Positions 1-64,000 of a stretch of DNA of 64,000 nt are shown piece by piece. The notes beneath the pieces were generated by a model. The model searched no databases. It was not told the DNA's origin and saw only the letters and a list, made by a program, of their open reading frames with translations. Source of the stretch: a virus; IMG/VR virus record IMGVR_UViG_3300023109_002988, positions 34,533-98,532 of that record. The stretch is one strand, 5' to 3'. The translations under genes were made by a program, and so were the position numbers. The stretch's first letter is position 1, and each line of letters opens with the position of its first letter.

Positions 1-1
1 A

Positions 2-3000
2 TCAAGACAGATGGAAGTTGTATTTGGAAAAGGGTTGAGTGGAATTTTAGATGGAGCATTTGATAATTACAATTTTGTAAGTGAATTAAACTTACCTTTA
101 TCGCTTACTGGTATCGGGGTAAGCGCTTTTGAGAATTGCAACGGTCTTTATGGTAATTTAATCATACCAAATAATGTCTCTGGAATAGGTGAGGACGCAT
201 TTAGATCATGCAGTAATCTTTCTGGCAATTTAATTTTGCCTAGTAGAATAGAGAATATTGGTGATGGAGCTTTTGTAGATTGTGTTAAATTAGATGGATA
301 TATAAGAATATCAGACCTAACAGCCTCTTCTATCTCATCTTACCCTAATGTTTTTGGAGGCACTAACTTCAAAGAGTTAAGGGCAACTTCATCAGATTTA
401 ATAATAGAAAATACAGAATTTGATTCTTTCAATGCTTTTGTAGGCGCGTTGCTTTTGGAGCCATCTGTATTAGATGTAGGGCCATATGCATTTGTAGATA
501 ACTTCTCGTTTGCTGATACGTTAACAATAAGCGAGAATTCAGAAAGAATTGATGACTATGCATTTTCTGGTAATAGTTTTATTGGAGATCTTGATATAAA
601 TTCTGAATTCATAGGGTATGCTTCATTCGCAGATTGTAGTAGTTTCGACGGTAGGTTTACAATCAATACTGCGACACTAAATGAAGTAGGTGATTACGCT
701 TTTTATAACTGCTCTAATCTTAGTGGCGATTTAATAGTGGGTGAGGTTTTGAGTGGAATTGGAGAATATTCATTTTCAAACATGAGCAGTTTGGATGGAG
801 AGTTTGCTCTTTGTCAATTGCCTGAAGATTTTGATGGTCAGCTCTCCAAATACGAACCAACAATAGGTGAATCAGGGGTTCTTACATTTGAATTCGAAGA
901 GTATGTAGAGACATCATTGAAGTATTTTGGTGACTATGCATTTGCAAACAATTCGAACCTATCTGGGAACTTAGTAATACCAGATACAACTACATCTTGG
1001 GGAGAATATGCATTTTTAAACATGTCTTCCTTGGATGGATTCTTGATATTAGGAAGTGGAGTTAATAGTATACCAGAGGGAATATTTAAGAATTGCTCTG
1101 GTTTAAATTGTTATGATGGTTTATTTAAGATACCAGAAAATGTTTCATTTATAGGTGCTGAAGCTTTTTATAACTGTTCTTCTTTGGACTGCGTATTAAG
1201 GTTGAAGCCTGGGGTAACTACTTTAACGGACGCTTTCTTTGGAACTAACTTTGATAAGTTGTTAGTGCCATCAGGAACAGTTGCTATTTTGGATGGTGAT
1301 TATGACGCACTTCAAAACCTCGATATAAAATTGGGATTTGAGTCTCCAGATTCAGCATTTAGAACATTGGGAGATCTTGCTTTTGATAATTATCAGCTAA
1401 CAGGAACATTGGTTTTACCAGAGTCTACGGATTACATAGGGTCTTCTGGGTTTTTAAATTGCGACTTGCTAAGTGGATCATTTTCCGTTCCTTCTTCTGT
1501 AAAAGTTATAGGTAATAGTGCGTTTAGAAACTGTTCTGGTTTTGATGGAGAATTCTCGTTAGTTAATTTACCAAGTTCATATAATGGAGAAAGTGATTTA
1601 GATGTGGCTTTATCAGGCATAGGAGAATACGCTTTTGCAAATTGTCAAAATTGGACAGGGAACATAGTGATTCCAGATGGTGTTAATTACGGAAAGTACA
1701 GTTTCCTTAATAACAAATCTCTTGACGGGTTTTTGATTCTTAATCAAACTTTAGAAGTTATACCAGAAGGAGCCTTTAAGAACTGCGAACAAATAACTCG
1801 TTTTGAGGGTGAAACCTTCACGATACCAAGAGTTGTAACAACAATAGAAGATGAAGCTTTTTACAATTGCCAAAACTTGCTTGATAGCGATATTAAGATA
1901 GGAGCGGGACTAACAATAGGGGCAAACGCTTTCTTTGGTGAGGATTTTAACGATTTGATTGTCCCTAATTATGAGGAAGTAATAATAGACGGAGACTACG
2001 AATATTTTAAAACTTTATCTATTGGACTAAAGTTCGAAAGTGTTTCTAGTGTTTCTGGTATAGGGGATAGAACGTTTTTAGATTATAGATTGACAGGGTC
2101 TTTGAGTTTACCGCAATCATTGATAAGTATTGGATCTTCTGGATTTAAAAATTGCGACTTGCTAAGTGGATCATTTTCCGTTCCTTCTTCTGTGGAGGTT
2201 ATAGGCGACAGCGCCTTTAGAAACTGTTCTGGTTTTGATGGAGAATTCTCATTAGTTGATTTACCGTTACCTTATAATGGACAAAGTGATTTAGATGTGG
2301 CTTTGTCAGGAATAGGAGAATACGCTTTTGCGAATTGTGAAAATTGGACAGGAAATTTGGTAATTCCAGATGGAGCTACTTACGGAAAGTACAGTTTCCT
2401 TAATAACAAATCTCTTGACGGGTTTTTGATTCTTAATCAAACTTCAGAAGTTATACCAGAAGGAACCTTTAAGAACTGCGAACAAATAACTCGTTTTGAG
2501 GGTGAAACCTTCACGATACCAAGATCTGTAACAACAATAGGAGATGACGCTTTTTACAATTGCCAAAACTTGCTTGATAGCGATATTAAGATAGGAGCGG
2601 GACTAACAATAGGGGCAAACGCTTTCTTTGGTGAGGATTTCGATGATTTGATTATTCCTAATTACGAGGAAGTAATAATAGATGGAGACTACGAATATTT
2701 TAAAACTTTATCTATTGGACTAAAGTTCGAAAGTGTTTCTAGTGTTTCTGGAATAGGAGATAAGGCGTTTTTAGATTATAGATTCACAGGGTCTTTGAGT
2801 TTACCGCAATCATTGAAAAGTGTTGGATCTTCTGGATTTAAAAATTGCGATCTGTTTAGCGGTGATTTGTTTTTACTTCGAACTGAAATAATAAAAGATA
2901 ATGCTTTTGAGAATTGTTCTGGGTTTGATGGAGATTTATTTATTGGTTCGCCAACGGAAAGCATAGGAGTTAATGCTTTCACGAACTGTAGTAGTTTTAA

Positions 3001-6000
3001 AGGATCAATTGATCTACCAAACTCATGCACAACATTAGGAGAAGAAGCTTTTCTTAACTGCTCTGGATTTGATAGTGTTATAGATGTAGGTAATGGTATA
3101 GAATATTTAGAAGACAGGACTTTTAAAAATTGTCAATCTGCTTCTGGTCATTTATATTTATCGGAAAATGTTACTGGAATAGGTAATTCTGTCTTTGAGA
3201 ATTGTTTTAAGTTAAATAGAAATGGAAACCTGCTTGAAATACCACGTTCTGTAGATTACATAGGAGATAAAGCGTTCTTTAACTGTAATGATCTTCTTGT
3301 AGGAGAGCTTAGGATAAAAGGGTCTCTCGACATAGGAGTGGATGCTTTTGAGCCATTTAACTTTGGGATACTAGGCGTTCCAGATTATCAGACTTACATC
3401 AACTCGGGAGATTATTCTTATTTTAAAGATAAGACTTTTCAGCTTAGTTTTGAAAACTATAATAGTTCATACCTCGGAACAGAACATATAAGCGGAAAGG
3501 CTTTTTCTGGTTATAATCTAACTGGAACTTTAAACTTGCCAAGAAAGCTCCGAGAGATTGGCGATCACGCTTTTGTTAATTCTACTGGTTTGTCAGGTGA
3601 TCTTACTTTTTTAAGTCAATTAAGAATAATAGGAGATGGAGCTTTCCAAAATTGTTCTGGATTTGATGGAAAATTATTTATTGGTTCATCAATAGACAGC
3701 ATAGGAGTTAATGCTTTTACTAACTGTAGTAGTTTCACAGGGTCAATTGATATACCTAATTCATGCACAACATTAGGAGAAGAAGCTTTTCTTAACTGCT
3801 CTGGATTTGATGGGAATATAGATATAGGCAACGGCCTTAAATATTTAGAAGACAGGACTTTTAAAAATTGTCAATCTGCTTCTGGAGTCTTGGATCTTCC
3901 ACTTAATATCTCTGGTATAGGAAATTCTGTATTCGAGAAATGTTACAAATTAAAAAGCAAAATTACAGACATCTTAGAAATACCACGTTATGTAGATTAT
4001 ATAGGAGACGAAGCCTTTTATCAATGCTTTAGTCTTCTTCAAGGAACACTGAGGATAAGAGGTGGTGTTGACATAGGGATAAATTCTTTTGAGCCATTTG
4101 GTTTTGAAAATTTGAGCGTTCCTGATTATCAGGTTTCTATAGATTCTGGAGATTACTTATATTTTAAAGATAAAGCTTTTCAGCTTACTTTTGAAAATAG
4201 TAATTCTTTAGCATGCAAAACAAGAGACATATATGAAAAAGCTTTTTCTGGATATAACTTATTTGGAACATTAAATTTACCTATAGGACTTAAGGAGGTT
4301 GGTGATTATGCCTTTATTAATTCTACTGGTTTGACAGGTGATCTTTATCTTAATAAATATTTAGAAACAGTGGGGGAAAGAGCTTTTGAAAACTGTTCTG
4401 GCTTTGATGGAGAATTCTCCTTAGCTCCTCTACCATATTGGTTTGAAGGAAGTCCAAATTTTGGTAATACTGTCCAGTTAGAAACCATAGGCGACTACGC
4501 TTTTGCTAACTGCGAGAACTGGTCTGGTAATTTAGTTATTCCAAATGGAGTATCTTATGGTGAATATTGTTTCTTGAATAATAGCTCCCTGAATGGTTTC
4601 TTGATATTAAATGAAACACTTAATAGGATACCAGAAGGAGCATTCAAAGACTGTTCTAAACTCACATGCTATAATGGAGTATTTAAAATACCAGAAGTTG
4701 TAAGTTTAATCGAAAGATACGCTTTCCAAAATTGTTCTGGTCTTGATTGTGACCTTCAAATAGGACCAGACGCCAGCATAGGAACACAAGCATTTGAAGG
4801 TACTGATTTCAAGGGCTTAGTTATACCTTCTTTTCTACAGGAGGTTCAATATCAAGATTATGATTATTTCAAACAAGATATAATAACTCTTAAATTTGAA
4901 AATTATAATTCACTATCTAATACTAGAAATATCGGAAGTGGAGCATTTGCTGATTATAATTTTAGTGGCGAATTAAATCTACCTATTTCATTAACAGGTA
5001 TAGGTGATAATGCTTTTAATCAAAACGATTTACTTGAGGGTCCATTGAGTATACCATCTAACGTAAGGGAAATAGGATCTGGAGCTTTTGAAAATTGTAG
5101 TGGTTTTTATGGTGATTTCTCATTCCCTAAAACTGTAATAAGCATAGGGGCAAAAGCTTTTAAGAATTGCGAAAATTTAGTTGGTACGCCTGAATTTTTT
5201 ATAACTACTGAAACTATAGGAGATGAAGCATTTGCTAATTGCCTTAGTTTAAATGGAACAATGGAACTACCACCAAATATTACAAGTATTGGTAGTGGAG
5301 CTTTTCTTAATGCTATAGGCATAGATGGGGTTACAATAATTTCATTGCCAAGCGACGTATTTAAGGGTGAGAATGCTTTTTCTGGAGTTGGGGGTGTTCT
5401 AGAATTGTCTCCGTTAGTATATCAGGATTACTTGCAAAATAGTGATTTGATAAATGGGGACTATTATTTCCAGGGAATAAAGATAACTGGACAGATAACT
5501 GACGACACTGTGTTTTACATAAGTGTCGATTCGAACGAAAATAATAAGTACCAAGATCCTTTTGATGGTACATTGACATCACAAAACTTTCAATCTTACG
5601 CTATTCCAAACAACTGGAAAGAAGGGATACCAAATGACCCAAAATATGGTGGACTAGATTCACGAAATCAAAATTGTTGGTTAGAAATAGGTGGTTTATG
5701 CGACAGTGTTACAACAGGAGCATTTAAAAATAGAAAATTCTTAAGAGGCGATGTCTTTTTCCCAAGTTCTGTAGACAGTATTGATGATGAGGCTTTCTTA
5801 AACTGCGAAAGGTTAGAAGGATTAACATTTGCTTCTTACGGATTGAGAGATATTGAAAATGATGCTTTTTATAATTGTAAACAAGTCACTAGCGATATAA
5901 ATCTGCCAGAAACAATAGAAAATATAAAACCAGATGCTTTTAAGTATATGTATAGAGCTGGAAACCTAATCTTGAATGGAACTTCATTAACTGGAATTAG

Positions 6001-9000
6001 CGGTGGAACTTTTCATAGTTTCGGAGATGCAGCTTTAAATAAAACATTTAAACTAAATGAGGGTCTGTTAAATATCGAAGCCCTTGGTTTTTATCAGGCT
6101 GGAGGGATAGGTGCTTCTTTAGAATTGCCAAGTACATTAGAGACCATTGGTTACCAAGCTTTTTACTCTTTCGGTGGGGCTACTAATACCCTTAATGCCC
6201 GTGGTGAATTAAAAGGTATTAATCAATCTTCATCTTTGTCGAATATAGAAAATAGAGCATTTGAAGAATCAAACGTTACTGGTCATATAGTATTTCCAAC
6301 GTCATTGCCACATATAAAATATAGGGCTTTTTACGGCTCGAAGATAACTAGCGTATCTGGATTTGATCATATGGATTATATAGGTGAAAGCGCATTCGCT
6401 AGAGATACTAGAAACGCAACAAATCTTAGAATGGATAATTTAGTTATACCAGAAAAACCTTATTTGTCTAGGAGATGCTTTTCTAGCCATCAATATGTAA
6501 AATATATTACTCTTGAAGGACAAAGAGACGATTCAGATATAGACTGGCGAGGCCAACAATTCCATGGATACAACAATGGTTACCTGTTCAGTGATCTGAC
6601 AGGTTTTAACGCAAGTGGAACTAATTATTTTGCACATAGTATGTTCGGTTCTAACCACAACGTTATGATTGAAGATAATTTCTCACCGAATTTGAGCGGT
6701 ATTGACCAGAACGCTTTTTATTTTTGCAGTTATCGTGGTTTTTATAACGGCACTTCTCCATCTAGACCACCTTCAATAATTAATTTGCCTAGCGGTGTTG
6801 TGTCAATTGACAATGGTGCTTTTCAAAATAATAAATGGACTAATCAATTAAATTTTTCAGGAGCTGAATCTGGATTGATTATAGGTGATAATGCTTTTGA
6901 AAATTGTGGAACCGTTTGGCAATATGCCGCGTATAGTACATTTCGGGAATACGGCCCAAGAAATTATAATAATATTTATTGGGGTCACGATGAGATAGAC
7001 ATAACTGGAGAATTTATTATTCCTAGCGGATTAAACTATTTGGGTAAAAGCGCTTTCAGAGGGATAAGAGGTAGAAATTTAGATATTATTTTTAGCGATG
7101 ACTTTACTGGGAGTAGAACCGACCTGCAAATTATAAATGCTTATGATAATAATTATAGAGACAGAAACACGCTAGGGACAAAAGATTATTGTTTTTACGG
7201 TAGTCAGTTGAGAAAATTAAAATTATCTCAATCTATGGAAACTATTGATAATTACATGTTTTCATTTTTTACTATAATGGATCATAACAATTTTGATTCT
7301 CCGTTAGGAGTTAAGGAATTTGGAATAGAGTCTTTCATACGTTTTAATTGTGAGTCAGGGGATGGTAAGTTTACCTTTGAGTTCGGATCTGGATTGAACC
7401 GTTTAGGGAAAAAATCTTTTGCTACCTATGGTTTGCCAGAAGATCCCGTTTTTCAAGGAAAAGTAGTACCAAATCATACTTACTCTGGAGAATATATAGA
7501 GCACAGATGTATAGAGGCGTTTGATTTCTCTAGAGTAAGTGGAGCTGTCGATTTTGAAGAAGCATGTTTTAGCAGAACATGGGCTGAAGGAACTATGACA
7601 TTGCCAGAAGTTAATAGTCTTGGTCAAGGTGTATTTTTCGGAGCAAGTAGACTTGAGTCTGTTGTGTTCCAAAGCTCACCAAACTTAACAACCTTGGCTG
7701 ATTCAACATTTTCAAATTTAGCTAAATTAACTGGAGTAATCTTTAATAATGAACTTACATCGATAGGTAGTAATGTTTTCGAAAGTTGCCCATCTTTAAT
7801 TGACTTTGATATTTCTAATACAGATATAGTAAGTCTAGGTAGCGAAATGTTTAAAGATGCCTTTAATTTAACTAATGTTAATCTATATAATGGAAAGCTT
7901 ACAACATTGGGAAATAGAGTCTTTGAAAATTGTACTAGTATCGACGATCTCTATATACCAAATTCAGTAACAACGGTTGGTAGTAATTTATTTTTAAATG
8001 CAAACATAAATATATTAGACTACGATGTTAATACTAGCGTTTTAGATCCATTCTTGTTTAACGGGGCTACTATAGGCGATTTATCCTTACCCCAAACGAC
8101 CATAGTAGTTAAAGAAGGTGTATTCCAAAATGCAATATTTGGACCAGATCCTTTTGATGGATTGCCTAATGGAGTGGTTACCTTTGAAGATAGTGTGTTT
8201 AAGCAAACACCTTTAAGTGGTATATTTATTCCTTCATCACTTAGCGGTTTAGCGAACACTACATTCAAAGACTCACCCAACCTTACTGGTTTAGACTTTT
8301 CTTCGTGTAGTTCACTTACTGGAATTGGAAATGAAAACTTCATGAATTGTGATTCTATCACAGGTATTGTTTTACCTAATTCTTTACAGATTATTGGGGA
8401 TGGCAACTTTAAGAATCTTGATTTAATAGAAGAAATAGTTTTCCCAACATCTTTAGAATACATCGGAGATGAAAACTTTAAAAATTGTTCTGGCTTGTCT
8501 ATTGTTGATTTGTCTAATACAAATTTAATAGAAATGGGGAACAGAAACTTTATAGAAGATACAAATTTAAAAACTATACTTGATCTTAATTTACCAGATA
8601 GTTTGCAAGTGATTGGTGATGAAAACTTCAAAGAAATTAATCTTAACAGTTTAAAGCTTCCTACTGGATTGAGGGTTCTTGGGGATTCTAATTTTTACGA
8701 TTGCGAATCTTCGGATCAAACGATTTGGGGAGAAGGAGATCCTCCTGTGTTTAGTCTGCCAAGCGGGATTGAAAGTATAGGTAATTCAAATTGGGAGAGA
8801 TCAGACGCAATACAAAGACTTAGGATAGATGAAGGTTTTTCTGGTTCGATAGGAAATTTAAACTGGAATTTATGTAATCAAATAAGTCAGCTTCTTATAA
8901 AAACAACAGATTCTAATTTTTCAATAGGCGATAAAAATTTCACAGACTTAAATTTATTGGGTGTAATTCAAATTGATTGCCCAGCATCTTGTTGGCAAGG

Positions 9001-9139
9001 AACAGGTAATTTCGACAAATCTAAAACAGATATGGTAATTTATGTTAATTCAACTTATGCGGCTGGTTATAATGCAACCTGGAGTGGAGATCAAGCAGTG
9101 CCAAATGGAGCTACAATAATAACTTACGACCCTCAATAA
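2..9139 (+). CDS. Giant BspA-like leucine-rich-repeat protein (5' end cut by window)
   Basis: The frame is open to the left edge, and the first methionine (base 11) lies inside an LRR unit, so the true start is upstream and the protein exceeds 3042 residues. Almost the whole length is LRR_5/BspA-type repeats of about 23 residues, with the pattern IG..AF.NCS.L.G.L.LP. The family forms solenoids that bind surfaces or proteins. Residues 1-1750 are very regular and hold near-identical internal duplications. Residues 1800-2450 are less regular and rich in aromatic residues. In residues 2750-3000 the usual AF becomes NF or NW. The end (…VYVNSTYAAGYNATWSG…) is the usual BspA-LRR cap. It ends two bases before the tail-tube-LRR gene, so the two are probably co-transcribed and both virion proteins. 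No signal peptide can be judged because the N-terminus is missing. Adhesin or tail-fibre function is inferred. Confidence 0.85.
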   Translation, partial: SRQMEVVFGKGLSGILDGAFDNYNFVSELNLPLSLTGIGVSAFENCNGLYGNLIIPNNVSGIGEDAFRSCSNLSGNLILPSRIENIGDGAFVDCVKLDGYIRISDLTASSISSYPNVFGGTNFKELRATSSDLIIENTEFDSFNAFVGALLLEPSVLDVGPYAFVDNFSFADTLTISENSERIDDYAFSGNSFIGDLDINSEFIGYASFADCSSFDGRFTINTATLNEVGDYAFYNCSNLSGDLIVGEVLSGIGEYSFSNMSSLDGEFALCQLPEDFDGQLSKYEPTIGESGVLTFEFEEYVETSLKYFGDYAFANNSNLSGNLVIPDTTTSWGEYAFLNMSSLDGFLILGSGVNSIPEGIFKNCSGLNCYDGLFKIPENVSFIGAEAFYNCSSLDCVLRLKPGVTTLTDAFFGTNFDKLLVPSGTVAILDGDYDALQNLDIKLGFESPDSAFRTLGDLAFDNYQLTGTLVLPESTDYIGSSGFLNCDLLSGSFSVPSSVKVIGNSAFRNCSGFDGEFSLVNLPSSYNGESDLDVALSGIGEYAFANCQNWTGNIVIPDGVNYGKYSFLNNKSLDGFLILNQTLEVIPEGAFKNCEQITRFEGETFTIPRVVTTIEDEAFYNCQNLLDSDIKIGAGLTIGANAFFGEDFNDLIVPNYEEVIIDGDYEYFKTLSIGLKFESVSSVSGIGDRTFLDYRLTGSLSLPQSLISIGSSGFKNCDLLSGSFSVPSSVEVIGDSAFRNCSGFDGEFSLVDLPLPYNGQSDLDVALSGIGEYAFANCENWTGNLVIPDGATYGKYSFLNNKSLDGFLILNQTSEVIPEGTFKNCEQITRFEGETFTIPRSVTTIGDDAFYNCQNLLDSDIKIGAGLTIGANAFFGEDFDDLIIPNYEEVIIDGDYEYFKTLSIGLKFESVSSVSGIGDKAFLDYRFTGSLSLPQSLKSVGSSGFKNCDLFSGDLFLLRTEIIKDNAFENCSGFDGDLFIGSPTESIGVNAFTNCSSFKGSIDLPNSCTTLGEEAFLNCSGFDSVIDVGNGIEYLEDRTFKNCQSASGHLYLSENVTGIGNSVFENCFKLNRNGNLLEIPRSVDYIGDKAFFNCNDLLVGELRIKGSLDIGVDAFEPFNFGILGVPDYQTYINSGDYSYFKDKTFQLSFENYNSSYLGTEHISGKAFSGYNLTGTLNLPRKLREIGDHAFVNSTGLSGDLTFLSQLRIIGDGAFQNCSGFDGKLFIGSSIDSIGVNAFTNCSSFTGSIDIPNSCTTLGEEAFLNCSGFDGNIDIGNGLKYLEDRTFKNCQSASGVLDLPLNISGIGNSVFEKCYKLKSKITDILEIPRYVDYIGDEAFYQCFSLLQGTLRIRGGVDIGINSFEPFGFENLSVPDYQVSIDSGDYLYFKDKAFQLTFENSNSLACKTRDIYEKAFSGYNLFGTLNLPIGLKEVGDYAFINSTGLTGDLYLNKYLETVGERAFENCSGFDGEFSLAPLPYWFEGSPNFGNTVQLETIGDYAFANCENWSGNLVIPNGVSYGEYCFLNNSSLNGFLILNETLNRIPEGAFKDCSKLTCYNGVFKIPEVVSLIERYAFQNCSGLDCDLQIGPDASIGTQAFEGTDFKGLVIPSFLQEVQYQDYDYFKQDIITLKFENYNSLSNTRNIGSGAFADYNFSGELNLPISLTGIGDNAFNQNDLLEGPLSIPSNVREIGSGAFENCSGFYGDFSFPKTVISIGAKAFKNCENLVGTPEFFITTETIGDEAFANCLSLNGTMELPPNITSIGSGAFLNAIGIDGVTIISLPSDVFKGENAFSGVGGVLELSPLVYQDYLQNSDLINGDYYFQGIKITGQITDDTVFYISVDSNENNKYQDPFDGTLTSQNFQSYAIPNNWKEGIPNDPKYGGLDSRNQNCWLEIGGLCDSVTTGAFKNRKFLRGDVFFPSSVDSIDDEAFLNCERLEGLTFASYGLRDIENDAFYNCKQVTSDINLPETIENIKPDAFKYMYRAGNLILNGTSLTGISGGTFHSFGDAALNKTFKLNEGLLNIEALGFYQAGGIGASLELPSTLETIGYQAFYSFGGATNTLNARGELKGINQSSSLSNIENRAFEESNVTGHIVFPTSLPHIKYRAFYGSKITSVSGFDHMDYIGESAFARDTRNATNLRMDNLVIPEKPYLSRRCFSSHQYVKYITLEGQRDDSDIDWRGQQFHGYNNGYLFSDLTGFNASGTNYFAHSMFGSNHNVMIEDNFSPNLSGIDQNAFYFCSYRGFYNGTSPSRPPSIINLPSGVVSIDNGAFQNNKWTNQLNFSGAESGLIIGDNAFENCGTVWQYAAYSTFREYGPRNYNNIYWGHDEIDITGEFIIPSGLNYLGKSAFRGIRGRNLDIIFSDDFTGSRTDLQIINAYDNNYRDRNTLGTKDYCFYGSQLRKLKLSQSMETIDNYMFSFFTIMDHNNFDSPLGVKEFGIESFIRFNCESGDGKFTFEFGSGLNRLGKKSFATYGLPEDPVFQGKVVPNHTYSGEYIEHRCIEAFDFSRVSGAVDFEEACFSRTWAEGTMTLPEVNSLGQGVFFGASRLESVVFQSSPNLTTLADSTFSNLAKLTGVIFNNELTSIGSNVFESCPSLIDFDISNTDIVSLGSEMFKDAFNLTNVNLYNGKLTTLGNRVFENCTSIDDLYIPNSVTTVGSNLFLNANINILDYDVNTSVLDPFLFNGATIGDLSLPQTTIVVKEGVFQNAIFGPDPFDGLPNGVVTFEDSVFKQTPLSGIFIPSSLSGLANTTFKDSPNLTGLDFSSCSSLTGIGNENFMNCDSITGIVLPNSLQIIGDGNFKNLDLIEEIVFPTSLEYIGDENFKNCSGLSIVDLSNTNLIEMGNRNFIEDTNLKTILDLNLPDSLQVIGDENFKEINLNSLKLPTGLRVLGDSNFYDCESSDQTIWGEGDPPVFSLPSGIESIGNSNWERSDAIQRLRIDEGFSGSIGNLNWNLCNQISQLLIKTTDSNFSIGDKNFTDLNLLGVIQIDCPASCWQGTGNFDKSKTDMVIYVNSTYAAGYNATWSGDQAVPNGATIITYDPQ
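1439..2824 (+). repeat. Two tandem ~693-bp coding repeats inside the giant LRR gene
   Basis: Long near-identical blocks recur at a spacing of exactly 693 bases (231 codons). For example, one block beginning GCGACTTGCTAAGTGGATC is found at 1461 and 2154, and the flanking GGATCTTCTGGATTT is found at 2132 and 2825. The unit length keeps the frame. The high nucleotide identity, including silent positions, suggests recent duplication or ongoing recombination rather than old divergence. Confidence 0.85.
2961..4300 (+). repeat. Second tandem duplication (~738-bp unit) inside the giant LRR gene
   Basis: A block starting GCATAGGAGTTAATGCTTT is present at 2961 and again at 3699, 738 bases (246 codons) apart. 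A following block starting TTAGGAGAAGAAGCTTTTC repeats at the same distance. Identity decays towards about 4300. This is a separate duplication from the 693-bp one just upstream, with a different unit length. Confidence 0.75.
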
Positions 9140-9141
9140 CA

Positions 9142-12100
9142 ATGCCAAGAAACAGAACTATATATCAATCTGAATCAGTTTTCGTTAGTAACAACTTAGA
9201 TTCTACTGACGTTTGGGAACACGCTGAAGTAGCAAGAATACAAGAAGCTAGTTATGGTTTTTCCATGAATAAAACAGATGTCAATCAGTATGGAAAAAGC
9301 AGTAGAATAGATCATATAAATTTAGAACTGCCTACTGTTAATTTTGACATGTCTTACTTATTGGGTAATGGTTACAATGAGTCCGTTTTAGGTTTTGATA
9401 TTAAAGAAGGTTATCAATTTGCAAAATATCATTTAGAAAATAATAGTGGCAAAAATTTCTACGTATTAATTTCTGAAGAAGGTCTTGATTCAAAATCTTT
9501 AGAAGTCGGAGATCCTTATACTTTAATAGGTATAGGTAATGCTTTTTTGACAAACTATTCTGTAGATATGTCTGTAGGTTCTTTGGCTAAAGTTAACCTG
9601 CAATACGAATGCTCAAATATAAATTCAATTCACGGTGTTGTAGAAGGTGAAGGCTTTTGGCTTACGCAGCTAAGTGGGGATAGTGCATCTATAAATATAG
9701 ACAAAGGAATACCTTACGATAAGAAAATAAAAATTACTGCACCTAAAGGTGATATAGAAAATATACCTACTGCATTAAGACCTGGCGACATAACAATAAA
9801 TTTTGAAGGTTTTGATTCTGAAAATTTATCGACCATTAGTGGTAATGGTTCTTTCCATTTACAAAGCGCCAACTTATCTATTCCATTGTCTAGATCTGAA
9901 CTAAAAAGATTAGGTTCGAAAGGCTCGTATGCAAGAGTTCTTGATTATCCTATAAAGGCTACTTTAAGTGTAAACTCTATAGTTAGCAATATTGAGGTTG
10001 TAGATCTTGCTGAATCTGTAAGAGGTTGTATAAACAACTCTTTGAATAATGATATATCTATATTGGCTAAGGATTGCAATAAAGAAAATGCTATTATATG
10101 GAGGCTCAAAAATCCTGATTTGTTATCAGAAAATTTCTCTTCTAATATTGGGCCAAACAAATCTGTTGATCTTACTTTTGAGGTTGAAATAGGCAATCCA
10201 GATGATAACTCCATAGGAATACTTTGCAGTGGAGCTTCAGATAGAGATAATGAAGAAAGAGAAGACGACAACGATTACTATCCAACCAGAGTCTACGGCT
10301 ATGATTATACTGGATCCGCTGCTGCTCTCGAGGAGGGAGTCTTTACTGGCGAAAGCAACATACTTTTAGACTGGCAAACTGGTGATGTAATTGAAGAATG
10401 GAAGTATAATCGATTGTTCACCCCATGGCGAGTCCCTAAATGGGGAAATTTAGATTTCATAAAAAGAATTGCTCCTGGAGGGTCTACTGAATATATTGGT
10501 GATGACGCTTTTCGAAACATAAAGGCAACAGGAGAATTGTATTTAACAAAGAATCTTACTGGTATTGGAACGAGCGTTTTTGAAAACACAAATATTGATT
10601 ATCTTGTGGTTGGAGACGGACTTCCAAAACTTCCGAGTAGATCTTTTTATGACTGCGATCAATTAAAAACAGTGAAAACGGCAGATTCTATAACAGAAAT
10701 AGGAGATTCTTGTTTTGCATACAGCAACAAATTAAATGAGTTTTACTTTAGTAAAGGATTAAGCGGAATTGGGGTTGGAGCTTTTCATACTTGTTCTTCT
10801 TTGCTAAAAGCTGATCTTTCTGGGTGTAATTATTTGCAAAGTATAAACGATAATACTTTCAACTCATGTACCTCTTTAGAAGAGGTGAGCTTATCGGATT
10901 CTATATTAACATTAGGAGATGATAGTTTTAAAAGTTGCACTTCATTAACTAATTTTAAATGGAGTTCAGGATTGGAGAGTGTGGGCGATAGATCTTTTAA
11001 TGGATGCACAAGCTTGCTAGATCCTGTTTTTTATGATACTTTAGAAACAATCGGGGACGAAGCTTTTTCAACTTGTTATTCTTTTGATTCTGTTACTATA
11101 CCAGGAACAGTAACATATTTTGGCGAATACGCATTTAAAACATGTGGAGTGAAAAGTTTAGTATTAAACGAAGGCTTATCTGAAATCTCATATCAAGCTT
11201 TTTATAATTGTGCATCTTTAAAAAGTATAAGCTTTCCCGAAACTTTATTATATATAAATCCATATTGTTTTATTTATAACTATAGGTTACAAAACCTTAA
11301 TATACCAGACAATGTTTCTGGAATAGGGAATCACGCATTCTATACTTGTTACTCGGCAGCTACTTCTCAGGAGTGTTTAGACGTTGTAAATTTTGGCAGC
11401 GGACTTAAGTTTATTGGGGAACAAGCTTTTTATGGCAACCAATCACTAAGATCAGCCGATTTGCCAGAAAACATAGAATCAATAGGATATAACGCTTTTT
11501 TCAACTGTGGTTTAAGCGGGTTTGTTAACCTTCCCGATTCTTTGAATTCAATAGGAATCAACGCTTTTGATAGTAATAATTATATTGAAAGCATCAATAT
11601 AGGTGCTGGATTAACAACTCTTTCCAATAACTGTTTTGAAGAATGCACAAGCCTTTCAGGTGTATTTATACCAGATTGGTTCGAAAGTCTTAATGACGGC
11701 GTATTTTTACGTTGCTATGATATAACTACAATAAGCCTGGGTAATGGTATAGAATATATAAATGACTATGCATTTGGTGACTGTAGGTCACTGACAGGTA
11801 TAGATATTCCTTCTCAAATTACTGGTATTGGAAATAGCGCTTTTCAAACTGGGCTAAATATAACTAACGTTGGTTTCGTAGAAGGTTTGGAGTATATTGG
11901 TAACAGTGCTTTTGCAAATTGTTATTCTTTGACTGGAGTTTCATTCCCAAACACTTTGAGTGGCATTGGTTCAAGTTCGTTTTCTGCTTGTTCTGATTTA
12001 AGTGGTCAAATAATTTATACTCCGAACCTACAATCCGTGGGTGCTAGCGCTTTTCTTGGCACAGATATATATGATGTAGTATTTAATAATCATCCATCCT

Positions 12101-13851
12101 ACAATAAAATAGAAGACTCTACATTCTCTAATTGTGACTTTTTAACTGGGCTTAATTTAGTACCAAATATCACAGAAATTGGATCTAGCTCGTTTGCAAA
12201 TTGCGATATTTTAAGCGGAATTAACTTTAACGAAACTATTACCACCATTGGTAGTTCAGCTTTTAGTAGTTGCGTAGATTTAAGCGGTGTTAGCTTTCCA
12301 GATAGTATAGAGGATATCGGAAATAGTGCTTTTACTAACTGCTATGATTTGAGTTTTGTTGACTTTAGCCAAAATAGTAATTATGATACAATATCAACCT
12401 CTTGTTTTGAAAATTGCACATCTTTAACTAATGTTTTATTACCTGATAATGTAACTGAATTAGGTGGCTCTTGTTTCAAAGGCTGTACTAGTTTGGAATA
12501 TATAGATTTAAATATTTCTGTGGAATATATAGGAGCCAGTGCTTTTCGGGGTTGCTCTGTTTTTAACAACCTAGATCTGCCAAGTAGCTTACTTACTATA
12601 GCAAACGATGCTTTCAAGCTTTGCTATGAATTAAAGTCTATGAGTGTTTTTCCAGAAAACCTTGCATCTATAGGAGACGATGCTTTCAATTCTTGCGATC
12701 TATCTGGGTTTCAGTCAATTTTAACTATACCAGATAGTGTAACCTATATGGGACTAAGAGCTTTTCAAAATAATTCAGATAATTTAAGTGGTGTAGTTCT
12801 AGGGTCTGGTTTAACTAATCTTCGGTCTAGTGTTTTCCAAAATTGCACTAATCTAAGAGAAATAAATTTAGAAAATATAACATCCATAGAAAACAGCGCT
12901 TTCAAAAACTGCTTAAATTTAACTGGGGCTTTAATTCCGCCCAATATGCAGTCTATGGGAACCTCTGCTTTTGAAAATACAGCCATTGAAAGTATAATAA
13001 TACCAAACGCGATAACAGAAACAAGCACTACTTTGTGTTACTCTTCTTCGTTTTTAACTGGTATAATTTCAGGCTTAAATTTAATTACTATAGGCAACAG
13101 TTCTTTTTACGGATGTGGTGCTTTAAGTGAGTTTTATGCGGAAGATAATTTGAGAAAAATTAGTAGTAATGCGTTCTATAATTGTTCGTCAATGAGTGGT
13201 CTTGATTTAAATCAAATAACAGAATTGCAGACTAGTGCATTTAAAAATTGCGACTCTCTACCTGAGTTCCTAGAAATTCCAGATACTGTAACCGTAATGG
13301 GCACAAACATTTTTGAAGGTTGCACTAATACTACTGGTTTTTCTTGGACTTCTGGTTACAATAAAATACCAGCTGGCACATTTAAAGGATGTAATAATAT
13401 TCAAACTTTAGAAATACCAAGCTACATAACAGTAGTAGATGCAGAGGCTTTCATGAATTGCACTTCTATAAGCGGAGTAAGTTTTCCACAAGGAATACAA
13501 TATATAGGAGGATCGTTAAGAAACTATAATGCAGCCAATGGAGCATTTAAAGGATGCGTAGGAATAAGTGGAGAAATAATACTTCCTTCTTCATTGGAGC
13601 AATTGGGCCGTTATGCTTTCTATGACAGTAACCTTATAAGTACTTTTAAGTTTTATAGTACTACTGCTCCTCTTACAAGAGTAGACGCTTTTCCTGTAAA
13701 GTTTATCAACGACCCAAGTAATAATCCAATACACGCTCCTTCTGGGGCTGAAGCCAGTTATTCTGGACAAAGTTATGCTCCATCGTATAGCTATTACGGA
13801 GCTAAAAGCCCAGTTAATTGGGATTCTTTAAATATCATTTTTGATTTATGA
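9142..13851 (+). CDS. Tail-tube-like protein fused to a long BspA LRR domain
   Basis: The product has 1569 residues. Residues 1-330 look like a phage major tail (tube) protein, with an ordered beta-rich region and the segment AFLTNYSVDMSVGSLAKVNL, which matches the tube-family pattern of a 'loop-Y-S-aSVG-p-a' hairpin. Residues 345-420 form a linker with an acidic stretch (EEREDDNDYYP). Residues about 430-1520 are LRR_5 units like those of the preceding gene. The C-terminus (about 1530-1569) is Ser/Tyr-rich. The start is the ATG two bases after the upstream stop; no SD is visible. In lambda the tube protein gpV carries a small C-terminal Ig domain on the tail surface, so an LRR domain here would be a much larger equivalent. 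It could instead be a special distal tail ring, with the bulk tube protein encoded elsewhere. LRR assignment is certain; the tube assignment is likely. Confidence 0.75.
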   Translation: MPRNRTIYQSESVFVSNNLDSTDVWEHAEVARIQEASYGFSMNKTDVNQYGKSSRIDHINLELPTVNFDMSYLLGNGYNESVLGFDIKEGYQFAKYHLENNSGKNFYVLISEEGLDSKSLEVGDPYTLIGIGNAFLTNYSVDMSVGSLAKVNLQYECSNINSIHGVVEGEGFWLTQLSGDSASINIDKGIPYDKKIKITAPKGDIENIPTALRPGDITINFEGFDSENLSTISGNGSFHLQSANLSIPLSRSELKRLGSKGSYARVLDYPIKATLSVNSIVSNIEVVDLAESVRGCINNSLNNDISILAKDCNKENAIIWRLKNPDLLSENFSSNIGPNKSVDLTFEVEIGNPDDNSIGILCSGASDRDNEEREDDNDYYPTRVYGYDYTGSAAALEEGVFTGESNILLDWQTGDVIEEWKYNRLFTPWRVPKWGNLDFIKRIAPGGSTEYIGDDAFRNIKATGELYLTKNLTGIGTSVFENTNIDYLVVGDGLPKLPSRSFYDCDQLKTVKTADSITEIGDSCFAYSNKLNEFYFSKGLSGIGVGAFHTCSSLLKADLSGCNYLQSINDNTFNSCTSLEEVSLSDSILTLGDDSFKSCTSLTNFKWSSGLESVGDRSFNGCTSLLDPVFYDTLETIGDEAFSTCYSFDSVTIPGTVTYFGEYAFKTCGVKSLVLNEGLSEISYQAFYNCASLKSISFPETLLYINPYCFIYNYRLQNLNIPDNVSGIGNHAFYTCYSAATSQECLDVVNFGSGLKFIGEQAFYGNQSLRSADLPENIESIGYNAFFNCGLSGFVNLPDSLNSIGINAFDSNNYIESINIGAGLTTLSNNCFEECTSLSGVFIPDWFESLNDGVFLRCYDITTISLGNGIEYINDYAFGDCRSLTGIDIPSQITGIGNSAFQTGLNITNVGFVEGLEYIGNSAFANCYSLTGVSFPNTLSGIGSSSFSACSDLSGQIIYTPNLQSVGASAFLGTDIYDVVFNNHPSYNKIEDSTFSNCDFLTGLNLVPNITEIGSSSFANCDILSGINFNETITTIGSSAFSSCVDLSGVSFPDSIEDIGNSAFTNCYDLSFVDFSQNSNYDTISTSCFENCTSLTNVLLPDNVTELGGSCFKGCTSLEYIDLNISVEYIGASAFRGCSVFNNLDLPSSLLTIANDAFKLCYELKSMSVFPENLASIGDDAFNSCDLSGFQSILTIPDSVTYMGLRAFQNNSDNLSGVVLGSGLTNLRSSVFQNCTNLREINLENITSIENSAFKNCLNLTGALIPPNMQSMGTSAFENTAIESIIIPNAITETSTTLCYSSSFLTGIISGLNLITIGNSSFYGCGALSEFYAEDNLRKISSNAFYNCSSMSGLDLNQITELQTSAFKNCDSLPEFLEIPDTVTVMGTNIFEGCTNTTGFSWTSGYNKIPAGTFKGCNNIQTLEIPSYITVVDAEAFMNCTSISGVSFPQGIQYIGGSLRNYNAANGAFKGCVGISGEIILPSSLEQLGRYAFYDSNLISTFKFYSTTAPLTRVDAFPVKFINDPSNNPIHAPSGAEASYSGQSYAPSYSYYGAKSPVNWDSLNIIFDL

Positions 13852-14021
13852 ATATTAAACCATCTTTAAAACGAGATAAAGAAAGTGGAGTTTGGACAGC
13901 CTCTTACACATCTGAATTTGGTCAAGAATTTAAAACCAAGGGTCATTCTGCTGGAGAAGCCATGCAATCCTGGTACAAAACATTTGGTAAAAAATTTGGT
14001 ATAATAAAAGGTGGTGGATGA
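13848..14021 (+). CDS. Small hypothetical protein, 57 aa
   Basis: This ORF starts at an ATG that overlaps the stop of the tail-tube-LRR gene (ATGA), a coupling common in this genome. It encodes a basic 57-residue protein beginning MNIKPSLKRDKESGVWTAS and ending in GGG. The sequence K.D..SG.WTA.YTSEFG resembles a small beta-hairpin unit, followed by a short helix (AGEAMQSWYKTFG). I do not recognise a family. Its position at the end of the plus-strand LRR operon suggests co-expression with virion genes. Confidence 0.6.
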   Translation: MNIKPSLKRDKESGVWTASYTSEFGQEFKTKGHSAGEAMQSWYKTFGKKFGIIKGGG

Positions 14022-14034
14022 TGCGGATCTAAAT

Positions 14035-14051
14035 AAAGTCGGTCTGACTTT
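14035..14051. terminator. Small hairpin between convergent genes, possible terminator
   Basis: AAAGTC-GGTCT-GACTTT forms a 6-bp stem with a 5-base loop. It lies between the plus-strand end at 14021 and the minus-strand end at 14053, where a bidirectional terminator would be expected. No good T-tract follows on either strand, so the call is weak. Confidence 0.3.
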
Positions 14052-14052
14052 A

Positions 14053-14442
14053 CTAATCAAAATCAACATTTATCTGACCATTGTTTTTAGCGGCTGATTT
14101 CATTTGATCCATATGCTTTGCCCCATTTCTTTTGCTTGAATAGTCTTTATAGTAATTTTCTTTTACAGGGTCAATACCGCCATTCTTTTCTGCTCTTTGA
14201 TAACTTAACTCTTTGCTGTAATCCATTATGTCTCCCATGGATCCTTTTTTGTTGGCAGTCTTGTTCACAAAATCCCTAGAGCTGTGAGGGTCGATCTGAG
14301 AATCTATTGAAGCATTTGGTATAGTGAATACTCTTTTCCATTCAAGGCCGTCAGAATCAAAGTATACATGCTTGTCGTTCATTCCTTGAACTTCTTCTAT
14401 GTATTGTTCTAAGCTTGGGTGTTTGTAGATATAAATAGGCAC
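14053..14442 (-). CDS. FmdB-like phage protein lacking zinc-ribbon cysteines
   Basis: The 129-residue product starts MPIYIYKHPSLEQYIEEVQG and continues with K.V.F...G..WKRVFTIPN, the layout of FmdB-family zinc-ribbon proteins (MP.Y.Y.C..C…RV.S.P) often found in phages. The cysteine pairs are absent, so it should not bind zinc. The rest is charged and predicted helical, with the segment DIMDYSKELSYQRAEKNGG. The start codon is GTG. A -10-like TATTAT ends five bases upstream and a TTGAAA lies 17 bases further up, supporting this start. It is the last gene of the minus-strand group, but it appears to have its own promoter. Function unknown. Confidence 0.6.
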   Translation of the reverse strand: MPIYIYKHPSLEQYIEEVQGMNDKHVYFDSDGLEWKRVFTIPNASIDSQIDPHSSRDFVNKTANKKGSMGDIMDYSKELSYQRAEKNGGIDPVKENYYKDYSSKRNGAKHMDQMKSAAKNNGQINVDFD

Positions 14443-14447
14443 AATAT

Positions 14448-14476
14448 ATAATACACAAACGGATGTAGTTTTTCAA
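14448..14476 (-). promoter_or_regulatory. Promoter for the FmdB-like gene (TTGAAA-N17-TATTAT)
   Basis: On the minus strand TTGAAA (14476-14471) and TATTAT (14453-14448) are separated by 17 bases. The gap from the -10 box to the GTG start at 14442 is only five bases, so the transcript would be leaderless or nearly so. The -35 lies inside the terminator hairpin of the upstream gene. Confidence 0.5.
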
Positions 14477-14484
14477 CTACACCC
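14461..14484 (-). terminator. Hairpin terminator after hsp20
   Basis: On the minus strand GGGTGTAGTT-GAAA-AACTACATCC folds into a 10-bp stem (one G-U pair) with a GAAA loop, 30 bases after the hsp20 stop. The following bases are T-rich but not a perfect T-run (GTTTGTGTATT), so termination may be partial. Confidence 0.6.
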
Positions 14485-14514
14485 GCTTGATTCTTAGTTA
14501 ATAATAAACAGACA

Positions 14515-14835
14515 CTAATCAATATCAATAGATAAAGTTTTTTTGACTTCTTTTTTAGGCATTGTTATTGTAAGTAATCCGTCAGACATTTTAGATGAAA
14601 TACTACTCAATGAAACTAGGTTTTTAAGATAAACCTTGTGGGTTTTTTTCTTTTTACCACTTTTTTCAGCTTCAATTGTTAGTACTTCGTCACAAACCGT
14701 AATCTTTACATCCTTTTTGGAAAATCCAGCAAGTTCAAATTCAACGGTGTAAACGTCATCGCTGCTTTTTACCAAGTTTGTTGTGTCTTGGTAAGCCCTC
14801 TCAATATTTAATAGTTCATTAATAATTGATGTCAT
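14515..14835 (-). CDS. Small heat-shock protein (Hsp20 / alpha-crystallin)
   Basis: This 106-residue protein has an alpha-crystallin domain at about residues 25-100. It shows VYTVEFELAGFSKKDVKITV, then L.IEA…KK, then the G-L-L-T-I-T-M-P-K signature at about 85-93. Hsp20 proteins are ATP-independent holdases that keep unfolding proteins soluble. The N-terminal arm is short. Phage Hsp20 genes are known in T4-like and cyanophages, where a role in virion assembly or infection stress is suspected. It sits downstream of a glycosyltransferase in the minus-strand group and is followed by a hairpin terminator. Confidence 0.9.
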   Translation of the reverse strand: MTSIINELLNIERAYQDTTNLVKSSDDVYTVEFELAGFSKKDVKITVCDEVLTIEAEKSGKKKKTHKVYLKNLVSLSSISSKMSDGLLTITMPKKEVKKTLSIDID

Positions 14836-14874
14836 AATATATTACTATTGCAGATACCATGCCAATTAAAAAAC

Positions 14875-15936
14875 CTAGGAAATATAGGACAAAATGCCGT
14901 CAACTGTGTTTGAGTAGGTAAATTTGTCCGATAACTTTTGTCCCTCTGAGTTAATTTGTCCCACCTTAGATTCAGCTTTTTCCATGGCTACAATCACTTC
15001 ATCAGGATTCCAATCATAAAACGAACCTTGATTAAATGGAGATCCTTTAACAAAGAATTTTCCATCTTGGACATCAATATAACCAGAAGACTCTACAAGT
15101 ATTGAATTATCTTTGTTTGCCCAATCTTTATGGGATGTTTCGTTAAGGACAATACTCCATTTGCCTAAACAGGAAGAATTAAAAGCTGGCAAATTCCAAC
15201 CCTCTCCTCCAGAAAGACCAGTTAAGTCAATATCAATTGCGTTAAGGAACTCATTAACCTCTCTGTTTGTTTTTAGATAGGGTAAAAAATTAACATTGCT
15301 ATACCTGTTGCCTCCCAAAGTATTGGAAATGATGTGAGACATCTCCTCCTCTTTAAAGAAAGGGTTTGTAATACAACAAGTCAATTGATACTTGCTATTG
15401 TTGCCATATTTTTTAATCCATGTTTGAATTATTTTTGCTGTGTGCTTCCTGTTTTCAAACTTGCCCATCAATCCGAAATGAACAACATCTTGAAGGTAAA
15501 CTTTTTCAGTTCTTTTAAATTCTGGATCTAAGCCAAGAGGTACATGAGGAGAATTAAATTGATCCCCAGCATACTTAGAGCTAAAAATAGTTTTACTCTG
15601 AGCTTTGCATAAAGCTTTTTCTATGTCTGTAGGTTCGTTACATTCATAAAAAGTGTAAAGATACTGATTGGAATTTTTCCTGTTTTCAGATCCATTCAGG
15701 TGCCAAATCTTAAGAGATGGTACATCATCTGATAAAAAATCAAACCTTTTATTTATAGAATCCTGAAAAAAAGATCTGTCATCATCGCTTAATTGATAAG
15801 CAGATAAATCAATACTTGATTCATTCATAGGCCAGATAGCAACATCATGGCCTTTACCCTTGAGCTCCTTGATAATGTTTACGGAAACATTACCAAGGCT
15901 CAGTGAGTTTAGGGGTGCGTCTACTAAGATTTTCAT
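14875..15936 (-). CDS. Glycosyltransferase (GT-B, group 1/4 type)
   Basis: The 353-residue protein starts MKILVDAPLNSLSLGNVS, a first beta strand and glycine-containing loop typical of GT-B enzymes, followed by a helix ending KGHDVAIWP. The second half has HVPLGLDPEF, then FGLMGKFENRKH (start of the second Rossmann domain), then DIDLTGLSGGEGWNLPAFNSS, which matches the donor-binding E-x7-E region of GT1/GT4 enzymes (SEGWGLP.lEA…). It would transfer a sugar from a nucleotide donor; acceptor and sugar are unknown. Its start codon abuts the SSB stop, so it is co-transcribed with DNA metabolism genes. Confidence 0.75.
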   Translation of the reverse strand: MKILVDAPLNSLSLGNVSVNIIKELKGKGHDVAIWPMNESSIDLSAYQLSDDDRSFFQDSINKRFDFLSDDVPSLKIWHLNGSENRKNSNQYLYTFYECNEPTDIEKALCKAQSKTIFSSKYAGDQFNSPHVPLGLDPEFKRTEKVYLQDVVHFGLMGKFENRKHTAKIIQTWIKKYGNNSKYQLTCCITNPFFKEEEMSHIISNTLGGNRYSNVNFLPYLKTNREVNEFLNAIDIDLTGLSGGEGWNLPAFNSSCLGKWSIVLNETSHKDWANKDNSILVESSGYIDVQDGKFFVKGSPFNQGSFYDWNPDEVIVAMEKAESKVGQINSEGQKLSDKFTYSNTVDGILSYIS

Positions 15937-16308
15937 TTAAAATGGAATATCTTCATCTACCGAACCTGCGGTAACAGCTTGCTTGCTTTCTGCTTTTGGA
16001 TCAGAATCATTTGTCCCACCAATGAACTGAAAGGTAGAGGCGGAAATAAACATCTTGTTGTATTTCTTACCTTCAGATTCCCAAGAAGAATTTCTCAATT
16101 CACCTTGAATAATAATTGGTCTACCTTTGGTAAGGTACTGATTAGCTGTTTCAGCTTGCTTGTTCCAAAGCTCTGCGTCAATAAAACACGGCTCTTTGGC
16201 TCTTTTACCTGACACACAAAGTCTGATTTTACAAACCTTGTTATCTCCTACTTGTCTCATCTCTGGGTCTGATGCCAGATGACCTGCTGCTACTATTGTA
16301 TTATACAT
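15937..16308 (-). CDS. ssb: Single-stranded DNA-binding protein (bacterial SSB type)
   Basis: The 123-residue protein has one OB-fold (residues 1-105): MYNTIVAAGHLASDPEMR, then FIDAELWNKQAETANQYLTKG, then GELRNSSWE. A flexible linker and the acidic tip DEDIPF follow. In bacterial SSB that tip recruits replication and repair partners. Its retention fits a phage using a bacterial-type (C-family) polymerase and RecA rather than T4-type gp32. The gene overlaps the sigma-factor gene by eight bases. Confidence 0.95.
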   Translation of the reverse strand: MYNTIVAAGHLASDPEMRQVGDNKVCKIRLCVSGKRAKEPCFIDAELWNKQAETANQYLTKGRPIIIQGELRNSSWESEGKKYNKMFISASTFQFIGGTNDSDPKAESKQAVTAGSVDEDIPF

Positions 16309-16873
16309 GATTTTCGTCTAATTTATTTTTTACTTTTTCAATGAATCTGTCGTGAATGTTTATGCAACCTTGTATACTAAGATTAAGTTTTTTGGCGGCT
16401 ATTTTCCACGGCACTAACTTAGTATTGCTTGTATTGTATCTTATGTCAATGATTTTTTTTACTCTTTTATCATTTTCTGTTTTAAGCATAGAGTTAAAGA
16501 TGTCAAAAGCTTCTATTTTTGATAGCTTTACAAGAGAGTCGTCGTCGTCAGATAAGTCTGAGTGTACGTTTTCTAGGGGTACGTTCTTCTTTTCTTTTCT
16601 GTTAATCTCATTAAGGCACTTCCACTTAGTCTGATTAGCAAGAAATGTAGAAAATTTACTATTTTTGCTTGGATCATAATCTAACGCAGATTTATATATC
16701 ATATAATCTTTATCGTCTATTATGGACTTTTTGTTTATATTAATGCGGTCATTTTTTGAATATTGATCCACTATATAAACATATATACCAGAATGCCTAT
16801 TTATTAATTCAGATAAGCTCGCCCCATCTTTTGATTCTTGTATTCTTTTTATAAGGGACAGGTCACTTTCCAT
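16301..16873 (-). CDS. Phage RNA polymerase sigma factor (sigma-70 superfamily)
   Basis: The 190-residue protein has a region-2-like segment at about residues 60-92, where YDPSKNSKFSTFLANQTKW is followed by KCLNEINRK. This corresponds to the core-binding and -10-reading helix of sigma factors (FDP..G.KFSTYA...I). An acidic linker (DLSDDDDS) follows. Residues about 150-187 look like a region-4-type helix-turn-helix (WKIAAKKLNLSIQGCINIHDR). It would redirect host RNA polymerase to phage promoters, probably late ones. It overlaps the dNMP kinase gene by 25 bases and SSB by 8, so it is expressed with replication genes, as T4 gp55-type late sigma factors are. The assignment rests on motif pattern only. 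Confidence 0.7.
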   Translation of the reverse strand: MESDLSLIKRIQESKDGASLSELINRHSGIYVYIVDQYSKNDRININKKSIIDDKDYMIYKSALDYDPSKNSKFSTFLANQTKWKCLNEINRKEKKNVPLENVHSDLSDDDDSLVKLSKIEAFDIFNSMLKTENDKRVKKIIDIRYNTSNTKLVPWKIAAKKLNLSIQGCINIHDRFIEKVKNKLDENHV

Positions 16874-17436
16874 AATTCATATGTTTCTTTGTTTAATAGT
16901 TTATTCAGTATTTCGTTGGATGTCAAACTTAAAAGTCTTTTATCTTCAAAGTTTCCAAACGTAAAATTTACATCTACTTCGTTTTTTAGAATAGAGTTAT
17001 TATCTTCTTCGTATTTGTTTGCGGGTTCTATGCCTTCTCTTTCTATCAAAACAGATAGACCATCGTTTCTCTTTACCCAATCAAGTTCATTTGAAAACCT
17101 TAGGTCTGTTATTATGTTAACAGCATCAAGATCTAGGTTTTCCTCTAGTTTGTTTATCCATGTATTATTGTCTATCTTTCTTATGACATCTGTGCCCCAA
17201 CAAACTAAGAAGGGTCTGATTATTTTTTTCTCGTCATCATCTTCTGTAAAAGCAGATATCCCAGTTTTTTCAATTAAAAATTGATCTACTGATTTTTTTA
17301 ATTCATCAGCGAATGAAACCTTTACCGCTTTAATTCCACTATCCCTAAGTATATCTATGAAGTTATTTCCAAGAGTATCTTTCCCAGATCTAGCATTACC
17401 AGATATACTTATAATTTTATGTTTATAATTAAGCAT
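16849..17436 (-). CDS. Deoxynucleoside monophosphate kinase
   Basis: A P-loop (GNARSGKDT, residues 13-21) follows the first strand (KIISIS). This is the layout of T4 gp1-type phage dNMP kinases, with later DVSFADELK-type, WGTDVIRK and ITDLRFSNELDWV segments that form the lid and nucleotide-binding parts. It phosphorylates dNMPs to dNDPs for DNA synthesis. I chose the ATG at 17436 (195 residues). A longer TTG start at 17463 is possible, but kinases of this family begin just before the P-loop strand, and a promoter (TTGACT-N17-TAAATT) ends 13 bases upstream of this ATG. It heads the minus-strand group and is divergent from nrdBA, another dNTP supply gene pair. Confidence 0.85.
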   Translation of the reverse strand: MLNYKHKIISISGNARSGKDTLGNNFIDILRDSGIKAVKVSFADELKKSVDQFLIEKTGISAFTEDDDEKKIIRPFLVCWGTDVIRKIDNNTWINKLEENLDLDAVNIITDLRFSNELDWVKRNDGLSVLIEREGIEPANKYEEDNNSILKNEVDVNFTFGNFEDKRLLSLTSNEILNKLLNKETYELWKVTCPL

Positions 17437-17444
17437 TTGTTTAA

Positions 17445-17478
17445 ATGATAATTTATCATACAAATATCAACAAGTCAA
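17445..17478 (-). promoter_or_regulatory. Promoter and overlapping palindrome before dNMP kinase
   Basis: On the minus strand TTGACT (17478-17473) and TAAATT (17455-17450) are 17 bases apart. The palindrome ATGATAA-T-TTATCAT (17445-17459) covers the -10 box, the expected place for a repressor operator. Confidence 0.5.
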
Positions 17479-17771
17479 TACTTTTATTTAGAAATCAATT
17501 CATTTTTTAAAATGCTTTGCTTTGAGATATTTAAAATACTATACCGTATAGTAATACTTTACGGTTAGTAGTATATACTAATCGATAAGTAATTTAAATA
17601 TCGAAAAGAAATCGATTGACAATAGTCTTCGATTAAGTTCGTAACCAATAACTTTTTCGGAAGTGTTGTTGAATACGTTTTATTATACAAAACCGTTCTA
17701 CTTTTTTCTAAAGTTTTTTTCACTTTTTTAAAAATGAAATTTCAAATAAAAAAATTAAGTATATTTTCTAC
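17464..17771. other. AT-rich divergent control region with palindromes
   Basis: About 310 bases without a gene separate the divergent kinase-sigma-SSB and nrdBA units. The stretch is very AT-rich. It contains the palindromes TACTATAC-C-GTATAGTA (17537-17553) and TAGTATATACTA (17569-17580), then repeated ATCGAT-type words between 17580 and 17640. From 17690 to 17760 there are A and T runs. Such clusters are typical of operators and, in phages, of replication origins. Nothing here proves either. Confidence 0.4.
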
Positions 17772-17799
17772 TTGACCGATACCAATTTCTGGCTAATGT
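17772..17799 (+). promoter_or_regulatory. Promoter for nrdBA (TTGACC-N16-TAATGT)
   Basis: TTGACC at 17772-17777 and TAATGT at 17794-17799 give a transcription start near 17806 and a leader of about 75 bases. An imperfect palindrome TGTGTAAATTATCACA (17797-17812) overlaps the -10 box. It fits the CRP/FNR-family pattern TGTGA-N6-TCACA with one mismatch, so a host or phage regulator of that type could repress this promoter. Confidence 0.5.
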
Positions 17800-17810
17800 G
17801 TAAATTATCA

Positions 17811-17855
17811 CAGCGGGGAATAAAGAGGGGTGAAACCAGGAACCGACGTAACAAT
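17811..17855 (+). promoter_or_regulatory. G-rich nrdBA leader element resembling a cobalamin-riboswitch core
   Basis: In an otherwise AT-rich leader, 17815-17850 is abruptly G/C-rich. It reads GGGGAA, then GGGGTGAAACCAGG, then AACCGACGTAAC. This order and wording resemble the core of cobalamin riboswitches (GGGAA…GGUGAAA..CC…G.YGACG..AAC). B12 riboswitches before class I RNR genes are known in bacteria. The usual outer helices and B12 box are not seen, so this may be a reduced variant, another structured RNA, or coincidence. Confidence 0.35.
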
Positions 17856-17879
17856 AAACAATAAACAAAGAAAGAAAAA

Positions 17880-18857
17880 ATGAGCATATTCGAAGAACAA
17901 ATATCAAGAAAACCTAATAATTATCCGTGGGCAGAAGACTTTATTGAAGTCATGCATAATGGATTTTGGACAGATAAAGAATTTAGTTTTTCCTCTGATG
18001 TTCAAGATTTTCAAATATCCATGGACGATCAAGAGAAAGAGATAATCGTTCGAACACTATCTGCAATTGGTCAAATCGAGGTTGCTGTTAAAAAATTCTG
18101 GGCCAAGCTAGGAGACAATCTTCCTCACCCATCTCTTACTGATCTAGGTTATGTTATGGCTAATGTCGAAGTTATACATAACAATGCGTATGAAAGACTA
18201 CTTAAAGTTTTAGGATTAGAAGAAATCTTTGAAGAGAATCTAAAATTGGACTTTATTGAGGGAAGAGTTAACTATCTTAGAAAATACAATCATAGATATT
18301 ATAAAGACAGTAAGAAGCAGTATGTATATTCTTTGATTCTTTTTACGCTTTTCGTTGAAAACGTATCTCTCATGAGCCAGTTTTATATAATTAATTGGTT
18401 TTCCAGAAATAAAAATGTTCTAAAAGACACCGAACAACAGGTAAGGTATACAAGAAACGAAGAGAATATCCACGCTCAAGTAGGAATCAAAATAATTAAC
18501 ACTATTAGAGAGGAACACCCAGAACTTTTTGACGAAGAATTAGAGCAAAGAATTTTGCATGAAGCTGAACAGGCATATATTGCAGAAGCTAAGATTATTG
18601 ATTGGATGGTTAATGGTATTGACGAAGAGGGATTAAGTGCTCCTCTTCTTAAGGAGTTTATTAAAGAGCGTATTAACGATTCATTACAACAAATTTCATT
18701 CAAAAAAGCATTTGAGGTTGACAATACTTTGATTAAGGATACAATGTGGTTTGAGGAGGAGTTAATGGGAAACAATTCAACTGATTTTTTCCATTCTCGT
18801 CCTGTAGAATATTCAAAAAAAGCACAAACATTTGACCTAGATAGCGTATTTGCATGA
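17880..18857 (+). CDS. nrdB: Class I ribonucleotide reductase small (beta) subunit
   Basis: The 325-residue protein carries the class I beta-subunit metal ligands: E67 (QIEVAV), E97 and H100 (EVIH), E160 (FVENVS), E195 and H198 (ENIH). The radical tyrosine is at Y104, four residues after H100. It assembles a di-metal-tyrosyl radical cofactor and passes the radical to NrdA so that ribonucleotides can be reduced to deoxyribonucleotides. The end (AQTFDLDSVFA) resembles the C-terminal tail that docks on NrdA. The start has an A-rich, weakly SD-like upstream (GAAAG). It overlaps nrdA by four bases. The order nrdB before nrdA is the reverse of the common bacterial one. Confidence 0.95.
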   Translation: MSIFEEQISRKPNNYPWAEDFIEVMHNGFWTDKEFSFSSDVQDFQISMDDQEKEIIVRTLSAIGQIEVAVKKFWAKLGDNLPHPSLTDLGYVMANVEVIHNNAYERLLKVLGLEEIFEENLKLDFIEGRVNYLRKYNHRYYKDSKKQYVYSLILFTLFVENVSLMSQFYIINWFSRNKNVLKDTEQQVRYTRNEENIHAQVGIKIINTIREEHPELFDEELEQRILHEAEQAYIAEAKIIDWMVNGIDEEGLSAPLLKEFIKERINDSLQQISFKKAFEVDNTLIKDTMWFEEELMGNNSTDFFHSRPVEYSKKAQTFDLDSVFA

Positions 18858-20524
18858 AAAAATATTATTGGAACAACAAAACTTCGCAACAGATTTTAAA
18901 CAGAGGATACCTTGACGGCGAAAGCTTGACTGGTAGAGTTCTTAGTGTGGGTGAGTCTTTTCAAAAAGACTTTGTATCTCGCGCTCCTGCAGAACACAAA
19001 GGTAAATTTTCTGATTTATGTGAAAAGTTTGAACATTATATGTCTCTAGGTTTCTACTCTCTGTCTAGTCCTGTTTGGGCTAATTATGGTAGAGACAGGG
19101 GCCTTCCCGTTTCCTGTAATGGGGTTTATGTTCCAGATACCATGCAAGGCATCTTGACCAAACAATCAGAAGTTGGTATGCAAACAAAGCATGGCGCTGG
19201 AACTTCTGGTTACTTTGGAGAGTTGCGTGGTAGAGGTCACCCTATAAGTACTGGAGGTAGTTCTTCTGGATCGGTGCATTTTATGGAGCTTTTCGATAAG
19301 GTAACATCTGTAGTTTCACAAAGCAGTGTTCGCAGAGGTTCTTTTGCAGCTTACCTCCCTGTTGATCACCCTGACATCGAAGAGTTTCTACGTATCAGAT
19401 CTGAGGGTCATCCTATACAAGATCTTTCTTTTGCTGTGACTATTACAGATGAATGGATGGAAGCAATGAACAATGGAGATATCGACAAGCGCAAAATTTG
19501 GGCAAAGATTATCCAGAAGAAGTTTGAGTCTGGATATCCTTATTTGTTTTTTCAAGATACAGCCAATAAGAACGCACCTCAGGTATACAAAGATAAAGAC
19601 ATGAAAATTTATGCTTCAAATCTTTGCAATGAAATTTCTCTACCATCTTCTCCAGAGGAGTCGTTTGTTTGTTGTTTGTCTTCGCTAAATCTGGAGAGGT
19701 GGGACGAGATTATTAAGACTGATGCTATTGAAACCATGGTTTACTTTCTTGATTCTGTTATGGAGGAATATATAGATAAGACAGACGACATACCTTACAT
19801 GGAGTTTGATAATAACTTTGCTAAACGTCATAGGGCTTTAGGCATGGGTGTTCTTGGTTGGCATTCTTATTTACAGAGTAATTCTATTGCATTTGAGAGT
19901 ATGGAAGCTAAAATGAAAAATGTAGAAATATTCAAAACAATTAGAGAAAGAGCGGACAAGGCGACAAAGGAATTAGCTGAAGTTTTTGGTGAGCCTGAAG
20001 TCCTTAAAGGTTATGGTCGCAGAAACACAACAACAATGGCTGTTGCCCCAACGACAACAAGCTCTCTTATTCTTGGTCAGGTTTCTCAAGGGATTGAGCC
20101 TACTGTAAATTACTATACTAAGAACTCAGCTAAAGGTAAATTTACAATTAGAAGCCCTCACCTAGCAAATTTGTTGGAATCTAAAGGTAAAAACACAGAA
20201 GCAGTTTGGAAATCTATTCTTCATAACGATGGATCAGTTAAGCATTTGAATTTTTTGAGTGATCATGAAAAAGATGTATTTAAAACTTTCGGGGAAATAT
20301 CCCAAAAAGAAATAGTAATTCAAGCCTCGCAACGTCAAAAATATATAGACCAAGGTCAGTCTTTGAACTTGATGATCCATCCAAAAGCTTCTCCAAAAGA
20401 GGTTAGTGAACTTATGATTTTTGGTTGGGAAATGGGTCTCAAAGGTTTTTATTACCAAAGAAGCATGAATCCTAGTCAAGAATTAGCAAGATCCATTATG
20501 AATTGTACATCTTGTGAAGGTTGA
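18854..20524 (+). CDS. nrdA: Class I ribonucleotide reductase large (alpha) subunit, no ATP cone
   Basis: Catalytic residues of class I alpha subunits are visible. C88 (PVSCNG) and C273/C274 (CCLSSLNL) form the redox pair. N256, C258 and E260 (NLCNE) are the active site with the thiyl cysteine. Y533-Y534 (GFYYQR) are on the radical path, and C551/C554 (CTSC) are the C-terminal shuttle pair. At 556 residues it is much shorter than the roughly 760 of E. coli NrdA and lacks the N-terminal ATP-cone. It would therefore lack dATP shut-off, a common adaptation of phage enzymes. No thioredoxin or glutaredoxin gene lies nearby, so reduction likely depends on the host. Confidence 0.95.
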   Translation: MKKYYWNNKTSQQILNRGYLDGESLTGRVLSVGESFQKDFVSRAPAEHKGKFSDLCEKFEHYMSLGFYSLSSPVWANYGRDRGLPVSCNGVYVPDTMQGILTKQSEVGMQTKHGAGTSGYFGELRGRGHPISTGGSSSGSVHFMELFDKVTSVVSQSSVRRGSFAAYLPVDHPDIEEFLRIRSEGHPIQDLSFAVTITDEWMEAMNNGDIDKRKIWAKIIQKKFESGYPYLFFQDTANKNAPQVYKDKDMKIYASNLCNEISLPSSPEESFVCCLSSLNLERWDEIIKTDAIETMVYFLDSVMEEYIDKTDDIPYMEFDNNFAKRHRALGMGVLGWHSYLQSNSIAFESMEAKMKNVEIFKTIRERADKATKELAEVFGEPEVLKGYGRRNTTTMAVAPTTTSSLILGQVSQGIEPTVNYYTKNSAKGKFTIRSPHLANLLESKGKNTEAVWKSILHNDGSVKHLNFLSDHEKDVFKTFGEISQKEIVIQASQRQKYIDQGQSLNLMIHPKASPKEVSELMIFGWEMGLKGFYYQRSMNPSQELARSIMNCTSCEG

Positions 20525-20562
20525 TATTTCATTTTTTTAAAATTTCAGTGTAAAGAATTAAC

Positions 20563-21531
20563 ATGGAGTACGATTTTTCAGAACAAGCAAAAACCTTTTT
20601 AGAAAGCCAGTCAGCAAAAAGACCAGGACCAAAAGGTTCGGCTCAAACACCTGCTAAAAAAAGCGAAAAAAAAGAAGGTTCTAGCAAAAACGAGAAGGGT
20701 AGTGCTGGTAAAGATGGTAAAAAAATAACGTTTTCTGATAAAGTTATTTCTGCTTTGCAAACAAAAGTTAAAGAACATAACGAAAAACACTCCAAGAAAG
20801 TTACTCTTGCTCAACTTAAAAAAGTATATCGTAGAGGTGCTGGAGCATTTAGTTCTAGTCACAGACCTGGAATGACTAGGGGTCAATGGGCGATGGCTAG
20901 AGTAAATACTTTTCTGAAAATGGCTAGAGGCGGTAAGGTTAAAAAATCTTACAAAGCTGCTGACAGCGATATTGCAAAAGGTTCTGAAGAATACTATCTT
21001 GAAAAACAAGGTGATGCTTTCTGGGACTTCGAAGAAATTGAATTTCAACTAGCAAAAATTGATCTATTAAAAGCTGGCATTGAAACTTGGGAACAAGACC
21101 AAGAAGCTGAAGAGCTTGAGTTCTCTGAAGCTGAGAAAAAAACCTTGAACAAACCTTTTAGATTAAAGGGTGGCAAAAAAAAGTTCGGAGTATATGTAAA
21201 AAATCCTAAAACTGGCAACGTAGTTATGGTTAAATTTGGTGATCCTAACATGGAAATCAAAAGAGATGATCCTGATCGTCGTCGTAGTTTTAGAGCCAGA
21301 CATAAATGCGATAGCGCAAAAGACAAAACCACACCTCGTTACTGGTCTTGTAAGATGTGGAGCAAAAAGCCTGTTAATAAATCTGTTTCTTCTGAAGCTC
21401 TTGAGTGGGATGACGAAGAAGCTGTTAGCGAGTGGGGTTGGGATGAGTCCTCTGTTATCGAAAACGATGATTATTTTAAAGGCTACGATCATTTAAAAGA
21501 TTGTGAAATAATTGAAAACGATGATGTTTGA
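20563..21531 (+). CDS. Phage protein with DUF5872-like and FRARHKC/SCKMW motifs
   Basis: The 322-residue protein starts with a helix, then a Lys/Glu/Ser-rich disordered stretch (about 20-55). Residues about 60-125 (LAQLKKVYRRGAGAFSSSHR, then RGQWAMARV) look like the DUF5872-type domain known from phages and giant viruses. Residues about 205-270 hold VYVKNPKTGNVVMVKFGDP and a cysteine-containing FRARHKCDSAKDKTT…YWSCKMW motif that recurs in many marine phage proteins of unknown role. The C-terminus is strongly acidic. I recognise the motifs but not a function. A DNA-associated or structural role is only a guess. It follows nrdA by 38 bases. Confidence 0.6.
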   Translation: MEYDFSEQAKTFLESQSAKRPGPKGSAQTPAKKSEKKEGSSKNEKGSAGKDGKKITFSDKVISALQTKVKEHNEKHSKKVTLAQLKKVYRRGAGAFSSSHRPGMTRGQWAMARVNTFLKMARGGKVKKSYKAADSDIAKGSEEYYLEKQGDAFWDFEEIEFQLAKIDLLKAGIETWEQDQEAEELEFSEAEKKTLNKPFRLKGGKKKFGVYVKNPKTGNVVMVKFGDPNMEIKRDDPDRRRSFRARHKCDSAKDKTTPRYWSCKMWSKKPVNKSVSSEALEWDDEEAVSEWGWDESSVIENDDYFKGYDHLKDCEIIENDDV

Positions 21532-21544
21532 TTTATGATCCTTT

Positions 21545-22297
21545 ATGGATCTAAAACCCAAGATATCATTCTGCATTATCTCTAATGGGAAACGCCCTAG
21601 AGAACTAAGGCTTTCAGTTAAATCTATAGAAAGCAACTTCTATATAAAAGACGACTATGAGATTATCATTGTTGGGGATAACATAGATCAATTTAAAGAT
21701 CTTGACGTTAAACTTGTAGAGGATAATAAGTATAATAAATACCTAGGTGCTAGAAAAAACATAGGTACAAAAAACTCTAATGGAAACATAATAGTTCATT
21801 GCGATGATGATGTTATCTTTACTAAAGACTGGTTCTTCAAGCTGGAAGAATACCACAGTAAAAACCCAGAGTGGGAAGTTCTAGGCAATAAGATATTTCT
21901 TCCAGATGGCGGCAGGTATTATGATAGAGCTATATATTTACCAAGACACAAGATGGTGCCTTACGATTTTGATGAGACTGTTGACCCGCACACATTACTT
22001 TACCAGTGCGGAGCCTTCTCTGTGTGTAAAAGATCACTTCTTGATAAGGTAGAGTGGAGTAATGAGATTCCCTTCTACGGGAAACTAAATGGTTTCGATT
22101 ACAACGAGGACGTAGACTTTTCTGTTAAGCTTAAAGAAGCTGGAATTAGAATAAGCTTTGACGAAAACAATACTGTTTGGCATTATGATCACAGTTACTA
22201 TTACAAAGACTGGTTTGCATACAAAAAGAAACCAGAAGAAATGAACGAAAATAAGTGTCTTGATTTCATAATGCTTTTAAACTTTTTAGATAAATGA
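21545..22297 (+). CDS. Family 2 glycosyltransferase
   Basis: The 250-residue GT-A enzyme has the first strand KISFCIISNGKRPRELRLSV, then YLGARKNIGTKNSNGNIIVH and a metal-binding CDDDV (DxD-like) at about 88-92. The segment GFDYNEDVDFSVKLKEAGIR matches the ED catalytic-base motif of GT2 enzymes. It transfers a sugar from a nucleotide donor to an unknown acceptor. It is the first gene of the glycan cassette; its stop overlaps the GT6 start by four bases. Confidence 0.85.
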   Translation: MDLKPKISFCIISNGKRPRELRLSVKSIESNFYIKDDYEIIIVGDNIDQFKDLDVKLVEDNKYNKYLGARKNIGTKNSNGNIIVHCDDDVIFTKDWFFKLEEYHSKNPEWEVLGNKIFLPDGGRYYDRAIYLPRHKMVPYDFDETVDPHTLLYQCGAFSVCKRSLLDKVEWSNEIPFYGKLNGFDYNEDVDFSVKLKEAGIRISFDENNTVWHYDHSYYYKDWFAYKKKPEEMNENKCLDFIMLLNFLDK

Positions 22298-22986
22298 AAG
22301 AAAAACAAAAAATAGGCTTTCTTGTTTTAGCTACCAATAAGTATACAAGATTTATTCCCGACTTAATAAAGGGGGCGGACGAGTTCTTTTTAAGAGATTA
22401 CGAAGTAGAGTACTTTATATTTACTGATGACAAAAGCTTAGATGTTGAGACACAGCGTAAAGTTCACCTCATAAATACAGAACACAAGCCTTGGCCATAT
22501 ATGCCAATGGCCCAGTATGGTATATTTCATTCAAACAAACAATCATTTGAAGATATGGATTATCTTTATTATTGTGATGCTGATATGCGGTTTTGCGATC
22601 ATGTCGGACCAGAAATACTCAGTGACAGAGTAGCCACTCAACACCCAGGTCTTTATGGGAGAAGGGGGACTCCAGAAACAAACCCTAACTCAACTGCTTA
22701 TGTTTCTATGTTTGAAAACATGCAGTATTTTGCTGGTGGATTCAATGGAGGTTCTCACGACGAATATATAAAGATGTGCAAGATATGCTATGAAAACATA
22801 GAGAAAGATTTCGAAAATGACATAACAGCGGTATGGCATGATGAAAGTCATATGAATAGGTATTTCATAGACAACCCTCCTACTAAAATATTGGACCCAG
22901 GATATTGTTATGGAGAGTCTTTGCGCCCACCATTTAAACCTAGGTTAATAGCCCTAGATAAAGACCACAAAGAAATAAGATCCTAA
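22294..22986 (+). CDS. Family 6 glycosyltransferase (ABO / alpha-1,3-Gal(NAc) transferase type)
   Basis: The 230-residue protein matches GT6 closely: YYCDADMRFCDHVGPEIL (DxD metal motif at D95-A-D97), HPGLYG, YFAGGFNGGS (145-154), then WHDESHMNRYFIDNPPTKIL and DPGYCYGE. These are the same blocks, in the same order, as in human ABO transferases (DHVGVEIL, MGGFFGGS, WHDESHLNKY). GT6 enzymes add Gal or GalNAc in alpha-1,3 linkage, typically to a galactose carrying alpha-1,2-fucose. Many bacterial GT6 proteins have NxN instead of DxD; this one keeps DxD, like the vertebrate enzymes. A phage GT6 is known from cyanophage P-SSM2. It has only the catalytic domain and no membrane anchor. Confidence 0.93.
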   Translation: MKEKQKIGFLVLATNKYTRFIPDLIKGADEFFLRDYEVEYFIFTDDKSLDVETQRKVHLINTEHKPWPYMPMAQYGIFHSNKQSFEDMDYLYYCDADMRFCDHVGPEILSDRVATQHPGLYGRRGTPETNPNSTAYVSMFENMQYFAGGFNGGSHDEYIKMCKICYENIEKDFENDITAVWHDESHMNRYFIDNPPTKILDPGYCYGESLRPPFKPRLIALDKDHKEIRS

Positions 22987-22987
22987 A

Positions 22988-23638
22988 ATGATTTCTATAT
23001 TATTGGCTGTTCATAATGGAGAAAAATATCTCCGTCAAAGTATTGATTCTGTAATTTCCCAGACATCTAAATCTTGGGAGCTGCTAATAGGTTTCAATGG
23101 TACGTCGGACTCATCTAAAAATATAGCAAAAGAATATAATGAACCAAGAATAAAATTGTTTGATTATGGAAAAGACAAAGGAAAAGCCAAAACATTAAAC
23201 AAATTAATAAAAGAAGCTAAATATGATTGGTGTGCAATTCAAGATGACGATGATTTATGGGAAAAACAAAAACTCGAAAAACAAATAAAACACAAAAAAG
23301 ATTACGATGTAATAGGTTCCTTTATAAAGTATATAGATGAAAAAGGTTTTATCATAGGAGGTCCAAATCTAGCGTCTAACCACGAAGACATAAAAGCAAG
23401 AAGTCTCTCAGGGGTAAATCAAGTAGCAAATTTAAGTGCAATATTTAAGAAATCTGCAGTATATTCAATTGGTGGTTGGGACGAAAATATAGATGGAATA
23501 GAAGATTACGACTTGTGGTTAAGACTTCTCAGGTGCAATTATAAATTTTTTAATGTACCAGAGTATTTATGTTTTCACAGGCTCCACAAAGAAAGTAATT
23601 TCAATACAAAAAAACAAGATGTAAGTAAAATATTATAA
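22988..23638 (+). CDS. Family 2 glycosyltransferase
   Basis: The 216-residue GT-A enzyme shows MISILLAVHNGEKYLRQSID, then SVISQT..SWELLIG, the metal motif QDDDDLW (about 79-85) and GIEDYDLWLRLL (about 175-186), the ED catalytic region. All are textbook GT2 features. Sugar and acceptor cannot be told. It starts two bases after GT6, with no SD. Lysine content is high, like its neighbours. Confidence 0.88.
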   Translation: MISILLAVHNGEKYLRQSIDSVISQTSKSWELLIGFNGTSDSSKNIAKEYNEPRIKLFDYGKDKGKAKTLNKLIKEAKYDWCAIQDDDDLWEKQKLEKQIKHKKDYDVIGSFIKYIDEKGFIIGGPNLASNHEDIKARSLSGVNQVANLSAIFKKSAVYSIGGWDENIDGIEDYDLWLRLLRCNYKFFNVPEYLCFHRLHKESNFNTKKQDVSKIL

Positions 23639-23643
23639 AAACA

Positions 23644-24336
23644 ATGATAACAATATGCATAACAACATTTAATAGGTGCGAAAGGACCATTAAATCATTT
23701 ATTTCTGTGGTTGATGATCCAAGAGTGTCAGAAATAGTTATTTGTGACGACTGCTCTGAAGATTTGATTTTCAAAAAACTAAAGCAGAAAATAGAAACGA
23801 TAAATAATGCTAAAATAAAACTTTTCAGAAACAAGGAGAACAAAGGGGCTTTTTTAAATAAGGTAGAATCAATAAAAAAATGTTCTAACGATTGGGTTGC
23901 ATTAATTGATTCTGATAATGAAATTGACATATCATATATAGATAACCTCCCAGAAAAGAAAGACAACAAAACTTTCTACTTTCCCTCTATAGCTGTTTGC
24001 TCTAGCCCCTATTTGAACTTCAGTGAATACGCTGGTATTTTTTTAGATAAAGATGCTTTTTGTCGTATTATAGATGGAGCTTTGGCAAATACTGGTAACT
24101 ATTTCTTTAATAGAAACACCTACTTAAAAGCTATAGAAAAAGAAAACAATTTAATAAACCCTTACGGCTTGTGTTCAGCTTACCCAGTTTGGTTGTGCTA
24201 TAAATACATAGAAAAATTTAAAGTTAAAGTTGTAGAAGGATTACATTATAAACATGGCTTAGGCAAAGATAGTTGGTACTTAGCAAATCAAAACAAGTCA
24301 CTCGGATTAATTAATTTCTTCAGAAGAAACATATAA
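23644..24336 (+). CDS. Family 2-like glycosyltransferase
   Basis: The 230-residue protein starts MITICITTFNRCERTIKSF, then VICDDCSED and RNKENKGAFLNKV, followed by a DxD-like DSDNEID at about 98-104. The first half is clearly GT2. The C-terminal half is divergent and lacks an obvious ED motif; HGLGKDSWYLANQNKSLGL near the end may be an acceptor-side helix. The substrate is unknown. It is part of the same operon, five bases after the previous gene. Confidence 0.8.
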   Translation: MITICITTFNRCERTIKSFISVVDDPRVSEIVICDDCSEDLIFKKLKQKIETINNAKIKLFRNKENKGAFLNKVESIKKCSNDWVALIDSDNEIDISYIDNLPEKKDNKTFYFPSIAVCSSPYLNFSEYAGIFLDKDAFCRIIDGALANTGNYFFNRNTYLKAIEKENNLINPYGLCSAYPVWLCYKYIEKFKVKVVEGLHYKHGLGKDSWYLANQNKSLGLINFFRRNI

Positions 24337-24340
24337 AATA

Positions 24341-24910
24341 ATGGCATACGGGAAAGAAAAAAAAACACACCTAGGTGGTTATATTATAAATATAACAGAT
24401 CACGGAGATCCTAATAGTTATGCTACCGAAGTCTGGGATGAAATGATCAGCGCTGGTATCAAATCTGTTTTAGATATAGGTTGTGGAGAAGGTCACTCCA
24501 CTAAATATTTTTTAAACAAAGGAATAAAGTGCATTGGCGTCGAAGGCGGAGAAATAGCGTATAACAACTCTCCAGTTAAAAACAATTTAGTTCTACACGA
24601 TTATACAGAAGGTCCTTTTGTGCCTATCGATAAATTTGATGCGGCTTGGTGTTGTGAATTTGTTGAACATGTAGATGAAAAATACTGTCAAAACTTTTTA
24701 GATAGCTTTTCCAAATGCGATTTCATATTTATGACACACGCAAACATTGGTCAAGAAGGCTATCATCATGTTAATTGTCAAAACTCTGAATATTGGATCG
24801 AAAAAATCGAAAAGATCGGGTTTCGTTTTTCTCCTGAAATGACAAATCACTATAAAAACTTTTCTCCACAATGTATGCATCTAAAAAACCTAATTGTATT
24901 TAAAAAATGA
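24341..24910 (+). CDS. SAM-dependent methyltransferase (class I)
   Basis: The 189-residue Rossmann methyltransferase has motif I SVLDIGCGEGHSTKYF (about 44-59), then an acidic strand end CIGVEGGE, and DAAWCCEFVEHV (motif IV region). It is similar to Methyltransf_11/23-type enzymes that modify sugars or lipids in polysaccharide clusters. The glycosyltransferase neighbours suggest O-methylation of a glycan, but the substrate is not shown. It overlaps the next gene by four bases. Confidence 0.8.
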   Translation: MAYGKEKKTHLGGYIINITDHGDPNSYATEVWDEMISAGIKSVLDIGCGEGHSTKYFLNKGIKCIGVEGGEIAYNNSPVKNNLVLHDYTEGPFVPIDKFDAAWCCEFVEHVDEKYCQNFLDSFSKCDFIFMTHANIGQEGYHHVNCQNSEYWIEKIEKIGFRFSPEMTNHYKNFSPQCMHLKNLIVFKK

Positions 24911-25419
24911 ATTTAGATACCGAAAGAATGACTGGCTTTGGTGCTTATAGCGTTGATGGATATGATGTGAATTATTTATTCGGTCTTCGGGATTTATGTG
25001 AAGATTTTCTATCTAATGAAAGTCATGTATTAGAGTTGGGTTGTAATGACGGAGTCAGTACAAGATTATTTTCTGAGTATGCCAATGAAGTTACAGCTGT
25101 TGACATCAACTTGACAAAAAAGTTCAAATCACTTTTAAATGATTCTGTTAATGTAAAATTTCACCATTTAGACTTCGATTTATTTTTTAAAAAAAATACC
25201 AATAAATATGATTTAATATATATAGACGGACCACATGATTACTCTTCAGTAAAAAGCCATATAGAAGATTGTAAAAAGATCATAAAAAAACACGGGGTGA
25301 TATGTGGTCACGATTACCACTCTAAAGTTGGTGTGATTGAAGCCGTTAACGAATCTTTTGGTAAAGAAAACATTAAAATTTACTCAGATAGTTCTTGGGC
25401 GGTAACGAATATAGTATGA
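24907..25419 (+). CDS. SAM-dependent methyltransferase (class I, MT_24-like)
   Basis: The 170-residue protein has motif I VLELGCNDGVSTRLFSE (about 41-57), the acidic AVDIN end of strand 2, and YDLIYIDGPHDYSSVKSHIE (about 100-119). It ends with GHDYHSKVGVIEAVNESF, a pattern of Methyltransf_24 enzymes from capsule and O-antigen clusters. It probably methylates a sugar of the product made by this cassette. The stop overlaps the start of the fucosyltransferase gene (ATGA). Confidence 0.8.
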   Translation: MNLDTERMTGFGAYSVDGYDVNYLFGLRDLCEDFLSNESHVLELGCNDGVSTRLFSEYANEVTAVDINLTKKFKSLLNDSVNVKFHHLDFDLFFKKNTNKYDLIYIDGPHDYSSVKSHIEDCKKIIKKHGVICGHDYHSKVGVIEAVNESFGKENIKIYSDSSWAVTNIV

Positions 25420-26186
25420 TAATTATTAAAATACATGGTGGTTTGTGTAACCAGCTTTTTCAGTGGGCTTATGGATATGCTTTATCAAAAGAGCATGAGG
25501 TTTATTTTGACACATCGTTTTTTAATAGTCAAGATATAATGTCTTCGGTATCTATCCGTGATTATGAATTACCCAATATAATCAACAGAGAAATACCAAT
25601 AGTTACAAAAGAAATCTTTGAGGATTTTTCATCTAAGAGCGTACAAATGGTTCTTGATAACTTTTACTACTCAAATATAAAATTCGAAAAAAATAAAAAT
25701 TATTATTTAAATGGATATTGGCAGTCGGATTTGTTTTTTAACAATGTGAAGCAGGAGATTGTTGATTCGTTTAAATTTCCAGAAGTTGAACATTTTGATT
25801 TTAAATACTCATGTTCAATACATATAAGAAGAGGGGATTATTTAAAGCTTAAAGGAATACATACACATCAGACTTTAGATTATTATGAGCAAGCTCTTGA
25901 TGTTATAAAACCTAAGGGTAAAGTGTTTGTTTTTTCTGATGATATAGAATGGTGTGAGAAAAATCTAAACTTCGAAAACCAGGTATTTATGAAAGGTAAT
26001 TCTAACGTTAAAGATCTTAGACTCATGAGTTTGTGTTCTAACAATATAATGGCTAACAGTAGCTTTAGTTGGTGGGGAGCTTATTTAAACAATAATCCAA
26101 ACAAAATTGTTGTCTGTCCTAAAAATTGGTTTGGTAACAATACCAATGACTCCGATATCAAAATGAAAGATTGGCTGGAAATATAG
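25416..26186 (+). CDS. Alpha-1,2-fucosyltransferase (GT11)
   Basis: The 256-residue product has the GT11 signatures: N-terminal IHGGLCNQLFQWAYGYALS, HIRRGDY (donor-binding motif I, near 137-143), FVFSDDIEWCEKNL, and CSNNIMANSSFSWWGAYLN near the C-terminus. GT11 enzymes, including bacterial FutC/WbnK and animal FUT1/2, add fucose in alpha-1,2 linkage to galactose. I use the ATG at 25416, which overlaps the upstream stop, rather than the in-frame ATG at 25395, since the family begins at this strand. With GT6 upstream and Gmd downstream it completes an ABO(H)-like enzyme set. Confidence 0.93.
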   Translation: MIIIKIHGGLCNQLFQWAYGYALSKEHEVYFDTSFFNSQDIMSSVSIRDYELPNIINREIPIVTKEIFEDFSSKSVQMVLDNFYYSNIKFEKNKNYYLNGYWQSDLFFNNVKQEIVDSFKFPEVEHFDFKYSCSIHIRRGDYLKLKGIHTHQTLDYYEQALDVIKPKGKVFVFSDDIEWCEKNLNFENQVFMKGNSNVKDLRLMSLCSNNIMANSSFSWWGAYLNNNPNKIVVCPKNWFGNNTNDSDIKMKDWLEI

Positions 26187-26200
26187 ATGATTTGTTTTAT

Positions 26201-26206
26201 TATATT
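26201..26206 (+). promoter_or_regulatory. -10-like box (TATATT) directly before gmd
   Basis: TATATT ends five bases before the gmd ATG, in the 25-base gap after the fucosyltransferase gene. No good -35 is seen. It fits the spacing seen at other unit starts in this window. Confidence 0.35.
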
Positions 26207-26211
26207 TTGAT

Positions 26212-27240
26212 ATGAGTAAAGTAATTATAACAGGAGTAACGGGACAAGATGGTAGCCACATGGTTGATTATTTATTGGCTAATACTGACATTGATGTAAT
26301 TGCTGGTGTTCGTAGGCTTTCGGTTAAAAATCACGAAAACATTAAACACTTGTCAGACAACTCGCGGTTTAAATTGATCGATCTTGATATCACAGACCAG
26401 TCAAATGTAGATCGTGTTATAGCTAAAGAAAAACCAGACTTCTTTATTAACTTTGCTGCCAATTCATTCGTAGGAGTTAGTTGGGATATGCCAGAAAACC
26501 ACATGAATACAAATTGCATGGCGGTTCTTTATCAATTGGAAGCTATACGCAAGCACTGTCCAGATTGCCGTTATTACAATGCTGGTTCATCCGAAGAGTT
26601 TGGTAACGTAGTTACTGTCCCACAGGACGAGACTCACCCACTGCGCCCTAGAAGCCCTTACGGAGCATCTAAAGCTGCTGCAAGACATCTAGTTAAAGTT
26701 TGGCGTGAAAGTTACAATTTATACGCTATTCAAGGTTGGCTATTTAATCACGAAGGAACAAGAAGGGGTGAGGAATTTCTTACCCGCAAAGTCACTAAAG
26801 GCGTCGCCAAAATTGTACAGCAGATCAGAGAGGGTAAAACGCCCACACCCATTGAGCTTGGCAATCTAGAAGCAAAAAGAGATTGGTCAGATGCAGAGGA
26901 TTTTGTGGATGGCATTTGGTTGATGCTTAACCAAGAAGAGCCGAAAGAATATGTATTAGCCTCTGGTGAGACATATACTATTCGTGAGTTCGTAGAGGCC
27001 GCTTTTGGCTTTGCTGGGTTTGGTGCAGAAGAGTGTCATTGGGATGGTCAAGGTGTTGACCAAAAATATATTCACGGAGATCAAGTGCTTGTAACAATTA
27101 ATCCAAAATACTATCGACCAGCTGAAGTTAACTTATTGCTTGGTGATCCTAGTCTTGCAGAAAAGGAAATGGGTTGGGTAAGAAAAACCGACTTTTATGG
27201 CTTAGTAAAAAAGATGGTTGACAAAGATATTAATCTTTGA
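26212..27240 (+). CDS. gmd: GDP-mannose 4,6-dehydratase
   Basis: The 342-residue short-chain dehydrogenase-type enzyme has the NADP-binding GVTGQDGSH (8-16), then NFAANSFVGVSW, the catalytic GSSEEFG, YGASKAA (Tyr/Lys pair), and LFNHEGTRRGEEFLTRK, which is diagnostic of Gmd. It converts GDP-mannose to GDP-4-keto-6-deoxymannose, the precursor of GDP-fucose, GDP-rhamnose and related sugars. The reductase step (Fcl/WcaG) is not in this window and may come from the host or elsewhere in the phage. Placement right after the GT11 gene argues that the final donor is GDP-fucose. Gmd is known in some cyanophages. Confidence 0.95.
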   Translation: MSKVIITGVTGQDGSHMVDYLLANTDIDVIAGVRRLSVKNHENIKHLSDNSRFKLIDLDITDQSNVDRVIAKEKPDFFINFAANSFVGVSWDMPENHMNTNCMAVLYQLEAIRKHCPDCRYYNAGSSEEFGNVVTVPQDETHPLRPRSPYGASKAAARHLVKVWRESYNLYAIQGWLFNHEGTRRGEEFLTRKVTKGVAKIVQQIREGKTPTPIELGNLEAKRDWSDAEDFVDGIWLMLNQEEPKEYVLASGETYTIREFVEAAFGFAGFGAEECHWDGQGVDQKYIHGDQVLVTINPKYYRPAEVNLLLGDPSLAEKEMGWVRKTDFYGLVKKMVDKDINL

Positions 27241-27252
27241 TACTATCAACCT

Positions 27253-27711
27253 ATGCCCAGAGGAAAGAAACAATGTCCCGAATGCTCTTTGGAGTTTGGG
27301 GCAAGAAAATCCGTGTGCGATTGCGGCTACATATTTTCTAAGGCGGTTAAGAAAACCCCTAAAATCAAAACAGAGAAGAAAATAAACAAGCGCGAAATAC
27401 TTTTTCGCCTTGTCGAAAAACCCAAGGAAAACAAAAGGTTTTTCTTCATGAGGGAAATGAAATTTCTCAACGACCTTAGTAGTCGTTATTCTCTTGAGTT
27501 TCTTGGTGTTGTCACTTTTCCTAAAAAGTTTAAGTCCCTAGCTTACTTGGTTAGCCCTAAACTAAAGGGTACCATGGATATAAAATGGAGAGCTTTCAAT
27601 TACAAGGTTGACAAAAGTAAATATGAAGAGTACAATATAGGAGAAAAGATTGGACAAGATATAAACATACCTAGGCAAATTAAAACAACAAAAGATTTTT
27701 TAAATGAGTGA
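27253..27711 (+). CDS. Zinc-ribbon hypothetical protein
   Basis: The 152-residue protein opens with a compact zinc ribbon, CPECSLEFGARKSVCDCGY (cysteines near 8, 11, 22 and 24). A lysine-rich linker follows, then a 90-residue domain (KKINKREILFRL…RFFFMREMKFLNDLSSRY) that I cannot place. Its stop overlaps the recA start by eight bases. It might be a nucleic-acid-binding accessory of recombination or replication, but that is inferred from position only. Confidence 0.55.
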   Translation: MPRGKKQCPECSLEFGARKSVCDCGYIFSKAVKKTPKIKTEKKINKREILFRLVEKPKENKRFFFMREMKFLNDLSSRYSLEFLGVVTFPKKFKSLAYLVSPKLKGTMDIKWRAFNYKVDKSKYEEYNIGEKIGQDINIPRQIKTTKDFLNE

Positions 27712-28822
27712 TACAACAAATTCAAGCAACCTATTGGAAAGCTTTCTGAAAGCTAATAAACAAGATCATTACAATTTCGAAGAAGAAATTGATTATAAAA
27801 TATCAAGCGGATCACTTCAATTTGATCTGCACCTTGGAGGAGGTTTTGGTCCTGGACTGCACCGATTCTGTGGAATGAATGAAGGCGGAAAAACCTCCGA
27901 AGCTTTAGAGGTTACTAAAAACTTTCTATTAACACTTCCTAATTCCAAGGGTGTTTATTTTAAAGCTGAAGGTCGACTTTCTCCAGAAATGAAAAAAAGA
28001 TCTGGTGTTAAGTTTGTAACTAAAACTGAAGATTGGGTCGAAGGCACTTGCTTTGTATTTGAATCAAACATTTACGAAACAGTCGTAGATCTAATGAGGC
28101 AATTGGTCTCAAACAACGATGAAAAAACCAAGTATTGTTTCCTCCTTGATTCTGTAGATGGTCTCATCCTAAGGAACGATGTAGACAAATCTTTTGAGGA
28201 TTCATCGAAGGTCGCTGGTGGCGCTGTTGTAGCGGGTACATTTATGAAGAAGATGTCAATTGCTCTAGCTAAAAGAGGACACATGGCAATATTTATATCG
28301 CAAGTCAGGGCTGACATTAAGTTGGATCCTTACAGTAAAGTTCCTATTAGACAAACAAGTGCAACTGGAGGTAATGCACTTCTTCACTTTGCTAATTGGA
28401 TTATTGAGTTTGAGGCTAGATATAATAAAGACATGATTCTTAAGAACCCATCCATTAAGAAAATGGACGCTCAAAAGAATCCAGCAGTTGGTCATTATGC
28501 AAGTGTAACAATTAAAAAGTCTCCTAATGAAAAAACCAATACAAGACTAACATATCCTGTTCGTTACGGCAGGACAGCTGGAACATCTATTTGGATCGAG
28601 AAAGAAATAGTTGACCTGTTATTTGCTTGGGAATTTCTAGTTAAAAAAGGTTCGTGGATTAAGACTACGGAAGACTTCGTGGAACTTCTTTCTGAGAATA
28701 GTCTTGAGTTCCCAGAAAAAATCCAGGGCGAATCTAATGTATTTAAAGCTATTGAGAATGATGGTGATCTCTCTGCTTTTCTTGTTGACTACTTCAAAAA
28801 AGCTATAGGTGAATTAACATGA
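27704..28822 (+). CDS. RecA/UvsX-family recombinase
   Basis: The 372-residue protein follows the RecA core order. It has SGSLQFDLHLGGGFGPG before the P-loop GMNEGGKTS (57-65), the catalytic glutamate in YFKAEGRLSP, CFLLDSVDGL (Walker B), then IFISQVRADI and ATGGNALLHFANWII (loop L2 region, compare TTGGNALKFYA in RecA). It would coat ssDNA and catalyse strand exchange for phage recombination-dependent replication and repair. The P-loop departs from the bacterial GPESSGKTT. The C-terminal 60 residues replace the RecA C-domain. It sits at the head of the replication operon and overlaps the next gene by four bases. Confidence 0.88.
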   Translation: MSDTTNSSNLLESFLKANKQDHYNFEEEIDYKISSGSLQFDLHLGGGFGPGLHRFCGMNEGGKTSEALEVTKNFLLTLPNSKGVYFKAEGRLSPEMKKRSGVKFVTKTEDWVEGTCFVFESNIYETVVDLMRQLVSNNDEKTKYCFLLDSVDGLILRNDVDKSFEDSSKVAGGAVVAGTFMKKMSIALAKRGHMAIFISQVRADIKLDPYSKVPIRQTSATGGNALLHFANWIIEFEARYNKDMILKNPSIKKMDAQKNPAVGHYASVTIKKSPNEKTNTRLTYPVRYGRTAGTSIWIEKEIVDLLFAWEFLVKKGSWIKTTEDFVELLSENSLEFPEKIQGESNVFKAIENDGDLSAFLVDYFKKAIGELT

Positions 28823-29226
28823 AATTTTTAGATCCCCTAGGAAAAGAAAGAAATTTAAAGGGAGCTAAAAAATATTTAATAAACTGGGAGGAAAAAAGCC
28901 GAAGTAAGTTTCAAAAAAATGTTAAAGATTTCTTAAAAGACTACTGGTCTAACGACATAGTCTTTGAAGAATTTAGAATTGTTGGAACAAGGTTATCCTT
29001 GGACTTCTATAACGCCAATAAAAAAATAGCGGTAGAAGTCCAAGGTGATCAGCATGTTAGATATGTAAAGCACTTTCATAAAAACAGGCTGAAATATTTA
29101 GAACAATTAAAGAGAGATCAAAAGAAGCTTGACTTTTGTCAGATGAATGATATAAAGTTGGTAGAGGTCTATACCACAGATGAGATAAACGCATCTTTAT
29201 TTAAAGATCAAGATATATATTTATGA
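28819..29226 (+). CDS. PD-(D/E)XK endonuclease, Vsr/DUF559-like
   Basis: The 135-residue protein has the nuclease core RLSLDFYNANKKIAVEVQG, giving D62 and E73-x-Q75, with E50/E51 on the preceding helix and strand. After it comes a long helix (KNRLKYLEQLKRDQKKLDFC) and a final strand IKLVEVY. This is the layout of Vsr-like and DUF559/DUF2726 nucleases. Vsr enzymes nick mismatches, while phage relatives are often homing or repair endonucleases. The gene sits between recA and dnaB with ATGA overlaps on both sides, so it reads as an integral recombination or repair gene rather than an inserted homing element. Confidence 0.7.
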   Translation: MKFLDPLGKERNLKGAKKYLINWEEKSRSKFQKNVKDFLKDYWSNDIVFEEFRIVGTRLSLDFYNANKKIAVEVQGDQHVRYVKHFHKNRLKYLEQLKRDQKKLDFCQMNDIKLVEVYTTDEINASLFKDQDIYL

Positions 29227-29453
29227 ATGTTGAAGACAATATAGAATTTGCGATACCAGAAAACTTTTTAGATAAGCTTTATGAGTTGACAGGTTCTGCT
29301 GACAAGTACAAGGGTTTTATCCTTGTTTATTCTGACGAGAAGGGGAATCCTATTATTTTTAATAAATGTGAATCTCACCTAATTGAGATGGGGCTTATTA
29401 GAACTGTCGAGTCTTACCTACAAGAACCAAAAACAAACAAACATGATTTATAA
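29223..29453 (+). CDS. Small hypothetical protein, 76 aa
   Basis: The 76-residue protein starts MNVEDNIEFAIPENFLDKLY and includes YKGFILVYSDEKGNPIIFNK, followed by a helix. It may be a small alpha-beta fold. No family is recognised. It is coupled to the upstream nuclease gene (ATGA) and overlaps the dnaB start by 11 bases, so it is surely translated with the replication genes. Small proteins in this place can be helicase loaders or modulators in other phages; that is only a possibility here. Confidence 0.6.
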   Translation: MNVEDNIEFAIPENFLDKLYELTGSADKYKGFILVYSDEKGNPIIFNKCESHLIEMGLIRTVESYLQEPKTNKHDL

Positions 29454-30957
29454 TTTAGAATTAGAGAAGCAGCTTTTAGCGGCTCTTATTAAAGAGCCTG
29501 AGATTTTTAGTGAGATAGCTAACTTCATAGATCATGATGATTTTTATTCTGAAGAGTCCAATCTTCATAAGACCATCTTTACAATAGTCAAACAAGCTAT
29601 AGAATCAAGCGAGGATATAGATGAGGTTATCATTGCTCAAAGAATAGCCAGCATAGGGTTATCCTTTGAGGATAAGTTAAATCCATCCGACTATATAAAA
29701 TCTCTAGCATTAAGAAAGGTTCCAAAAGGAAACCTAATTAAGACAGCTAAAGAATTAAAAAAAGTTTCTGTAAGGAGGGGTATATATAAAGCTGCTCAAG
29801 ACATGGCGAAGCAGATGAAAAATGTTTCCCCAGAGACAACTTATCATGAAATAATAGAAAAAGCAGATAATGTTTACAATTCTAGGATAAATCTTTATGA
29901 GATCGGGGAAGATGAACCCGTCAACATATATGATGAAATGGAATATATGATTGAGGATAGAGGTAACAATCCCATCGAAGAGTTTGGAATGATGGGTCCT
30001 CATAAAAAAGTTAACGATATGTATGGGTCTATATTAAGACCAGGAAATATTACAGTGGTAGTAGCTAGATCTGGTGTTGGTAAAACACAGTTTTGTATGC
30101 ACTATGCAACTAAAGTAGCTTCTGTTTATGATGTTCCTGTTCTTCATTTTGATAATGGTGAGATGAGCAAAGAAGAACTTATAATGAGACAATGTGCTTC
30201 TATATCTGGTATCTCCTCACACCTCCTAGAAAGTGGTAAGTGGAGACAAGCTGGTGAAGAAGTAGTAACTAAAGTAAGAGAGACTTGGGCTAAAGTTAAA
30301 GACTTAAAGTTTTACTATTATAATGTTGGCGGTATGGATGTTGATTCGATGGTCAACACACTTAAGAGATTTTATTACTCTAAAGTAGGAAGAGGAAACT
30401 CTATGATTTTTTCTTTTGACTATATCAAAACAACAAGCGAATCTTCTGACAATAAGAACGAATGGCAGATAGTCGGAGAAATGGTTGATAAGTTTAAGAA
30501 GTGCGTCCAGAAAGAAATACTCCATGACGGAGAGCCTGTTATCCCTATGATTACCTCTGTCCAGTCAAACAGATATGGAATAACTAACAACAGAAATGCT
30601 CAAAACATCGTTGATGATGAAAGCATTGTATCTCTTTCTGATAGAATTATTCAGTTTTGTTCTCATATGTTTATCCTTAGAAATAAGACCGCTGACGAAA
30701 TTGAGGTCGAGGGTGGTAGGTTTGGAACTCATAAGTTAATTAATATTAAGTCAAGGCACCTTGGCAAAGATGTGGCTGGAGCACTTGAACCAGTTCAAAT
30801 AGGTGATTCCCTAAGGAAGAATTCTGTTAACCTTGAATTTAAAAATTTCAATATTACTGAGCGTGGAGACCTTCGAGACATCGCTAGATCAATGGACGGC
30901 GGTGGTGAGATAGATGGCTCTGAGGTTGCTCCTTTGCCTGATTTCCAAAATGTCTGA
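29443..30957 (+). CDS. dnaB: Replicative DNA helicase (DnaB family)
   Basis: I take the ATG at 29443 (504 residues). It begins LELEKQLLAALIKEPEIF, the usual DnaB N-terminal collar helix. The RecA-like motor (from about 175) has the P-loop VVVARSGVGKTQF, VLHFDNGEMSKEEL (Walker A-linked glutamate motif), FSFDYIKTTSE (Walker B), ITSVQSNR and SLSDRIIQFCSHMFIL. DnaB rings unwind the fork 5' to 3' and interact with primase, here encoded next with an eight-base overlap. An earlier in-frame ATG at 29383 would add 20 unrelated residues and overlap the previous gene deeply, so I reject it. Confidence 0.92.
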   Translation: MIYNLELEKQLLAALIKEPEIFSEIANFIDHDDFYSEESNLHKTIFTIVKQAIESSEDIDEVIIAQRIASIGLSFEDKLNPSDYIKSLALRKVPKGNLIKTAKELKKVSVRRGIYKAAQDMAKQMKNVSPETTYHEIIEKADNVYNSRINLYEIGEDEPVNIYDEMEYMIEDRGNNPIEEFGMMGPHKKVNDMYGSILRPGNITVVVARSGVGKTQFCMHYATKVASVYDVPVLHFDNGEMSKEELIMRQCASISGISSHLLESGKWRQAGEEVVTKVRETWAKVKDLKFYYYNVGGMDVDSMVNTLKRFYYSKVGRGNSMIFSFDYIKTTSESSDNKNEWQIVGEMVDKFKKCVQKEILHDGEPVIPMITSVQSNRYGITNNRNAQNIVDDESIVSLSDRIIQFCSHMFILRNKTADEIEVEGGRFGTHKLINIKSRHLGKDVAGALEPVQIGDSLRKNSVNLEFKNFNITERGDLRDIARSMDGGGEIDGSEVAPLPDFQNV

Positions 30958-31987
30958 TATGCACAAACAAATTTTAGAAGATCTTGGTTATAAGCTAATT
31001 GATTGCGGTAATCACTGGAGAACCAGTGCTGTTTATAGGGATGGAGACAACTCTACAGCGGTTCAGATATACAAAGATACTGGTGTATGGACTGATTATG
31101 TTGCAGAGAGTGGTCATAAACCTTTAAAGCAATTAATACAATTAACCTTAAAAGGAAACCCGACCAAACTAAAGTCAGTACTTAAATCATTAAATTCAGA
31201 GCCTGACAGCCTAAAAGAATACAAGCCAAACACATTAATTGAAATGGAAAAAATTTATGAAGACTCTATTTTAGAGAAACTGTTCCCTAATTACAACTTC
31301 TATAACAAAAAGAATATATCAGAGCAAACTCAAAATATATTTAAAGTTGGATTAGCTGGGTCTGGTAATATGTATAGGAGAATGGTTTTTCCAGTTTATA
31401 ATGAGCACTCACAAATAGTCGGTTTTTCTGGCAGGAGGTTTGATGATGGCAACTCTGCTAAATGGAAGCACATAGGAAAGAAAAACAACTGGATTTACCC
31501 AGCATACACGCCCAATACAGAAACTGTAGACGATATAATTACTGAATCAAAAGAAGTTTATCTCGTAGAAAGCATTGGAGATGCAATGTCTCTATATGAT
31601 CAAGGAATTAAAAACGTTTTAGTTATATTTGGCTTGTCGGTTAGTTCTTCTATCATAAGTTACTTGTCTGGCAAAGAGATTGACAAAATTACAATTGCTG
31701 GTAATAATGACTTTAGTTCTGAAGTTAACAGGGGTTTGATTGCTTCCATAAAAAACTATTTAAAGTTGTCTAATTATTTCGATCTTGATTTGCTCTGCAT
31801 AAAAGTTCCTCCGAAAGGGTTTAATGACTTGGGCGATGCTCATGAATCAGACCAGGATCTAAAATTATGGTCAAACAAGGATGTTGATTTAAAAAAACAA
31901 AGACAATTCATATTAGATTTTGTTTCTAAAAATGAAAACAAATTTTCTAAATCTTATATTAAAAAAGCAAAAAAAATAAATGAGTGA
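30950..31987 (+). CDS. DNA primase (DnaG/T4 gp61-like, TOPRIM)
   Basis: From the ATG at 30950 (overlapping the dnaB stop by eight bases) this is a 345-residue protein. The N-terminal 70 residues resemble the primase zinc-binding domain but lack the Cys/His ligands. The catalytic part has GLAGSGNMYRRMVFPVYNEH, then VGFSGRRF, and a TOPRIM core VYLVESIGDAMSLYDQGIKN with the catalytic glutamate. The second acidic site reads AGNND instead of the usual DGD, the form seen in T4-type phage primases. It makes RNA primers for the DnaE-type polymerase. The next ATG, nine bases down, is an alternative start. It overlaps the nuclease gene downstream by eight bases. Confidence 0.82.
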   Translation: MSDMHKQILEDLGYKLIDCGNHWRTSAVYRDGDNSTAVQIYKDTGVWTDYVAESGHKPLKQLIQLTLKGNPTKLKSVLKSLNSEPDSLKEYKPNTLIEMEKIYEDSILEKLFPNYNFYNKKNISEQTQNIFKVGLAGSGNMYRRMVFPVYNEHSQIVGFSGRRFDDGNSAKWKHIGKKNNWIYPAYTPNTETVDDIITESKEVYLVESIGDAMSLYDQGIKNVLVIFGLSVSSSIISYLSGKEIDKITIAGNNDFSSEVNRGLIASIKNYLKLSNYFDLDLLCIKVPPKGFNDLGDAHESDQDLKLWSNKDVDLKKQRQFILDFVSKNENKFSKSYIKKAKKINE

Positions 31988-33005
31988 ACCAATAACAACA
32001 TTATCAGCTAGTAGAATCAAAACAGCAGAAAGTTGTTCTTGGTTGTATTGGTGCAAGTATAAACTTAAGTTGCCAGATAGAAGTAATGATGGCGCAAGGA
32101 GAGGGTCTATTTGCCATTTGATTTTCGAGCTACTTGGAGAACCCAAAAGAAAAAAATACTTTGATGAGATTATCCGAACTCTTGATATCTTTAGTGTCCC
32201 CTCTATAGAGAGGCTTGTAATGAAACACGCAACCAGAGAGGGTATTGACGACGATGAAAACGTCAAGATGATGAAAGAGATGACTCTTAACGGCTTGATG
32301 TATGATTTCTTTGGCGATACCGATGAAGAGCCTACAGAAGAGCACTCTGAAAAAGATTTTCATATAGTCGTTAATGATGGTACTGTAAAATATAAGATAA
32401 GAGGTTTTATAGATAAGTTGTTTTTGTATGAGGATAAAAAGTTTGCTCTTATTAGAGACTTTAAGACAAGTAAAGAAACCTTTAAAGGTAAAGATGCCGA
32501 AGATAACATGCAGGACTTGATGTATAGTCTGGCGGTAAAGCATTTATTTCCAGAATACGAGAATAAACAAAGTGAATTTTTATTTTTAAAGTTCGATTTA
32601 ATACCCGATGTAAAGAAAAGCGGTATAGTGAGGATGGAGCCTTTGGATGAACACGACCTTCATGGTTTCGAGCATCATTTAACCGAAATTCAAAACTACT
32701 TAGACAATTTTAACGAAGATTCTGCCACTAAAAATATGGCGGCTTACAAAGGATTCCCAGAAGATGGCTCTTTCAGTTGCAAACTTTTATGTGGTTTTGC
32801 TAAAGAAAAAGGCCAACTTAAAAAGGATGGAACTCCCATGTGGCACTGTGGCATGAAGTTTGATTTCTTCTATTATGATATCAAAGATTCTCAAGGTAAC
32901 TTTTCTAGGTCCTGTTTTGATGATGAGTTCTCTGAGGATATGGTTCCAGAAGGAGGGTCTTATGAAATGAAATATTATGCAGGTTGTCCTGCTCATTCTT
33001 CTTGA
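31980..33005 (+). CDS. RecB/Cas4-like PD-(D/E)XK exonuclease
   Basis: The 341-residue protein begins LSASRIKTAESCSWLYWCKY, the N-terminal motif of Cas4/AddB/RecB-type nucleases, followed by RGSICHLIFELL (H46). The active site is RGFIDKLFLYEDKKFALIRDFKTSK, giving D145, D160 and K162. Cysteines at 19 and 25 and a cluster in the last 90 residues (CKLLCGF, WHCGMKF, RSCFDDE, AGCPAHSS) could bind an iron-sulfur cluster as in Cas4/AddB. It would process DNA ends to feed RecA. No CRISPR array or other cas genes are present, so this is a replication-recombination nuclease. It is the last gene of the operon that begins at 27253. Confidence 0.8.
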   Translation: MSEPITTLSASRIKTAESCSWLYWCKYKLKLPDRSNDGARRGSICHLIFELLGEPKRKKYFDEIIRTLDIFSVPSIERLVMKHATREGIDDDENVKMMKEMTLNGLMYDFFGDTDEEPTEEHSEKDFHIVVNDGTVKYKIRGFIDKLFLYEDKKFALIRDFKTSKETFKGKDAEDNMQDLMYSLAVKHLFPEYENKQSEFLFLKFDLIPDVKKSGIVRMEPLDEHDLHGFEHHLTEIQNYLDNFNEDSATKNMAAYKGFPEDGSFSCKLLCGFAKEKGQLKKDGTPMWHCGMKFDFFYYDIKDSQGNFSRSCFDDEFSEDMVPEGGSYEMKYYAGCPAHSS

Positions 33006-33038
33006 CATAAATATACTTTTGTGATATCATTATCACAA
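33002..33038 (+). promoter_or_regulatory. Consensus promoter with 20-bp operator palindrome before the PHP gene
   Basis: TTGACA (33002-33007) and TATCAT (33025-33030) are exactly 17 bases apart, an almost perfect sigma-70 promoter. The palindrome TTGTGATA-TCAT-TATCACAA (33019-33038) covers the -10 box and runs into the ATG. The predicted transcription start falls at or next to the ATG, so the mRNA would be leaderless, and the palindrome is an ideal repressor site. Confidence 0.75.
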
Positions 33039-33748
33039 TGAAGCCCATATTCAAATCAACTTATTCAATAGGTAAAAGTATACTAACTATTGAAGAAATC
33101 ATTAATATATGTAAGGACAAAAATTTTAAAAACCTCACTCTTGTTGAGGACAACCTTACTAGTTTTATGAAGGCGTTTCACGCTTGTCACAAAAACGACA
33201 TAGATCTTACATATGGCCTTAGGATTACTATGTGCAATTCTTTAGATAGTAAAGACTCTGATCACAAGTCTGTTATATTTGCTTTGGATGATAATGGGTG
33301 TAAGTTGATGAATAAAATTTATTCTAAAGCTTTTGTTGATAATGATGGTCGTATTACTTATGAAGAACTCAAGTCTTTTTGGGACAACAAGTCTCTTTGT
33401 TTTGTTGTTCCGTTTTATGATAGCTTTATTCATCAGAATAATTTATTTCTCAAGAATTGCATACCTGAACTTGATGGTTTGAATCCTAGGTTTTGGGTTG
33501 AGAACAACAACTTACCTTATGATCGCCTTATTTGTCAAAAAGTTCTAGAGTATGCGGAAGACTGTTATGATATTAGTCATGTTAAGTCTATATACTATAA
33601 GAACAAAGAAGATGTGGAAGCTCTTCAGACATATAAGATTCTTTGTAATAGAAGCTTTGGTAGACAAGCGACATTGTCGTGTCCTAACTTAAGTCACTTT
33701 GCTAGTGACGAGTTTTGCTTTGAATCATATATAGAAAATACTAAGTAA
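33038..33748 (+). CDS. Separate PHP domain of DNA polymerase III alpha (degenerate)
   Basis: The 236-residue protein aligns by pattern with the PHP domain that normally forms the N-terminus of DnaE/PolC: STYSIGKSILTIEEIINICK, then FKNLTLVEDNLTSFMKAFHA, then IDLTYGLRI. Near the end, VKSIYYKNKEDVEALQTYKI and DEFCFES match the end of the DnaE PHP region. The metal-binding His/Asp residues (HxH, TDH) are absent, so phosphoesterase activity is unlikely and a structural role with the polymerase core is implied. Exonuclease and polymerase genes follow with 1- and 4-base overlaps. I see no other family that fits as well. Confidence 0.75.
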   Translation: MKPIFKSTYSIGKSILTIEEIINICKDKNFKNLTLVEDNLTSFMKAFHACHKNDIDLTYGLRITMCNSLDSKDSDHKSVIFALDDNGCKLMNKIYSKAFVDNDGRITYEELKSFWDNKSLCFVVPFYDSFIHQNNLFLKNCIPELDGLNPRFWVENNNLPYDRLICQKVLEYAEDCYDISHVKSIYYKNKEDVEALQTYKILCNRSFGRQATLSCPNLSHFASDEFCFESYIENTK

Positions 33749-34380
33749 TGAATAACGATTTATTAAGATACAACAGAAATCAAAAGTATATAATTTTTGA
33801 TACAGAGACAGAGGGTTTGAATTTGGTTAAATCAAAACCTTGGCAAGCGGCTTGGATTGTAGCTCAGGGTAACAAAATAATCAAGAAGTATGATAAGCTT
33901 ATATATTGGGATGATTTAAATGTATCAAAAGACGCTGCAAGAATAACTGGTTTTAGCCAGTCTTACTACGATAAGAATGCTGAAGACCCGAAGAAGGTGT
34001 GGGCTGAATTTTCTAAGTACTTATATGACGACTCATATAAGATAGTTGGTCAAAACTTATTAGGTTTTGATGTTTACATGATAGACGTTTGGAGAAAACT
34101 TATTGGTCAGCCTTTACTGCAGGATTACATAAACAGAATTATTGACACAAAAGCGATAGCTACAGCTATTGCTAAAGAGTCTCCTGTACCCAATCATGAT
34201 TTTATCTATTGGCAGTATAGATGGCTCAACTATAGAGAGAGAGGTTTAAAAACATCTCAATTAACACTTTTAAAAAAATATGAGATTGACTTTGATGCTA
34301 AAAGATTGCATGATGCTCTTTACGATATTGAAATGAACTTCGAAATATTCCACAAACAACTTTACGATATAGAACTATGA
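33748..34380 (+). CDS. DnaQ-like DEDDh 3'-5' exonuclease (proofreading subunit)
   Basis: The 210-residue protein has the three Exo motifs: IIFDTETEGL (Exo I, D and E), VGQNLLGFDVYMID (Exo II, D), and KRLHDALYDIEMNFEIF (Exo III, H-x4-D), giving DEDDh. This is the epsilon-type proofreading nuclease. It lies between the PHP and polymerase-core genes, with TAATG and ATGA overlaps, so the three are made together. In Gram-positive PolC the exonuclease is likewise inserted next to the PHP domain, so the gene order here mirrors a PolC domain order cut into separate proteins. Confidence 0.88.
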   Translation: MNNDLLRYNRNQKYIIFDTETEGLNLVKSKPWQAAWIVAQGNKIIKKYDKLIYWDDLNVSKDAARITGFSQSYYDKNAEDPKKVWAEFSKYLYDDSYKIVGQNLLGFDVYMIDVWRKLIGQPLLQDYINRIIDTKAIATAIAKESPVPNHDFIYWQYRWLNYRERGLKTSQLTLLKKYEIDFDAKRLHDALYDIEMNFEIFHKQLYDIEL

Positions 34381-36920
34381 GATATAAAACCCCATTTCCT
34401 GTAGGAGTTAAACTCCCAGAGATCAGTGTTCCCGACTCAAAGCTACATGATCTAGAACTAGAGCCTGGCGCTTCTTCTTTAGATATTCTTAAACAGCTTT
34501 GTCGACAAGGCCTCAGGGATAAAGGTCTTGTTAAAGCTGGCAACAGAAAAGATTATTATGATCGCACCCAGATGGAGATTGAAATCTTGAATGATCTAGG
34601 TTTTGTAGATTATATACTACTAAACTGGGATATTATGAATTTCTGCAAAGAGAATAAGATTCCAACTGGTGCTGGCAGGGGAAGTGCGGCTGGTAGCTTA
34701 GTGCTTTTTCTTTTAGGTGTAACAAATATTGACCCAATTAAATATGAACTATTTTTCGAAAGATTCGTCTCCAAAAGCAGAGCAAGGAAAATATTTCACG
34801 ATGGTGAAGTACTTCTTGACGGCTCTTTACTTGCTGATATTGATAATGACATCTCTTATGATAGGAGGGCTGAAGTTATTAAGTATATTGAAGATAAATA
34901 CGAAGGCAAAACTTCCAAAATTTTAACTCTAAATACGCTAAGTTCTAAGCTTTGCATGAAGGAGTGTGGCAAAATCGTTGGCGAGTTGTCTGAAATGGAT
35001 GTAAATCAAATCAGTGACACTATACCCAAGCACTTTGGAAAGGTAGCGAAGCTAGATGTGGCTTATGAGGAAAGCGAATCTTTTAAAAAGTTTGCAGATC
35101 AGCATAAAAAATCATACAAAATTGCAAAAAAACTAGAAGGATTAATTAAGAACACTGGTGTTCACCCTTCTGGGATATCAATTAGTTATTTTAGTCAAGG
35201 AGACATTATGCCCTTGCAAAAAACTAACGATGGAGCTTTAGTTTCTGGTTATGACATGGATGATGTAGCTAGCCTTAGTGTTAAGTTCGATATTCTTGGT
35301 CTGAGGACGCTTTCCGTGGTTAATGATACATGTAGTCAAATTGGAATCAAAGCTTCTGAGATCGATCCTGGTCACGAAAGCATCTATGCTGCATTGGCTT
35401 GTCTTGAACAGCCAAAAGGATTATTTCAGATTGAAGCGGATACAAACTTCAAGGTGTGCAGACAGATAGCTCCCAAAAGCTTAGAGGAGTTGTCTGCTGT
35501 TGTGGCTATTGCTCGTCCAGGAGCTTTAGACTTTAAGGACAGGTATGCTGACTACGCCAGAACTGGAGACTTCCAATCGGTTCATGAGTTCTTTGATGAC
35601 ATACTTAGTTATACTGGTGGTATTCCGCTTTACCAAGAGCAGTTGATGAAGATGGCTGTGAAGGTTGGCTTCAGCTTGGACGAGTCAGAGCAGTTAAGGC
35701 GTATCGTCGGCAAAAAGAAGGTTGAAGATATGCCAGCATGGAAGGCAAAGATTGAAGACAAAATCAAAGAAAAGAATTTAGATCCTGTTATCGGAGAGGT
35801 GTTGTGGAAAGTCGCAGAAGATTCTGCTAACTATTCATTTAACAAATCCCACAGTATTTCTTATGCTTATCTAGCTGCGATCACGGTTTACCTTAAATTC
35901 AATCACCCCCAAGAGTTTTTCTTGAGTCTACTTAAGATGTCTAGGTTTGAGCCTAATGCTCACGAAGAAATAGCCAAAATCTCTCAAGAGTTATCTTTCT
36001 TTGATATTAAGCTTTTACCTCCAGACTTAAACCTTTCTGATTTTGATTTTAAGATTGAAGGAAAAAATATTCGTTATGGACTTAATTCTATTAAAGGTGT
36101 TTCTGACAAAGTCATAGAGTCTCTTATAGATTTTAGAGAGTCAAGATTTGAAAATAAATACGACATATTTATTGCAGCAAAAGACTGTGGGGTAAACATT
36201 GGAACAATGTCTGCCTTCATACAAGCAGGACTGCTTGACTCTTTCGTTTCTTCAGACCGTTGTCGATTGGTGTTGGAGGCTCAGAGTTTTAACATATTAA
36301 CTGACAGAGAAAAAAGAAATCTCATAGAGCTTGGTCCTAAGTTTGACTTTGACATTTTAAAAACAATACACAGTTGCAGGTCCGAAAATACACCAGCTGA
36401 TGATGGAAGAGTTCTTTTTGCCGATAGAAGGTTTAATACTTTTAAGAAGAAGTATGATCCATATAAAAACATCTACGAACAAAACTCTAGCCACATAAAG
36501 TTTGCGAATTGGTACTTCGAAACAAAACTTCTTGGATATAGTTATTCATACAATATCAGAGAAATATTTGTTAGTGGAGACGAAGCTTCCTTCAAAACGT
36601 CAGAGGAAGTCAGAAACTCAGAAGAAAGAAAACGGGTCAAGTTTGTTGGGGATGTCACTGAAGTGACTAAGAGAACAAGCAGAAACGGTAATAAATATGC
36701 TAGAGTTGAGCTACAAGATGAGTTAGGTTCTGTTTGTGGTTTATTTTTAGACTCAGATAGAGAAGAAAGGTTGACAGAATACCTAAACTCTGGTAAAAAG
36801 TTACCTAAGAAGGGTAGCATTGCCATAATAACAGGTAGTGTAGGACAAGATATAGTTTTCATTGATAAAATTGAAACTATAGAAGAAAAAATCTATATGA
36901 AACTTTCTGAAATAAAATGA
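34377..36920 (+). CDS. dnaE: DNA polymerase III alpha catalytic core (DnaE-type, without PHP)
   Basis: The 847-residue protein is a C-family polymerase core. It has TGAGRGSAAGSLVLFLLGV (about 97-115), the catalytic pair D154/D156 in ADIDND, the third aspartate D305 in KFDILGLRTL, and PLYQEQLMKMAVKVGF followed by RRIVGKKK and NYSFNKSHSISYA. The last 400 residues hold the helix-hairpin-helix region (YGLNSIKGVSDKV…) and an OB-fold (FVGDVTEVTKRTSRNGNKYA…). The usual N-terminal PHP is missing and is encoded two genes upstream. About 14 residues are inserted just before the catalytic aspartates relative to E. coli DnaE, a feature I associate with phage-type DnaE. No clear clamp-binding motif was found. 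Confidence 0.93.
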   Translation: MRYKTPFPVGVKLPEISVPDSKLHDLELEPGASSLDILKQLCRQGLRDKGLVKAGNRKDYYDRTQMEIEILNDLGFVDYILLNWDIMNFCKENKIPTGAGRGSAAGSLVLFLLGVTNIDPIKYELFFERFVSKSRARKIFHDGEVLLDGSLLADIDNDISYDRRAEVIKYIEDKYEGKTSKILTLNTLSSKLCMKECGKIVGELSEMDVNQISDTIPKHFGKVAKLDVAYEESESFKKFADQHKKSYKIAKKLEGLIKNTGVHPSGISISYFSQGDIMPLQKTNDGALVSGYDMDDVASLSVKFDILGLRTLSVVNDTCSQIGIKASEIDPGHESIYAALACLEQPKGLFQIEADTNFKVCRQIAPKSLEELSAVVAIARPGALDFKDRYADYARTGDFQSVHEFFDDILSYTGGIPLYQEQLMKMAVKVGFSLDESEQLRRIVGKKKVEDMPAWKAKIEDKIKEKNLDPVIGEVLWKVAEDSANYSFNKSHSISYAYLAAITVYLKFNHPQEFFLSLLKMSRFEPNAHEEIAKISQELSFFDIKLLPPDLNLSDFDFKIEGKNIRYGLNSIKGVSDKVIESLIDFRESRFENKYDIFIAAKDCGVNIGTMSAFIQAGLLDSFVSSDRCRLVLEAQSFNILTDREKRNLIELGPKFDFDILKTIHSCRSENTPADDGRVLFADRRFNTFKKKYDPYKNIYEQNSSHIKFANWYFETKLLGYSYSYNIREIFVSGDEASFKTSEEVRNSEERKRVKFVGDVTEVTKRTSRNGNKYARVELQDELGSVCGLFLDSDREERLTEYLNSGKKLPKKGSIAIITGSVGQDIVFIDKIETIEEKIYMKLSEIK

Positions 36921-39373
36921 GTGTATATAACGATGTGATATTTAAAGAATTTAATTTAACTCCTAGGGCAAAAAAAGCTTATAAAGATGCTTTTAAACTT
37001 TCTAAAGAATTAGAACACAAAAATGTTAACAACCTACATGTGATGTATGGTTGTATAAAAAACTCCTGTCCTAAATTCAGGAGGTTTTTACTTAATAATG
37101 GGGTAGCTATTAGAAAGCAAGATATTTTAGACTGTTTTTCTGAGGCTGAATCAAATTACCAAGAAAAATTCTTTTCTAATAGTAATTCAGATCCTTGGCA
37201 TAGAGAGGTATCTGCTACTATTAAGGATGCAAATCAAATATCTTGCAATTTAGAGCAGTATTATATAGGAATTGAACATATATTTTTGTCTGTCATCAAC
37301 AAATCTCCTTATATCTTAGAGCTTTTCGATGATTACATTTTAGATTTGGAAATGTTTAAAGAAGAGATGGATTCTTTTCTAGAAGGAGACGATGAGAGAA
37401 TTTTACCTTCTTTTAATTTAGAAGATTTTATAGATAAATCCGTTTCCCTTTCCGAGGAAGCTAAAGAGCAAATAGATCCATCTTCTCCCGTTGGTGATTC
37501 TTTGCCAGATTTTGCCACAAACTTAAACAATCTTTATTACGAAGGAAAGCTACCAGATGTATACGGTAGGGATAAAGAAATAGATATTCTTATCGAAACA
37601 ATATCAAAGAAAAACAAATGCAACGCAATTTTAACTGGTTCAGCGGGAGTAGGTAAGACTTCTGTTGTTGAAGCTTTGGCCTCAAAAATATCCAAGTTAG
37701 ATGTACCCTCTAATTTGATTGGCGTGGAAATATTGAGTGTTGATCTTGGTTCTATATTAGCTGGGACTCAATATAGAGGCCAGTTTGAACAGAGATTTAA
37801 GAGTATACTAGACCAAGCTAAAAACAACCCAGGATTAATTTTGTTTTTTGATGAAATACATACTCTGTTTGGAGCTGGAAGCAATCAAGAAGGTGGTTTA
37901 GATGCTGTCAATATGCTTAAACCTCTTTTAGCTAGAGGCGATATAAAATGTATAGGGTCAACAACTAAAGAAGAGTATTTAAAAATCTTCAATAAGGATG
38001 CAGCAATGAAAAGAAGGTTCTTTGAAATAGAAATAGAAGAACCCTCTAAAGAAGATACAAAAAAAATACTTTATAATTGTAAAAATAAATACGAAACATT
38101 TCATAATGTGAAGTTTTCCAAGAGTATTGTTGATTTCATAGTTGACTCTTCTGACGTTCTTTTGAGTAACAAAAAATTCCCAGACAAAGCTTTCGATGTC
38201 TTAGATCAAGTTGGGTCAAGAGTTAAATTGAGAAACAATAAGGACAATAGCGAAACAATGGAACCTTACAAAGACTTAGTTAAGTCCATGTTGGATTCTT
38301 CGCTATCAGAGGATGAATTTAGAGATAGATTTAAAGAAGTTATGGATGGTTTTCAGGGAGCTATAGACACCCTAAAACAAAACCCAATAAAAATCAAAAA
38401 AAATGATGTTGTAGAGATAATATCCGAGCATGGAAACGTTTCTGTTGATCAAGTTAAAGATTGTTCCAAGGGTTTTAGATCTTTTCTTGCTAGAATGTCT
38501 AGTGAAGTTTTTGGTCAGGACCATATCTTAACTGAGATAGAAAAATCTCTTTCTTGTGCTAAGGCTGGCTTGGTAGATGATGACAAACCTTTGGCTAGTA
38601 TGTTTTTTGTCGGCCCGACAAGCGTTGGTAAAACCTATACAGCAAAAAAAATAGCAAAGAACTTTTTCGGGAACGAGAAAGCTATACTCCAAGTAAACAT
38701 GAGTGAACTCCAGGATAAAACTGGCATTAGTAAACTCATAGGTTCTAATGCTGGTTATGTTGGTTATGAGGAAGGTGGCATGCTGACCAAGTTTCTTTCT
38801 GAAAATCCTAATTCTGTAATCCTTTTTGACGAGGTGGAAAAAGCAAGCCCAGACATTTTAAATATCTTATTACATATATTGGATGAGGGCTATGTTGAGG
38901 ACAGCAAGCATAATAAAGTTAGCTTTGCAAATTCCATAGTAATATTGACAAGCAATATAGGCCACAAAGAAGCAAGTAAGACTAGTATGGGTTTTATTCA
39001 AGACGAGGAAGACAAAGATTCTTCTTATAAAAAATCCATAAACAAGTACCTTAAACCTGAGCTTGTTGCTAGAATAAATGATGTATTTGTCTTTGATGAT
39101 CTTTCTGATAAGGAATTCAAGTTAATTATAAAGTACGAGTTAGATAAAATTAAAGAGAAACTACATAAAAACAAAAACATAAAGTTTAATTTTAAAAAAC
39201 AGACGGTAGAATTTATCTTTGATATGATTAAGTTAGAAAACTTACATGCTAGAGATATTAAAAAATTCATTAAAAATAAAGTTCAAGTTCCAGTTTCTAA
39301 GGCTGTTCTATCTAAAAAAGAAAATTCAGAAATATCTATAAAAGGTATTGACAACTCAATCAATGTAATATAA
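36917..39373 (+). CDS. ClpA/ClpC-type AAA+ unfoldase with possible ClpP-docking loop
   Basis: The 818-residue protein has an N-terminal Clp_N repeat domain (about 10-150, LTPRAKKAYKDAFKLSKE). AAA-1 has P-loop GSAGVGKTS (241-249), YRGQFEQRF, LFFDEIHTLFGAG and MKRRFFEI. AAA-2 has P-loop GPTSVGKTY (566-574), GYVGYEEGGMLT and ILFDEVEKASPDILN. A short middle region separates the two, not a ClpB-type long coiled coil. After the second sensor strand comes SMGF (M691-G-F), which fits the [LIVM]-G-[FL] tripeptide that docks ClpA/C/X onto ClpP. It could feed selected proteins to host ClpP or remodel phage complexes. No clpP gene is in the window. It is coupled to dnaE by ATGA. Confidence 0.85.
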   Translation: MSVYNDVIFKEFNLTPRAKKAYKDAFKLSKELEHKNVNNLHVMYGCIKNSCPKFRRFLLNNGVAIRKQDILDCFSEAESNYQEKFFSNSNSDPWHREVSATIKDANQISCNLEQYYIGIEHIFLSVINKSPYILELFDDYILDLEMFKEEMDSFLEGDDERILPSFNLEDFIDKSVSLSEEAKEQIDPSSPVGDSLPDFATNLNNLYYEGKLPDVYGRDKEIDILIETISKKNKCNAILTGSAGVGKTSVVEALASKISKLDVPSNLIGVEILSVDLGSILAGTQYRGQFEQRFKSILDQAKNNPGLILFFDEIHTLFGAGSNQEGGLDAVNMLKPLLARGDIKCIGSTTKEEYLKIFNKDAAMKRRFFEIEIEEPSKEDTKKILYNCKNKYETFHNVKFSKSIVDFIVDSSDVLLSNKKFPDKAFDVLDQVGSRVKLRNNKDNSETMEPYKDLVKSMLDSSLSEDEFRDRFKEVMDGFQGAIDTLKQNPIKIKKNDVVEIISEHGNVSVDQVKDCSKGFRSFLARMSSEVFGQDHILTEIEKSLSCAKAGLVDDDKPLASMFFVGPTSVGKTYTAKKIAKNFFGNEKAILQVNMSELQDKTGISKLIGSNAGYVGYEEGGMLTKFLSENPNSVILFDEVEKASPDILNILLHILDEGYVEDSKHNKVSFANSIVILTSNIGHKEASKTSMGFIQDEEDKDSSYKKSINKYLKPELVARINDVFVFDDLSDKEFKLIIKYELDKIKEKLHKNKNIKFNFKKQTVEFIFDMIKLENLHARDIKKFIKNKVQVPVSKAVLSKKENSEISIKGIDNSINVI

Positions 39374-39385
39374 TATACATATTAT

Positions 39386-39610
39386 ATGACAAATACAAAA
39401 CAAAACAAAATCATGAAAGCAATCCGTAACAGCAAAGGTCGTTTCTTCGGTCTTTATACAAAATCTGGGGAAGCTCTTAATGCTCAGTTTGTTGCTGAGA
39501 GCCCTCAATACGTGACTGTTTTTGATCGTAATGCAAAAACTAAAAGAAAGTTTGCGAAAACAAGTCTTAACGGTCTTCGTTTGCAGGGCTCCAAAATTGG
39601 ATCTGTGTAA
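39386..39610 (+). CDS. Small basic hypothetical protein
   Basis: The 74-residue basic protein contains MKAIRNSKGRFFGLYTKSGE from residue 10, then NAQFVAESPQYVTVFDRNAK. The strand-turn-strand look suggests a small beta-barrel or SH3-like nucleic-acid binder, but no family is recognised. Start could be 39386 or the ATG at 39413, where the compact domain begins. A TATAAT at 39369-39374 could give it its own short transcript. A strong terminator follows, so this is the last gene of the polymerase operon. Confidence 0.6.
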   Translation: MTNTKQNKIMKAIRNSKGRFFGLYTKSGEALNAQFVAESPQYVTVFDRNAKTKRKFAKTSLNGLRLQGSKIGSV

Positions 39611-39640
39611 ATTTTTTTATTAGTAAACCTTATCTAAAGG

Positions 39641-39670
39641 CCTAGGTAGAAATACCTAGGTCTTTTATTA
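39641..39670 (+). terminator. Rho-independent terminator (GAAA loop, T-tract)
   Basis: CCTAGGTA-GAAA-TACCTAGG makes a perfect 8-bp stem with a stable GAAA tetraloop at 39641-39660, followed by TCTTTTATTA. It ends the replication operon 30 bases after the last stop codon. This is the clearest terminator in the window. Confidence 0.92.
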
Positions 39671-39674
39671 TAAT
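39669..39674 (+). promoter_or_regulatory. -10 box (TATAAT) for the next gene
   Basis: TATAAT ends seven bases before the ATG at 39682 and overlaps the T-tract of the terminator. The -35 region lies in the hairpin and does not match consensus. Transcription would start at or next to the ATG. Confidence 0.45.
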
Positions 39675-39681
39675 AATTGAG

Positions 39682-40755
39682 ATGATACCTAAAGAATTTT
39701 ACAATAACGGCCTTTTCTGTTCTGAGATAGAGGGCAAGATAACAGATGAAAGTAATCTTTTTTATGGTGTGGCATTAAAACTTTTCGAGAAAGAAAAAAT
39801 CGAAGATGATATACTGGACATAAGGCCCAACATACACAACTTGGACTTTGACTCTTTTGATATTTTAACAAAAAACTCCTGTTATACCGCTAATGTTTCT
39901 TTTGATGATGAAAGTTTTCTACTAAACAATGAATCTGAATTTTTAAAAAACAACTCTCATGATATGCTTCCTGAATATGTTGGTTGTGGTAAATTGAAAG
40001 TAGGTGAGAACTTAGGTTATTTAATTTTCAAAAGCGACAAAGGAGTTTCTTTATATGATGTTGGCTCATCATTTGTTTTTTTATCAAGGTTTAGATTTCT
40101 TCAGTGTTTAAATATTTTAAAAACATTTAAAAGCAATATATCATTTGTTGATCACGCCGATTTTATATTTAAACATTTTGATATAGCCTCTTCTATACCT
40201 CAGATAGCTGAAAGCAGCATATACAAAATACATAAAAAAGACCAAATACAAAAAATAACAGAGCCAATTAGAGAATATTTCTATTCATCTTTAGATCTAA
40301 ATATTCTTAATGGTGACGATTTTTGTCATGGCAACTTAAATATTGACAACATCTCTACAAATGGAGATCTTTTTAAATTTCATGATTTTCACTGTGGGTT
40401 TTCTGGAAATGGTTTTCTTGATTTGTGTTTTATGTCTTTGAATTTTTCATATGACAACTATATGTTTACTTGTTTGATTAAGGATTATTGTGAAATTAAT
40501 GGTTTAGACTATAATAATTCCAAACCAATTTTTAGATCATGTTTACTTGCAGCGTCCTGTGTCTTTATGTACAAAAGATTTAACGAACTAATTATAGAAC
40601 AGTGTCTTTTCGAAAACAAAAGGGAAGATAAGGTGACCTCCATATTGTATTCCCTTGATAATGCTCAATGGTGCTTCAAGAGGCTACCGTTTTATGAGTC
40701 TATAAAGAGAGATTTCCAAAAGATATATCAAAGCCCTTCAATGATTTTGGATTAA
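39682..40755 (+). CDS. Aminoglycoside-phosphotransferase/choline-kinase-like protein
   Basis: The 357-residue protein is mostly unrecognisable in its first half. It then shows DDFCHGNLNIDNISTNGDLF and HDFHCGFSGNGFLDLCFMSL, the order of the catalytic loop (HGD..xxN) and metal-binding (hhDxe…D) motifs in APH/choline-kinase-fold proteins. The catalytic Asp of HGD is Asn here (HGN), so activity is doubtful. It may be a sugar or small-molecule kinase linked to the nearby glycan genes, or an inactive relative. It has its own start signal and stands alone between a terminator and the next promoter. Confidence 0.45.
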   Translation: MIPKEFYNNGLFCSEIEGKITDESNLFYGVALKLFEKEKIEDDILDIRPNIHNLDFDSFDILTKNSCYTANVSFDDESFLLNNESEFLKNNSHDMLPEYVGCGKLKVGENLGYLIFKSDKGVSLYDVGSSFVFLSRFRFLQCLNILKTFKSNISFVDHADFIFKHFDIASSIPQIAESSIYKIHKKDQIQKITEPIREYFYSSLDLNILNGDDFCHGNLNIDNISTNGDLFKFHDFHCGFSGNGFLDLCFMSLNFSYDNYMFTCLIKDYCEINGLDYNNSKPIFRSCLLAASCVFMYKRFNELIIEQCLFENKREDKVTSILYSLDNAQWCFKRLPFYESIKRDFQKIYQSPSMILD

Positions 40756-40789
40756 ACAAATAATTAGAAAAACAAGTTCTCGATCTTAC

Positions 40790-40795
40790 TATAAT
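40790..40795 (+). promoter_or_regulatory. -10 box (TATAAT) upstream of 40810 gene
   Basis: TATAATCTAAA at 40790-40800 lies in the 54-base gap, 14 bases before the ATG. The same word, TATAATCTAAA, is found at 55783 in the divergent tail region, suggesting a recurring promoter form. The -35 is not clear. Confidence 0.4.
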
Positions 40796-40809
40796 CTAAA
40801 CATAATAGC

Positions 40810-41268
40810 ATGCAATTTTACAAACCAAACTCTCAAAACACGGGTACTGCATTCGGATTTAGGATTGGCACTCAAGGCAAGACAGAAAAACCTTGTCTTT
40901 ACATGACTGCAGTTAAACAATTCTCTTGGGATGCCAAGAAGAGGAGCGGATCATTTTCTGGTAACGCCAAAAATCCAGATAAGTGTGCCATCGTTAAGTT
41001 TAATGAGTTTGAAATAGGTGGTTTTATATACGCAATAGAAAACTACGATAAATTTAGCGCCTTTCATAGCTTCGATGATAACAAGACGGGTATATCGTTG
41101 AACCCTTACTCTAAGAAAGATGGCACCAAAGCCTACTCTTTCACCGTGACAAGAAACTCTTCCAATAAATTCGGCATGGGTATTGAAATGTCAGAGGCTT
41201 ATGCACTATGCCAATACTTCAAGTACGTTCTAAACGAAACTTTTAAGTTTAATCCTATCTCAAAATAA
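40810..41268 (+). CDS. Hypothetical protein, possible ssDNA-binding (PC4/Whirly-like) fold
   Basis: The 152-residue protein is built of alternating beta strands (FGFRIGTQGKTEKPCLYMTA, then GSFSGNAKNPDKCAIVKFNE) followed by a C-terminal helix (MSEAYALCQYFKYVLNETF). That layout of a curved sheet with a closing helix resembles PC4/Whirly-type ssDNA-binding proteins found in some phages. This is a fold guess, not a family match. The stop overlaps the next start by one base (TAATG). Confidence 0.45.
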   Translation: MQFYKPNSQNTGTAFGFRIGTQGKTEKPCLYMTAVKQFSWDAKKRSGSFSGNAKNPDKCAIVKFNEFEIGGFIYAIENYDKFSAFHSFDDNKTGISLNPYSKKDGTKAYSFTVTRNSSNKFGMGIEMSEAYALCQYFKYVLNETFKFNPISK

Positions 41269-43127
41269 TGAAAAAAAAGAAAACTATATTGATACATTCA
41301 AACTTTTGCAAAGCCTTCACAGGTTTTGGCAAAAACAGTAAAAACATTTTAAAGTATCTTTATAAGACTGGTAAATATAACATTGTAGAAGCTGCCAATA
41401 TGAAAAAGGTGGGAGATCCCGCCCTAAAAAAACTACCATGGAAATGCTTTGGAACTATTCCTAATAATGTAGAATCTCTTCCTGAAGCAAATAAGCGTTC
41501 GGCTGGCTACGGGTCACTAGAGATAGACGATATAATTCAAGAAGTTAGACCAGACATTTATCTTGGCATCGAAGATATCTGGGCTTTTACAGATTACAAC
41601 AAAAAGCCTTGGTGGGGAAAGGTCACCCCGATGATCTGGACTACATTAGACAGTCTTCCAATACTACCTCAAGCTATTGATTTTGCCCCAAAGTTGGAGC
41701 ATTATTATGTATGGTCATCTTTTGCTGAAAAAGAATTTAAAAAACTCGGTTATGATAACGTGAAGACTCTTAGAGGTTCTCTTGACACTAGAACTTTTCA
41801 TAAGCTGAAAGACGAAGACAGGTCTAGACTTAGAAGTCAAAACAACATTAGTGATGATGACTTTATTATTGGTTTTGTCTTCAGGAACCAGTTGAGGAAA
41901 TCCGTACCAAACTTACTTGATGGGTTTAAACTTTTCAAAGAGAATCATAAAAATGCGAAATTACTTCTCCACACTCACTGGTCTGAGGGTTGGGATATTA
42001 CCAGACTAATTGAAGAAAAAAATATATTAAATGATGATATATTAACAACATATTATTGTCCTTCTTGTAGAAGCTATGAGGTTAGACCTTTTGCAGAAGG
42101 AAAGCAAAAATGCAAGTACTGTGATAAGCAAGAGTCAGAAACGACAAGTGTTTCAAAAGGTGTTTCTGAATCCCAGCTAAATGAAATTTACAACTTAATG
42201 GATGTTTATTGCCATCCATTTACAAGTGGCGGTCAAGAAATACCTATTCAAGAAGCCAAACTTACAGAACTTGTGACCTTGGTTACAGATTACTCTTGTG
42301 GGGAAGACAGCTGCTCTGAGGAGAGTGGTGGTTTACCTCTTAGTTGGCATGAATACAGAGAACCAGGTACTCAATTTATAAAAGCTTCTACGGATGCAGA
42401 CAGTATTAACCAAATGCTAAACACTGTTTATGATATGCCTGAGGAAGAAAAAGATAACCTACAAAAGAAATCTAGACAGTGGGTTATCGATAATTTTTCT
42501 ATTGAAGTTATAGGTAAAAAGTTAGAAGACATATTCGATTCTATTCCTTACTTAGATGAATCGGAAGATATAAAAAACTTTCAATACGATGAGTTCTATG
42601 AAATGCCAGAAGGTTTATCAAACAAAGAATTTATTATAGACTTATATAAAAACATATTAAACGACGATATTGACGAGAGAAACAAGGGTTACAAGATGTG
42701 GTATTCAAAGCTCATGTATGGTCAGGTAGACCAGAAAGGCTTGTACCACCACTTCATTAATGTTGCCAAAACTGAAAACTTGAAAAAACCAATTTCGTTT
42801 GAGGACATGCTGTCAAAAGACGACTTCGGTAAAAGAGTTGCAGTCGTAGCTCCAGGTTCCGCTACCGACTTATTACTTATAAACTCTTTGCTTAAAAATT
42901 TACAAAACAAGCATAAAGAACACAATATATATGTGTTTACTAAGCCTGAATTTTTTGATTATATAGAGGACAATACTTATGTTTACAAGTGCTTGCCTTA
43001 CTCTAGTGTTTTAGACAACCCAATTTCTCTTGAGGGTTTTGGGGAACACGAAGGCTTCTTCGAGGCTGCTTATTACCCGTGCTCTACAACTCAAAACATC
43101 CCCTGTTACATTCACAACGGAAAATAA
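41268..43127 (+). CDS. Multidomain glycosyltransferase (GT4 + zinc ribbon + DUF4214 + half GT9)
   Basis: The 619-residue protein starts KTILIHSNFCKAFTGFGKNS and has a GT4 core with a donor region HPFTSGGQEIPIQEAKLTEL. Between the Rossmann domains a zinc-ribbon is inserted (CPSC…CKYC, about 263-287). Residues about 440-475 (LSNKEFIIDLYKNILNDDID) look like DUF4214, common in bacterial surface and glycan proteins. The last 100 residues (RVAVVAPGSATDLLLINSLL) match the first Rossmann domain of a GT9 heptosyltransferase-like enzyme and stop there. The second GT9 domain is encoded by the next ORF. So this is a fusion of one full and one half glycosyltransferase. A break by mutation or by design cannot be told apart here. 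Confidence 0.75.
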   Translation: MKKKKTILIHSNFCKAFTGFGKNSKNILKYLYKTGKYNIVEAANMKKVGDPALKKLPWKCFGTIPNNVESLPEANKRSAGYGSLEIDDIIQEVRPDIYLGIEDIWAFTDYNKKPWWGKVTPMIWTTLDSLPILPQAIDFAPKLEHYYVWSSFAEKEFKKLGYDNVKTLRGSLDTRTFHKLKDEDRSRLRSQNNISDDDFIIGFVFRNQLRKSVPNLLDGFKLFKENHKNAKLLLHTHWSEGWDITRLIEEKNILNDDILTTYYCPSCRSYEVRPFAEGKQKCKYCDKQESETTSVSKGVSESQLNEIYNLMDVYCHPFTSGGQEIPIQEAKLTELVTLVTDYSCGEDSCSEESGGLPLSWHEYREPGTQFIKASTDADSINQMLNTVYDMPEEEKDNLQKKSRQWVIDNFSIEVIGKKLEDIFDSIPYLDESEDIKNFQYDEFYEMPEGLSNKEFIIDLYKNILNDDIDERNKGYKMWYSKLMYGQVDQKGLYHHFINVAKTENLKKPISFEDMLSKDDFGKRVAVVAPGSATDLLLINSLLKNLQNKHKEHNIYVFTKPEFFDYIEDNTYVYKCLPYSSVLDNPISLEGFGEHEGFFEAAYYPCSTTQNIPCYIHNGK

Positions 43128-43128
43128 A

Positions 43129-44289
43129 ATGCCGCATTTATTAAAAGAATATTCAAAAAATCTTGGCGTTGAGCCGAGTATGCCGATGGTCAATAAACAT
43201 TTTTATCCTATTGAGCCTGATAAGTATGTCGTTATATATAATGAAAAAGATATACAATCAAAGGATTACAATTATTATCAAATTGTTATTGGTTTAACAA
43301 AAAACATCCTACATTCAAATGGTTATAAAGTTGTAGTTATAGGATCTTCGAAGAGCTTAATAGAAGGTGCTGATTATTACTATCCAAATTTAAGTTTCAG
43401 GAAGTATTGCTACATAGTTTCTAAGGCTTCCGCTTTTATATCTATAGATAACGCACTGACTCAGTATGCTAGTTGTTGCAAGGTTCCAGTTGTCAATCTC
43501 TATGGTAATATATATCCTTCCATAACGACGCCATACTGGTCCAATAAGAAAAATAAAATAGACCTATCTCCAGATTGGGATAAAAAGCCATGCCTGTCAG
43601 TTATTGATCCTAAAGAATCAATCAACAAGATCAAGCCAGAAGATGTGGCTTCTTCTTTACTTAGTGTTTTGGGTTTCTCTAGTGAGGCGAAAGTAAGATT
43701 CAAAACAAAAAGAAGAAACAAAGCAAAGCATTTTCAGGTTGATGTAATTCCGACTCGGTATGTAAAACTACCTTTGTTTGATAGAAATCTTTTAAATATA
43801 AGACTTGATCAAGGTGAAATTAACGAAGAGGCTTTATTTCATTATTGTACAAATCACGCTTGCAATATAATTACAAAAGATTCGCTGCTAGAATTAAACT
43901 CTTTGCAAAAAATATCAGCCAATATCAAAACAATAATATTCAAAGTTACAGAAGTCCCAAGCAAAATACCCGAAGTTTATTTTGAGGTTCTTAAAAAACT
44001 AGATGTAGAGTTTATGTTTTTGGTTACAAATAAAGACATAGTGGACGAAATAAGATTGGAATATTTTGATCAAGATGTTGAATTTGTAGATCTTAATAAA
44101 GAAAAGCCTTCCGATTTATCTATTGATGACAAATTTATCTCCTTTAAAACTGTAATAGATGGAGATAAGTCTTACAAATCTTTAGCTCATTGGAAAAAAA
44201 AGATTGACTCCGATAATAATATAATAGATAATCTCTACTACTGGGAAGAACTAGATTACTTTTATATTTATGAGCAAGAAAACAACTAA
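43129..44289 (+). CDS. GT9-like C-terminal domain protein (split from preceding gene)
   Basis: Starting at the ATG one base after the upstream stop, this 386-residue protein begins MPHLLKEYSKNLGVEPSMP, then KYVVIYNEKDIQSK, YKVVVIGSSKSLIEGAD and ASAFISIDNALTQYASCCKV, followed by PVVNLYGNIYPSITTPYW. These are the second-domain motifs of GT9 enzymes (donor-side Rossmann, 'iD.g..h.a.a...p.v.lfG'). Its N-terminal half is missing here but present at the end of the previous ORF, in another frame. Residues about 190-386 are unrecognised. The two products may associate to form one enzyme. It overlaps the next gene by 20 bases. Confidence 0.65.
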   Translation: MPHLLKEYSKNLGVEPSMPMVNKHFYPIEPDKYVVIYNEKDIQSKDYNYYQIVIGLTKNILHSNGYKVVVIGSSKSLIEGADYYYPNLSFRKYCYIVSKASAFISIDNALTQYASCCKVPVVNLYGNIYPSITTPYWSNKKNKIDLSPDWDKKPCLSVIDPKESINKIKPEDVASSLLSVLGFSSEAKVRFKTKRRNKAKHFQVDVIPTRYVKLPLFDRNLLNIRLDQGEINEEALFHYCTNHACNIITKDSLLELNSLQKISANIKTIIFKVTEVPSKIPEVYFEVLKKLDVEFMFLVTNKDIVDEIRLEYFDQDVEFVDLNKEKPSDLSIDDKFISFKTVIDGDKSYKSLAHWKKKIDSDNNIIDNLYYWEELDYFYIYEQENN

Positions 44290-45094
44290 GAGAAAAGCCG
44301 CAAAGAAAACAACAACGAAGACACAGCTAAAAGCCAAAAAGATTTTTGGTCCAGATGTTTACAAGAGAGATCAACATGGTCTTCTCGACTGTGTGGATTA
44401 CATTTTCAATGAGGATGGCTCTGTGAATTGGAGGGCTATGATTAAGCCAGAGTTTCTCTACCCCAACAAGGGTTGGTTTGATATGCGAGGGCAGCAAGTC
44501 CCAAGCTCTACAGAGGGTCTTAGAGACAATCAACTTTTAATTATGTTGGGGGGCATCAAAGACCTAGCTAGGTTAAGAGGTTTTCACACTGTAGGTTATG
44601 ATGTAAGAAACGTAGAAGACGGTTATGTTACCGCTCGTTGTGATATAGAGTGGATTGGTAATTATGAGTCTTCTAATAATAATGTCTGTTACGAAGATTA
44701 TGCCAACGCCTCTCTAGAAAACACGGATGCATTTTGCGAGAAGTTCTTAGAAACTATTGCTTGCAATAGAGCTTTTGTCCGTTGCGTTAGAAACTTCCTT
44801 AACATTCACATTGTAGGTGCAGATGAGATCGATAAGTCTGGCAATAGATCTTCTCAGGATCAAGGATCAACTCCTCCACAACCATCCAGCAATTCGCCTA
44901 TAACGCCTTCTGAGCTTCTTGAAAAGACTTTGAGGGACAAACATGGCGTAGACTCCTTTGAGTCGTTTAAGGACAAACTGAGAGACTTCTGGAAGGACGG
45001 CAAGTATGTTAACGAAGAGGTTAAAAACTGGAGCTCTTTCAATGATATCCCTGCAAAAGAGTCTAGGAAATTAATTGGAATACTATCAAAATGA
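44270..45094 (+). CDS. Hypothetical protein, possible recombination-linked
   Basis: The 274-residue protein has a Lys-rich start (KKTTKRKAAKKTTTKTQLKA), a globular middle (about 25-185) and a Ser/Pro linker before a C-terminal helical tail. In the middle, LLIMLGGIKDLARLRGFHTV and then IACNRAFVRCVRNFLNIHIV recall the 'A…AlkRAlr.lgi' helix of single-strand annealing proteins (RecT/Rad52-like superfamilies). I cannot confirm membership. The next gene overlaps by four bases. Phage-specific role unknown. Confidence 0.45.
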   Translation: MSKKTTKRKAAKKTTTKTQLKAKKIFGPDVYKRDQHGLLDCVDYIFNEDGSVNWRAMIKPEFLYPNKGWFDMRGQQVPSSTEGLRDNQLLIMLGGIKDLARLRGFHTVGYDVRNVEDGYVTARCDIEWIGNYESSNNNVCYEDYANASLENTDAFCEKFLETIACNRAFVRCVRNFLNIHIVGADEIDKSGNRSSQDQGSTPPQPSSNSPITPSELLEKTLRDKHGVDSFESFKDKLRDFWKDGKYVNEEVKNWSSFNDIPAKESRKLIGILSK

Positions 45095-45552
45095 TAGAAA
45101 GAATATTTACTGGTTCAAAATTCAAAGTTTTAGTTGACGATATCTTTGAATTGTTTGAAGAAGAAAATAAAAACGAGGCACACCAGTGTGGTCTTCTTCA
45201 TGATCAAGAATCCATAATTAGAAATCTTGGTCATGAGGCCCTGCTGGAGTGGGATGTATTTGTTTGGGGAAACAAAAACGAAAATGGTAAGTATGATGCC
45301 ATCGCTATTTTTATTAACGATAAAAACGTTAAATTTAATAAGTTTATTTTTTCTGAATTTGTTTGGCTTTCAAAAAACCCGAAGGTTGGTTATAGGCTGC
45401 TAAAAACAGCTATTGATTACGCTAGAGAGAGAGGTTTTGAATACGTATCTATTAGCAGTGTAGAGAAAACAAAAAAGTCGGAAAGAAACGAAAGGTTTTA
45501 TGAAAAGATAGGTTTTGTAAAAGACACAACAACATATATAGCTAAATTATGA
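45091..45552 (+). CDS. GNAT-like acetyltransferase domain protein
   Basis: The 153-residue protein has the GNAT layout: YDAIAIFINDKNVKFNKFIF (central strands), a helix with RLLKTAIDYARERGFEYVSI (the acetyl-CoA helix and strand 5), and the closing RNERFYEKIGFVKDTTTYIA, which matches the family's N..A..fYeklGF…Y ending. The Q/RxxGxG/A loop is not well conserved (KVGYR). Substrate unknown. Similar genes occur near phage structural regions. Coupled by ATGA to both neighbours. Confidence 0.65.
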   Translation: MIERIFTGSKFKVLVDDIFELFEEENKNEAHQCGLLHDQESIIRNLGHEALLEWDVFVWGNKNENGKYDAIAIFINDKNVKFNKFIFSEFVWLSKNPKVGYRLLKTAIDYARERGFEYVSISSVEKTKKSERNERFYEKIGFVKDTTTYIAKL

Positions 45553-45713
45553 ACAAAAAAGTATCAAAAAGAATAAGAAAGATCATCAATCCACAAGATG
45601 AGGTGACAAGAAGGGTTTACAGGAGAGCTAAAAAGCAGTATAAAATGGTTCCTAAAAACCTTAAAGAAGATTTTCTTAAGTCTCTAGACCATATGATTAA
45701 TGGCGACTCTTAA
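45549..45713 (+). CDS. Small basic hypothetical protein, 54 aa
   Basis: The ATG overlaps the stop of the GNAT-like gene (ATGA). The 54-residue product (MNKKVSKRIRKIINPQDEVT…) is strongly basic in its first 38 residues, with RRVYRRAKKQYKMVPKNL in the middle, and ends in an acidic tip. Similar short RIRK…RR.YR..KK.Y proteins are seen in several phages without known function. It may bind nucleic acid. Its stop directly abuts the stop of the convergent tail gene; the two share no spacer. Confidence 0.6.
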   Translation: MNKKVSKRIRKIINPQDEVTRRVYRRAKKQYKMVPKNLKEDFLKSLDHMINGDS

Positions 45714-47387
45714 TTAAATTGAAGTTTTGTAATACTTGAAAATGTCAAATTCGTTTCCAGATGTATTGCACAGTAACATAATACCGCTGTCCGTATAAGA
45801 CAGTCCAAAGTCTACTGAATCATCTTCTGATTTATTATCTATTATTTTAAATAATGGGTATCCAAAGTTTCCAACTTCCTGTGAAGTTCCAGTTGGAACT
45901 ATAGTTATTTTTCTAGACTCTACAGAATAAAAATCTTCTTGTTTTCTGAATTCAAAAGTATAATCAAAAGTAGTATTTACCCACTTACCATACTCATCTA
46001 AAATCATAGAATTATATTCTGGTTCTCCTCCTAAATAAGAGTATTCTTCATATATAGGTTTCACTTGTTGTGGGTTGTCTTTATCTACAAAAATCTTATC
46101 TAATATTCCAGATTCATAGTATAACACAGAGTCTATATTTCTCTCTCTGTATTTAATAGACGCTGAAGATCCAGAGCTATTAATTTTAATTTCTGAAGAG
46201 GAAACTACGTTTTCTTCTGGCTCTATATATTTGTCCATAGTTAAAGGTCCTACTATAAACTCTTCACCTTTTCCTATAAGAGAATATGGTATGAATTTTA
46301 ACCATGTTTTTTGGTTGTATTCTAAACCAACTTCTTCAGTATAGTTTTCGTATACATCTTTTTGTTGTATATCGGTTATTTTTTTAACAAAGGAAAAACC
46401 TTCTAAATTTAAAGAATCACCTTTGTATTGATAAAGATCTATATGAGAGTATTCTGTATAATCAGTGTTGTTTAACAAATTAACCTCGACCTGTATCTCA
46501 TCTTCTGGTATTTGCCCAGTAAAATAAGGAAGTTTAATTATCCCGCTATTAACTACAGGTGGTTCTTTTATTCGATCCAGGATGTAGCCGCTACCCATAT
46601 CATCTGAATAAAATCCGAATGGGTTATTGACATCCTTTGATCCTGATGATATAAGGAATGAACCATTTGGGCTATAATCCATTATTAGAAGAGACCATGA
46701 ACCTTCGTTTTGAAATCCTGAAAATTGTGAGGAAAAATTATCATAGCTAGCATATTCATATAATTCTTTTTCATTAAATTCCCATGTTAACTGGCCCTCC
46801 CAAGGGTAATAAGATCCTTCGTGTAATACTTCTCCAGATGTTATATATCTAGATGCTGTTTCAATTCCATCGGACTTGTACATCTTTCCAGTATACAGAT
46901 AACCTGATGGTTGTAGATTGCCACTAAAAAACACACCAAGAGATTCATCATAATCCGTTGTGCCATTGCTATCAACGGTTTTTACGCCGCTTATCTCTAA
47001 GTTATTTGCATATAAGGATATATATCCAGAGGGACTGTAAACACTTGTTTCGTCTATTACTGTAGCTATAACTCCAAAATCTTTTTTGTAACTACCAAAA
47101 ATCAATTCATTAGCTCTTTCTGTAAATAACAGTTTATTGCTTTGTCCACTTTGAAAATTTTTCTCAACTATGTTGCCATTTTCATCGGTTATATCAAAAA
47201 TAATACCATCGCAAAAAGGGCTTTGTCTTACATTCTCTTTGTTGTATAGAATATCTCCATTTCTATCCCTTATTTTGAAAGTTACTTCAACATCTTTTTT
47301 TGTATGTATTCCGCTACCAGAGCCCAAGGTGGTTAAATCTTGAGAGTCGTAACCAAATATCGGCTGAAATTCTTTTATATCTTTCAT
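45714..47387 (-). CDS. Tail-tip-associated structural protein of unknown family
   Basis: The 557-residue protein is mostly beta-rich, with low-complexity Ser/Gly/Tyr stretches and no cysteine pattern. Segments like KDVEVTFKIRDRNGDILYN, then SPSGYISLYANNLEISG and EIKINSSGSSASIKYRER look like repeated immunoglobulin- or lectin-like sandwich modules. I do not recognise a family. It is the last gene of the L-K-I-J tail-tip unit, five bases after J, where siphophages often place side fibres or distal tip proteins. That position is the only evidence for a virion role. Confidence 0.6.
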   Translation of the reverse strand: MKDIKEFQPIFGYDSQDLTTLGSGSGIHTKKDVEVTFKIRDRNGDILYNKENVRQSPFCDGIIFDITDENGNIVEKNFQSGQSNKLLFTERANELIFGSYKKDFGVIATVIDETSVYSPSGYISLYANNLEISGVKTVDSNGTTDYDESLGVFFSGNLQPSGYLYTGKMYKSDGIETASRYITSGEVLHEGSYYPWEGQLTWEFNEKELYEYASYDNFSSQFSGFQNEGSWSLLIMDYSPNGSFLISSGSKDVNNPFGFYSDDMGSGYILDRIKEPPVVNSGIIKLPYFTGQIPEDEIQVEVNLLNNTDYTEYSHIDLYQYKGDSLNLEGFSFVKKITDIQQKDVYENYTEEVGLEYNQKTWLKFIPYSLIGKGEEFIVGPLTMDKYIEPEENVVSSSEIKINSSGSSASIKYRERNIDSVLYYESGILDKIFVDKDNPQQVKPIYEEYSYLGGEPEYNSMILDEYGKWVNTTFDYTFEFRKQEDFYSVESRKITIVPTGTSQEVGNFGYPLFKIIDNKSEDDSVDFGLSYTDSGIMLLCNTSGNEFDIFKYYKTSI

Positions 47388-47391
47388 TAAA

Positions 47392-50300
47392 TTAATTTAT
47401 TATTATGCCATCTAAAACAGCGCCTTCTATTACGGTATCTTCTTGAAGAGAGTCTATATTTAGGTTTGTATAGTATATTGGTGAATCAAGATAATGAGTA
47501 TAATAATCATTATTATCGAATTCAGCTCCAAGAGCTTGTAGTGATAATCTATACTGACCATTAGCGGTTATCTCTTCGAAATCAAAAGAAGTTTCTTGCG
47601 TATCGTAGTATGTATAATCCAATTCAAATGCAGGTCTAATACCTAATCTATATCCTGTAGCATTTTTAACATTTCTCCAAGTTCCTTCTATGGTCACGGT
47701 TGTGTTGCCGCCTAGAACAGATATATTTCTGGCTGTCCACGTAACCCTATCTGGGGTGTTTAATGTAAAGTATTTAGATTGATCTACTTGGTAATCTTCT
47801 GAGTAAGGGTTTACATAAACACTTTGATCTGAAAAGTTTGTTTCTTCTATTTCTCTATACTTTCCGCTTTTGTATTGACTCGCTATAACCTCATATGAAT
47901 GAGAATCTTCTTCGTTAATTGTTGTGACCTTATAAACCCTATCTGATGTGTCTTTTCTTTTAAATCTATATATGGATCCTTTTGGAATCAATGGTGTAAA
48001 AATTGAGCTTTCATCGTTTTGGTCTACATATAAGGTATAACCAATGCTATCTTCATTAGCTGCTACTCCAGAAGCTATTTTTATATCTTTTATTTGTTTT
48101 GTTTCGTTGATTTTGATGTCATCATCTACTATAGCCCCTTGTGTTTCTCTAAGGTCTAGCCATTTATCGGAAAGATTAAAACTTTCTGCCGTGTTTCTTC
48201 CGTCTCCTACTGTAGTGAATCTATACCAATTATAATTTAGGTCGCTATTATCATAGTCTGCGAAGTCATCCGCCCACTCTCCGTTTGTTTCTCCACTGGT
48301 TGCTGATATATATTTGTCGTAAGTAGTGCTGTGTGTAAAAGCTTCTCCTGTAGAGAATACCCAGCCAGTGTATTGAGTAGAATACCATAAGAAGTGTTTT
48401 GTGCCGTTTTCCTCTCCAGTGTAAAACGGATATTCATCTCTTAATACTTTTGTATTTAAACCCTCAAGTTTTTTGTCTCTAAATCCTTCTTGGTATGAAT
48501 CAAATTCATAGTAACCATCTAATCTTTTGCCTTCAAAAGCAGACGGGGTGTTAAATAAAGTAAAGAAATCGTGTCTTGATCTATCTTGCAAAAGTATTTC
48601 TTCAATGTCTTCTATCTGTTGTGTTCCAGTTGGTATGTATACAGTAAGATAGCCCTCAAAATTATCATCATCATAAAAATCAGATATCCTTATTGAATTA
48701 TTTTCTTGGTTCACACCTAAAACTCTTCCAAAATTACTTGTTAGTGTTTTTAGCTCATCCTCAATAATTATCAAGTCGCCAGGTCTTACAAGTATTCCTT
48801 CTAGCCCCGTAGAAAATGAAACATTTTCGTTTTCTTGTGTCGCTTTATAAAGAAGGTGGCTTCCGAACCTCCTTGCTTGTGCTCTAGATGTAACGCCGAA
48901 AGCGTCTATTTTTGTTTTAATTATACCTCTTTCTCTTATATCTTGTTCGTTTTCTAGATACTCTACTTTTGGTTGGTAATCATCTTCTGCATCATTATAG
49001 CCCACTTCTAGAGCATTGTATTGTTCGTCTTTAAGAAGCGCTGAGTAATTAAATACTCCTTCGACCACATTCGTGTTGTTGAAAACCATTACTGGTTCTT
49101 TTATCCTATCATCAGAAAAAGAAACGACTGAATCCGTAAAATAAAACAGTCCTTTAAAGTTGCTGGCTACAAGGTTCAAGGCATCGAATACTTTTATATC
49201 TCTTTGAAATAAAGTGTTGCATGTGTATCTTGGTTGTCTCCCACCCTTTGCTGCATTTACTTGTACTATATTATCAGAAACCCCTTCGAAGTAACCATTT
49301 ACGTCAACTGCATCGCAAAATCTACCTATTTTATATAGTTGCCATTTGTTTATTTGATTCTGCTCTATTAAGTCTCCTAGACCTATTTGATAGTCAGTCA
49401 AAAGATCATAAAGTATCCATGCTGGATTGTCTGTCCATCCTAGTTTAAATGTACCATCCCAGTCTCCATCGTAAACTCTTGTTTGGTCTGATTTACCAGC
49501 ATTCTCAAGATCTTCAGCACTTAGCCAATATCTTTTGTCTGTACCTCCAGGGTTTAATGGCGTATAATTAGAAGGTATTTTCACCTTTTTCATCCTAACG
49601 TCATATGACCTTGATGGTATTTCTCCGAAAGTTCTTGAATCTAATTTTGTACCCACTAAAGCTGAAAAGGGGTAGTTCAAGGTTCTTGGTACGATCTCCG
49701 TAACCTTTGCAAGGTTTGCTGTTTTTTGAATTAGAGTCGAGTTAGATTCTGTAGATAGTTTAGTTACTTTTATATACCTTTCTCGGAAAATTTGCTCAAA
49801 TCCATATTTTTGACTTACTTGTGGGTCTGGCAACTCGAATGACTCAATAACAGATCCGCTGAATTCAGACTCGTTGCCATTTTTATCGTTGTATAATTGT
49901 TTTACATAACTTAATTGAGACTTATTATTAATATTGTCTGGGTTGCCAATATCTACAGCTGCTCCACCTTCGATCAAAGATAGGACCCTGAAAAAACGAT
50001 CATATGACTTCACAAATTGTCCCTTTGCACTTGAGTTTTGTGGCGCTATGTAACCAACCTCCACCCTAAAGTTTACAATTGTGGGCATCTTGGACCCGAC
50101 TATTTTACTTTTATCCCAACTTTTTTCATCTACATGAATAGTGTCCCATAATCCCTCTATATTCAAAGTTATATAACAGGATTCAACGTTTGGGTTGTAT
50201 ATAACGTGGGTGACTGGCTGTGCTTTTTCGTTATAGTCTTGTTTAAAGCTGTTCCAATCTGAAAAATTGAATGATCTAAATCCAAGGTGCTGTGGTGAAG

Positions 50301-52239
50301 AAGGTCTTTTGTCGCTACTGCCCTCTTCTACGGCCAGTAGCCATTCATTCTCTCCAGTCTCCAAATTAATCGCCATCTTTGGTATTGTATTTGGCTCTGG
50401 AATACCTTTTCGTCCATCTGAATTACTCCTTGAGTTCTGCTCGCTTACAATTAAAGATCTCTGCCTTGGGTTGCCGTCCTTGTCTGTTTTATTACCGTCT
50501 GCATCAAAATTCCACAAAGACTGCATTCTCCTGTTTAAGTCTACATTAAAAGGGCCTAATAATCTTTTTTGTATATCTCTATCTAAATATATATTTTTAA
50601 AGAAACTCAGTGGCGTTTGTTGGTTGGGTCCTGATCCATCTCTATATTCAGCTAATACATTTAGAAAATTGTATTTTGTTGATCCTCCTCCAGTGATTTT
50701 AGGCATCTTAAAAACTCCAAGGCCTGTTACTTTATTGTAAAACTCAATTTCAGAATTAAGCATTGCGAAGCACTTTAATTGCCCTTCTGCTACCACTTTA
50801 GTGCTGGAGTTCACAGACGCTTTCGTTAATTCTCCGACTTTACTTTTGACCTCGGTGTTAATAAAATTCAAATAAAAACCTTTGATCTTTCCGTTCCATT
50901 TCCCTGTTTGGCTATCTAATACAGGTATCAACATATTTATAGAGTTTTTGTCTCTTGAGTACCAATCGTAATTGCCGCTATATTCCTCTAATATAAAATC
51001 AAGTTCGTTGGTTAGTGGCGTTCCATCTAATTCATTTGTGAATTCGTACTCATTAGCAGAAGTGTAACCGTCTAGTACATAACTAGAATCGTATTTAAAG
51101 GCTATGTAGGGCTTTGCTAATTCTTGCTGTGAAGTTGCATTGGAATTTTGTATTTCAAAGTCGGAGGCTCTTCCAAATTTATTTTTTACTTGTGTTATAA
51201 AGCTGGCCGAATTAAAGTTTCCAGAAGAAAGCTTAAACCCATAAGCCTCTAGTTTTTTCTTTAGATATTCCCACTCATAAGTGTTACCACGTTTATTGGC
51301 ATTTATATTTATAAGATCACTCAACCCAGTTCTAGCTACGGAATTACGCTGGATTTCTTTTCCTCCTTGTGTATATGGTTGCACACAAGTCGTATTTCCA
51401 TAACTATAAGGACTACAAACTCCATGTGAAAAAAACGATTTCCAAGTTCTAAATATTTCATCTTCAATATGAGACCATGATGGAGAATACTCCATAATTA
51501 GGGTTGGGTTTTTTATGCTTCCATCTATTAACGCTCTATAAGGACAGCTTTCATTATAAAATTTCTGACCTTGGGTAAGTGGCCACTCATACCTACCGCC
51601 TTGTGATGAGGATTTTGTCCACCTTTGATCTCCATATTTTTTAATCCCTAAGCTTTTGGTTTTTTCTTGTTTTCCTTTGTGGTAGTTCACCAAATTTGCT
51701 CTCACCCAATAAGACATTGGTTTCGAATTAGAAAAAGACAATCCAGATACACTTAATAAATTAAGATTAAAATAATATGTTTCATACTCTAGTATATTGT
51801 TGTACTTTCCATATCTATTCTTAACAACGCTCATAGTTGTTTCAAATGCCTGTTGTCTTCTTGGATTTTCGTAACTTAAAGATGTTATTTTTGCTATTTC
51901 CTTCAATCTAGCTATAATATCAGTCTCTACATCATGTCCCTCAAAAGACGATTCGCCTACTCTTATTTTCTCTGAAGAAACCGACTGCTCTATAGGCACA
52001 CCATTTAAATAAATGCCCTGCAACAACTGGCTGTTGTCGAGTCTAGACCCAAACCTATTGCAAAGTCCGTCTATTGGTCCTTGACATATTAAATCTACTG
52101 CTTCCGAAAACTGATAAGAAGCTCCTAGCTTATAAGAACCAACTCTTGGAGGTGTCAATACTGGTGGTTTCGGAGGAGGTGGTTTGCCACCGCCTTTTTT
52201 TGATCCAGCGTAAGTGAATTTTTTATTTAAATGTTTCAT
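47392..52239 (-). CDS. Tail tip protein J-like (host specificity / central fibre)
   Basis: The 1615-residue protein has the J N-terminal pattern: SYQFSEAVDLICQGPIDGLC and LLQGIYLNGVPIE (compare SvSEGPIeGl and iyLdgTPv in lambda J). Further on it shows QYNALEVGYNDAEDDYQPKV, then SRAQARRFGSHLLYKA, and LEGILVRPGDLIIIEDE, which are J/TipJ hub-domain hallmarks. The C-terminal 150 residues look like fibronectin-type modules (RVTWTARNISVLGG…, WRNVKNATGYRLGIRP). It forms the central hub and tip and usually binds the receptor. It is about 480 residues longer than lambda J; the extra length lies in residues 130-700. Pro-rich KPPPPKPP is near the N-terminus. Confidence 0.9.
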   Translation of the reverse strand: MKHLNKKFTYAGSKKGGGKPPPPKPPVLTPPRVGSYKLGASYQFSEAVDLICQGPIDGLCNRFGSRLDNSQLLQGIYLNGVPIEQSVSSEKIRVGESSFEGHDVETDIIARLKEIAKITSLSYENPRRQQAFETTMSVVKNRYGKYNNILEYETYYFNLNLLSVSGLSFSNSKPMSYWVRANLVNYHKGKQEKTKSLGIKKYGDQRWTKSSSQGGRYEWPLTQGQKFYNESCPYRALIDGSIKNPTLIMEYSPSWSHIEDEIFRTWKSFFSHGVCSPYSYGNTTCVQPYTQGGKEIQRNSVARTGLSDLININANKRGNTYEWEYLKKKLEAYGFKLSSGNFNSASFITQVKNKFGRASDFEIQNSNATSQQELAKPYIAFKYDSSYVLDGYTSANEYEFTNELDGTPLTNELDFILEEYSGNYDWYSRDKNSINMLIPVLDSQTGKWNGKIKGFYLNFINTEVKSKVGELTKASVNSSTKVVAEGQLKCFAMLNSEIEFYNKVTGLGVFKMPKITGGGSTKYNFLNVLAEYRDGSGPNQQTPLSFFKNIYLDRDIQKRLLGPFNVDLNRRMQSLWNFDADGNKTDKDGNPRQRSLIVSEQNSRSNSDGRKGIPEPNTIPKMAINLETGENEWLLAVEEGSSDKRPSSPQHLGFRSFNFSDWNSFKQDYNEKAQPVTHVIYNPNVESCYITLNIEGLWDTIHVDEKSWDKSKIVGSKMPTIVNFRVEVGYIAPQNSSAKGQFVKSYDRFFRVLSLIEGGAAVDIGNPDNINNKSQLSYVKQLYNDKNGNESEFSGSVIESFELPDPQVSQKYGFEQIFRERYIKVTKLSTESNSTLIQKTANLAKVTEIVPRTLNYPFSALVGTKLDSRTFGEIPSRSYDVRMKKVKIPSNYTPLNPGGTDKRYWLSAEDLENAGKSDQTRVYDGDWDGTFKLGWTDNPAWILYDLLTDYQIGLGDLIEQNQINKWQLYKIGRFCDAVDVNGYFEGVSDNIVQVNAAKGGRQPRYTCNTLFQRDIKVFDALNLVASNFKGLFYFTDSVVSFSDDRIKEPVMVFNNTNVVEGVFNYSALLKDEQYNALEVGYNDAEDDYQPKVEYLENEQDIRERGIIKTKIDAFGVTSRAQARRFGSHLLYKATQENENVSFSTGLEGILVRPGDLIIIEDELKTLTSNFGRVLGVNQENNSIRISDFYDDDNFEGYLTVYIPTGTQQIEDIEEILLQDRSRHDFFTLFNTPSAFEGKRLDGYYEFDSYQEGFRDKKLEGLNTKVLRDEYPFYTGEENGTKHFLWYSTQYTGWVFSTGEAFTHSTTYDKYISATSGETNGEWADDFADYDNSDLNYNWYRFTTVGDGRNTAESFNLSDKWLDLRETQGAIVDDDIKINETKQIKDIKIASGVAANEDSIGYTLYVDQNDESSIFTPLIPKGSIYRFKRKDTSDRVYKVTTINEEDSHSYEVIASQYKSGKYREIEETNFSDQSVYVNPYSEDYQVDQSKYFTLNTPDRVTWTARNISVLGGNTTVTIEGTWRNVKNATGYRLGIRPAFELDYTYYDTQETSFDFEEITANGQYRLSLQALGAEFDNNDYYTHYLDSPIYYTNLNIDSLQEDTVIEGAVLDGIIIN

Positions 52240-52242
52240 TTC

Positions 52243-52899
52243 TTATTGTGGAGCTGACACCTCGGATGGAGCTTCAGATTTAGTATTGTCATTTCTGTAA
52301 GAATTTGACTGCATCGCTTGTAAAGGAAGCACGTTTTGTGGGTATGTCTTTACTGTACCCTGAATAACTTGAGAGCCCACTCTCAACCTACCGTAACCAA
52401 CAGGGACGGCTACCCCTTGAGCCGCTACATTAGCTCTATTAGCAAAAGCAAAGGATTTAGTTAATGCAGTTACTGATTGTTCTGCTGCTACAGCATCTGG
52501 AAAATCTGGTTTGGGGGCTAGCAATAAAGATAGTCCAGTAGAAAGAAAAATACCACCAACAATACCTAAAGCTGCACCTATAGTTCCTCCAACTATACCA
52601 CCAGCTATCAATCCAGCAGCTCCAACTACAGCTGCGACAACGCCTTGGCCACAAACTATAGGAACAAAGTCTATTCTCTTTGGTCTTTTATCCCCCAGGC
52701 TTTTTTTATCCATTACTGTTTTACCATCCACAACTAAGCAGTAGTTTAAACCCATTTGAGAAAGACTATTTAGTTTTTTTAAAAATCCAGATTTATTACA
52801 ATCTATAGCGTCAATTAGCGTGTGGATATTATCCAGACTTAAATTTAACTCTTCTCCGAATTCTTTAGCTAAGATTCCATGTAGTTTTATATTAGTCAT
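52243..52899 (-). CDS. Tail assembly protein I-like (TipI)
   Basis: The 218-residue protein follows the lambda I plan. A ubiquitin-like N-terminal domain (TNIKLHGILAKEFGEELNLS) is followed by a strongly hydrophobic Gly/Ala-rich segment (AAVVGAAGLIAGGIVGGTIG, about 90-125). The C-terminal motif is NRANVAAQGVAVPVGYGRLR followed by VGSQVIQG (compare N.....G.pVPv.YGrl.VGS). TipI is needed for tail-tip assembly and may take part in DNA passage through the membrane. It overlaps the K-like gene by eight bases and precedes J by three. Confidence 0.9.
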   Translation of the reverse strand: MTNIKLHGILAKEFGEELNLSLDNIHTLIDAIDCNKSGFLKKLNSLSQMGLNYCLVVDGKTVMDKKSLGDKRPKRIDFVPIVCGQGVVAAVVGAAGLIAGGIVGGTIGAALGIVGGIFLSTGLSLLLAPKPDFPDAVAAEQSVTALTKSFAFANRANVAAQGVAVPVGYGRLRVGSQVIQGTVKTYPQNVLPLQAMQSNSYRNDNTKSEAPSEVSAPQ

Positions 52900-53317
52900 C
52901 TATTGAAATGTTATGTTTTATTACCTCGTTCTCAAATTTTTCAAGCAGATCCAATTCCGTCTCTGGTTTGCTTGGTTTGTGAATATAGTATTTTTTTGTG
53001 TTTAATGAATAAATAGAAAATGGCACACAACTATTTTCCGACATAGAAATATCAAAATCTGAAGGTTTTTCATCTCCCACTAAATGACTATGAAAAATAG
53101 TTATCACTTTATACTTTTCTTTAAACATTAAATACTGCAAAGGGTCTAGTACAAAATTATTTCTAGGATCATTAGCTATATTTTTCCCTTCTTGAAATAT
53201 ATATTCTTCATTGTCAAATCCTACTAATCCGCAAACTTCGTTTATCAAAGAGCCTTCACAAAAATCAGAGATTTCTTTTAAGGATTCTTTTGTGTTTTTT
53301 AATCTTTTGGTTTTCAT
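52892..53317 (-). CDS. Tail assembly protein K-like, JAMM/MPN peptidase
   Basis: The 141-residue protein is an MPN/JAB1 domain with a complete zinc motif: E27 (NEVCGLVG), H76 and H78 (FHSH), S86 and D89 (PSDFD). In lambda, K carries this domain plus an NlpC/P60 part; here only the JAMM part is present, so any peptidoglycan-cutting P60 domain is missing or elsewhere. It helps tail-tip assembly, probably by processing or binding partners such as I. It lies 13 bases after L. Confidence 0.9.
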   Translation of the reverse strand: MKTKRLKNTKESLKEISDFCEGSLINEVCGLVGFDNEEYIFQEGKNIANDPRNNFVLDPLQYLMFKEKYKVITIFHSHLVGDEKPSDFDISMSENSCVPFSIYSLNTKKYYIHKPSKPETELDLLEKFENEVIKHNISIDD

Positions 53318-53330
53318 TTTTTCTAATTAA

Positions 53331-55748
53331 TTAACCTTGGAATCTATATCCATCTGTACCAGGAAAACCTCCAAAAGGAAGAGTTCCAAACTCTCCTTCC
53401 ACAAGTGTTTCTTTACCAACATTTGGGGTTCTTGTTTTTAAGAATTGCAAATCTAAAAAATCGTAACCCGCTTTTGTGTAGGGTTGTGTCTTTTGTCCAC
53501 CTCCAAAAGGATAATTTGAATCCTTATACATCAAATCGTTTCCGTTTTTATGATCTTTAACATAAAAGTTTCCGTCTTGTGCGAATGGTTCTTGCCAAAA
53601 ATGATTGCATGCTTTCAAAAGATCTCCGTTGGCGGCTTCATCTTCTTTAACTATCTCGTCCCATGTTTTTATCAATTCTACAGCATAGGTAGCACCCTCT
53701 TCGGTTGTGTTTTGTTCTGTCTTTAGTTTATTAATTTGACCGTTAGTTAAAGATTCTGTCCAAAAGCCCATCGAAGCTACCTCAATATCTTGTTGCGACC
53801 ACTTCTTTTCGTATCTTGTCGGTTCATCTGTAAACCTATTTATATCTGTGGGTAATAAACCAGAAGCGTCAACTACAGGCATGTTTGTAGTTCCTCCAAA
53901 AAACACAAAACGATCAGTGTCAGTTGTAATCATGTTTTTTATGTAAAACGTGCTTTGGGACTCTATAAAAACAGATTCCTTTTCTTCGTTATTAGGGTAA
54001 GTCAAGCAAGACCAATTAGCCCTGATTCTTGCCCTTGAATTTGCGGTTCCATCTACTGAATACTTATCTTTTCTCAAAGTAAGAACAAAGTTTTTGCTGT
54101 TTTTTACGTCATAGCCTCCTTCAGGTAGAGTTGGTAAGCCGTTTCTATTTTGAACTCTAAAATAATCACCTTCTTCATTAACACCTACAAGTTTAATCCT
54201 GTGTGTTTTTTCTGCGCAATCACTTTGATCACCGTATGGAGCGTGTGTTTTAAATTCTATATATGGTTCTTTTTGTAACCCCAGAACAAACTGACTGTGA
54301 TTAGTTGAGTAGCCGACAGTCTCTTTTGATGTTTTAAATATGATTTGATCTACGTCTTCTTGTCTCAGCTCTTCTTCTTCTGCTTGAGGATAGAAATCAT
54401 AACGTTGAGGATCTCCTAGGTATTCTATGTCCAACATGAAGGTAAACTCTTTATAAAGGTCTGAGACATTAGCACTCAGCCATTGACTATCTCTAGTTGC
54501 TACGCAATCGATATTGCTTGATCTGGTTTCAGGAAAGGCGTTTTCATAAAGCGTTGAATTATAATTTACAGTTTGATTGTCGAGATGCCTATAACCCCAC
54601 CCATTTTTATTGTATTTAAAAAGGCTTTTTGTGTATTCTGCTAGGTCTGTATAATTACTTTTTAATTTAAGATAGCCTTGGTGGACGTTCTCTTCGTAAC
54701 CTTGAATGTTCCACATTTGCTGCTCGTAAACCTCAGTCTCCAGAAATATTTTCTGCGACGAACGTCTTGCAAATCTTTTTTTGCATTGATGTAACTTCTT
54801 TCCGCAACCATCCTTGTCCCAAAATTCTGGATTATTCCTAGGGTCTATGCCAGGTCTTGCATATTTTCTGCATACAAAATAAGTTAAAGAAGATCTAAAT
54901 ATATTTGGATTTCTTACGTCTTGTATTCTAACCCTATCATTTACAATATAAACCAAATGTCCTGGGTGGTAAGCTTTTTGAGCATTATAAAGATCGTTTG
55001 GGTTAGAAAATATAAATTCTTCTCCGTATTCCTCCATTCCTATAAAGCTTCTGTCTTGCGTTATTGCTTTTTTTCTATCTGAAAGGTTGGGTCTTATTAT
55101 CTCCTCATTGGATCTACTACCAATATCTTTACCAAAAGTGAAAGGTTTGCCATCTTCTCTCTCCACCGCTATACCTTTGTAATCACACCCAGACCCTCTG
55201 TAATTCCAAGAGCAGTATTTGGCTAGCACCTTTCTGTTGGTTAGGTCCCTTGACTCTATATCCAACGGGGATGTCAACTCTAGCTCTACAAATACTTTAT
55301 TCTCTTGCCTTTTTTGAGAAACAAAATAAATGTCTACAGAAATCTCAGCTTTCGGGTCTGATTCTCCCCAAGGATTTCCGTTGTCAAAGTTCTCTTCGTC
55401 AAGAAATTTCAAAAAAGTCCTGCGTCTTTCTACTTTTGCGTTCCTAAAGTCTTCGTTATTAGATAACAGGTTTGTCAAAAGTAAATCCTTATTTGAAATT
55501 CTTATTATAGGTCTATTAGGTTTTCCGCTTGAGTTTATTGAAAACCCTTCTACCTCCATTGGTATAGGGCTATACAATTCACCCTGCCAATAGACACCTC
55601 CTCCAAATACAGATCCGTTGTGTACGTTTAAATAACTCTTTGGCTTTGTTACTGTGTTTGGGTATATTCTGTAAAAATCTATAACAGCTGTAGGCTCCAT
55701 ATCGAAGACAGCTTTTGTTACTTTATCCCTAGACCTTTCTAATCCCAT
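53331..55748 (-). CDS. Tail tip protein L-like with large insert
   Basis: The 805-residue protein has the lambda L features. The N-terminal domain includes GGGVYWQGELYSPIPMEVEG. Four spaced cysteines, C179 and C188 (C-x8-C in YCSWNYRGSGCDY) and C315 and C322 (C-x6-C in GCGKKLHQC), match the spacing of the L iron-sulfur ligands. The end is LPFGGFPG. Lambda L has about 230 residues. Here about 460 extra residues sit between the second cysteine pair and the C-terminal motif, and another 120 between the cysteine pairs. The insert has a concanavalin/LamG-like feel (FRVQNRNGLPTL, VEVASMGFW-type strands). It is the first gene of the minus-strand tail unit. Confidence 0.88.
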   Translation of the reverse strand: MGLERSRDKVTKAVFDMEPTAVIDFYRIYPNTVTKPKSYLNVHNGSVFGGGVYWQGELYSPIPMEVEGFSINSSGKPNRPIIRISNKDLLLTNLLSNNEDFRNAKVERRRTFLKFLDEENFDNGNPWGESDPKAEISVDIYFVSQKRQENKVFVELELTSPLDIESRDLTNRKVLAKYCSWNYRGSGCDYKGIAVEREDGKPFTFGKDIGSRSNEEIIRPNLSDRKKAITQDRSFIGMEEYGEEFIFSNPNDLYNAQKAYHPGHLVYIVNDRVRIQDVRNPNIFRSSLTYFVCRKYARPGIDPRNNPEFWDKDGCGKKLHQCKKRFARRSSQKIFLETEVYEQQMWNIQGYEENVHQGYLKLKSNYTDLAEYTKSLFKYNKNGWGYRHLDNQTVNYNSTLYENAFPETRSSNIDCVATRDSQWLSANVSDLYKEFTFMLDIEYLGDPQRYDFYPQAEEEELRQEDVDQIIFKTSKETVGYSTNHSQFVLGLQKEPYIEFKTHAPYGDQSDCAEKTHRIKLVGVNEEGDYFRVQNRNGLPTLPEGGYDVKNSKNFVLTLRKDKYSVDGTANSRARIRANWSCLTYPNNEEKESVFIESQSTFYIKNMITTDTDRFVFFGGTTNMPVVDASGLLPTDINRFTDEPTRYEKKWSQQDIEVASMGFWTESLTNGQINKLKTEQNTTEEGATYAVELIKTWDEIVKEDEAANGDLLKACNHFWQEPFAQDGNFYVKDHKNGNDLMYKDSNYPFGGGQKTQPYTKAGYDFLDLQFLKTRTPNVGKETLVEGEFGTLPFGGFPGTDGYRFQG

Positions 55749-55836
55749 ACTATATACGTTACACTATTTTTTATATAGTATAATCTAAAAGCTCTTTTTA
55801 AAAAAAATAAATGGATTTTATGCATTTTTTAACTAA

Positions 55837-55842
55837 TATAAT
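55837..55842 (+). promoter_or_regulatory. -10 box (TATAAT) five bases before the next ATG
   Basis: In the 99-base divergent gap, TATAAT at 55837-55842 ends five bases before the ATG at 55848. No clear -35 is seen. Another TATAATCTAAA lies at 55783 on the plus strand. The minus-strand L gene has a TATATA just before its own ATG. Confidence 0.45.
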
Positions 55843-55847
55843 CTTAA

Positions 55848-56057
55848 ATGAAGAACATCATCTATAGAGTCAAAGATAAAAAAGGTAAGTATCAGCAAAG
55901 TTATTCAGCCTCACTTCCCGATTCGTATTCCTGGGCAAAGTCATGCGCTGAATTGACAAATGGTCAAGTTTACGAAGACAAGCTAAACGATTTCGGCTTG
56001 ACAGAATCCTCAATTAAAATTTTCCCCAAGAATACCGATGAAAATAAAAAAGATTGA
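55848..56057 (+). CDS. Small hypothetical protein, 69 aa
   Basis: The 69-residue protein has the form of a short beta hairpin plus helix: MKNIIYRVKDKKGKYQQSYS, then SYSWAKSCAELTNGQVYE. It is similar in layout to the 57-residue protein at 13848 (both have a K..G.[VY] hairpin, then a helix), though the sequences are not clearly related. No family is recognised. It overlaps the next gene by 20 bases. Confidence 0.55.
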   Translation: MKNIIYRVKDKKGKYQQSYSASLPDSYSWAKSCAELTNGQVYEDKLNDFGLTESSIKIFPKNTDENKKD

Positions 56058-56589
56058 CCTTCAAGATGATGAATTTAAAGAAATCTTAAGACTCTATTTA
56101 GTAGAGTCTCAACCTTACAAGGGTTTCTCATCTTCTTTTTCTAATATATACATCAATGACCGCTTAGAAAAATACATTGAAAGCGATCTTTGTAAAAGTG
56201 ACTTCTCTTCCTGTTTTGTTTCTGACGAAGGGGAGAGTTTGTTTTTTCTATTTTGTAAAAAGAACGAACAAAAAAACAGCTTAGAAATAATATTTCCATT
56301 TCCAAATATTAACTTTTTCTCTTGGCAGTCTTTCACAAAATGGCCCTTTGCTTTTTGTCACCTAATGTTAGACCAACTTAAAAAGTCTGGACTGGATAGA
56401 GCTTACGGTACGATAGAGAGAAAAAACAAAAAATCCAACTACGAAAGAGCTCTGATGAGGTTTGGTCATAAAATGTTTGAAATTCAAGAAAACGAAGGCG
56501 ATAGATTTAAAAAAGTTGTAATCAAAAAAGAAAACCTAATAAAAGCCCACAAAAAGCTCTTGGCTTTATACAAAAGACAGGAAAGATGA
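56038..56589 (+). CDS. Hypothetical GNAT-like protein, first of a tandem pair
   Basis: The 183-residue protein starts KIKKIDLQDDEFKEILRLYL and has ESLFFLFCKKNEQKNSLEII, then a helix ending LKKSGLDRAYGTIERKNKKS and NYERALMRFGHK. The order resembles a GNAT core with the usual N..…y.r.Gh ending. The following gene shares the same order (IDYDDKEF, LFF/MFF..KKE, IYGDIERVFKKANY), so they are paralogues by duplication. No acetyl-CoA loop is conserved, so catalysis is uncertain. The start is supported by the matching N-terminus of the paralogue. Confidence 0.55.
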   Translation: MKIKKIDLQDDEFKEILRLYLVESQPYKGFSSSFSNIYINDRLEKYIESDLCKSDFSSCFVSDEGESLFFLFCKKNEQKNSLEIIFPFPNINFFSWQSFTKWPFAFCHLMLDQLKKSGLDRAYGTIERKNKKSNYERALMRFGHKMFEIQENEGDRFKKVVIKKENLIKAHKKLLALYKRQER

Positions 56590-57146
56590 AGCACTTACAT
56601 TTAATATTTAAAAAAATAGATTATGATGATAAGGAATTTCAAAAAATCTTTTCTTTTTACTATTTAAATTCTTTTCCATATGGAGATGCGGACTCAATGA
56701 AGACAATATCTTCTAGGGTTGAAGGTTCAAAAGCCCTCCTGGAGGATCTTAGGTCTAGCGATTTAAGTTTATGCGTTATGGATGATGATGATTATATGTT
56801 TTTTACTTTCTTCAAAAAAGAAAAAGACGGAATAAATCTTAGCTATGCTTTTCCTAATCAGCTTACAAGAAGGCTTGGAACTTTATATATATGTCTTTGT
56901 TTTTACAAACAAATGCTTGAAGCCTTTGATTATTTTGGTGTAAATGAAATATACGGAGATATAGAGAGGGTTTTTAAAAAAGCCAACTATAGAAATTGGC
57001 TCAAAAGACATCTAAAAGTAAGATACGAGGACAATAAAGATGGCGGTATAGATAGATGTTACTTCCCAAAAAAAGAAATCAAAGAACATTATGAAGAGCT
57101 GCAGATTAAAAATAATAGGAACAAACTCGACAACAAAACATCTTGA
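56586..57146 (+). CDS. Hypothetical GNAT-like protein, second of a tandem pair
   Basis: The 186-residue paralogue of the preceding gene begins KHLHLIFKKIDYDDKEF, with PYGDADSMKTISSRVEGSKA, DDYMFFTFFKKEKDGINLSY and VNEIYGDIERVFKKANYRNW. It is coupled by ATGA. The sequences have drifted far (only motif-level identity), so the duplication is old. They might act as a heterodimer. Function unknown; the neighbours are small genes and tail fibres. Confidence 0.55.
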   Translation: MKHLHLIFKKIDYDDKEFQKIFSFYYLNSFPYGDADSMKTISSRVEGSKALLEDLRSSDLSLCVMDDDDYMFFTFFKKEKDGINLSYAFPNQLTRRLGTLYICLCFYKQMLEAFDYFGVNEIYGDIERVFKKANYRNWLKRHLKVRYEDNKDGGIDRCYFPKKEIKEHYEELQIKNNRNKLDNKTS

Positions 57147-57339
57147 TGGTCTGCTCGTTGAGCTGGATGATTTTGTTTTCAGCCAAAAACCTCAAGTATT
57201 GCCTTTCGAAATAAGCGGTGAAAAACATTTGTTTGATTTAAAAACTGTTACATTTTGCGGTAATGGTGTTTTGCTTTCTGGTTTTGTATCAGATGAAAAG
57301 AACAATGTCGGTAGAATCTCGTTGAAATATTTGCCATAG
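57091..57339 (+). CDS. Small hypothetical protein, 82 aa
   Basis: The 82-residue protein has a balanced sequence (LKIIGTNSTTKHLDGLLVEL, then GVLLSGFVSDEKNNVGRISL) with an all-beta look. It overlaps the end of the previous gene by 56 bases in another frame. No later ATG exists near the start, so either this start is right or a non-ATG codon is used. Family unknown. Confidence 0.5.
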   Translation: MKSCRLKIIGTNSTTKHLDGLLVELDDFVFSQKPQVLPFEISGEKHLFDLKTVTFCGNGVLLSGFVSDEKNNVGRISLKYLP

Positions 57340-57364
57340 TAGGGTTTTTTGTGTATGTATTGAT

Positions 57365-57613
57365 ATGTCAACTTCAACACAATCAAGTCTTTTAAAGCAA
57401 GTAGGTCATTATGGTGGTGAGAGGGTTACTGATAGCACTGTAAACGGAAAGTTTATGGCTATTCATGCCCTCACCGAATGTGTAATCGGCCCTGCAACAG
57501 TAGGTAGCATATCAGGTTTTGTAGGAGCTACGCTTCCTCTTGGTGATGTAATTGTGGGCCGCTGGTCTTCATTAGAAATCTCTGGCGATGCTATCGTTTA
57601 TTACGAAGATTAA
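57365..57613 (+). CDS. Small putative virion-associated protein
   Basis: The 82-residue protein starts STSTQSSLLKQVGHYGGERV and ends GRWSSLEISGDAIVYYED. The pattern 'GRF.si.l.sG.viaY' at the C-terminus is common in small phage proteins encoded beside tail-fibre genes, thought to be virion components. Low charge and glycine-rich loops (GFVGATLPLGDVIVG) fit that view. The start follows a 25-base gap after the previous gene. Confidence 0.5.
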   Translation: MSTSTQSSLLKQVGHYGGERVTDSTVNGKFMAIHALTECVIGPATVGSISGFVGATLPLGDVIVGRWSSLEISGDAIVYYED

Positions 57614-57615
57614 AT

Positions 57616-57753
57616 ATGAAACTTATAAATATAGGAGGTTTAAATTTAATTCGCTCTTCCTTTAAGAGGGCGGTCGTGGCAGTTACTTGTTGTACAGCAT
57701 TATGGAAAGATTCTGTATTGTGGAAAGATTCTTGTTTGTGGATTGAAGAATAA
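57616..57753 (+). CDS. Tiny Trp-repeat protein, 45 aa
   Basis: This ORF fills the gap between two tail-region genes. It encodes 45 residues with a basic amphipathic N-terminus (INIGGLNLIRSSFKRAVVAV) and a C-terminal repeat, ALWKDSVLWKDSCLWIEE. The repeated LWKDS unit recalls short WxDs/WxDG repeats in small phage tail-region proteins. The matching DNA unit, TTATGGAAAGATTCTG, is repeated. It starts two bases after the upstream stop. No family assigned. Confidence 0.5.
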   Translation: MKLINIGGLNLIRSSFKRAVVAVTCCTALWKDSVLWKDSCLWIEE

Positions 57754-57761
57754 TATAAAAT

Positions 57762-58055
57762 ATGAGCTTATTAAATGAAGAACCAAATCAAACCACTGAA
57801 GCTCAGAAAAAAGCATCAAGGATTAGATACATAAACCTAGCAATAATTAAAGAAATAACAAGATTCTGGAACGAAAGCAACGATTTAATATGGAAAGATC
57901 AAAACCCTCAAAACATTCTTAATGAATTAGGGGAGGATGCAGATGAAATCTTAGAAATAGATGAAGAAATATTAAACTTGCTCTCAAACATACTTGGCGG
58001 TCGTAGGCAATCAGAACTCGATTCTCTTTTAGCTAAGAAATCTCAAAGACAATAA
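57762..58055 (+). CDS. Hypothetical helical protein, 97 aa
   Basis: The 97-residue protein appears all-helical and acidic, with NLAIIKEITRFWNESNDLIW, NELGEDADEILEIDEEILNL and a basic end. It may be a small coiled-coil or assembly factor of the fibre genes that follow. The TATAAA-like box just upstream could be a weak promoter, though it overlaps the end of the preceding gene. No family is recognised. Confidence 0.5.
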   Translation: MSLLNEEPNQTTEAQKKASRIRYINLAIIKEITRFWNESNDLIWKDQNPQNILNELGEDADEILEIDEEILNLLSNILGGRRQSELDSLLAKKSQRQ

Positions 58056-58066
58056 AAATTTAAATC

Positions 58067-58876
58067 ATGGCACTCAATACTTTCATACCTACAAGCGGAT
58101 CAACTCACTTAACGTTCCGCAATAATTACAATACAAATATCACAGAGATCGAGACTCGAATATCTGGTCTTGAGGTTTTTAGTGGGGATTTATCACAATA
58201 CTCCTTAACTGGTCATCAGCACGTAGTTGATGACGTTTCTGGTCTTGGGACAATGGCTACCGAAAGTAGTGGTGATTATTCTCCAACTGGTCATACTCAC
58301 TCTGAATACGCTGCTACAAGCCATACTCACTCTGAATACGCTGCTACAAGCCATACTCACTCTGAATACGCTGCTACAAGCCATACTCACACTGTAACAG
58401 ATATTAATTCTGCTGTTGCCCCAAGTGGTTATGTTATTACCGCAGATGGTGGTGGAAATTCAACCTGGGAAGAATCTCAGGGCGGTGGTGGGTCCGCTAA
58501 ATTTAGCGTTGTTACTGTAACTACTGCAACTTATACCCAAATCCCACAACACACTCATCACCTTTATGACGATACAGGTCTTGGTGGTGGAGAAAGCGGT
58601 AGTGGTAGCGGTAGCGGTAGTGGTAGCGGTAGTGGTAGTGGTAGTGGCGGCGCAGAACCTTGTATTGTTGTTGATCTTCTCGACCCAACATTACATGAAG
58701 CTATAACTGTTCACAAAAAGATAGGTAACGATTGCGATGTTTTGCTTCTTCCTCCTAGTGGTTGCACTATTGACGGTGTTGTAAGTGATGGATTGGTTAG
58801 TGGATACAATCTTTCCAGCCAGAATGAATCTATTTCAATATTCAGCGATGGTGTATCTGGATACTACATACAATAA
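58067..58876 (+). CDS. Tail fibre protein with GHTH repeats and Ser-Gly linker
   Basis: The 269-residue protein begins ALNTFIPTSGSTHLTFRNNY, a typical phage fibre N-terminus. Residues about 48-108 hold GH.H and SHTH units with the 10-residue repeat SEYAATSHTH, as in T4 gp37, where such HxH motifs bind metal along trimeric fibres. A Ser-Gly linker (177-195) joins a C-terminal domain (AEPCIVVDLLDPTLHEAITV…SGYYIQ). It is coupled by TAATG to the first LRR fibre gene. Likely a trimeric side fibre or collar component. Confidence 0.8.
   Translation: MALNTFIPTSGSTHLTFRNNYNTNITEIETRISGLEVFSGDLSQYSLTGHQHVVDDVSGLGTMATESSGDYSPTGHTHSEYAATSHTHSEYAATSHTHSEYAATSHTHTVTDINSAVAPSGYVITADGGGNSTWEESQGGGGSAKFSVVTVTTATYTQIPQHTHHLYDDTGLGGGESGSGSGSGSGSGSGSGSGGAEPCIVVDLLDPTLHEAITVHKKIGNDCDVLLLPPSGCTIDGVVSDGLVSGYNLSSQNESISIFSDGVSGYYIQ
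58292..58390 (+). repeat. Three perfect 30-bp coding repeats (SHTHSEYAAT)
   Basis: A 30-base unit starting CATACTCACTCTGAATAC occurs three times in a row and starts a fourth time. It encodes (S/G)HTHSEYAAT. The perfect DNA identity suggests repeat-number slippage. There are no spacers, so it is not a CRISPR. Confidence 0.9.
58595..58651 (+). repeat. Ser-Gly codon repeat (AGYGGT)n
   Basis: About nine consecutive AGCGGT/AGTGGT hexamers encode a flexible (SG)n linker between the repeat and C-terminal domains of the fibre. The length is likely to vary between isolates. Confidence 0.85.
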
Positions 58877-59661
58877 TGAGTCACAGTCCTAAATCTCCAC
58901 CTTTAGCAAAAGCAACCGCTGATCTTCCAGATGTTGAAGACGGTGTGTTGGCTTATGATACCACACAGGGGAAGCCAGTAGCTAGATTAGCTGGTGTTTG
59001 GTCTGAGATCGCTGGCGAGGTTTTTGGAACACCTACTGTAGTATATGATGATGGTGCTGGTATTGGTAATACAGACCAAATCCAAGGTGATATACCATAC
59101 AGCTGGAAAAGATATGACACATCTTTAAAAGGATTGGTTATTGGAAATTCTTGCACTAGAATTCCAAAATTTGCTTTTGAAGGTTGCACTGGCTTGACTG
59201 GTTCTTTAGTCATCCCAGATAGTGTTACTTATATTAATGACAATGCTTTTGCTTTCTGTCAAGGTTTTGACGGGCGATTAACTCTTAGTGACAACCTCCT
59301 TAGAATTGGATATCAAGCTTTTAGATCAAATTCATCGTCGCAGATGATTTATACTGGAGAACTTATTGTTAATGCTGAAATATTAGGCGGTCAATGCTTC
59401 TATGGATTAGGTATAACGAATTTAACAATAGGGGAAAAATTAAAAACTATAGAAGGAAATTCTAACTTTTCGTATTGCATGAACTTGACTAATGCAAATT
59501 GTTACGTTACAAAAGACGTAATAGACCAAGAAAGCGCTGGCATGTTTGAACTTACTTCACTCTCGACATTCCACGTTCGTTCTACCGACAACACTTGGAC
59601 AGCTGGTCCTAATCAGACTATTGGGTTAAAAACAGGTGTCCTCGTAATTAAAGATTTATAA
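58876..59661 (+). CDS. LRR tail-fibre protein, paralogue 1
   Basis: The 261-residue protein has a conserved N-terminal module (SHSPKSPPLAKATADLPDVE…AYDTTQGKPVARLAGVW), a bridge (DQIQGDIPYSWKRYDTSLKG), then about five BspA-type LRRs (AFEGCTGLTGSLVIPDSVTY…). The conserved C-terminal cap is TFHVRSTDNTWTAG…VLVIKDL. The 60262 and 61070 proteins share both ends but have different LRR cores. The N-module resembles phage tail proteins that attach to fibres or collars. The LRR cores are probably the exchangeable binding part. It links to the two giant LRR proteins at the window start. Confidence 0.8.
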   Translation: MSHSPKSPPLAKATADLPDVEDGVLAYDTTQGKPVARLAGVWSEIAGEVFGTPTVVYDDGAGIGNTDQIQGDIPYSWKRYDTSLKGLVIGNSCTRIPKFAFEGCTGLTGSLVIPDSVTYINDNAFAFCQGFDGRLTLSDNLLRIGYQAFRSNSSSQMIYTGELIVNAEILGGQCFYGLGITNLTIGEKLKTIEGNSNFSYCMNLTNANCYVTKDVIDQESAGMFELTSLSTFHVRSTDNTWTAGPNQTIGLKTGVLVIKDL

Positions 59662-59675
59662 TATAAAAAAACAAA

Positions 59676-60260
59676 ATGAAATACGCAATAACAGACGAAA
59701 GAGGTCACATTTACGAAGTTCAAGACACCGAACCAACCGAAGAACAGTTGGGTGGTTATCTTGTTTCTCATGAAATTTCTGATGAAGATGCGGCTACTGT
59801 TGAGGCTAGTTCTGAAAGGATGTGGTATATTGGTGGTGTTCTTTACGACTTCGATGGATATATCTATCGCAGTAAAAGAGACTACATGAATGAGAAGATT
59901 GATAGAGACTTCAGTGGCGACATTGATGGCGCTAAGAATCTTCTTAGAGATCACTTTTCAGAGAAGAGATACGATGTAGAAGTTGGCGGTCTTGATATGG
60001 GTGGGCTTGCAGTTAGAACTGACAGGCATACAGTTTCTAGAATTTATCAAGCAGAATCACTGACTACAGCTGACCCCACTTTCACTACAGATTGGAAGCT
60101 TGGTAATGGATCATTCATTACTATTGACGCAACTTTAATCGGTCAACTTTCGGCAGCAATCACAGCACACATTCAATCTTCATTTGCTCAAGAGAAAGCA
60201 GTAAACTCATCTATCGATGCAGCCACCACTATTGACGAGCTTAAATCTATAGAATGGTAA
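59676..60260 (+). CDS. DUF4376-domain tail-fibre-linked protein
   Basis: The 194-residue protein has an N-terminal part (KYAITDERGHIYEVQDTEPT…) and a C-terminal DUF4376-like domain from about 110: RYDVEVGGLDMGGLAVRTDR, then SLTTADPTFTTDWKLGNGSF and QLSAAITAHIQSSFAQEKAV, with DELKSIEW at the end. DUF4376 is common next to phage fibre genes, often in fibre-assembly proteins. It sits between LRR fibre paralogues 1 and 2 and may assist them. A chaperone role is inferred. Confidence 0.8.
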   Translation: MKYAITDERGHIYEVQDTEPTEEQLGGYLVSHEISDEDAATVEASSERMWYIGGVLYDFDGYIYRSKRDYMNEKIDRDFSGDIDGAKNLLRDHFSEKRYDVEVGGLDMGGLAVRTDRHTVSRIYQAESLTTADPTFTTDWKLGNGSFITIDATLIGQLSAAITAHIQSSFAQEKAVNSSIDAATTIDELKSIEW

Positions 60261-60261
60261 T

Positions 60262-61068
60262 ATGAGTCACACCTCAAATAATCCTCCAGTAAAATACGCA
60301 GCCTCAGATCTTCCTAATGATCTGGCAGAAGGAACTGTTGCTTATGATACAACCAATCAAAAGATGGTTGCTTTTAAGCAGGGTGCTTGGGGAGATTTGG
60401 GTGGCGCTGGTGGAATAGGAAGTACAACATATGTTAGAGGTAATGCGGCTGGGGTGATTGACCAAATCAAAGGTGATATACCAGCAGAATGGAAACGCAG
60501 CGACAATTCTTTGCGTGGTTTGGTTATTGGTACTAGCTGTAAAGCAATTGGCAAAAGAGCTTTTCAGTCTGTTGTTTATTTGAGAGGGCGAATTGTAATT
60601 CCAGGTAGCGTTAAAACTATTGCGTTTAACGCTTTTAGTAATACTGCCATTGATGAACTTCATCTAGAGCCTGGATTGGAATATATAGGTTCAAATTGTT
60701 TTTACAACAACGGTAATTTAATTAATAATTTAATACTTCCAGATGGATTAAAAGAGATTGCTTCGATAGCTTTTGGCTCCACTGGTATTTCGTATCTTAA
60801 AATACCACCAAGTGTCAATAAACTGAATTTTTCTGAGCCTGGCTGGGCTGGCGGTGGTTATCAAGGTTCTTTTGCGGGAATGTATCTTTTAACTAGGGTT
60901 GATTGCTATGTCACTAAAAACATCATTGATATGAATGAAGGTCGCTGTTTTGCTGGTTGTGACAGCCTCACCGAAATACATGTTCGCTCTACCGACAGCA
61001 CTTGGACAGCTGGTTCTGGTCAAACCGTCGGAGGAAAGACAGGCATCACAGTAATTAAAGATTTATAA
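60262..61068 (+). CDS. LRR tail-fibre protein, paralogue 2
   Basis: The 268-residue paralogue of the 58876 and 61070 proteins has the same N-terminal module (SHTSNNPPVKYAASDLPNDL…AYDTTNQKMVAFKQGAW), bridge (DQIKGDIPAEWKRSDNSLRG), then LRRs (AFQSVVYLRGRIVIPGSVKT…) and the cap EIHVRSTDSTWTAG…ITVIKDL. An insertion before the cap (NFSEPGWAGGGYQGSFAGMY) is unique to it. It starts one base after the DUF4376 gene. Likely a fibre or receptor-binding subunit. Confidence 0.8.
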   Translation: MSHTSNNPPVKYAASDLPNDLAEGTVAYDTTNQKMVAFKQGAWGDLGGAGGIGSTTYVRGNAAGVIDQIKGDIPAEWKRSDNSLRGLVIGTSCKAIGKRAFQSVVYLRGRIVIPGSVKTIAFNAFSNTAIDELHLEPGLEYIGSNCFYNNGNLINNLILPDGLKEIASIAFGSTGISYLKIPPSVNKLNFSEPGWAGGGYQGSFAGMYLLTRVDCYVTKNIIDMNEGRCFAGCDSLTEIHVRSTDSTWTAGSGQTVGGKTGITVIKDL

Positions 61069-61069
61069 T

Positions 61070-61705
61070 ATGTCGCACACATCTAAATTCCCACCATTAA
61101 AATACACTACCGCAACTCTTCCCACGGATTTGCCAGTGGGTACTGTTTCTCTTGACACTACCACAAACGAGCATAAATCTTTTAACGGATCATCGTGGGA
61201 TGCTATAGAAGGAGGTGGTGACATTGGAACTGCAACTATTGTTTTTGATTCTACTGGTCCAGCTTATGATCAAATCGCAGGAGATATACCAGATAATTGG
61301 AAGAAGACTGACTCATCTTTAAAAGGATTGGTTATTGGAACGAGTTGTGCGACTATTGGTGACCTTGCCTTTTTTAATTGCACTGGCTTAGTTGGTTCTT
61401 TAGTGATCCCAGATAGCGTGATAACTATTGGTGAAAGTGCTTTTGATTCTTTGTGGGGCTTAACTGGACCTTTAACTATTGGCTCTGGTGTTGAGGAAGT
61501 CGGTGATCTTGCTTTTTTTGATTGTAATTACACAGAAATTAATTGCTATATTACTAGAGATGTTTTAAACAAAGCAAAGTCCCCTGTTACAAATAACAAA
61601 ACTATTCATGTAAGATCAGACGATAATACATGGACAGCTGGTTCTAGTCAAACTCTAGGCACAACTTGGATAAACACTGGTCTTACTGTAATTAAAGATT
61701 TATAG
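61070..61705 (+). CDS. LRR tail-fibre protein, paralogue 3
   Basis: This is the shortest of the set (211 residues). It has the N-module SHTSKFPPLKYTTATLPTDL…SLDTTTNEHKSFNGSSW, bridge DQIAGDIPDNWKKTDSSLKG, about three LRRs (AFFNCTGLVGSLVIPDSVIT…) and the cap TIHVRSDDNTWTAG…LTVIKDL. Nucleotide identity with paralogue 1 is high in the bridge-LRR stretch (TTTAAAAGGATTGGTTATTG in both), suggesting recombination among copies. It follows paralogue 2 by one base. Confidence 0.8.
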   Translation: MSHTSKFPPLKYTTATLPTDLPVGTVSLDTTTNEHKSFNGSSWDAIEGGGDIGTATIVFDSTGPAYDQIAGDIPDNWKKTDSSLKGLVIGTSCATIGDLAFFNCTGLVGSLVIPDSVITIGESAFDSLWGLTGPLTIGSGVEEVGDLAFFDCNYTEINCYITRDVLNKAKSPVTNNKTIHVRSDDNTWTAGSSQTLGTTWINTGLTVIKDL

Positions 61706-61706
61706 G

Positions 61707-61735
61707 TTGAAAAAACCCAATAGTTTCATTATAAT
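61707..61735 (+). promoter_or_regulatory. Promoter (TTGAAA-N17-TATAAT) before the sulfotransferase gene
   Basis: TTGAAA at 61707-61712 and TATAAT at 61730-61735 are 17 bases apart. The ATG at 61741 is five bases after the -10, giving a leaderless transcript. This is the best case of that spacing on the plus strand outside the PHP gene. Confidence 0.65.
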
Positions 61736-61740
61736 GATTG

Positions 61741-63468
61741 ATGAATGAAGCTAAAAAACTACCAGTATTTTTTCACATTCCTAAGAATGCTGGAACTTAT
61801 GTTTACAACGTTTCGTTTCGTTTAATCAGCTCTAAACTTGATATCGGGGGCAGGTTGTATAACCTTCAAGTACAAAAGGGTGACCGTATAGTATATCGTT
61901 TGATTTGCTCTGCTAAAAATGGACTAAGCGACAAATATAAACTCATGAACAATGCGGGTTGGGTCGTTGTTCAGTACGATGATTTGAATTTAGATGATCT
62001 TAATCTGTATTTTGTGGAGGTATGTTCTTCTAGTTTTGGTTGTTATAAAGAAGAAGTGTATGGTAACCTGCCAAACGATACGGATCCTTATGAATTCCTG
62101 ATACTAAGAGAACCTTACAGTAGAATCTTGTCCATCTATAGCTATTTAACATCTCCTCAATCAGCGCATGAATTAACGAGCGGTTCTTTTGGAGATAAAA
62201 CATTTATAGAATATCTCAACTCAGATCAACTTGAGAATTCTTGGTTGATTAAATCTTTCTTGAACATACCTCATGATACCATAATAAATGAAGATCACTA
62301 TAGAGCTACCTGTGATATACTTGATGATATGTTTGTTTCTGACATGAGCGATACAGATCTTTGTCTTTCTAATGTATTTAACAAATGCTATGGTTTTAAG
62401 AATATAGATATACCAAACCAAAAGATACACTCTAATAAAACCAGCAAAAAAACAGAACAGCCGTTCAAAACTTTGGACAAACCCACGAAGATGCACTTTA
62501 GCAATCAAACAAAATGGGACAGATTGCTTTATGAAAAGTTTGCCAACAAGAAAATCATAGATAAAAAACAAACGAAAGGTAAGGTGATAAACTGCTTTTA
62601 TGAAGGTTCAAATGGCGGCTTTGGAGATTTCTTAAGGGGTTCTGTCAACTTATTTAACCACTGCATGAGTAAGGGGCGTGATTTTGATATAAATATAAAT
62701 AAACACCCAATTAAAAAATACTTCAAACCATCAGAAAGTATTCATGAACAATTTGATATAGATGATCTGGCTTTAAAAGCTGAAGGCATAAAGCACTTCA
62801 TACACTCTTTAAAAAAACTAACGCAAAACTGTATAATCTCAACCAAACAGCAAGAAACAAAATACATTTTTTCAAATTATCACCCATGCTTAACAGATGC
62901 CCGTGATATCATAAATTATTTGAATTTAATGCCACCGATTAACAATCGATGTTGTTCTTTTTTACAGAACAAGTTGCAGTTTTCTGGTGAGGTTAACGAT
63001 TCTGTTAGTAGTAAACTCAAGGAAGAGAGTTTGGAAGCAGGTAAGTTTAACATCATCCACTTTAGATTGGGAGATCAAAACAGTTTTTCTAATCATGGTA
63101 AAAATTTAGAAGAATTACACAAAGAATGTTTTGCTAAATGCTTCCTAAAATCAAATGAGGACGACAAGCCTATAATAGTTTTATCAGACTCAAACGATCT
63201 AAAAAAATACTTAAAAGAAAACAACAAATCATTACCAATTCACACCCTTCATTTACAAAGCAACCATATGCAAAGCAAGCCTTCTGGGTTTTCTGGTAAA
63301 ATTGAAACTACTGATCAGGGTGTTTTCCATGCTGTTTTTGATATGAAACTAATAACATTGGCAAATTCTGTGGAGTCGTATAGTGTATACAACCACGGAT
63401 CTGGTTTTGTTTATTGGATTGCTAAGATCTTTGGTGTTCCAGTCAAACTTAATTTAATTAAGCATTAA
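61741..63468 (+). CDS. Sulfotransferase-glycosyltransferase fusion
   Basis: From the ATG at 61741 the product has 575 residues. The N-terminal part begins KLPVFFHIPKNAGTYVYNVS, the PAPS 5'-phosphosulfate-binding motif of carbohydrate sulfotransferases (HIPKNAGT), with ILREPYSRILSIYSYLTSPQ as the 3'-phosphate-binding region. The C-terminal part (from about 280) has CFYEGSNGGFGDFLRGSVNL, IIHFRLGDQNSF and DMKLITLANSVESYSVYNHG followed by SGFVYWIAKIFGVPV. This pattern resembles fucosyltransferases and related GT-B enzymes (H.R.GD…d..lla.a...i.s.SgF). It may add both sulfate and a sugar to one glycan. PAPS would come from the host. A TTG three bases upstream is a less likely start. Confidence 0.7.
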   Translation: MNEAKKLPVFFHIPKNAGTYVYNVSFRLISSKLDIGGRLYNLQVQKGDRIVYRLICSAKNGLSDKYKLMNNAGWVVVQYDDLNLDDLNLYFVEVCSSSFGCYKEEVYGNLPNDTDPYEFLILREPYSRILSIYSYLTSPQSAHELTSGSFGDKTFIEYLNSDQLENSWLIKSFLNIPHDTIINEDHYRATCDILDDMFVSDMSDTDLCLSNVFNKCYGFKNIDIPNQKIHSNKTSKKTEQPFKTLDKPTKMHFSNQTKWDRLLYEKFANKKIIDKKQTKGKVINCFYEGSNGGFGDFLRGSVNLFNHCMSKGRDFDININKHPIKKYFKPSESIHEQFDIDDLALKAEGIKHFIHSLKKLTQNCIISTKQQETKYIFSNYHPCLTDARDIINYLNLMPPINNRCCSFLQNKLQFSGEVNDSVSSKLKEESLEAGKFNIIHFRLGDQNSFSNHGKNLEELHKECFAKCFLKSNEDDKPIIVLSDSNDLKKYLKENNKSLPIHTLHLQSNHMQSKPSGFSGKIETTDQGVFHAVFDMKLITLANSVESYSVYNHGSGFVYWIAKIFGVPVKLNLIKH

Positions 63469-63472
63469 ATAT

Positions 63473-64000
63473 ATGAGTTTTAAATACGGAAAAGATTTAA
63501 AAACATCTATATTAATTGTAACTTATGACAAGGATCTAGAATTTCTTAAGTATAGTTTAAAATCAATATCTAAGTTTTGCCGTCTTTATAATGAGGTTGT
63601 TGTCGTTATAGATGACCACGAAAATGATTGTGTGGAAACTAAAAAATATCTTGAATCTATTGGGCAGAAATACTTTATAAACAAAGAAGCCAAACATATA
63701 ACTAGAGGCTATATCAGGCAGCAATATATAAAACTATATTCTGAAAAATATTTTGACGAAAAAACTGATTTTGTGTGCCACTTAGACTCAGATAATATAT
63801 TTAATGAACTTAATTCGCCTGATGTTTTCTTTAAAGGGTGTAAACCTGTAATTGGTATGCAAAAGTGGGCTGAAATGCCTAATAATAATTTTGAGGAAAG
63901 CACTAACAAAACAGTTGGATTTGATGTCGATTATAATTTCATGAGAAGAATGCCATTGGTTTACCCAAGGTGTATTTTTAAAGAGCTAAGGGAATTTATT
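63473..64000 (+). CDS. Glycosyltransferase, DUF6492/GT2-like (3' end cut by window)
   Basis: The frame is open from the ATG at 63473 to the right edge (176 codons seen). It starts MSFKYGKDLKTSILIVTYDK, then LEFLKYSLKSISKFCRLYNE and VVVVIDDHENDC, a GT-A first domain. TRGYIRQQYIKLYSEKYFDE and HLDSDNIF (metal-binding DSD) follow. This order is that of DUF6492-type glycosyltransferases. It starts five bases after the sulfotransferase-GT stop, so the two probably act on the same glycan. The C-terminus is not visible. Confidence 0.75.
   Translation, partial: MSFKYGKDLKTSILIVTYDKDLEFLKYSLKSISKFCRLYNEVVVVIDDHENDCVETKKYLESIGQKYFINKEAKHITRGYIRQQYIKLYSEKYFDEKTDFVCHLDSDNIFNELNSPDVFFKGCKPVIGMQKWAEMPNNNFEESTNKTVGFDVDYNFMRRMPLVYPRCIFKELREFI

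Follow-up and report, generated by a model that had tools for sequence, protein, structure and literature searches.

GT6 and GT11 glycosyltransferase genes in one allele of a hypervariable glycan-synthesis island bordered by a constant Gmd-UvsX block in an uncultured phage

The DNA analyzed here, called the window below, is a 64,000-nt stretch of an uncultured phage, corresponding to bases 34533-98532 of the 98,532-bp IMG/VR virus record IMGVR_UViG_3300023109_002988. It contains a run of almost contiguous cassette genes, all on the plus strand, that begins just after a gene for a DUF5824 protein (20563-21531, plus strand; Pfam PF19141). The run consists of the glycosyltransferase GT2a (21545-22297; Pfam PF00535, 3.7e-9), a GT6 transferase (22294-22986), GT2b (22988-23638; PF00535, 5.6e-25), GT2c (23644-24336; PF00535, 2.6e-13), the methyltransferases MT1 (24341-24910; Pfam Methyltransf_11, 2.7e-7) and MT2 (24907-25419; Pfam Methyltransf_24, 1e-13), and a member of the GT11 alpha-1,2-fucosyltransferase family (25416-26186, with its ATG at 25416). 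A Gmd-like dehydratase (26212-27240) and a UvsX-like recombinase (27704-28822; PHROG 97, 8.3e-34) follow on the same strand. Four genes thus separate GT6 from GT11, which lies 2.4 kb downstream, and the neighbors of the whole run are replication genes rather than structural genes. None of the cassette enzymes has a predicted membrane segment, and all are predicted to be soluble. No RNA families were found in the region and no tRNAs within the 64-kb window; promoter-like sites were no more frequent in the region than in shuffled sequence, and base composition gave no clear island border. An earlier note, made from the letters of the sequence, had named the GT6, GT11 and Gmd-like genes and placed three GT2 enzymes and two methyltransferases in the same run, and Pfam profile searches bore out these identities and coordinates, with the gene at 22294 falling in GT6 and that at 25416 in GT11.

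The protein encoded at 22294-22986 belongs to the GT6 family, with a match far beyond chance (Pfam Glyco_transf_6, PF03414, E 4.9e-48, 164 bits against a cut-off of 25, residues 3-229). It also matches PHROG 3317 and, among solved structures, BoGT6a (5e-43) and human GTA (7e-39). The strong resemblance to human ABO transferases that the earlier note had described held up well. The alignment with GTA runs end to end, with DAD (residues 95-97) in place of DVD, and alignment with GTA and BoGT6a provides counterparts for E184, H117, W181 and the C-terminal pair K223 and R229. We take E184 to be the catalytic glutamate, and H117 and W181 to be acceptor-site positions of the family; the metal-binding DXD, the catalytic Glu and the C-terminal Lys are accordingly all present. 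The roles of the DXD, Lys and Arg residues in GT6 enzymes have been described (PMC3961637). The predicted structure (pLDDT 93.8) has the GT-A fold of the family and superimposes on human GTA with a TM score of 0.94. Differences from the human ABO transferases and Bacteroides ovatus BoGT6a are the lack of a membrane anchor and, relative to BoGT6a, a DXD rather than an NXN motif, and the activity of the phage protein is a prediction. At the position of the L266-G267-G268 triad of GTA the phage protein has A-G-G, the same triad as BoGT6a, which uses UDP-GalNAc as donor and transfers GalNAc (PMC3961637). Because this triad is shared with a GalNAc transferase, GalNAc is a better guess than Gal for the donor sugar, and the product would most likely be of the A type.

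The protein encoded at 25416-26186 belongs to the GT11 family, again with a match far beyond chance (Pfam Glyco_transf_11, PF01531, E 1.1e-31, 110.6 bits against a cut-off of 23.9). It carries the motif HIRRGDY, in which H136, R138, R139 and D141 are invariant across the phage alignment, and it matches PHROG 2644; the PHROG matches of the two proteins indicate that both families were already known from phages. No solved structure related to this protein by sequence was found. The nearest solved structures to its predicted model (pLDDT 93.1) are NodZ, POFUT and FUT1, with TM scores of about 0.5 or lower; NodZ and POFUT are GDP-fucose enzymes.

The third gene highlighted by the earlier note requires more caution. 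The protein encoded at 26212-27240 matches Pfam GDP_Man_Dehyd (E 2.4e-105) and its relatives in the PDB are Gmds, yet it scores 328 bits on the NCBIfam gmd model TIGR01472, below the equivalog cut-off of 415, and it is therefore called Gmd-like. In its catalytic set Ser replaces the usual Thr, while Glu and YGASK are retained. It belongs to a divergent clade of phage Gmds, and members of that clade have Fcl nearby in 8 of 44 loci, as against 45 of 63 viral Gmds with the usual motif (Fcl was counted above 200 bits, a threshold at which a divergent Fcl could be missed). Fcl and Gmd together make up the de novo GDP-L-fucose pathway. The earlier note had proposed looking for Fcl in the rest of the genome, and a search of the whole 98,532-bp record, which may be incomplete, found none; three SDR-type models matched Gmd alone. 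Fcl does stand beside Gmd, GT11 and GT6 in two relatives, L019 and L020. Two others, L018 and L098, have an extra SDR gene between GT11 and Gmd, where the window has no such gene; it was considered as an Fcl and ruled out, being GalE-like. Furthermore, the Gmd of chlorovirus PBCV-1 also makes GDP-D-rhamnose (PMC5408694), so that the product of the window's Gmd need not serve GDP-fucose synthesis alone.

Comparison with related phages showed that Gmd is a backbone gene and is not specific to the allele that carries GT6 and GT11. A scan with the window's DnaB yielded 40 loci from the lineage of this phage, which is siphophage-like and uncultured. Of these loci, 27 extend 1.8 kb or more upstream of UvsX, and in every one of them the gene immediately before UvsX is a Gmd like that of the window; GT6 and GT11 are present in 1 of the 18 that extend at least 6 kb. 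A wider set of 47 Gmd-UvsX loci with at least 4.5 kb upstream, somewhat redundant (L018 and L421, for example, are the same contig), gave 5 with both GT6 and GT11 (4 distinct, including the window), none with GT6 alone, 2 with GT11 alone and 40 with neither; one of the two loci with GT11 alone came from the GT11 scan and the other is a weak, 67-bit match. Gmd was thus rejected as a member of the cassette, since it is constant beside UvsX in relatives without GT6 or GT11. These results bear directly on the proposal that the phage carries an ABO(H)-type pathway complete in itself, with Gmd devoted to starting the supply of GDP-fucose. The three genes are indeed present and adjacent, and in L019 and L020 they are accompanied by Fcl, but the constancy of Gmd largely refutes its link to the allele, no Fcl is found on the record and the Gmd falls under the equivalog cut-off. 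We regard this pathway as improbable, and the earlier note's suggestion that one phage carries the whole logic did not survive.

Sequence comparisons gave no lead to a host. The terminase large subunit matches only phages, at about 27% identity and across less than half its length, and the Pol III alpha matches are just 27-28% identical. The GT6 proteins of Dependentiae and Chlamydiae form a separate bacterial clade, and no host was inferred from them.

The same relatives define the borders of a swap zone (21540-26211, plus strand), in which close relatives have unrelated glycan genes instead. The right border coincides with the Gmd start codon (26212) or barely precedes it, nucleotide alignments of the window with L420, L421, L423 and L447 picking up again between 26195 and 26212. 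The left border, where homology stops, is at about 21539 in L420, by the 3' end of the DUF5824 gene, and at 21516 in L423; in L447 it is at 22296, because this relative retains the first GT2 gene, as do L018 and L098. Within these borders L447 has genes for a sulfotransferase, a sugar transferase, LicD and a methyltransferase, L420 has GT2, GT15-like and GT25 genes, L423 has a UDP-GlcNAc 2-epimerase and a GT2, and L430, a more distant relative, has an NTP transferase, a HAD protein and an FkbM methyltransferase. Unrelated glycan sets therefore occupy one site on related backbones in the window and in L420, L423, L447 and L430, and positions 21545-26186 are one allele of a hypervariable glycan-synthesis island between the DUF5824 gene and the constant Gmd-UvsX block. 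A 2.5-kb block of L098 (GT2c-MT1-MT2-GT11) is 93% identical to the window at the nucleotide level, compared to 73-79% in its flanks, the mark of a recent exchange. L300 also has a GT6 and a GT11 at this site, but its GT6 falls in another clade and is 35% identical, so that the lineage contains a second GT6-GT11 combination. Glycan genes have been described in variable regions of otherwise related marine phages, namely in pelagimyophages, cyanomyophages and metaviromic islands (PMC7029224, PMC3909814). The present lineage resembles these hypervariable, transferase-rich regions and differs in being siphovirus-like, with a compact swap zone of 4-8 kb beside UvsX and a constant Gmd at its border. 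We consider this swap zone, as a new case of such marine-phage regions, to be the better finding at this locus.

The pairing of GT6 with GT11 is itself not new. The earlier note named P-SSM2 as a phage with a GT6 and knew of no phage with this combination, but that same Prochlorococcus phage P-SSM2 and Synechococcus phages ACG-2014f and DSL-LC02 each carry Gmd, Fcl, GT11 and GT6, and the pair is found in many sequenced ocean phages; phage records matching the window's two proteins number 71 for the GT6 and 102 for the GT11. In P-SSM2 (AY939844.2, PSSM2_257-271) a single 11-kb cluster encodes Gmd, Fcl, two GT2 enzymes, GT11, GT6 and a GalE-like epimerase. This tailed phage thus resembles the window in clustering Gmd, GT2, GT11 and GT6, and its GT6 is 43.5% identical; it differs in being a T4-like cyanophage that has Fcl, the GalE-like epimerase and GT25, whereas the window lacks Fcl, and photosynthesis genes were not seen in it. 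ACG-2014f and DSL-LC02 likewise have Gmd, GT11 and GT6 in one gene run but carry Fcl, and in DSL-LC02, where the two adjacent transferases align as GT11 and GT6, GT11 lies directly upstream of GT6 rather than 2.4 kb downstream. The phage Fcl proteins score 420-462 bits on the Fcl model, under its cut-off of 500 and far above any other family. Gmd, GDP-L-fucose synthase and alpha-1,2-fucosyltransferase have also been described in cyanophage S-SCSM1 (PMC9602691). Among the papers searched we found none that discusses the P-SSM2 GT6, though its annotation is public.

Do GT11 and GT6 act in sequence on one acceptor? In E. coli O86, WbnK and WbnI provide a model for this, a GT11 acting first and a GT6 second on one glycan. 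The O86 O-unit is assembled sequentially (PMC4506291). It belongs to a polysaccharide locus of a bacterium, which provides a lipid-linked unit of its own; no such unit was recognized in the phage window. To look at co-occurrence, the 80 best GT6 relatives in IMG/VR (taken ahead of over 400 further ones) and two loci from a second scan were collected, and loci of up to about 20 kb were searched with profiles from alignments built in this analysis. Among these best 80 relatives plus two, GT11 is present in 87% of the 70 viral GT6 loci of at least 14 kb; when GT6 is clustered at 70% identity, window included, 24 of the 30 viral clusters have a GT11 within about 10 kb. In contrast, GT11 occurs in 6 of 65 Gmd loci without GT6, and the reverse association is weak, as 19% of the GT11 loci that span 14 kb or more contain GT6. 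A GT6 that depends on the GT11 product would be expected to leave such a one-way pattern, and since viral GT6 genes are nearly always near GT11, sequential action, GT11 and then GT6, is supported as a reading of the co-occurrence. To this extent the ABO(H) logic proposed earlier still stands, in the order of the two transferases, while the inclusion of Gmd in the cassette does not.

The two enzymes might instead work on unrelated acceptors, being found together only because glycan islands collect transferases. Cyanophage islands with GT25 fit this idea, in that GT11 is equally common there with GT6 (29/38) and without it (13/17), and so do the four genes that intervene in the window. The association vanishes in GT25 islands because GT11 is common there anyway; where GT25 is absent, GT11 accompanies 19 of 25 GT6 clusters among the best viral relatives. 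In bacterial genomes GT11 is found with GT6 in 27 of 53 clusters, often as neighbors (25 of 42 pairs are less than 200 bp apart), and in the Gmd-UvsX lineage the four distinct alleles with both genes, against none with GT6 alone and 40 loci with neither, also speak for a functional pair. We consider independent acceptors unlikely.

The best explanation overall, to which we assign a probability of roughly 0.6, is that the window carries an interchangeable allele whose GT11 and then GT6 cap a galactose-ended glycan, with donor steps supplied by the host and by the constant Gmd. The soluble GT11 would put Fuc-alpha1,2 on a terminal galactose, and the metal-dependent GT6 would next add an alpha1,3-linked sugar, most likely GalNAc, to give an A-type structure. 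The GT2 enzymes would make the underlying chain and MT1 and MT2 might cap it with methyl groups. The missing donor steps (Fcl, GalE) would come from the host, and the constant Gmd would supply a GDP-6-deoxysugar to whichever allele is present. Besides the lack of association in GT25 islands, further points count against this sequential-capping explanation. Related GT6 enzymes use galactose without fucose as acceptor, and the acceptor of the phage enzyme is not fixed by its sequence. The supply of GDP-fucose is also a difficulty, given a record without Fcl and a divergent Gmd.

The glycan that would be capped in this way could belong to the host or to the phage. Searches with two Pfam models revealed neither a flippase nor an initiating transferase, so the acceptor is probably a host lipid-linked or LPS glycan, or else phage proteins. 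We lean, tentatively, toward the host envelope as somewhat more likely than the virion, because soluble GT11 and GT6 enzymes act in this manner in E. coli O86 and because the diversity of alleles could mirror the diversity of host glycans. Virion glycosylation, in which capsid or tail proteins would themselves be the acceptors and receive the glycan from these enzymes in the cytoplasm, is a close rival and a serious possibility. It would suit enzymes that all lack membrane segments and the failure of those two models to find an initiating transferase or flippase. A virus-borne Gmd with glycan enzymes, including its own transferases, is furthermore found in chlorovirus PBCV-1 (PMC5408694), a eukaryotic virus that differs from the present case in having both Gmd and GMER and an established capsid glycan. 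A passage in PMC12619734 cites reports that mycobacteriophage capsid and tail-tube subunits are glycosylated. The island, however, lies among replication genes and not structural ones, no protein-linking transferase was identified, and the contents of the island resemble LPS and capsule decoration genes as well. The position beside replication genes could also be taken to mean that the transferases glycosylate phage DNA as a protection against restriction, and phage transferases can hypermodify DNA (according to work cited in a passage of PMC12619734). This seems very improbable, as no thymidylate-synthase-type hydroxymethylase was found on the record. Finally, we know of no GT6 or GT11 that acts on DNA.

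The locus illustrates how gene neighborhood alone can mislead, since the adjoining Gmd proved to be backbone and not cassette. The one-way co-occurrence makes a sequential GT11-GT6 pathway testable, and soluble enzymes for making blood-group-like glycans can readily be drawn from phages that have a matched GT11 and GT6. A swap zone beside a constant Gmd also allows comparison of the surface glycans of phages that differ at one locus only. It is conceivable, although we would not bet on it, that the region is a serotype-like antigen locus, in which a constant GDP-sugar enzyme beside UvsX and swappable alleles, one of them ABO(H)-like, would diversify the surface glycans of near-identical phages or of the cells that they infect.

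Part of the glycan-synthesis island, the stretch that holds GT2c, MT1, MT2 and GT11 (23632-26174), shares a 2.5-kb block with a related phage locus from IMG/VR (L098, 4700-7243), in which nucleotide identity is 93%, compared with 73-79% in the flanks; this block is a recent recombination tract. At the right border of the island, the Gmd-like dehydratase (26212-27240) belongs to a phage clade that is marked by the motif GSSEE, with Ser in place of the catalytic Thr. In the window and about 40 IMG/VR loci, the position of this gene next to UvsX is constant. The bacterial GT6 enzymes nearest that of the window come from Dependentiae and Chlamydiae MAGs (contigs L340-L364) and are of the DXD type, while most other bacterial GT6 enzymes in this comparison carry NXN.

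Elsewhere in the window, at 33038-36920, an exonuclease-like gene and, judged by eye, a separate PHP-like gene come before the gene for a DnaE-type Pol III alpha, an arrangement that is possibly a split polymerase. The phage relatives of this Pol III alpha are only 27-28% identical to it. Very large reading frames occur at 11-9139 (3042 aa), 9142-13851 (1569 aa) and 47392-52239 (1615 aa), and at 700-10755 of locus L003 (3351 aa), although the window's record is less than 100 kb long. Three consecutive proteins with BspA-type leucine-rich repeats (LRR_5; 58876-61705), a trio that is uncommon in phage, are possibly adhesins. Finally, a second glycosyltransferase group lies outside the island at 41268-44289 and may add to the same glycan as the island; it comprises a GT9-like enzyme and a GT4-like one that also matches DUF4214 weakly.

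Follow-up and report, generated by a model that had tools for sequence, protein, structure and literature searches.

The window (the whole stretch of DNA that was analysed, 64,000 nucleotides) comprises bases 34533–98532 of a linear 98.5-kb IMG/VR record. The source is an uncultured tailed phage with a lambda-like tail, and the structural genes of the record are of the siphovirus type. The record encodes a terminase-like protein, a 3351-aa protein whose position and length suggest a tape measure, and a 615-aa gpM-like minor tail protein (phrog_14) that is fused to leucine-rich repeats (LRRs). L-, K/I- and J-like tail-tip genes lie on the minus strand at 47.4–55.7 kb, the LRR genes described here are on the strand opposite to the J-like group. 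DnaB, Pol III alpha and ribonucleotide reductase are also encoded, and glycosyltransferase/GDP-mannose dehydratase genes are present. The features of the window are collected in Table 1.

Table 1. Coordinates of the LRR fibre genes, their parts and other features in the window
Feature	Coordinates	Strand	Remarks
Giant LRR protein, 4393 aa	1..9139	+	starts upstream of the window, G000:30490; not an exchange partner here
Second giant LRR protein, 1569 aa	9142..13851	+	putatively tail-tube-like N-domain
RecA-like recombinase	27704..28822	+	PF00154, E 3e-9
Lambda J-like central tail fibre (host-specificity protein)	47392..52239	-	phrog_31, E 8e-114; upstream of the array
82-aa conserved hallmark gene	57365..57613	+	upstream of the array; anchor for finding relatives
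Fibre-like gene, HTH-repeat/Gly-Ser-rich middle, conserved ends	58067..58876	+	directly upstream of the array; syntenic in relatives
LRR fibre gene, position 1	58876..59661	+	261 aa; LRR_5, E 1.8e-25
Position 1 parts	N-module ~58876-59073; bridge ~59074-59133; LRR core and cap ~59134-59661	+	
Bridge/LRR N-cap DQIQGDIPYSWKRYDTSLKG of position 1	59074..59133	+	breakpoint zone
DUF4376/tail-fibre-type protein	59676..60260	+	PF14301, E 6e-14; phrog_10508 tail fiber protein, E 4e-21
LRR fibre gene, position 2	60262..61068	+	268 aa; LRR_5, E 8.5e-20
Bridge, position 2	60454..60519	+	
LRR fibre gene, position 3	61070..61705	+	211 aa; LRR_5, E 9.1e-17
Bridge, position 3	61262..61327	+	breakpoint zone
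Exchange tract, position 3 core and cap	61268..61716	+	~87-88% identical to the position 1 core of phage D (L014:8046-8494)

In the following, W denotes the window phage and A–Q its relatives, the digit gives the position in the array (W3 is position 3 of the window). All sequences compared are metagenomic assemblies. The DUF4376 gene separates LRR positions 1 and 2 in the window. The array genes score 61.6–89.7 bits against the LRR_5 profile, for which the curated cut-off is 27.7, and their self-matches have a 72-bp spacing, which corresponds to one LRR per ~24 residues. In AlphaFold2 models (pTM 0.77 and 0.83) the LRR part folds confidently into a solenoid, with a pLDDT mostly above 90 in the model of L017:9231-10313; the N-module is modelled with low confidence (pLDDT mostly <70 or <50).

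A preliminary description of this DNA proposed that the three genes are paralogues with variable middles between constant ends. A three-way alignment bears out the relationship: the proteins have a common MSH..PP..LP N-module, DQI.GDIP..WK bridge and HVRS.D.TWTAG..VIKDL cap, and the cores between these invariant blocks are poorly alignable. Bridge and cap are 76–79% identical between W1 and W2, and the bridge, which serves the LRR domain as its N-cap, is 70–79% identical between the window positions. The N-terminal end is indeed constant. The C-terminal end is not, the cap is of several types among the relatives (VIKDL, WTNYPNIP and VVYDL) and moves with the core. From its conservation, the N-module would plug the protein into a particular tail site, and the LRR core with its cap is presumed to be the host-binding part. 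No receptor function for the LRR part emerged from its PHROG, Pfam or PDB relatives. The array stands in a tail-gene context, with its DUF4376 tail-fibre gene and the lambda J-, I/K- and L-like genes nearby, and its proteins would be located on the virion and bind a host receptor.

The array has the order LRR1, DUF4376 gene, LRR2, LRR3 and sometimes LRR4. Its synteny extends to 10 other independent IMG/VR lineages (B, C, D, E, F, G, I, J, K and M), which have the complete array, and it is partly visible in three more (A, N and O), where it is cut by contig ends. The DUF4376 gene lies between positions 1 and 2 in every relative that shows both. Phages P and Q have instead a single 568-aa LRR protein with a different N-domain. 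The N-modules fall into two classes, MSH.. and MSQ/MSK.., and within both there are subtypes specific to a position. Among annotated phages W2 had no match by tblastn, and the core of a relative drew generic LRR matches only. None of four tested proteins matched in PADLOC. No LRR array was found in the genome contigs that were searched for a host. The 82-aa hallmark gene matches one Lokiarchaeota MAG contig with the same J/tail gene order; this contig was rejected as a host clue and taken for viral DNA that had been binned in error, since the Pol III alpha and DnaB of the window phage are of the bacterial type.

The N-modules are bound to their position and the cores are not. In the MSH clade the best match of the N-module is at the same position in another phage for 13 of 13 genes, the corresponding counts are 5 of 13 for the core (first 60 core residues) and 4 of 13 for the cap region (last 75 residues). 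N-module identity is 0.79 within the same position versus 0.48 between different positions. The same-minus-different identity is 0.30 for the N-module (permutation p 0.0015), 0.02 for the first 60 core residues (p 0.26) and 0.004 for the last 75 residues (p 0.42). In the second clade (MSK) 21 of 27 N-modules have their best match at the same position, and a weak position effect persists for the cores (p 0.01–0.02). The maximum likelihood (ML) tree of the N-modules has two position-label changes, which is the minimum, and the core ML tree has six, where shuffled labels give a mean of 6.6.

Cores have been exchanged between positions and between phages. The tract common to W3 and D1 starts in the bridge and ends ~11 nt beyond the stop codon, the C-cap therefore belongs to the cassette. 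The N-modules of W3 and D1 are 54% identical in nucleotides and the shared core and cap 88%, and the D1 N-module is 97% identical to that of W1. Synonymous divergence (dS) for W1/D1 is 0.04 in the N-module and 1.13 in the core, for W3/D1 it is 1.08 in the N-module and 0.16 in the core. Pairs between B and C have a dS of 0.04–0.24 before the bridge and 0.38–1.36 after it. The unswapped control is W2/D2, an orthologue pair that is 95.5% identical in nucleotides throughout, with a dS of 0.02 and then 0.05. In the quartet W1, D1, W3 and D3 the N-module sites favour W1 with D1 and W3 with D3 by 90:0; in the core the ratio is 2:34, and 34 of 40 core sites favour W3 with D1 (Fisher p ~1e-28 for the contrast between N-module and core sites). 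The breakpoint falls at aa 71–98, at the bridge. A core clade of W3 and D1 has a support of 100/100 in the ML tree, a core clade of W1 and D1 is rejected (AU p 5e-4), as is an N-module clade of W3 and D1 (AU p 8e-6). A second swap links C3, at position 3 of an MSH phage, with K2, at position 2 of an MSK phage, their core and cap are 91% identical over 456 bp reaching the stop codon. Homogenisation within a phage is also seen (K2 with K3 and M2 with M3, p 8e-15), and the number of repeats grows and shrinks within cores. The earlier suggestion that cores are swapped or expanded between attachment ends is thus supported by the dS breaks, the position matching of N-modules versus cores, the quartet sites and the ML trees. 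Fixed, syntenic orthologues that are free of recombination tracts are found at position 2 (W2/D2) and not at positions 1 and 3.

The core dS of 0.16 for W3/D1 is higher than the dS of 0.02–0.05 for W2/D2, so W3 and D1 probably took their cores from a common pool, and a direct transfer from one of the two genomes to the other is less likely.

The variation within the cores is concentrated in five residues per 24-aa repeat, in the motif xxAFxxCx. Across 122 array repeats residues 1, 2, 5, 6 and 8 of SYAFYYCSGLTGSLTIPDSVTSIG have an entropy of 2.8–3.2 bits, and the remaining positions have at most 1.64 bits. In the AlphaFold2 model of the L017 protein the first variable octet lies in a loop between strands. 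Six closely related tracts were compared (I3/J3, W2/D2, W3/D1, I1/J1, C3/K2 and E1/K1). Nonsynonymous change was found in 33 of 110 hypervariable codons versus 62 of 806 other core codons, and synonymous change was about equal (5 of 110 versus 55 of 806). At the hypervariable codons pN is ~0.57, which exceeds a pS of ~0.2–0.5. The 20 hypervariable codons of the unswapped W2/D2 pair have nine nonsynonymous changes and one synonymous change. The hypervariable codons have the form NNT, with bases 1 and 2 near-random (1.76 and 1.64 bits) and T as the third base in 87%, where codon usage predicts 53%. The repeats are not mutually independent, and z-values computed from them are therefore uncalibrated. 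Third-base T is near expectation in most giant LRR genes (56–69%) and reaches 89% in the large LRR gene of phage G. In our reading, diversifying selection acts on a pool of repeats whose similarity is maintained by recombination; the hypervariable residues are probably the contact surface.

We therefore consider it very probable that LRR adhesin genes with position-specific N-modules stand here in a tandem array, that core and cap are reassorted by homologous recombination, and that the five hypervariable residues, probably the contact surface, diversify fastest. The N-module of each gene would dock the protein at its own tail site, and the core and cap segments reassort between positions and phages. 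Crossovers fall at one end in the bridge or the first LRR and at the other in the cap or a little beyond the stop codon, and repeats are also won and lost inside cores. The bridge, the 72-bp repeats and the cap would supply the homology. The RecA-like protein of the phage and host enzymes are candidate drivers. Ordinary homologous recombination between phages and paralogues is the most likely machinery, and a change of host range would be the selective reason for exchange. Such LEGO-like exchange of tips probably varies what the virus can bind.

Near-identical strains from different samples (C/C2, the copies of B, I/I2, P/P2 and O/O2) have 0–1 differences within the LRR genes, the swaps are therefore historical and accumulate over evolution. 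Core exchange is an evolutionary reassortment and not a demonstrated switch. A dedicated diversification system would be a viral analogue of the lamprey VLRs, the ends of which are fixed, and would act by frequent gene conversion between repeats or positions or by targeted NNT mutagenesis; one phage population would then show many LRR adhesin combinations, and we hold this to be very unlikely. Programmed site-specific switching, by an invertase or shufflon, or dedicated gene conversion like that of VLRs could account for tandem cassettes with common ends and for the constant and variable LRR modules. It is made highly improbable by several observations: neither a tyrosine (PF00589) nor a serine (PF00239) recombinase domain was found in the record, all array genes are on the plus strand, independent near-identical strains agree in their arrangement, no silent cassette store was found, and the breakpoints are spread across bridge and repeats rather than placed at one short site.

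Strong diversifying selection might also have driven the paralogues apart in place, with conserved N- and C-terminal parts that mimic cassettes, and the nonsynonymous excess at hypervariable residues even in the unswapped W2/D2 pair agrees with this. However, the bridge marks a ~25-fold jump in synonymous divergence, and cores and N-modules have conflicting phylogenies; selection on amino acids can cause neither. Divergence in place is contradicted for positions 1 and 3 and may describe position 2, as an account of the array we give it very little credence.

The repeat family of the array fills the giant LRR genes too, as stated in the preliminary description, which added that cores may be exchanged with them. 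The 98.5-kb record contains 52 matches to LRR_5, and besides the array three large genes carry them (~615, 4393 and 1569 aa). The N-domain of the 1569-aa giant has a 373-aa paralogue at another place in the record, with 52% identity, and the 4393-aa giant is a more distant relative of it; the paralogues had no match in PHROGs, and the domain may be tail-tube-like. The GDIPxxW bridge also stands ahead of the LRRs in the 615-aa and 4393-aa proteins, bridge and LRR therefore form a general module on several tail proteins. The common LRR_5 family and bridge would suit exchange of cores mainly with the giants, as would three tracts of 82–99 bp with ~87% identity between the large LRR gene of phage G and the cores of other relatives. 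These were the only such tracts, and none involves W or D: among the giants examined, none has a tract of at least 80 bp and 85% identity in common with a window core. W and D have colinear giants that diverge slowly, with 86.8% identity over 6468 bp, and the giants as main partners are scarcely credible.

Least credible of all is a diversity-generating retroelement that hypermutates the cores via reverse transcription of a template repeat: the NNT pattern at hypervariable codons resembles AAT-to-NNT mutagenesis, but a reverse transcriptase was sought and no RVT_1 domain (PF00078) was found in the 98.5-kb record or in those of eight relatives (all of these records may be incomplete), the conserved codons TTA, ATT, GAT, AGT and ACG are full of adenine yet not randomly variable, synonymous divergence is the same at hypervariable and conserved codons (~0.2–0.5 at both), and no template repeat was noticed in a DNA self-search with one array gene, which matched other array genes only.

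The reassorting LRR array resembles several known systems. The gp38 tail-tip adhesins of T-even phages have constant and hypervariable regions (PMC12892980). They are distal adhesins, as the array proteins would be, and in both conserved scaffold segments alternate with hypervariable ones (PMC12892980). However, gp38 is a polyglycine-II sandwich with loops whereas the array proteins are LRR solenoids, and here there are three to four tandem paralogues and whole solenoids are exchanged between positions.

One study describes related phages that have a near-identical N-terminal tail-binding part and a replaced C-terminal receptor-binding part (PMC10684548). The array shares with this mosaicism of receptor-binding proteins a fixed N-terminal module and a C-terminal module that is exchanged in relatives. 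In that study the C-terminal domain is replaced by a non-homologous one, whereas here homologous LRR cores are permuted among the paralogues of one locus; the text of the study makes no mention of LRR proteins.

Lamprey VLRs are assembled somatically from genomic cassettes by a deaminase-linked mechanism resembling gene conversion (PMC6995607, PMC3900441). The logic is convergent in that LRR modules are exchanged between ends in both (PMC6995607, PMC3900441). In contrast to VLRs the exchange here is evolutionary, homologous recombination is its probable route, and no homology is claimed beyond the type of LRR fold.

The array proteins belong to the same family as the BspA-type LRR proteins (Pfam LRR_5; PDB 4gt6, 4fs7 and 6mlx) by sequence, and weakly by predicted fold. 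The known BspA-type structures are cell-surface, hypothetical or spirochaete proteins, whereas the array proteins are encoded in a phage tail locus and have N-modules of their own.

Mosaicism of receptor-binding proteins is already known, the position-locked LRR chassis looks like a new form of it. What sets the array apart is the LRR solenoid, paralogues that stand in tandem and are each locked to a position, and homologous cores that are permuted among these positions. No description of an LRR tail-fibre array was recognised in the titles, abstracts and passages searched, which cover the literature in part. The array would be an unusually legible case of such mosaicism, with several homologous LRR adhesins per phage and tips from a pool common to positions and phages. 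Its hypervariable residues mark the likely binding face, which is directly testable, and its logic converges on that of the lamprey LRR antibodies. With its defined splice points the array also offers a natural library of LRR domains.

The locus itself appears to move between phage backbones. Where W and D can be aligned they are 85–91% identical in the block at 58.4–63.5 kb and 74–77% identical upstream of it, this higher identity of the block suggests that the locus is mobile.

The region around the array of tandem LRR tail-fibre genes (window 58387-63474) is 85-91% identical to that of relative D (locus L014) over the aligning parts, whereas the genes upstream of the array are only 74-77% identical to their counterparts in D. 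On these identities, phages with diverged backbones seem to have exchanged the entire locus. Relatives have extra genes inserted after the array and before the conserved 61738 gene; these are by eye sulfotransferase-like and methyltransferase-like and are missing from the window and from D.

The fibre-like gene directly upstream of the array looks mosaic in its own right. Both this gene and the syntenic genes of relatives combine conserved ends with a variable middle that holds HTHSEYAAT repeats, Gly-Ser runs and longer inserts. Relative D carries an additional related copy upstream.

A giant LRR gene contains a tandemly duplicated segment of about 0.8 kb (copies 89% identical, period about 693 bp), which argues that the giants enlarge through local duplication. 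The N-domains of the giants are homologous to those of two smaller paralogues, with 52% identity in the case of the 1569-aa giant (window 9142-13851) and about 27% in that of the 4393-aa giant (window 1-9139). Judged by context these paralogues look like tail-tube proteins, if they are, very large LRR solenoids would decorate the tail.

The 82-aa hallmark gene (window 57365-57613) is present in 25 viral loci. It also occurs, with the same tail gene order, on one Candidatus Lokiarchaeota MAG contig (L074), which is probably a mis-binned virus contig; an archaeal host is the less likely reading.

The window also encodes a glycosyltransferase cluster, possibly modifying surface glycans or glycosylating tail proteins.

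Coordinates of features (G000, whole record; L010, L012 and L013, loci of relatives)
Feature	Location	Detail
Fibre-like gene	window 58067-58876	
Inserted genes	L010:10868-11665; L012/L013:10691-12238	
Duplicated segment copies	window about 1436-2247 and about 2129-2937	giant LRR gene
Smaller paralogues of giant N-domains	G000:11268-12389 and G000:12415-13563	
Glycosyltransferase cluster	window 21545-27240	families 2, 6, 11, with GDP-mannose 4,6-dehydratase
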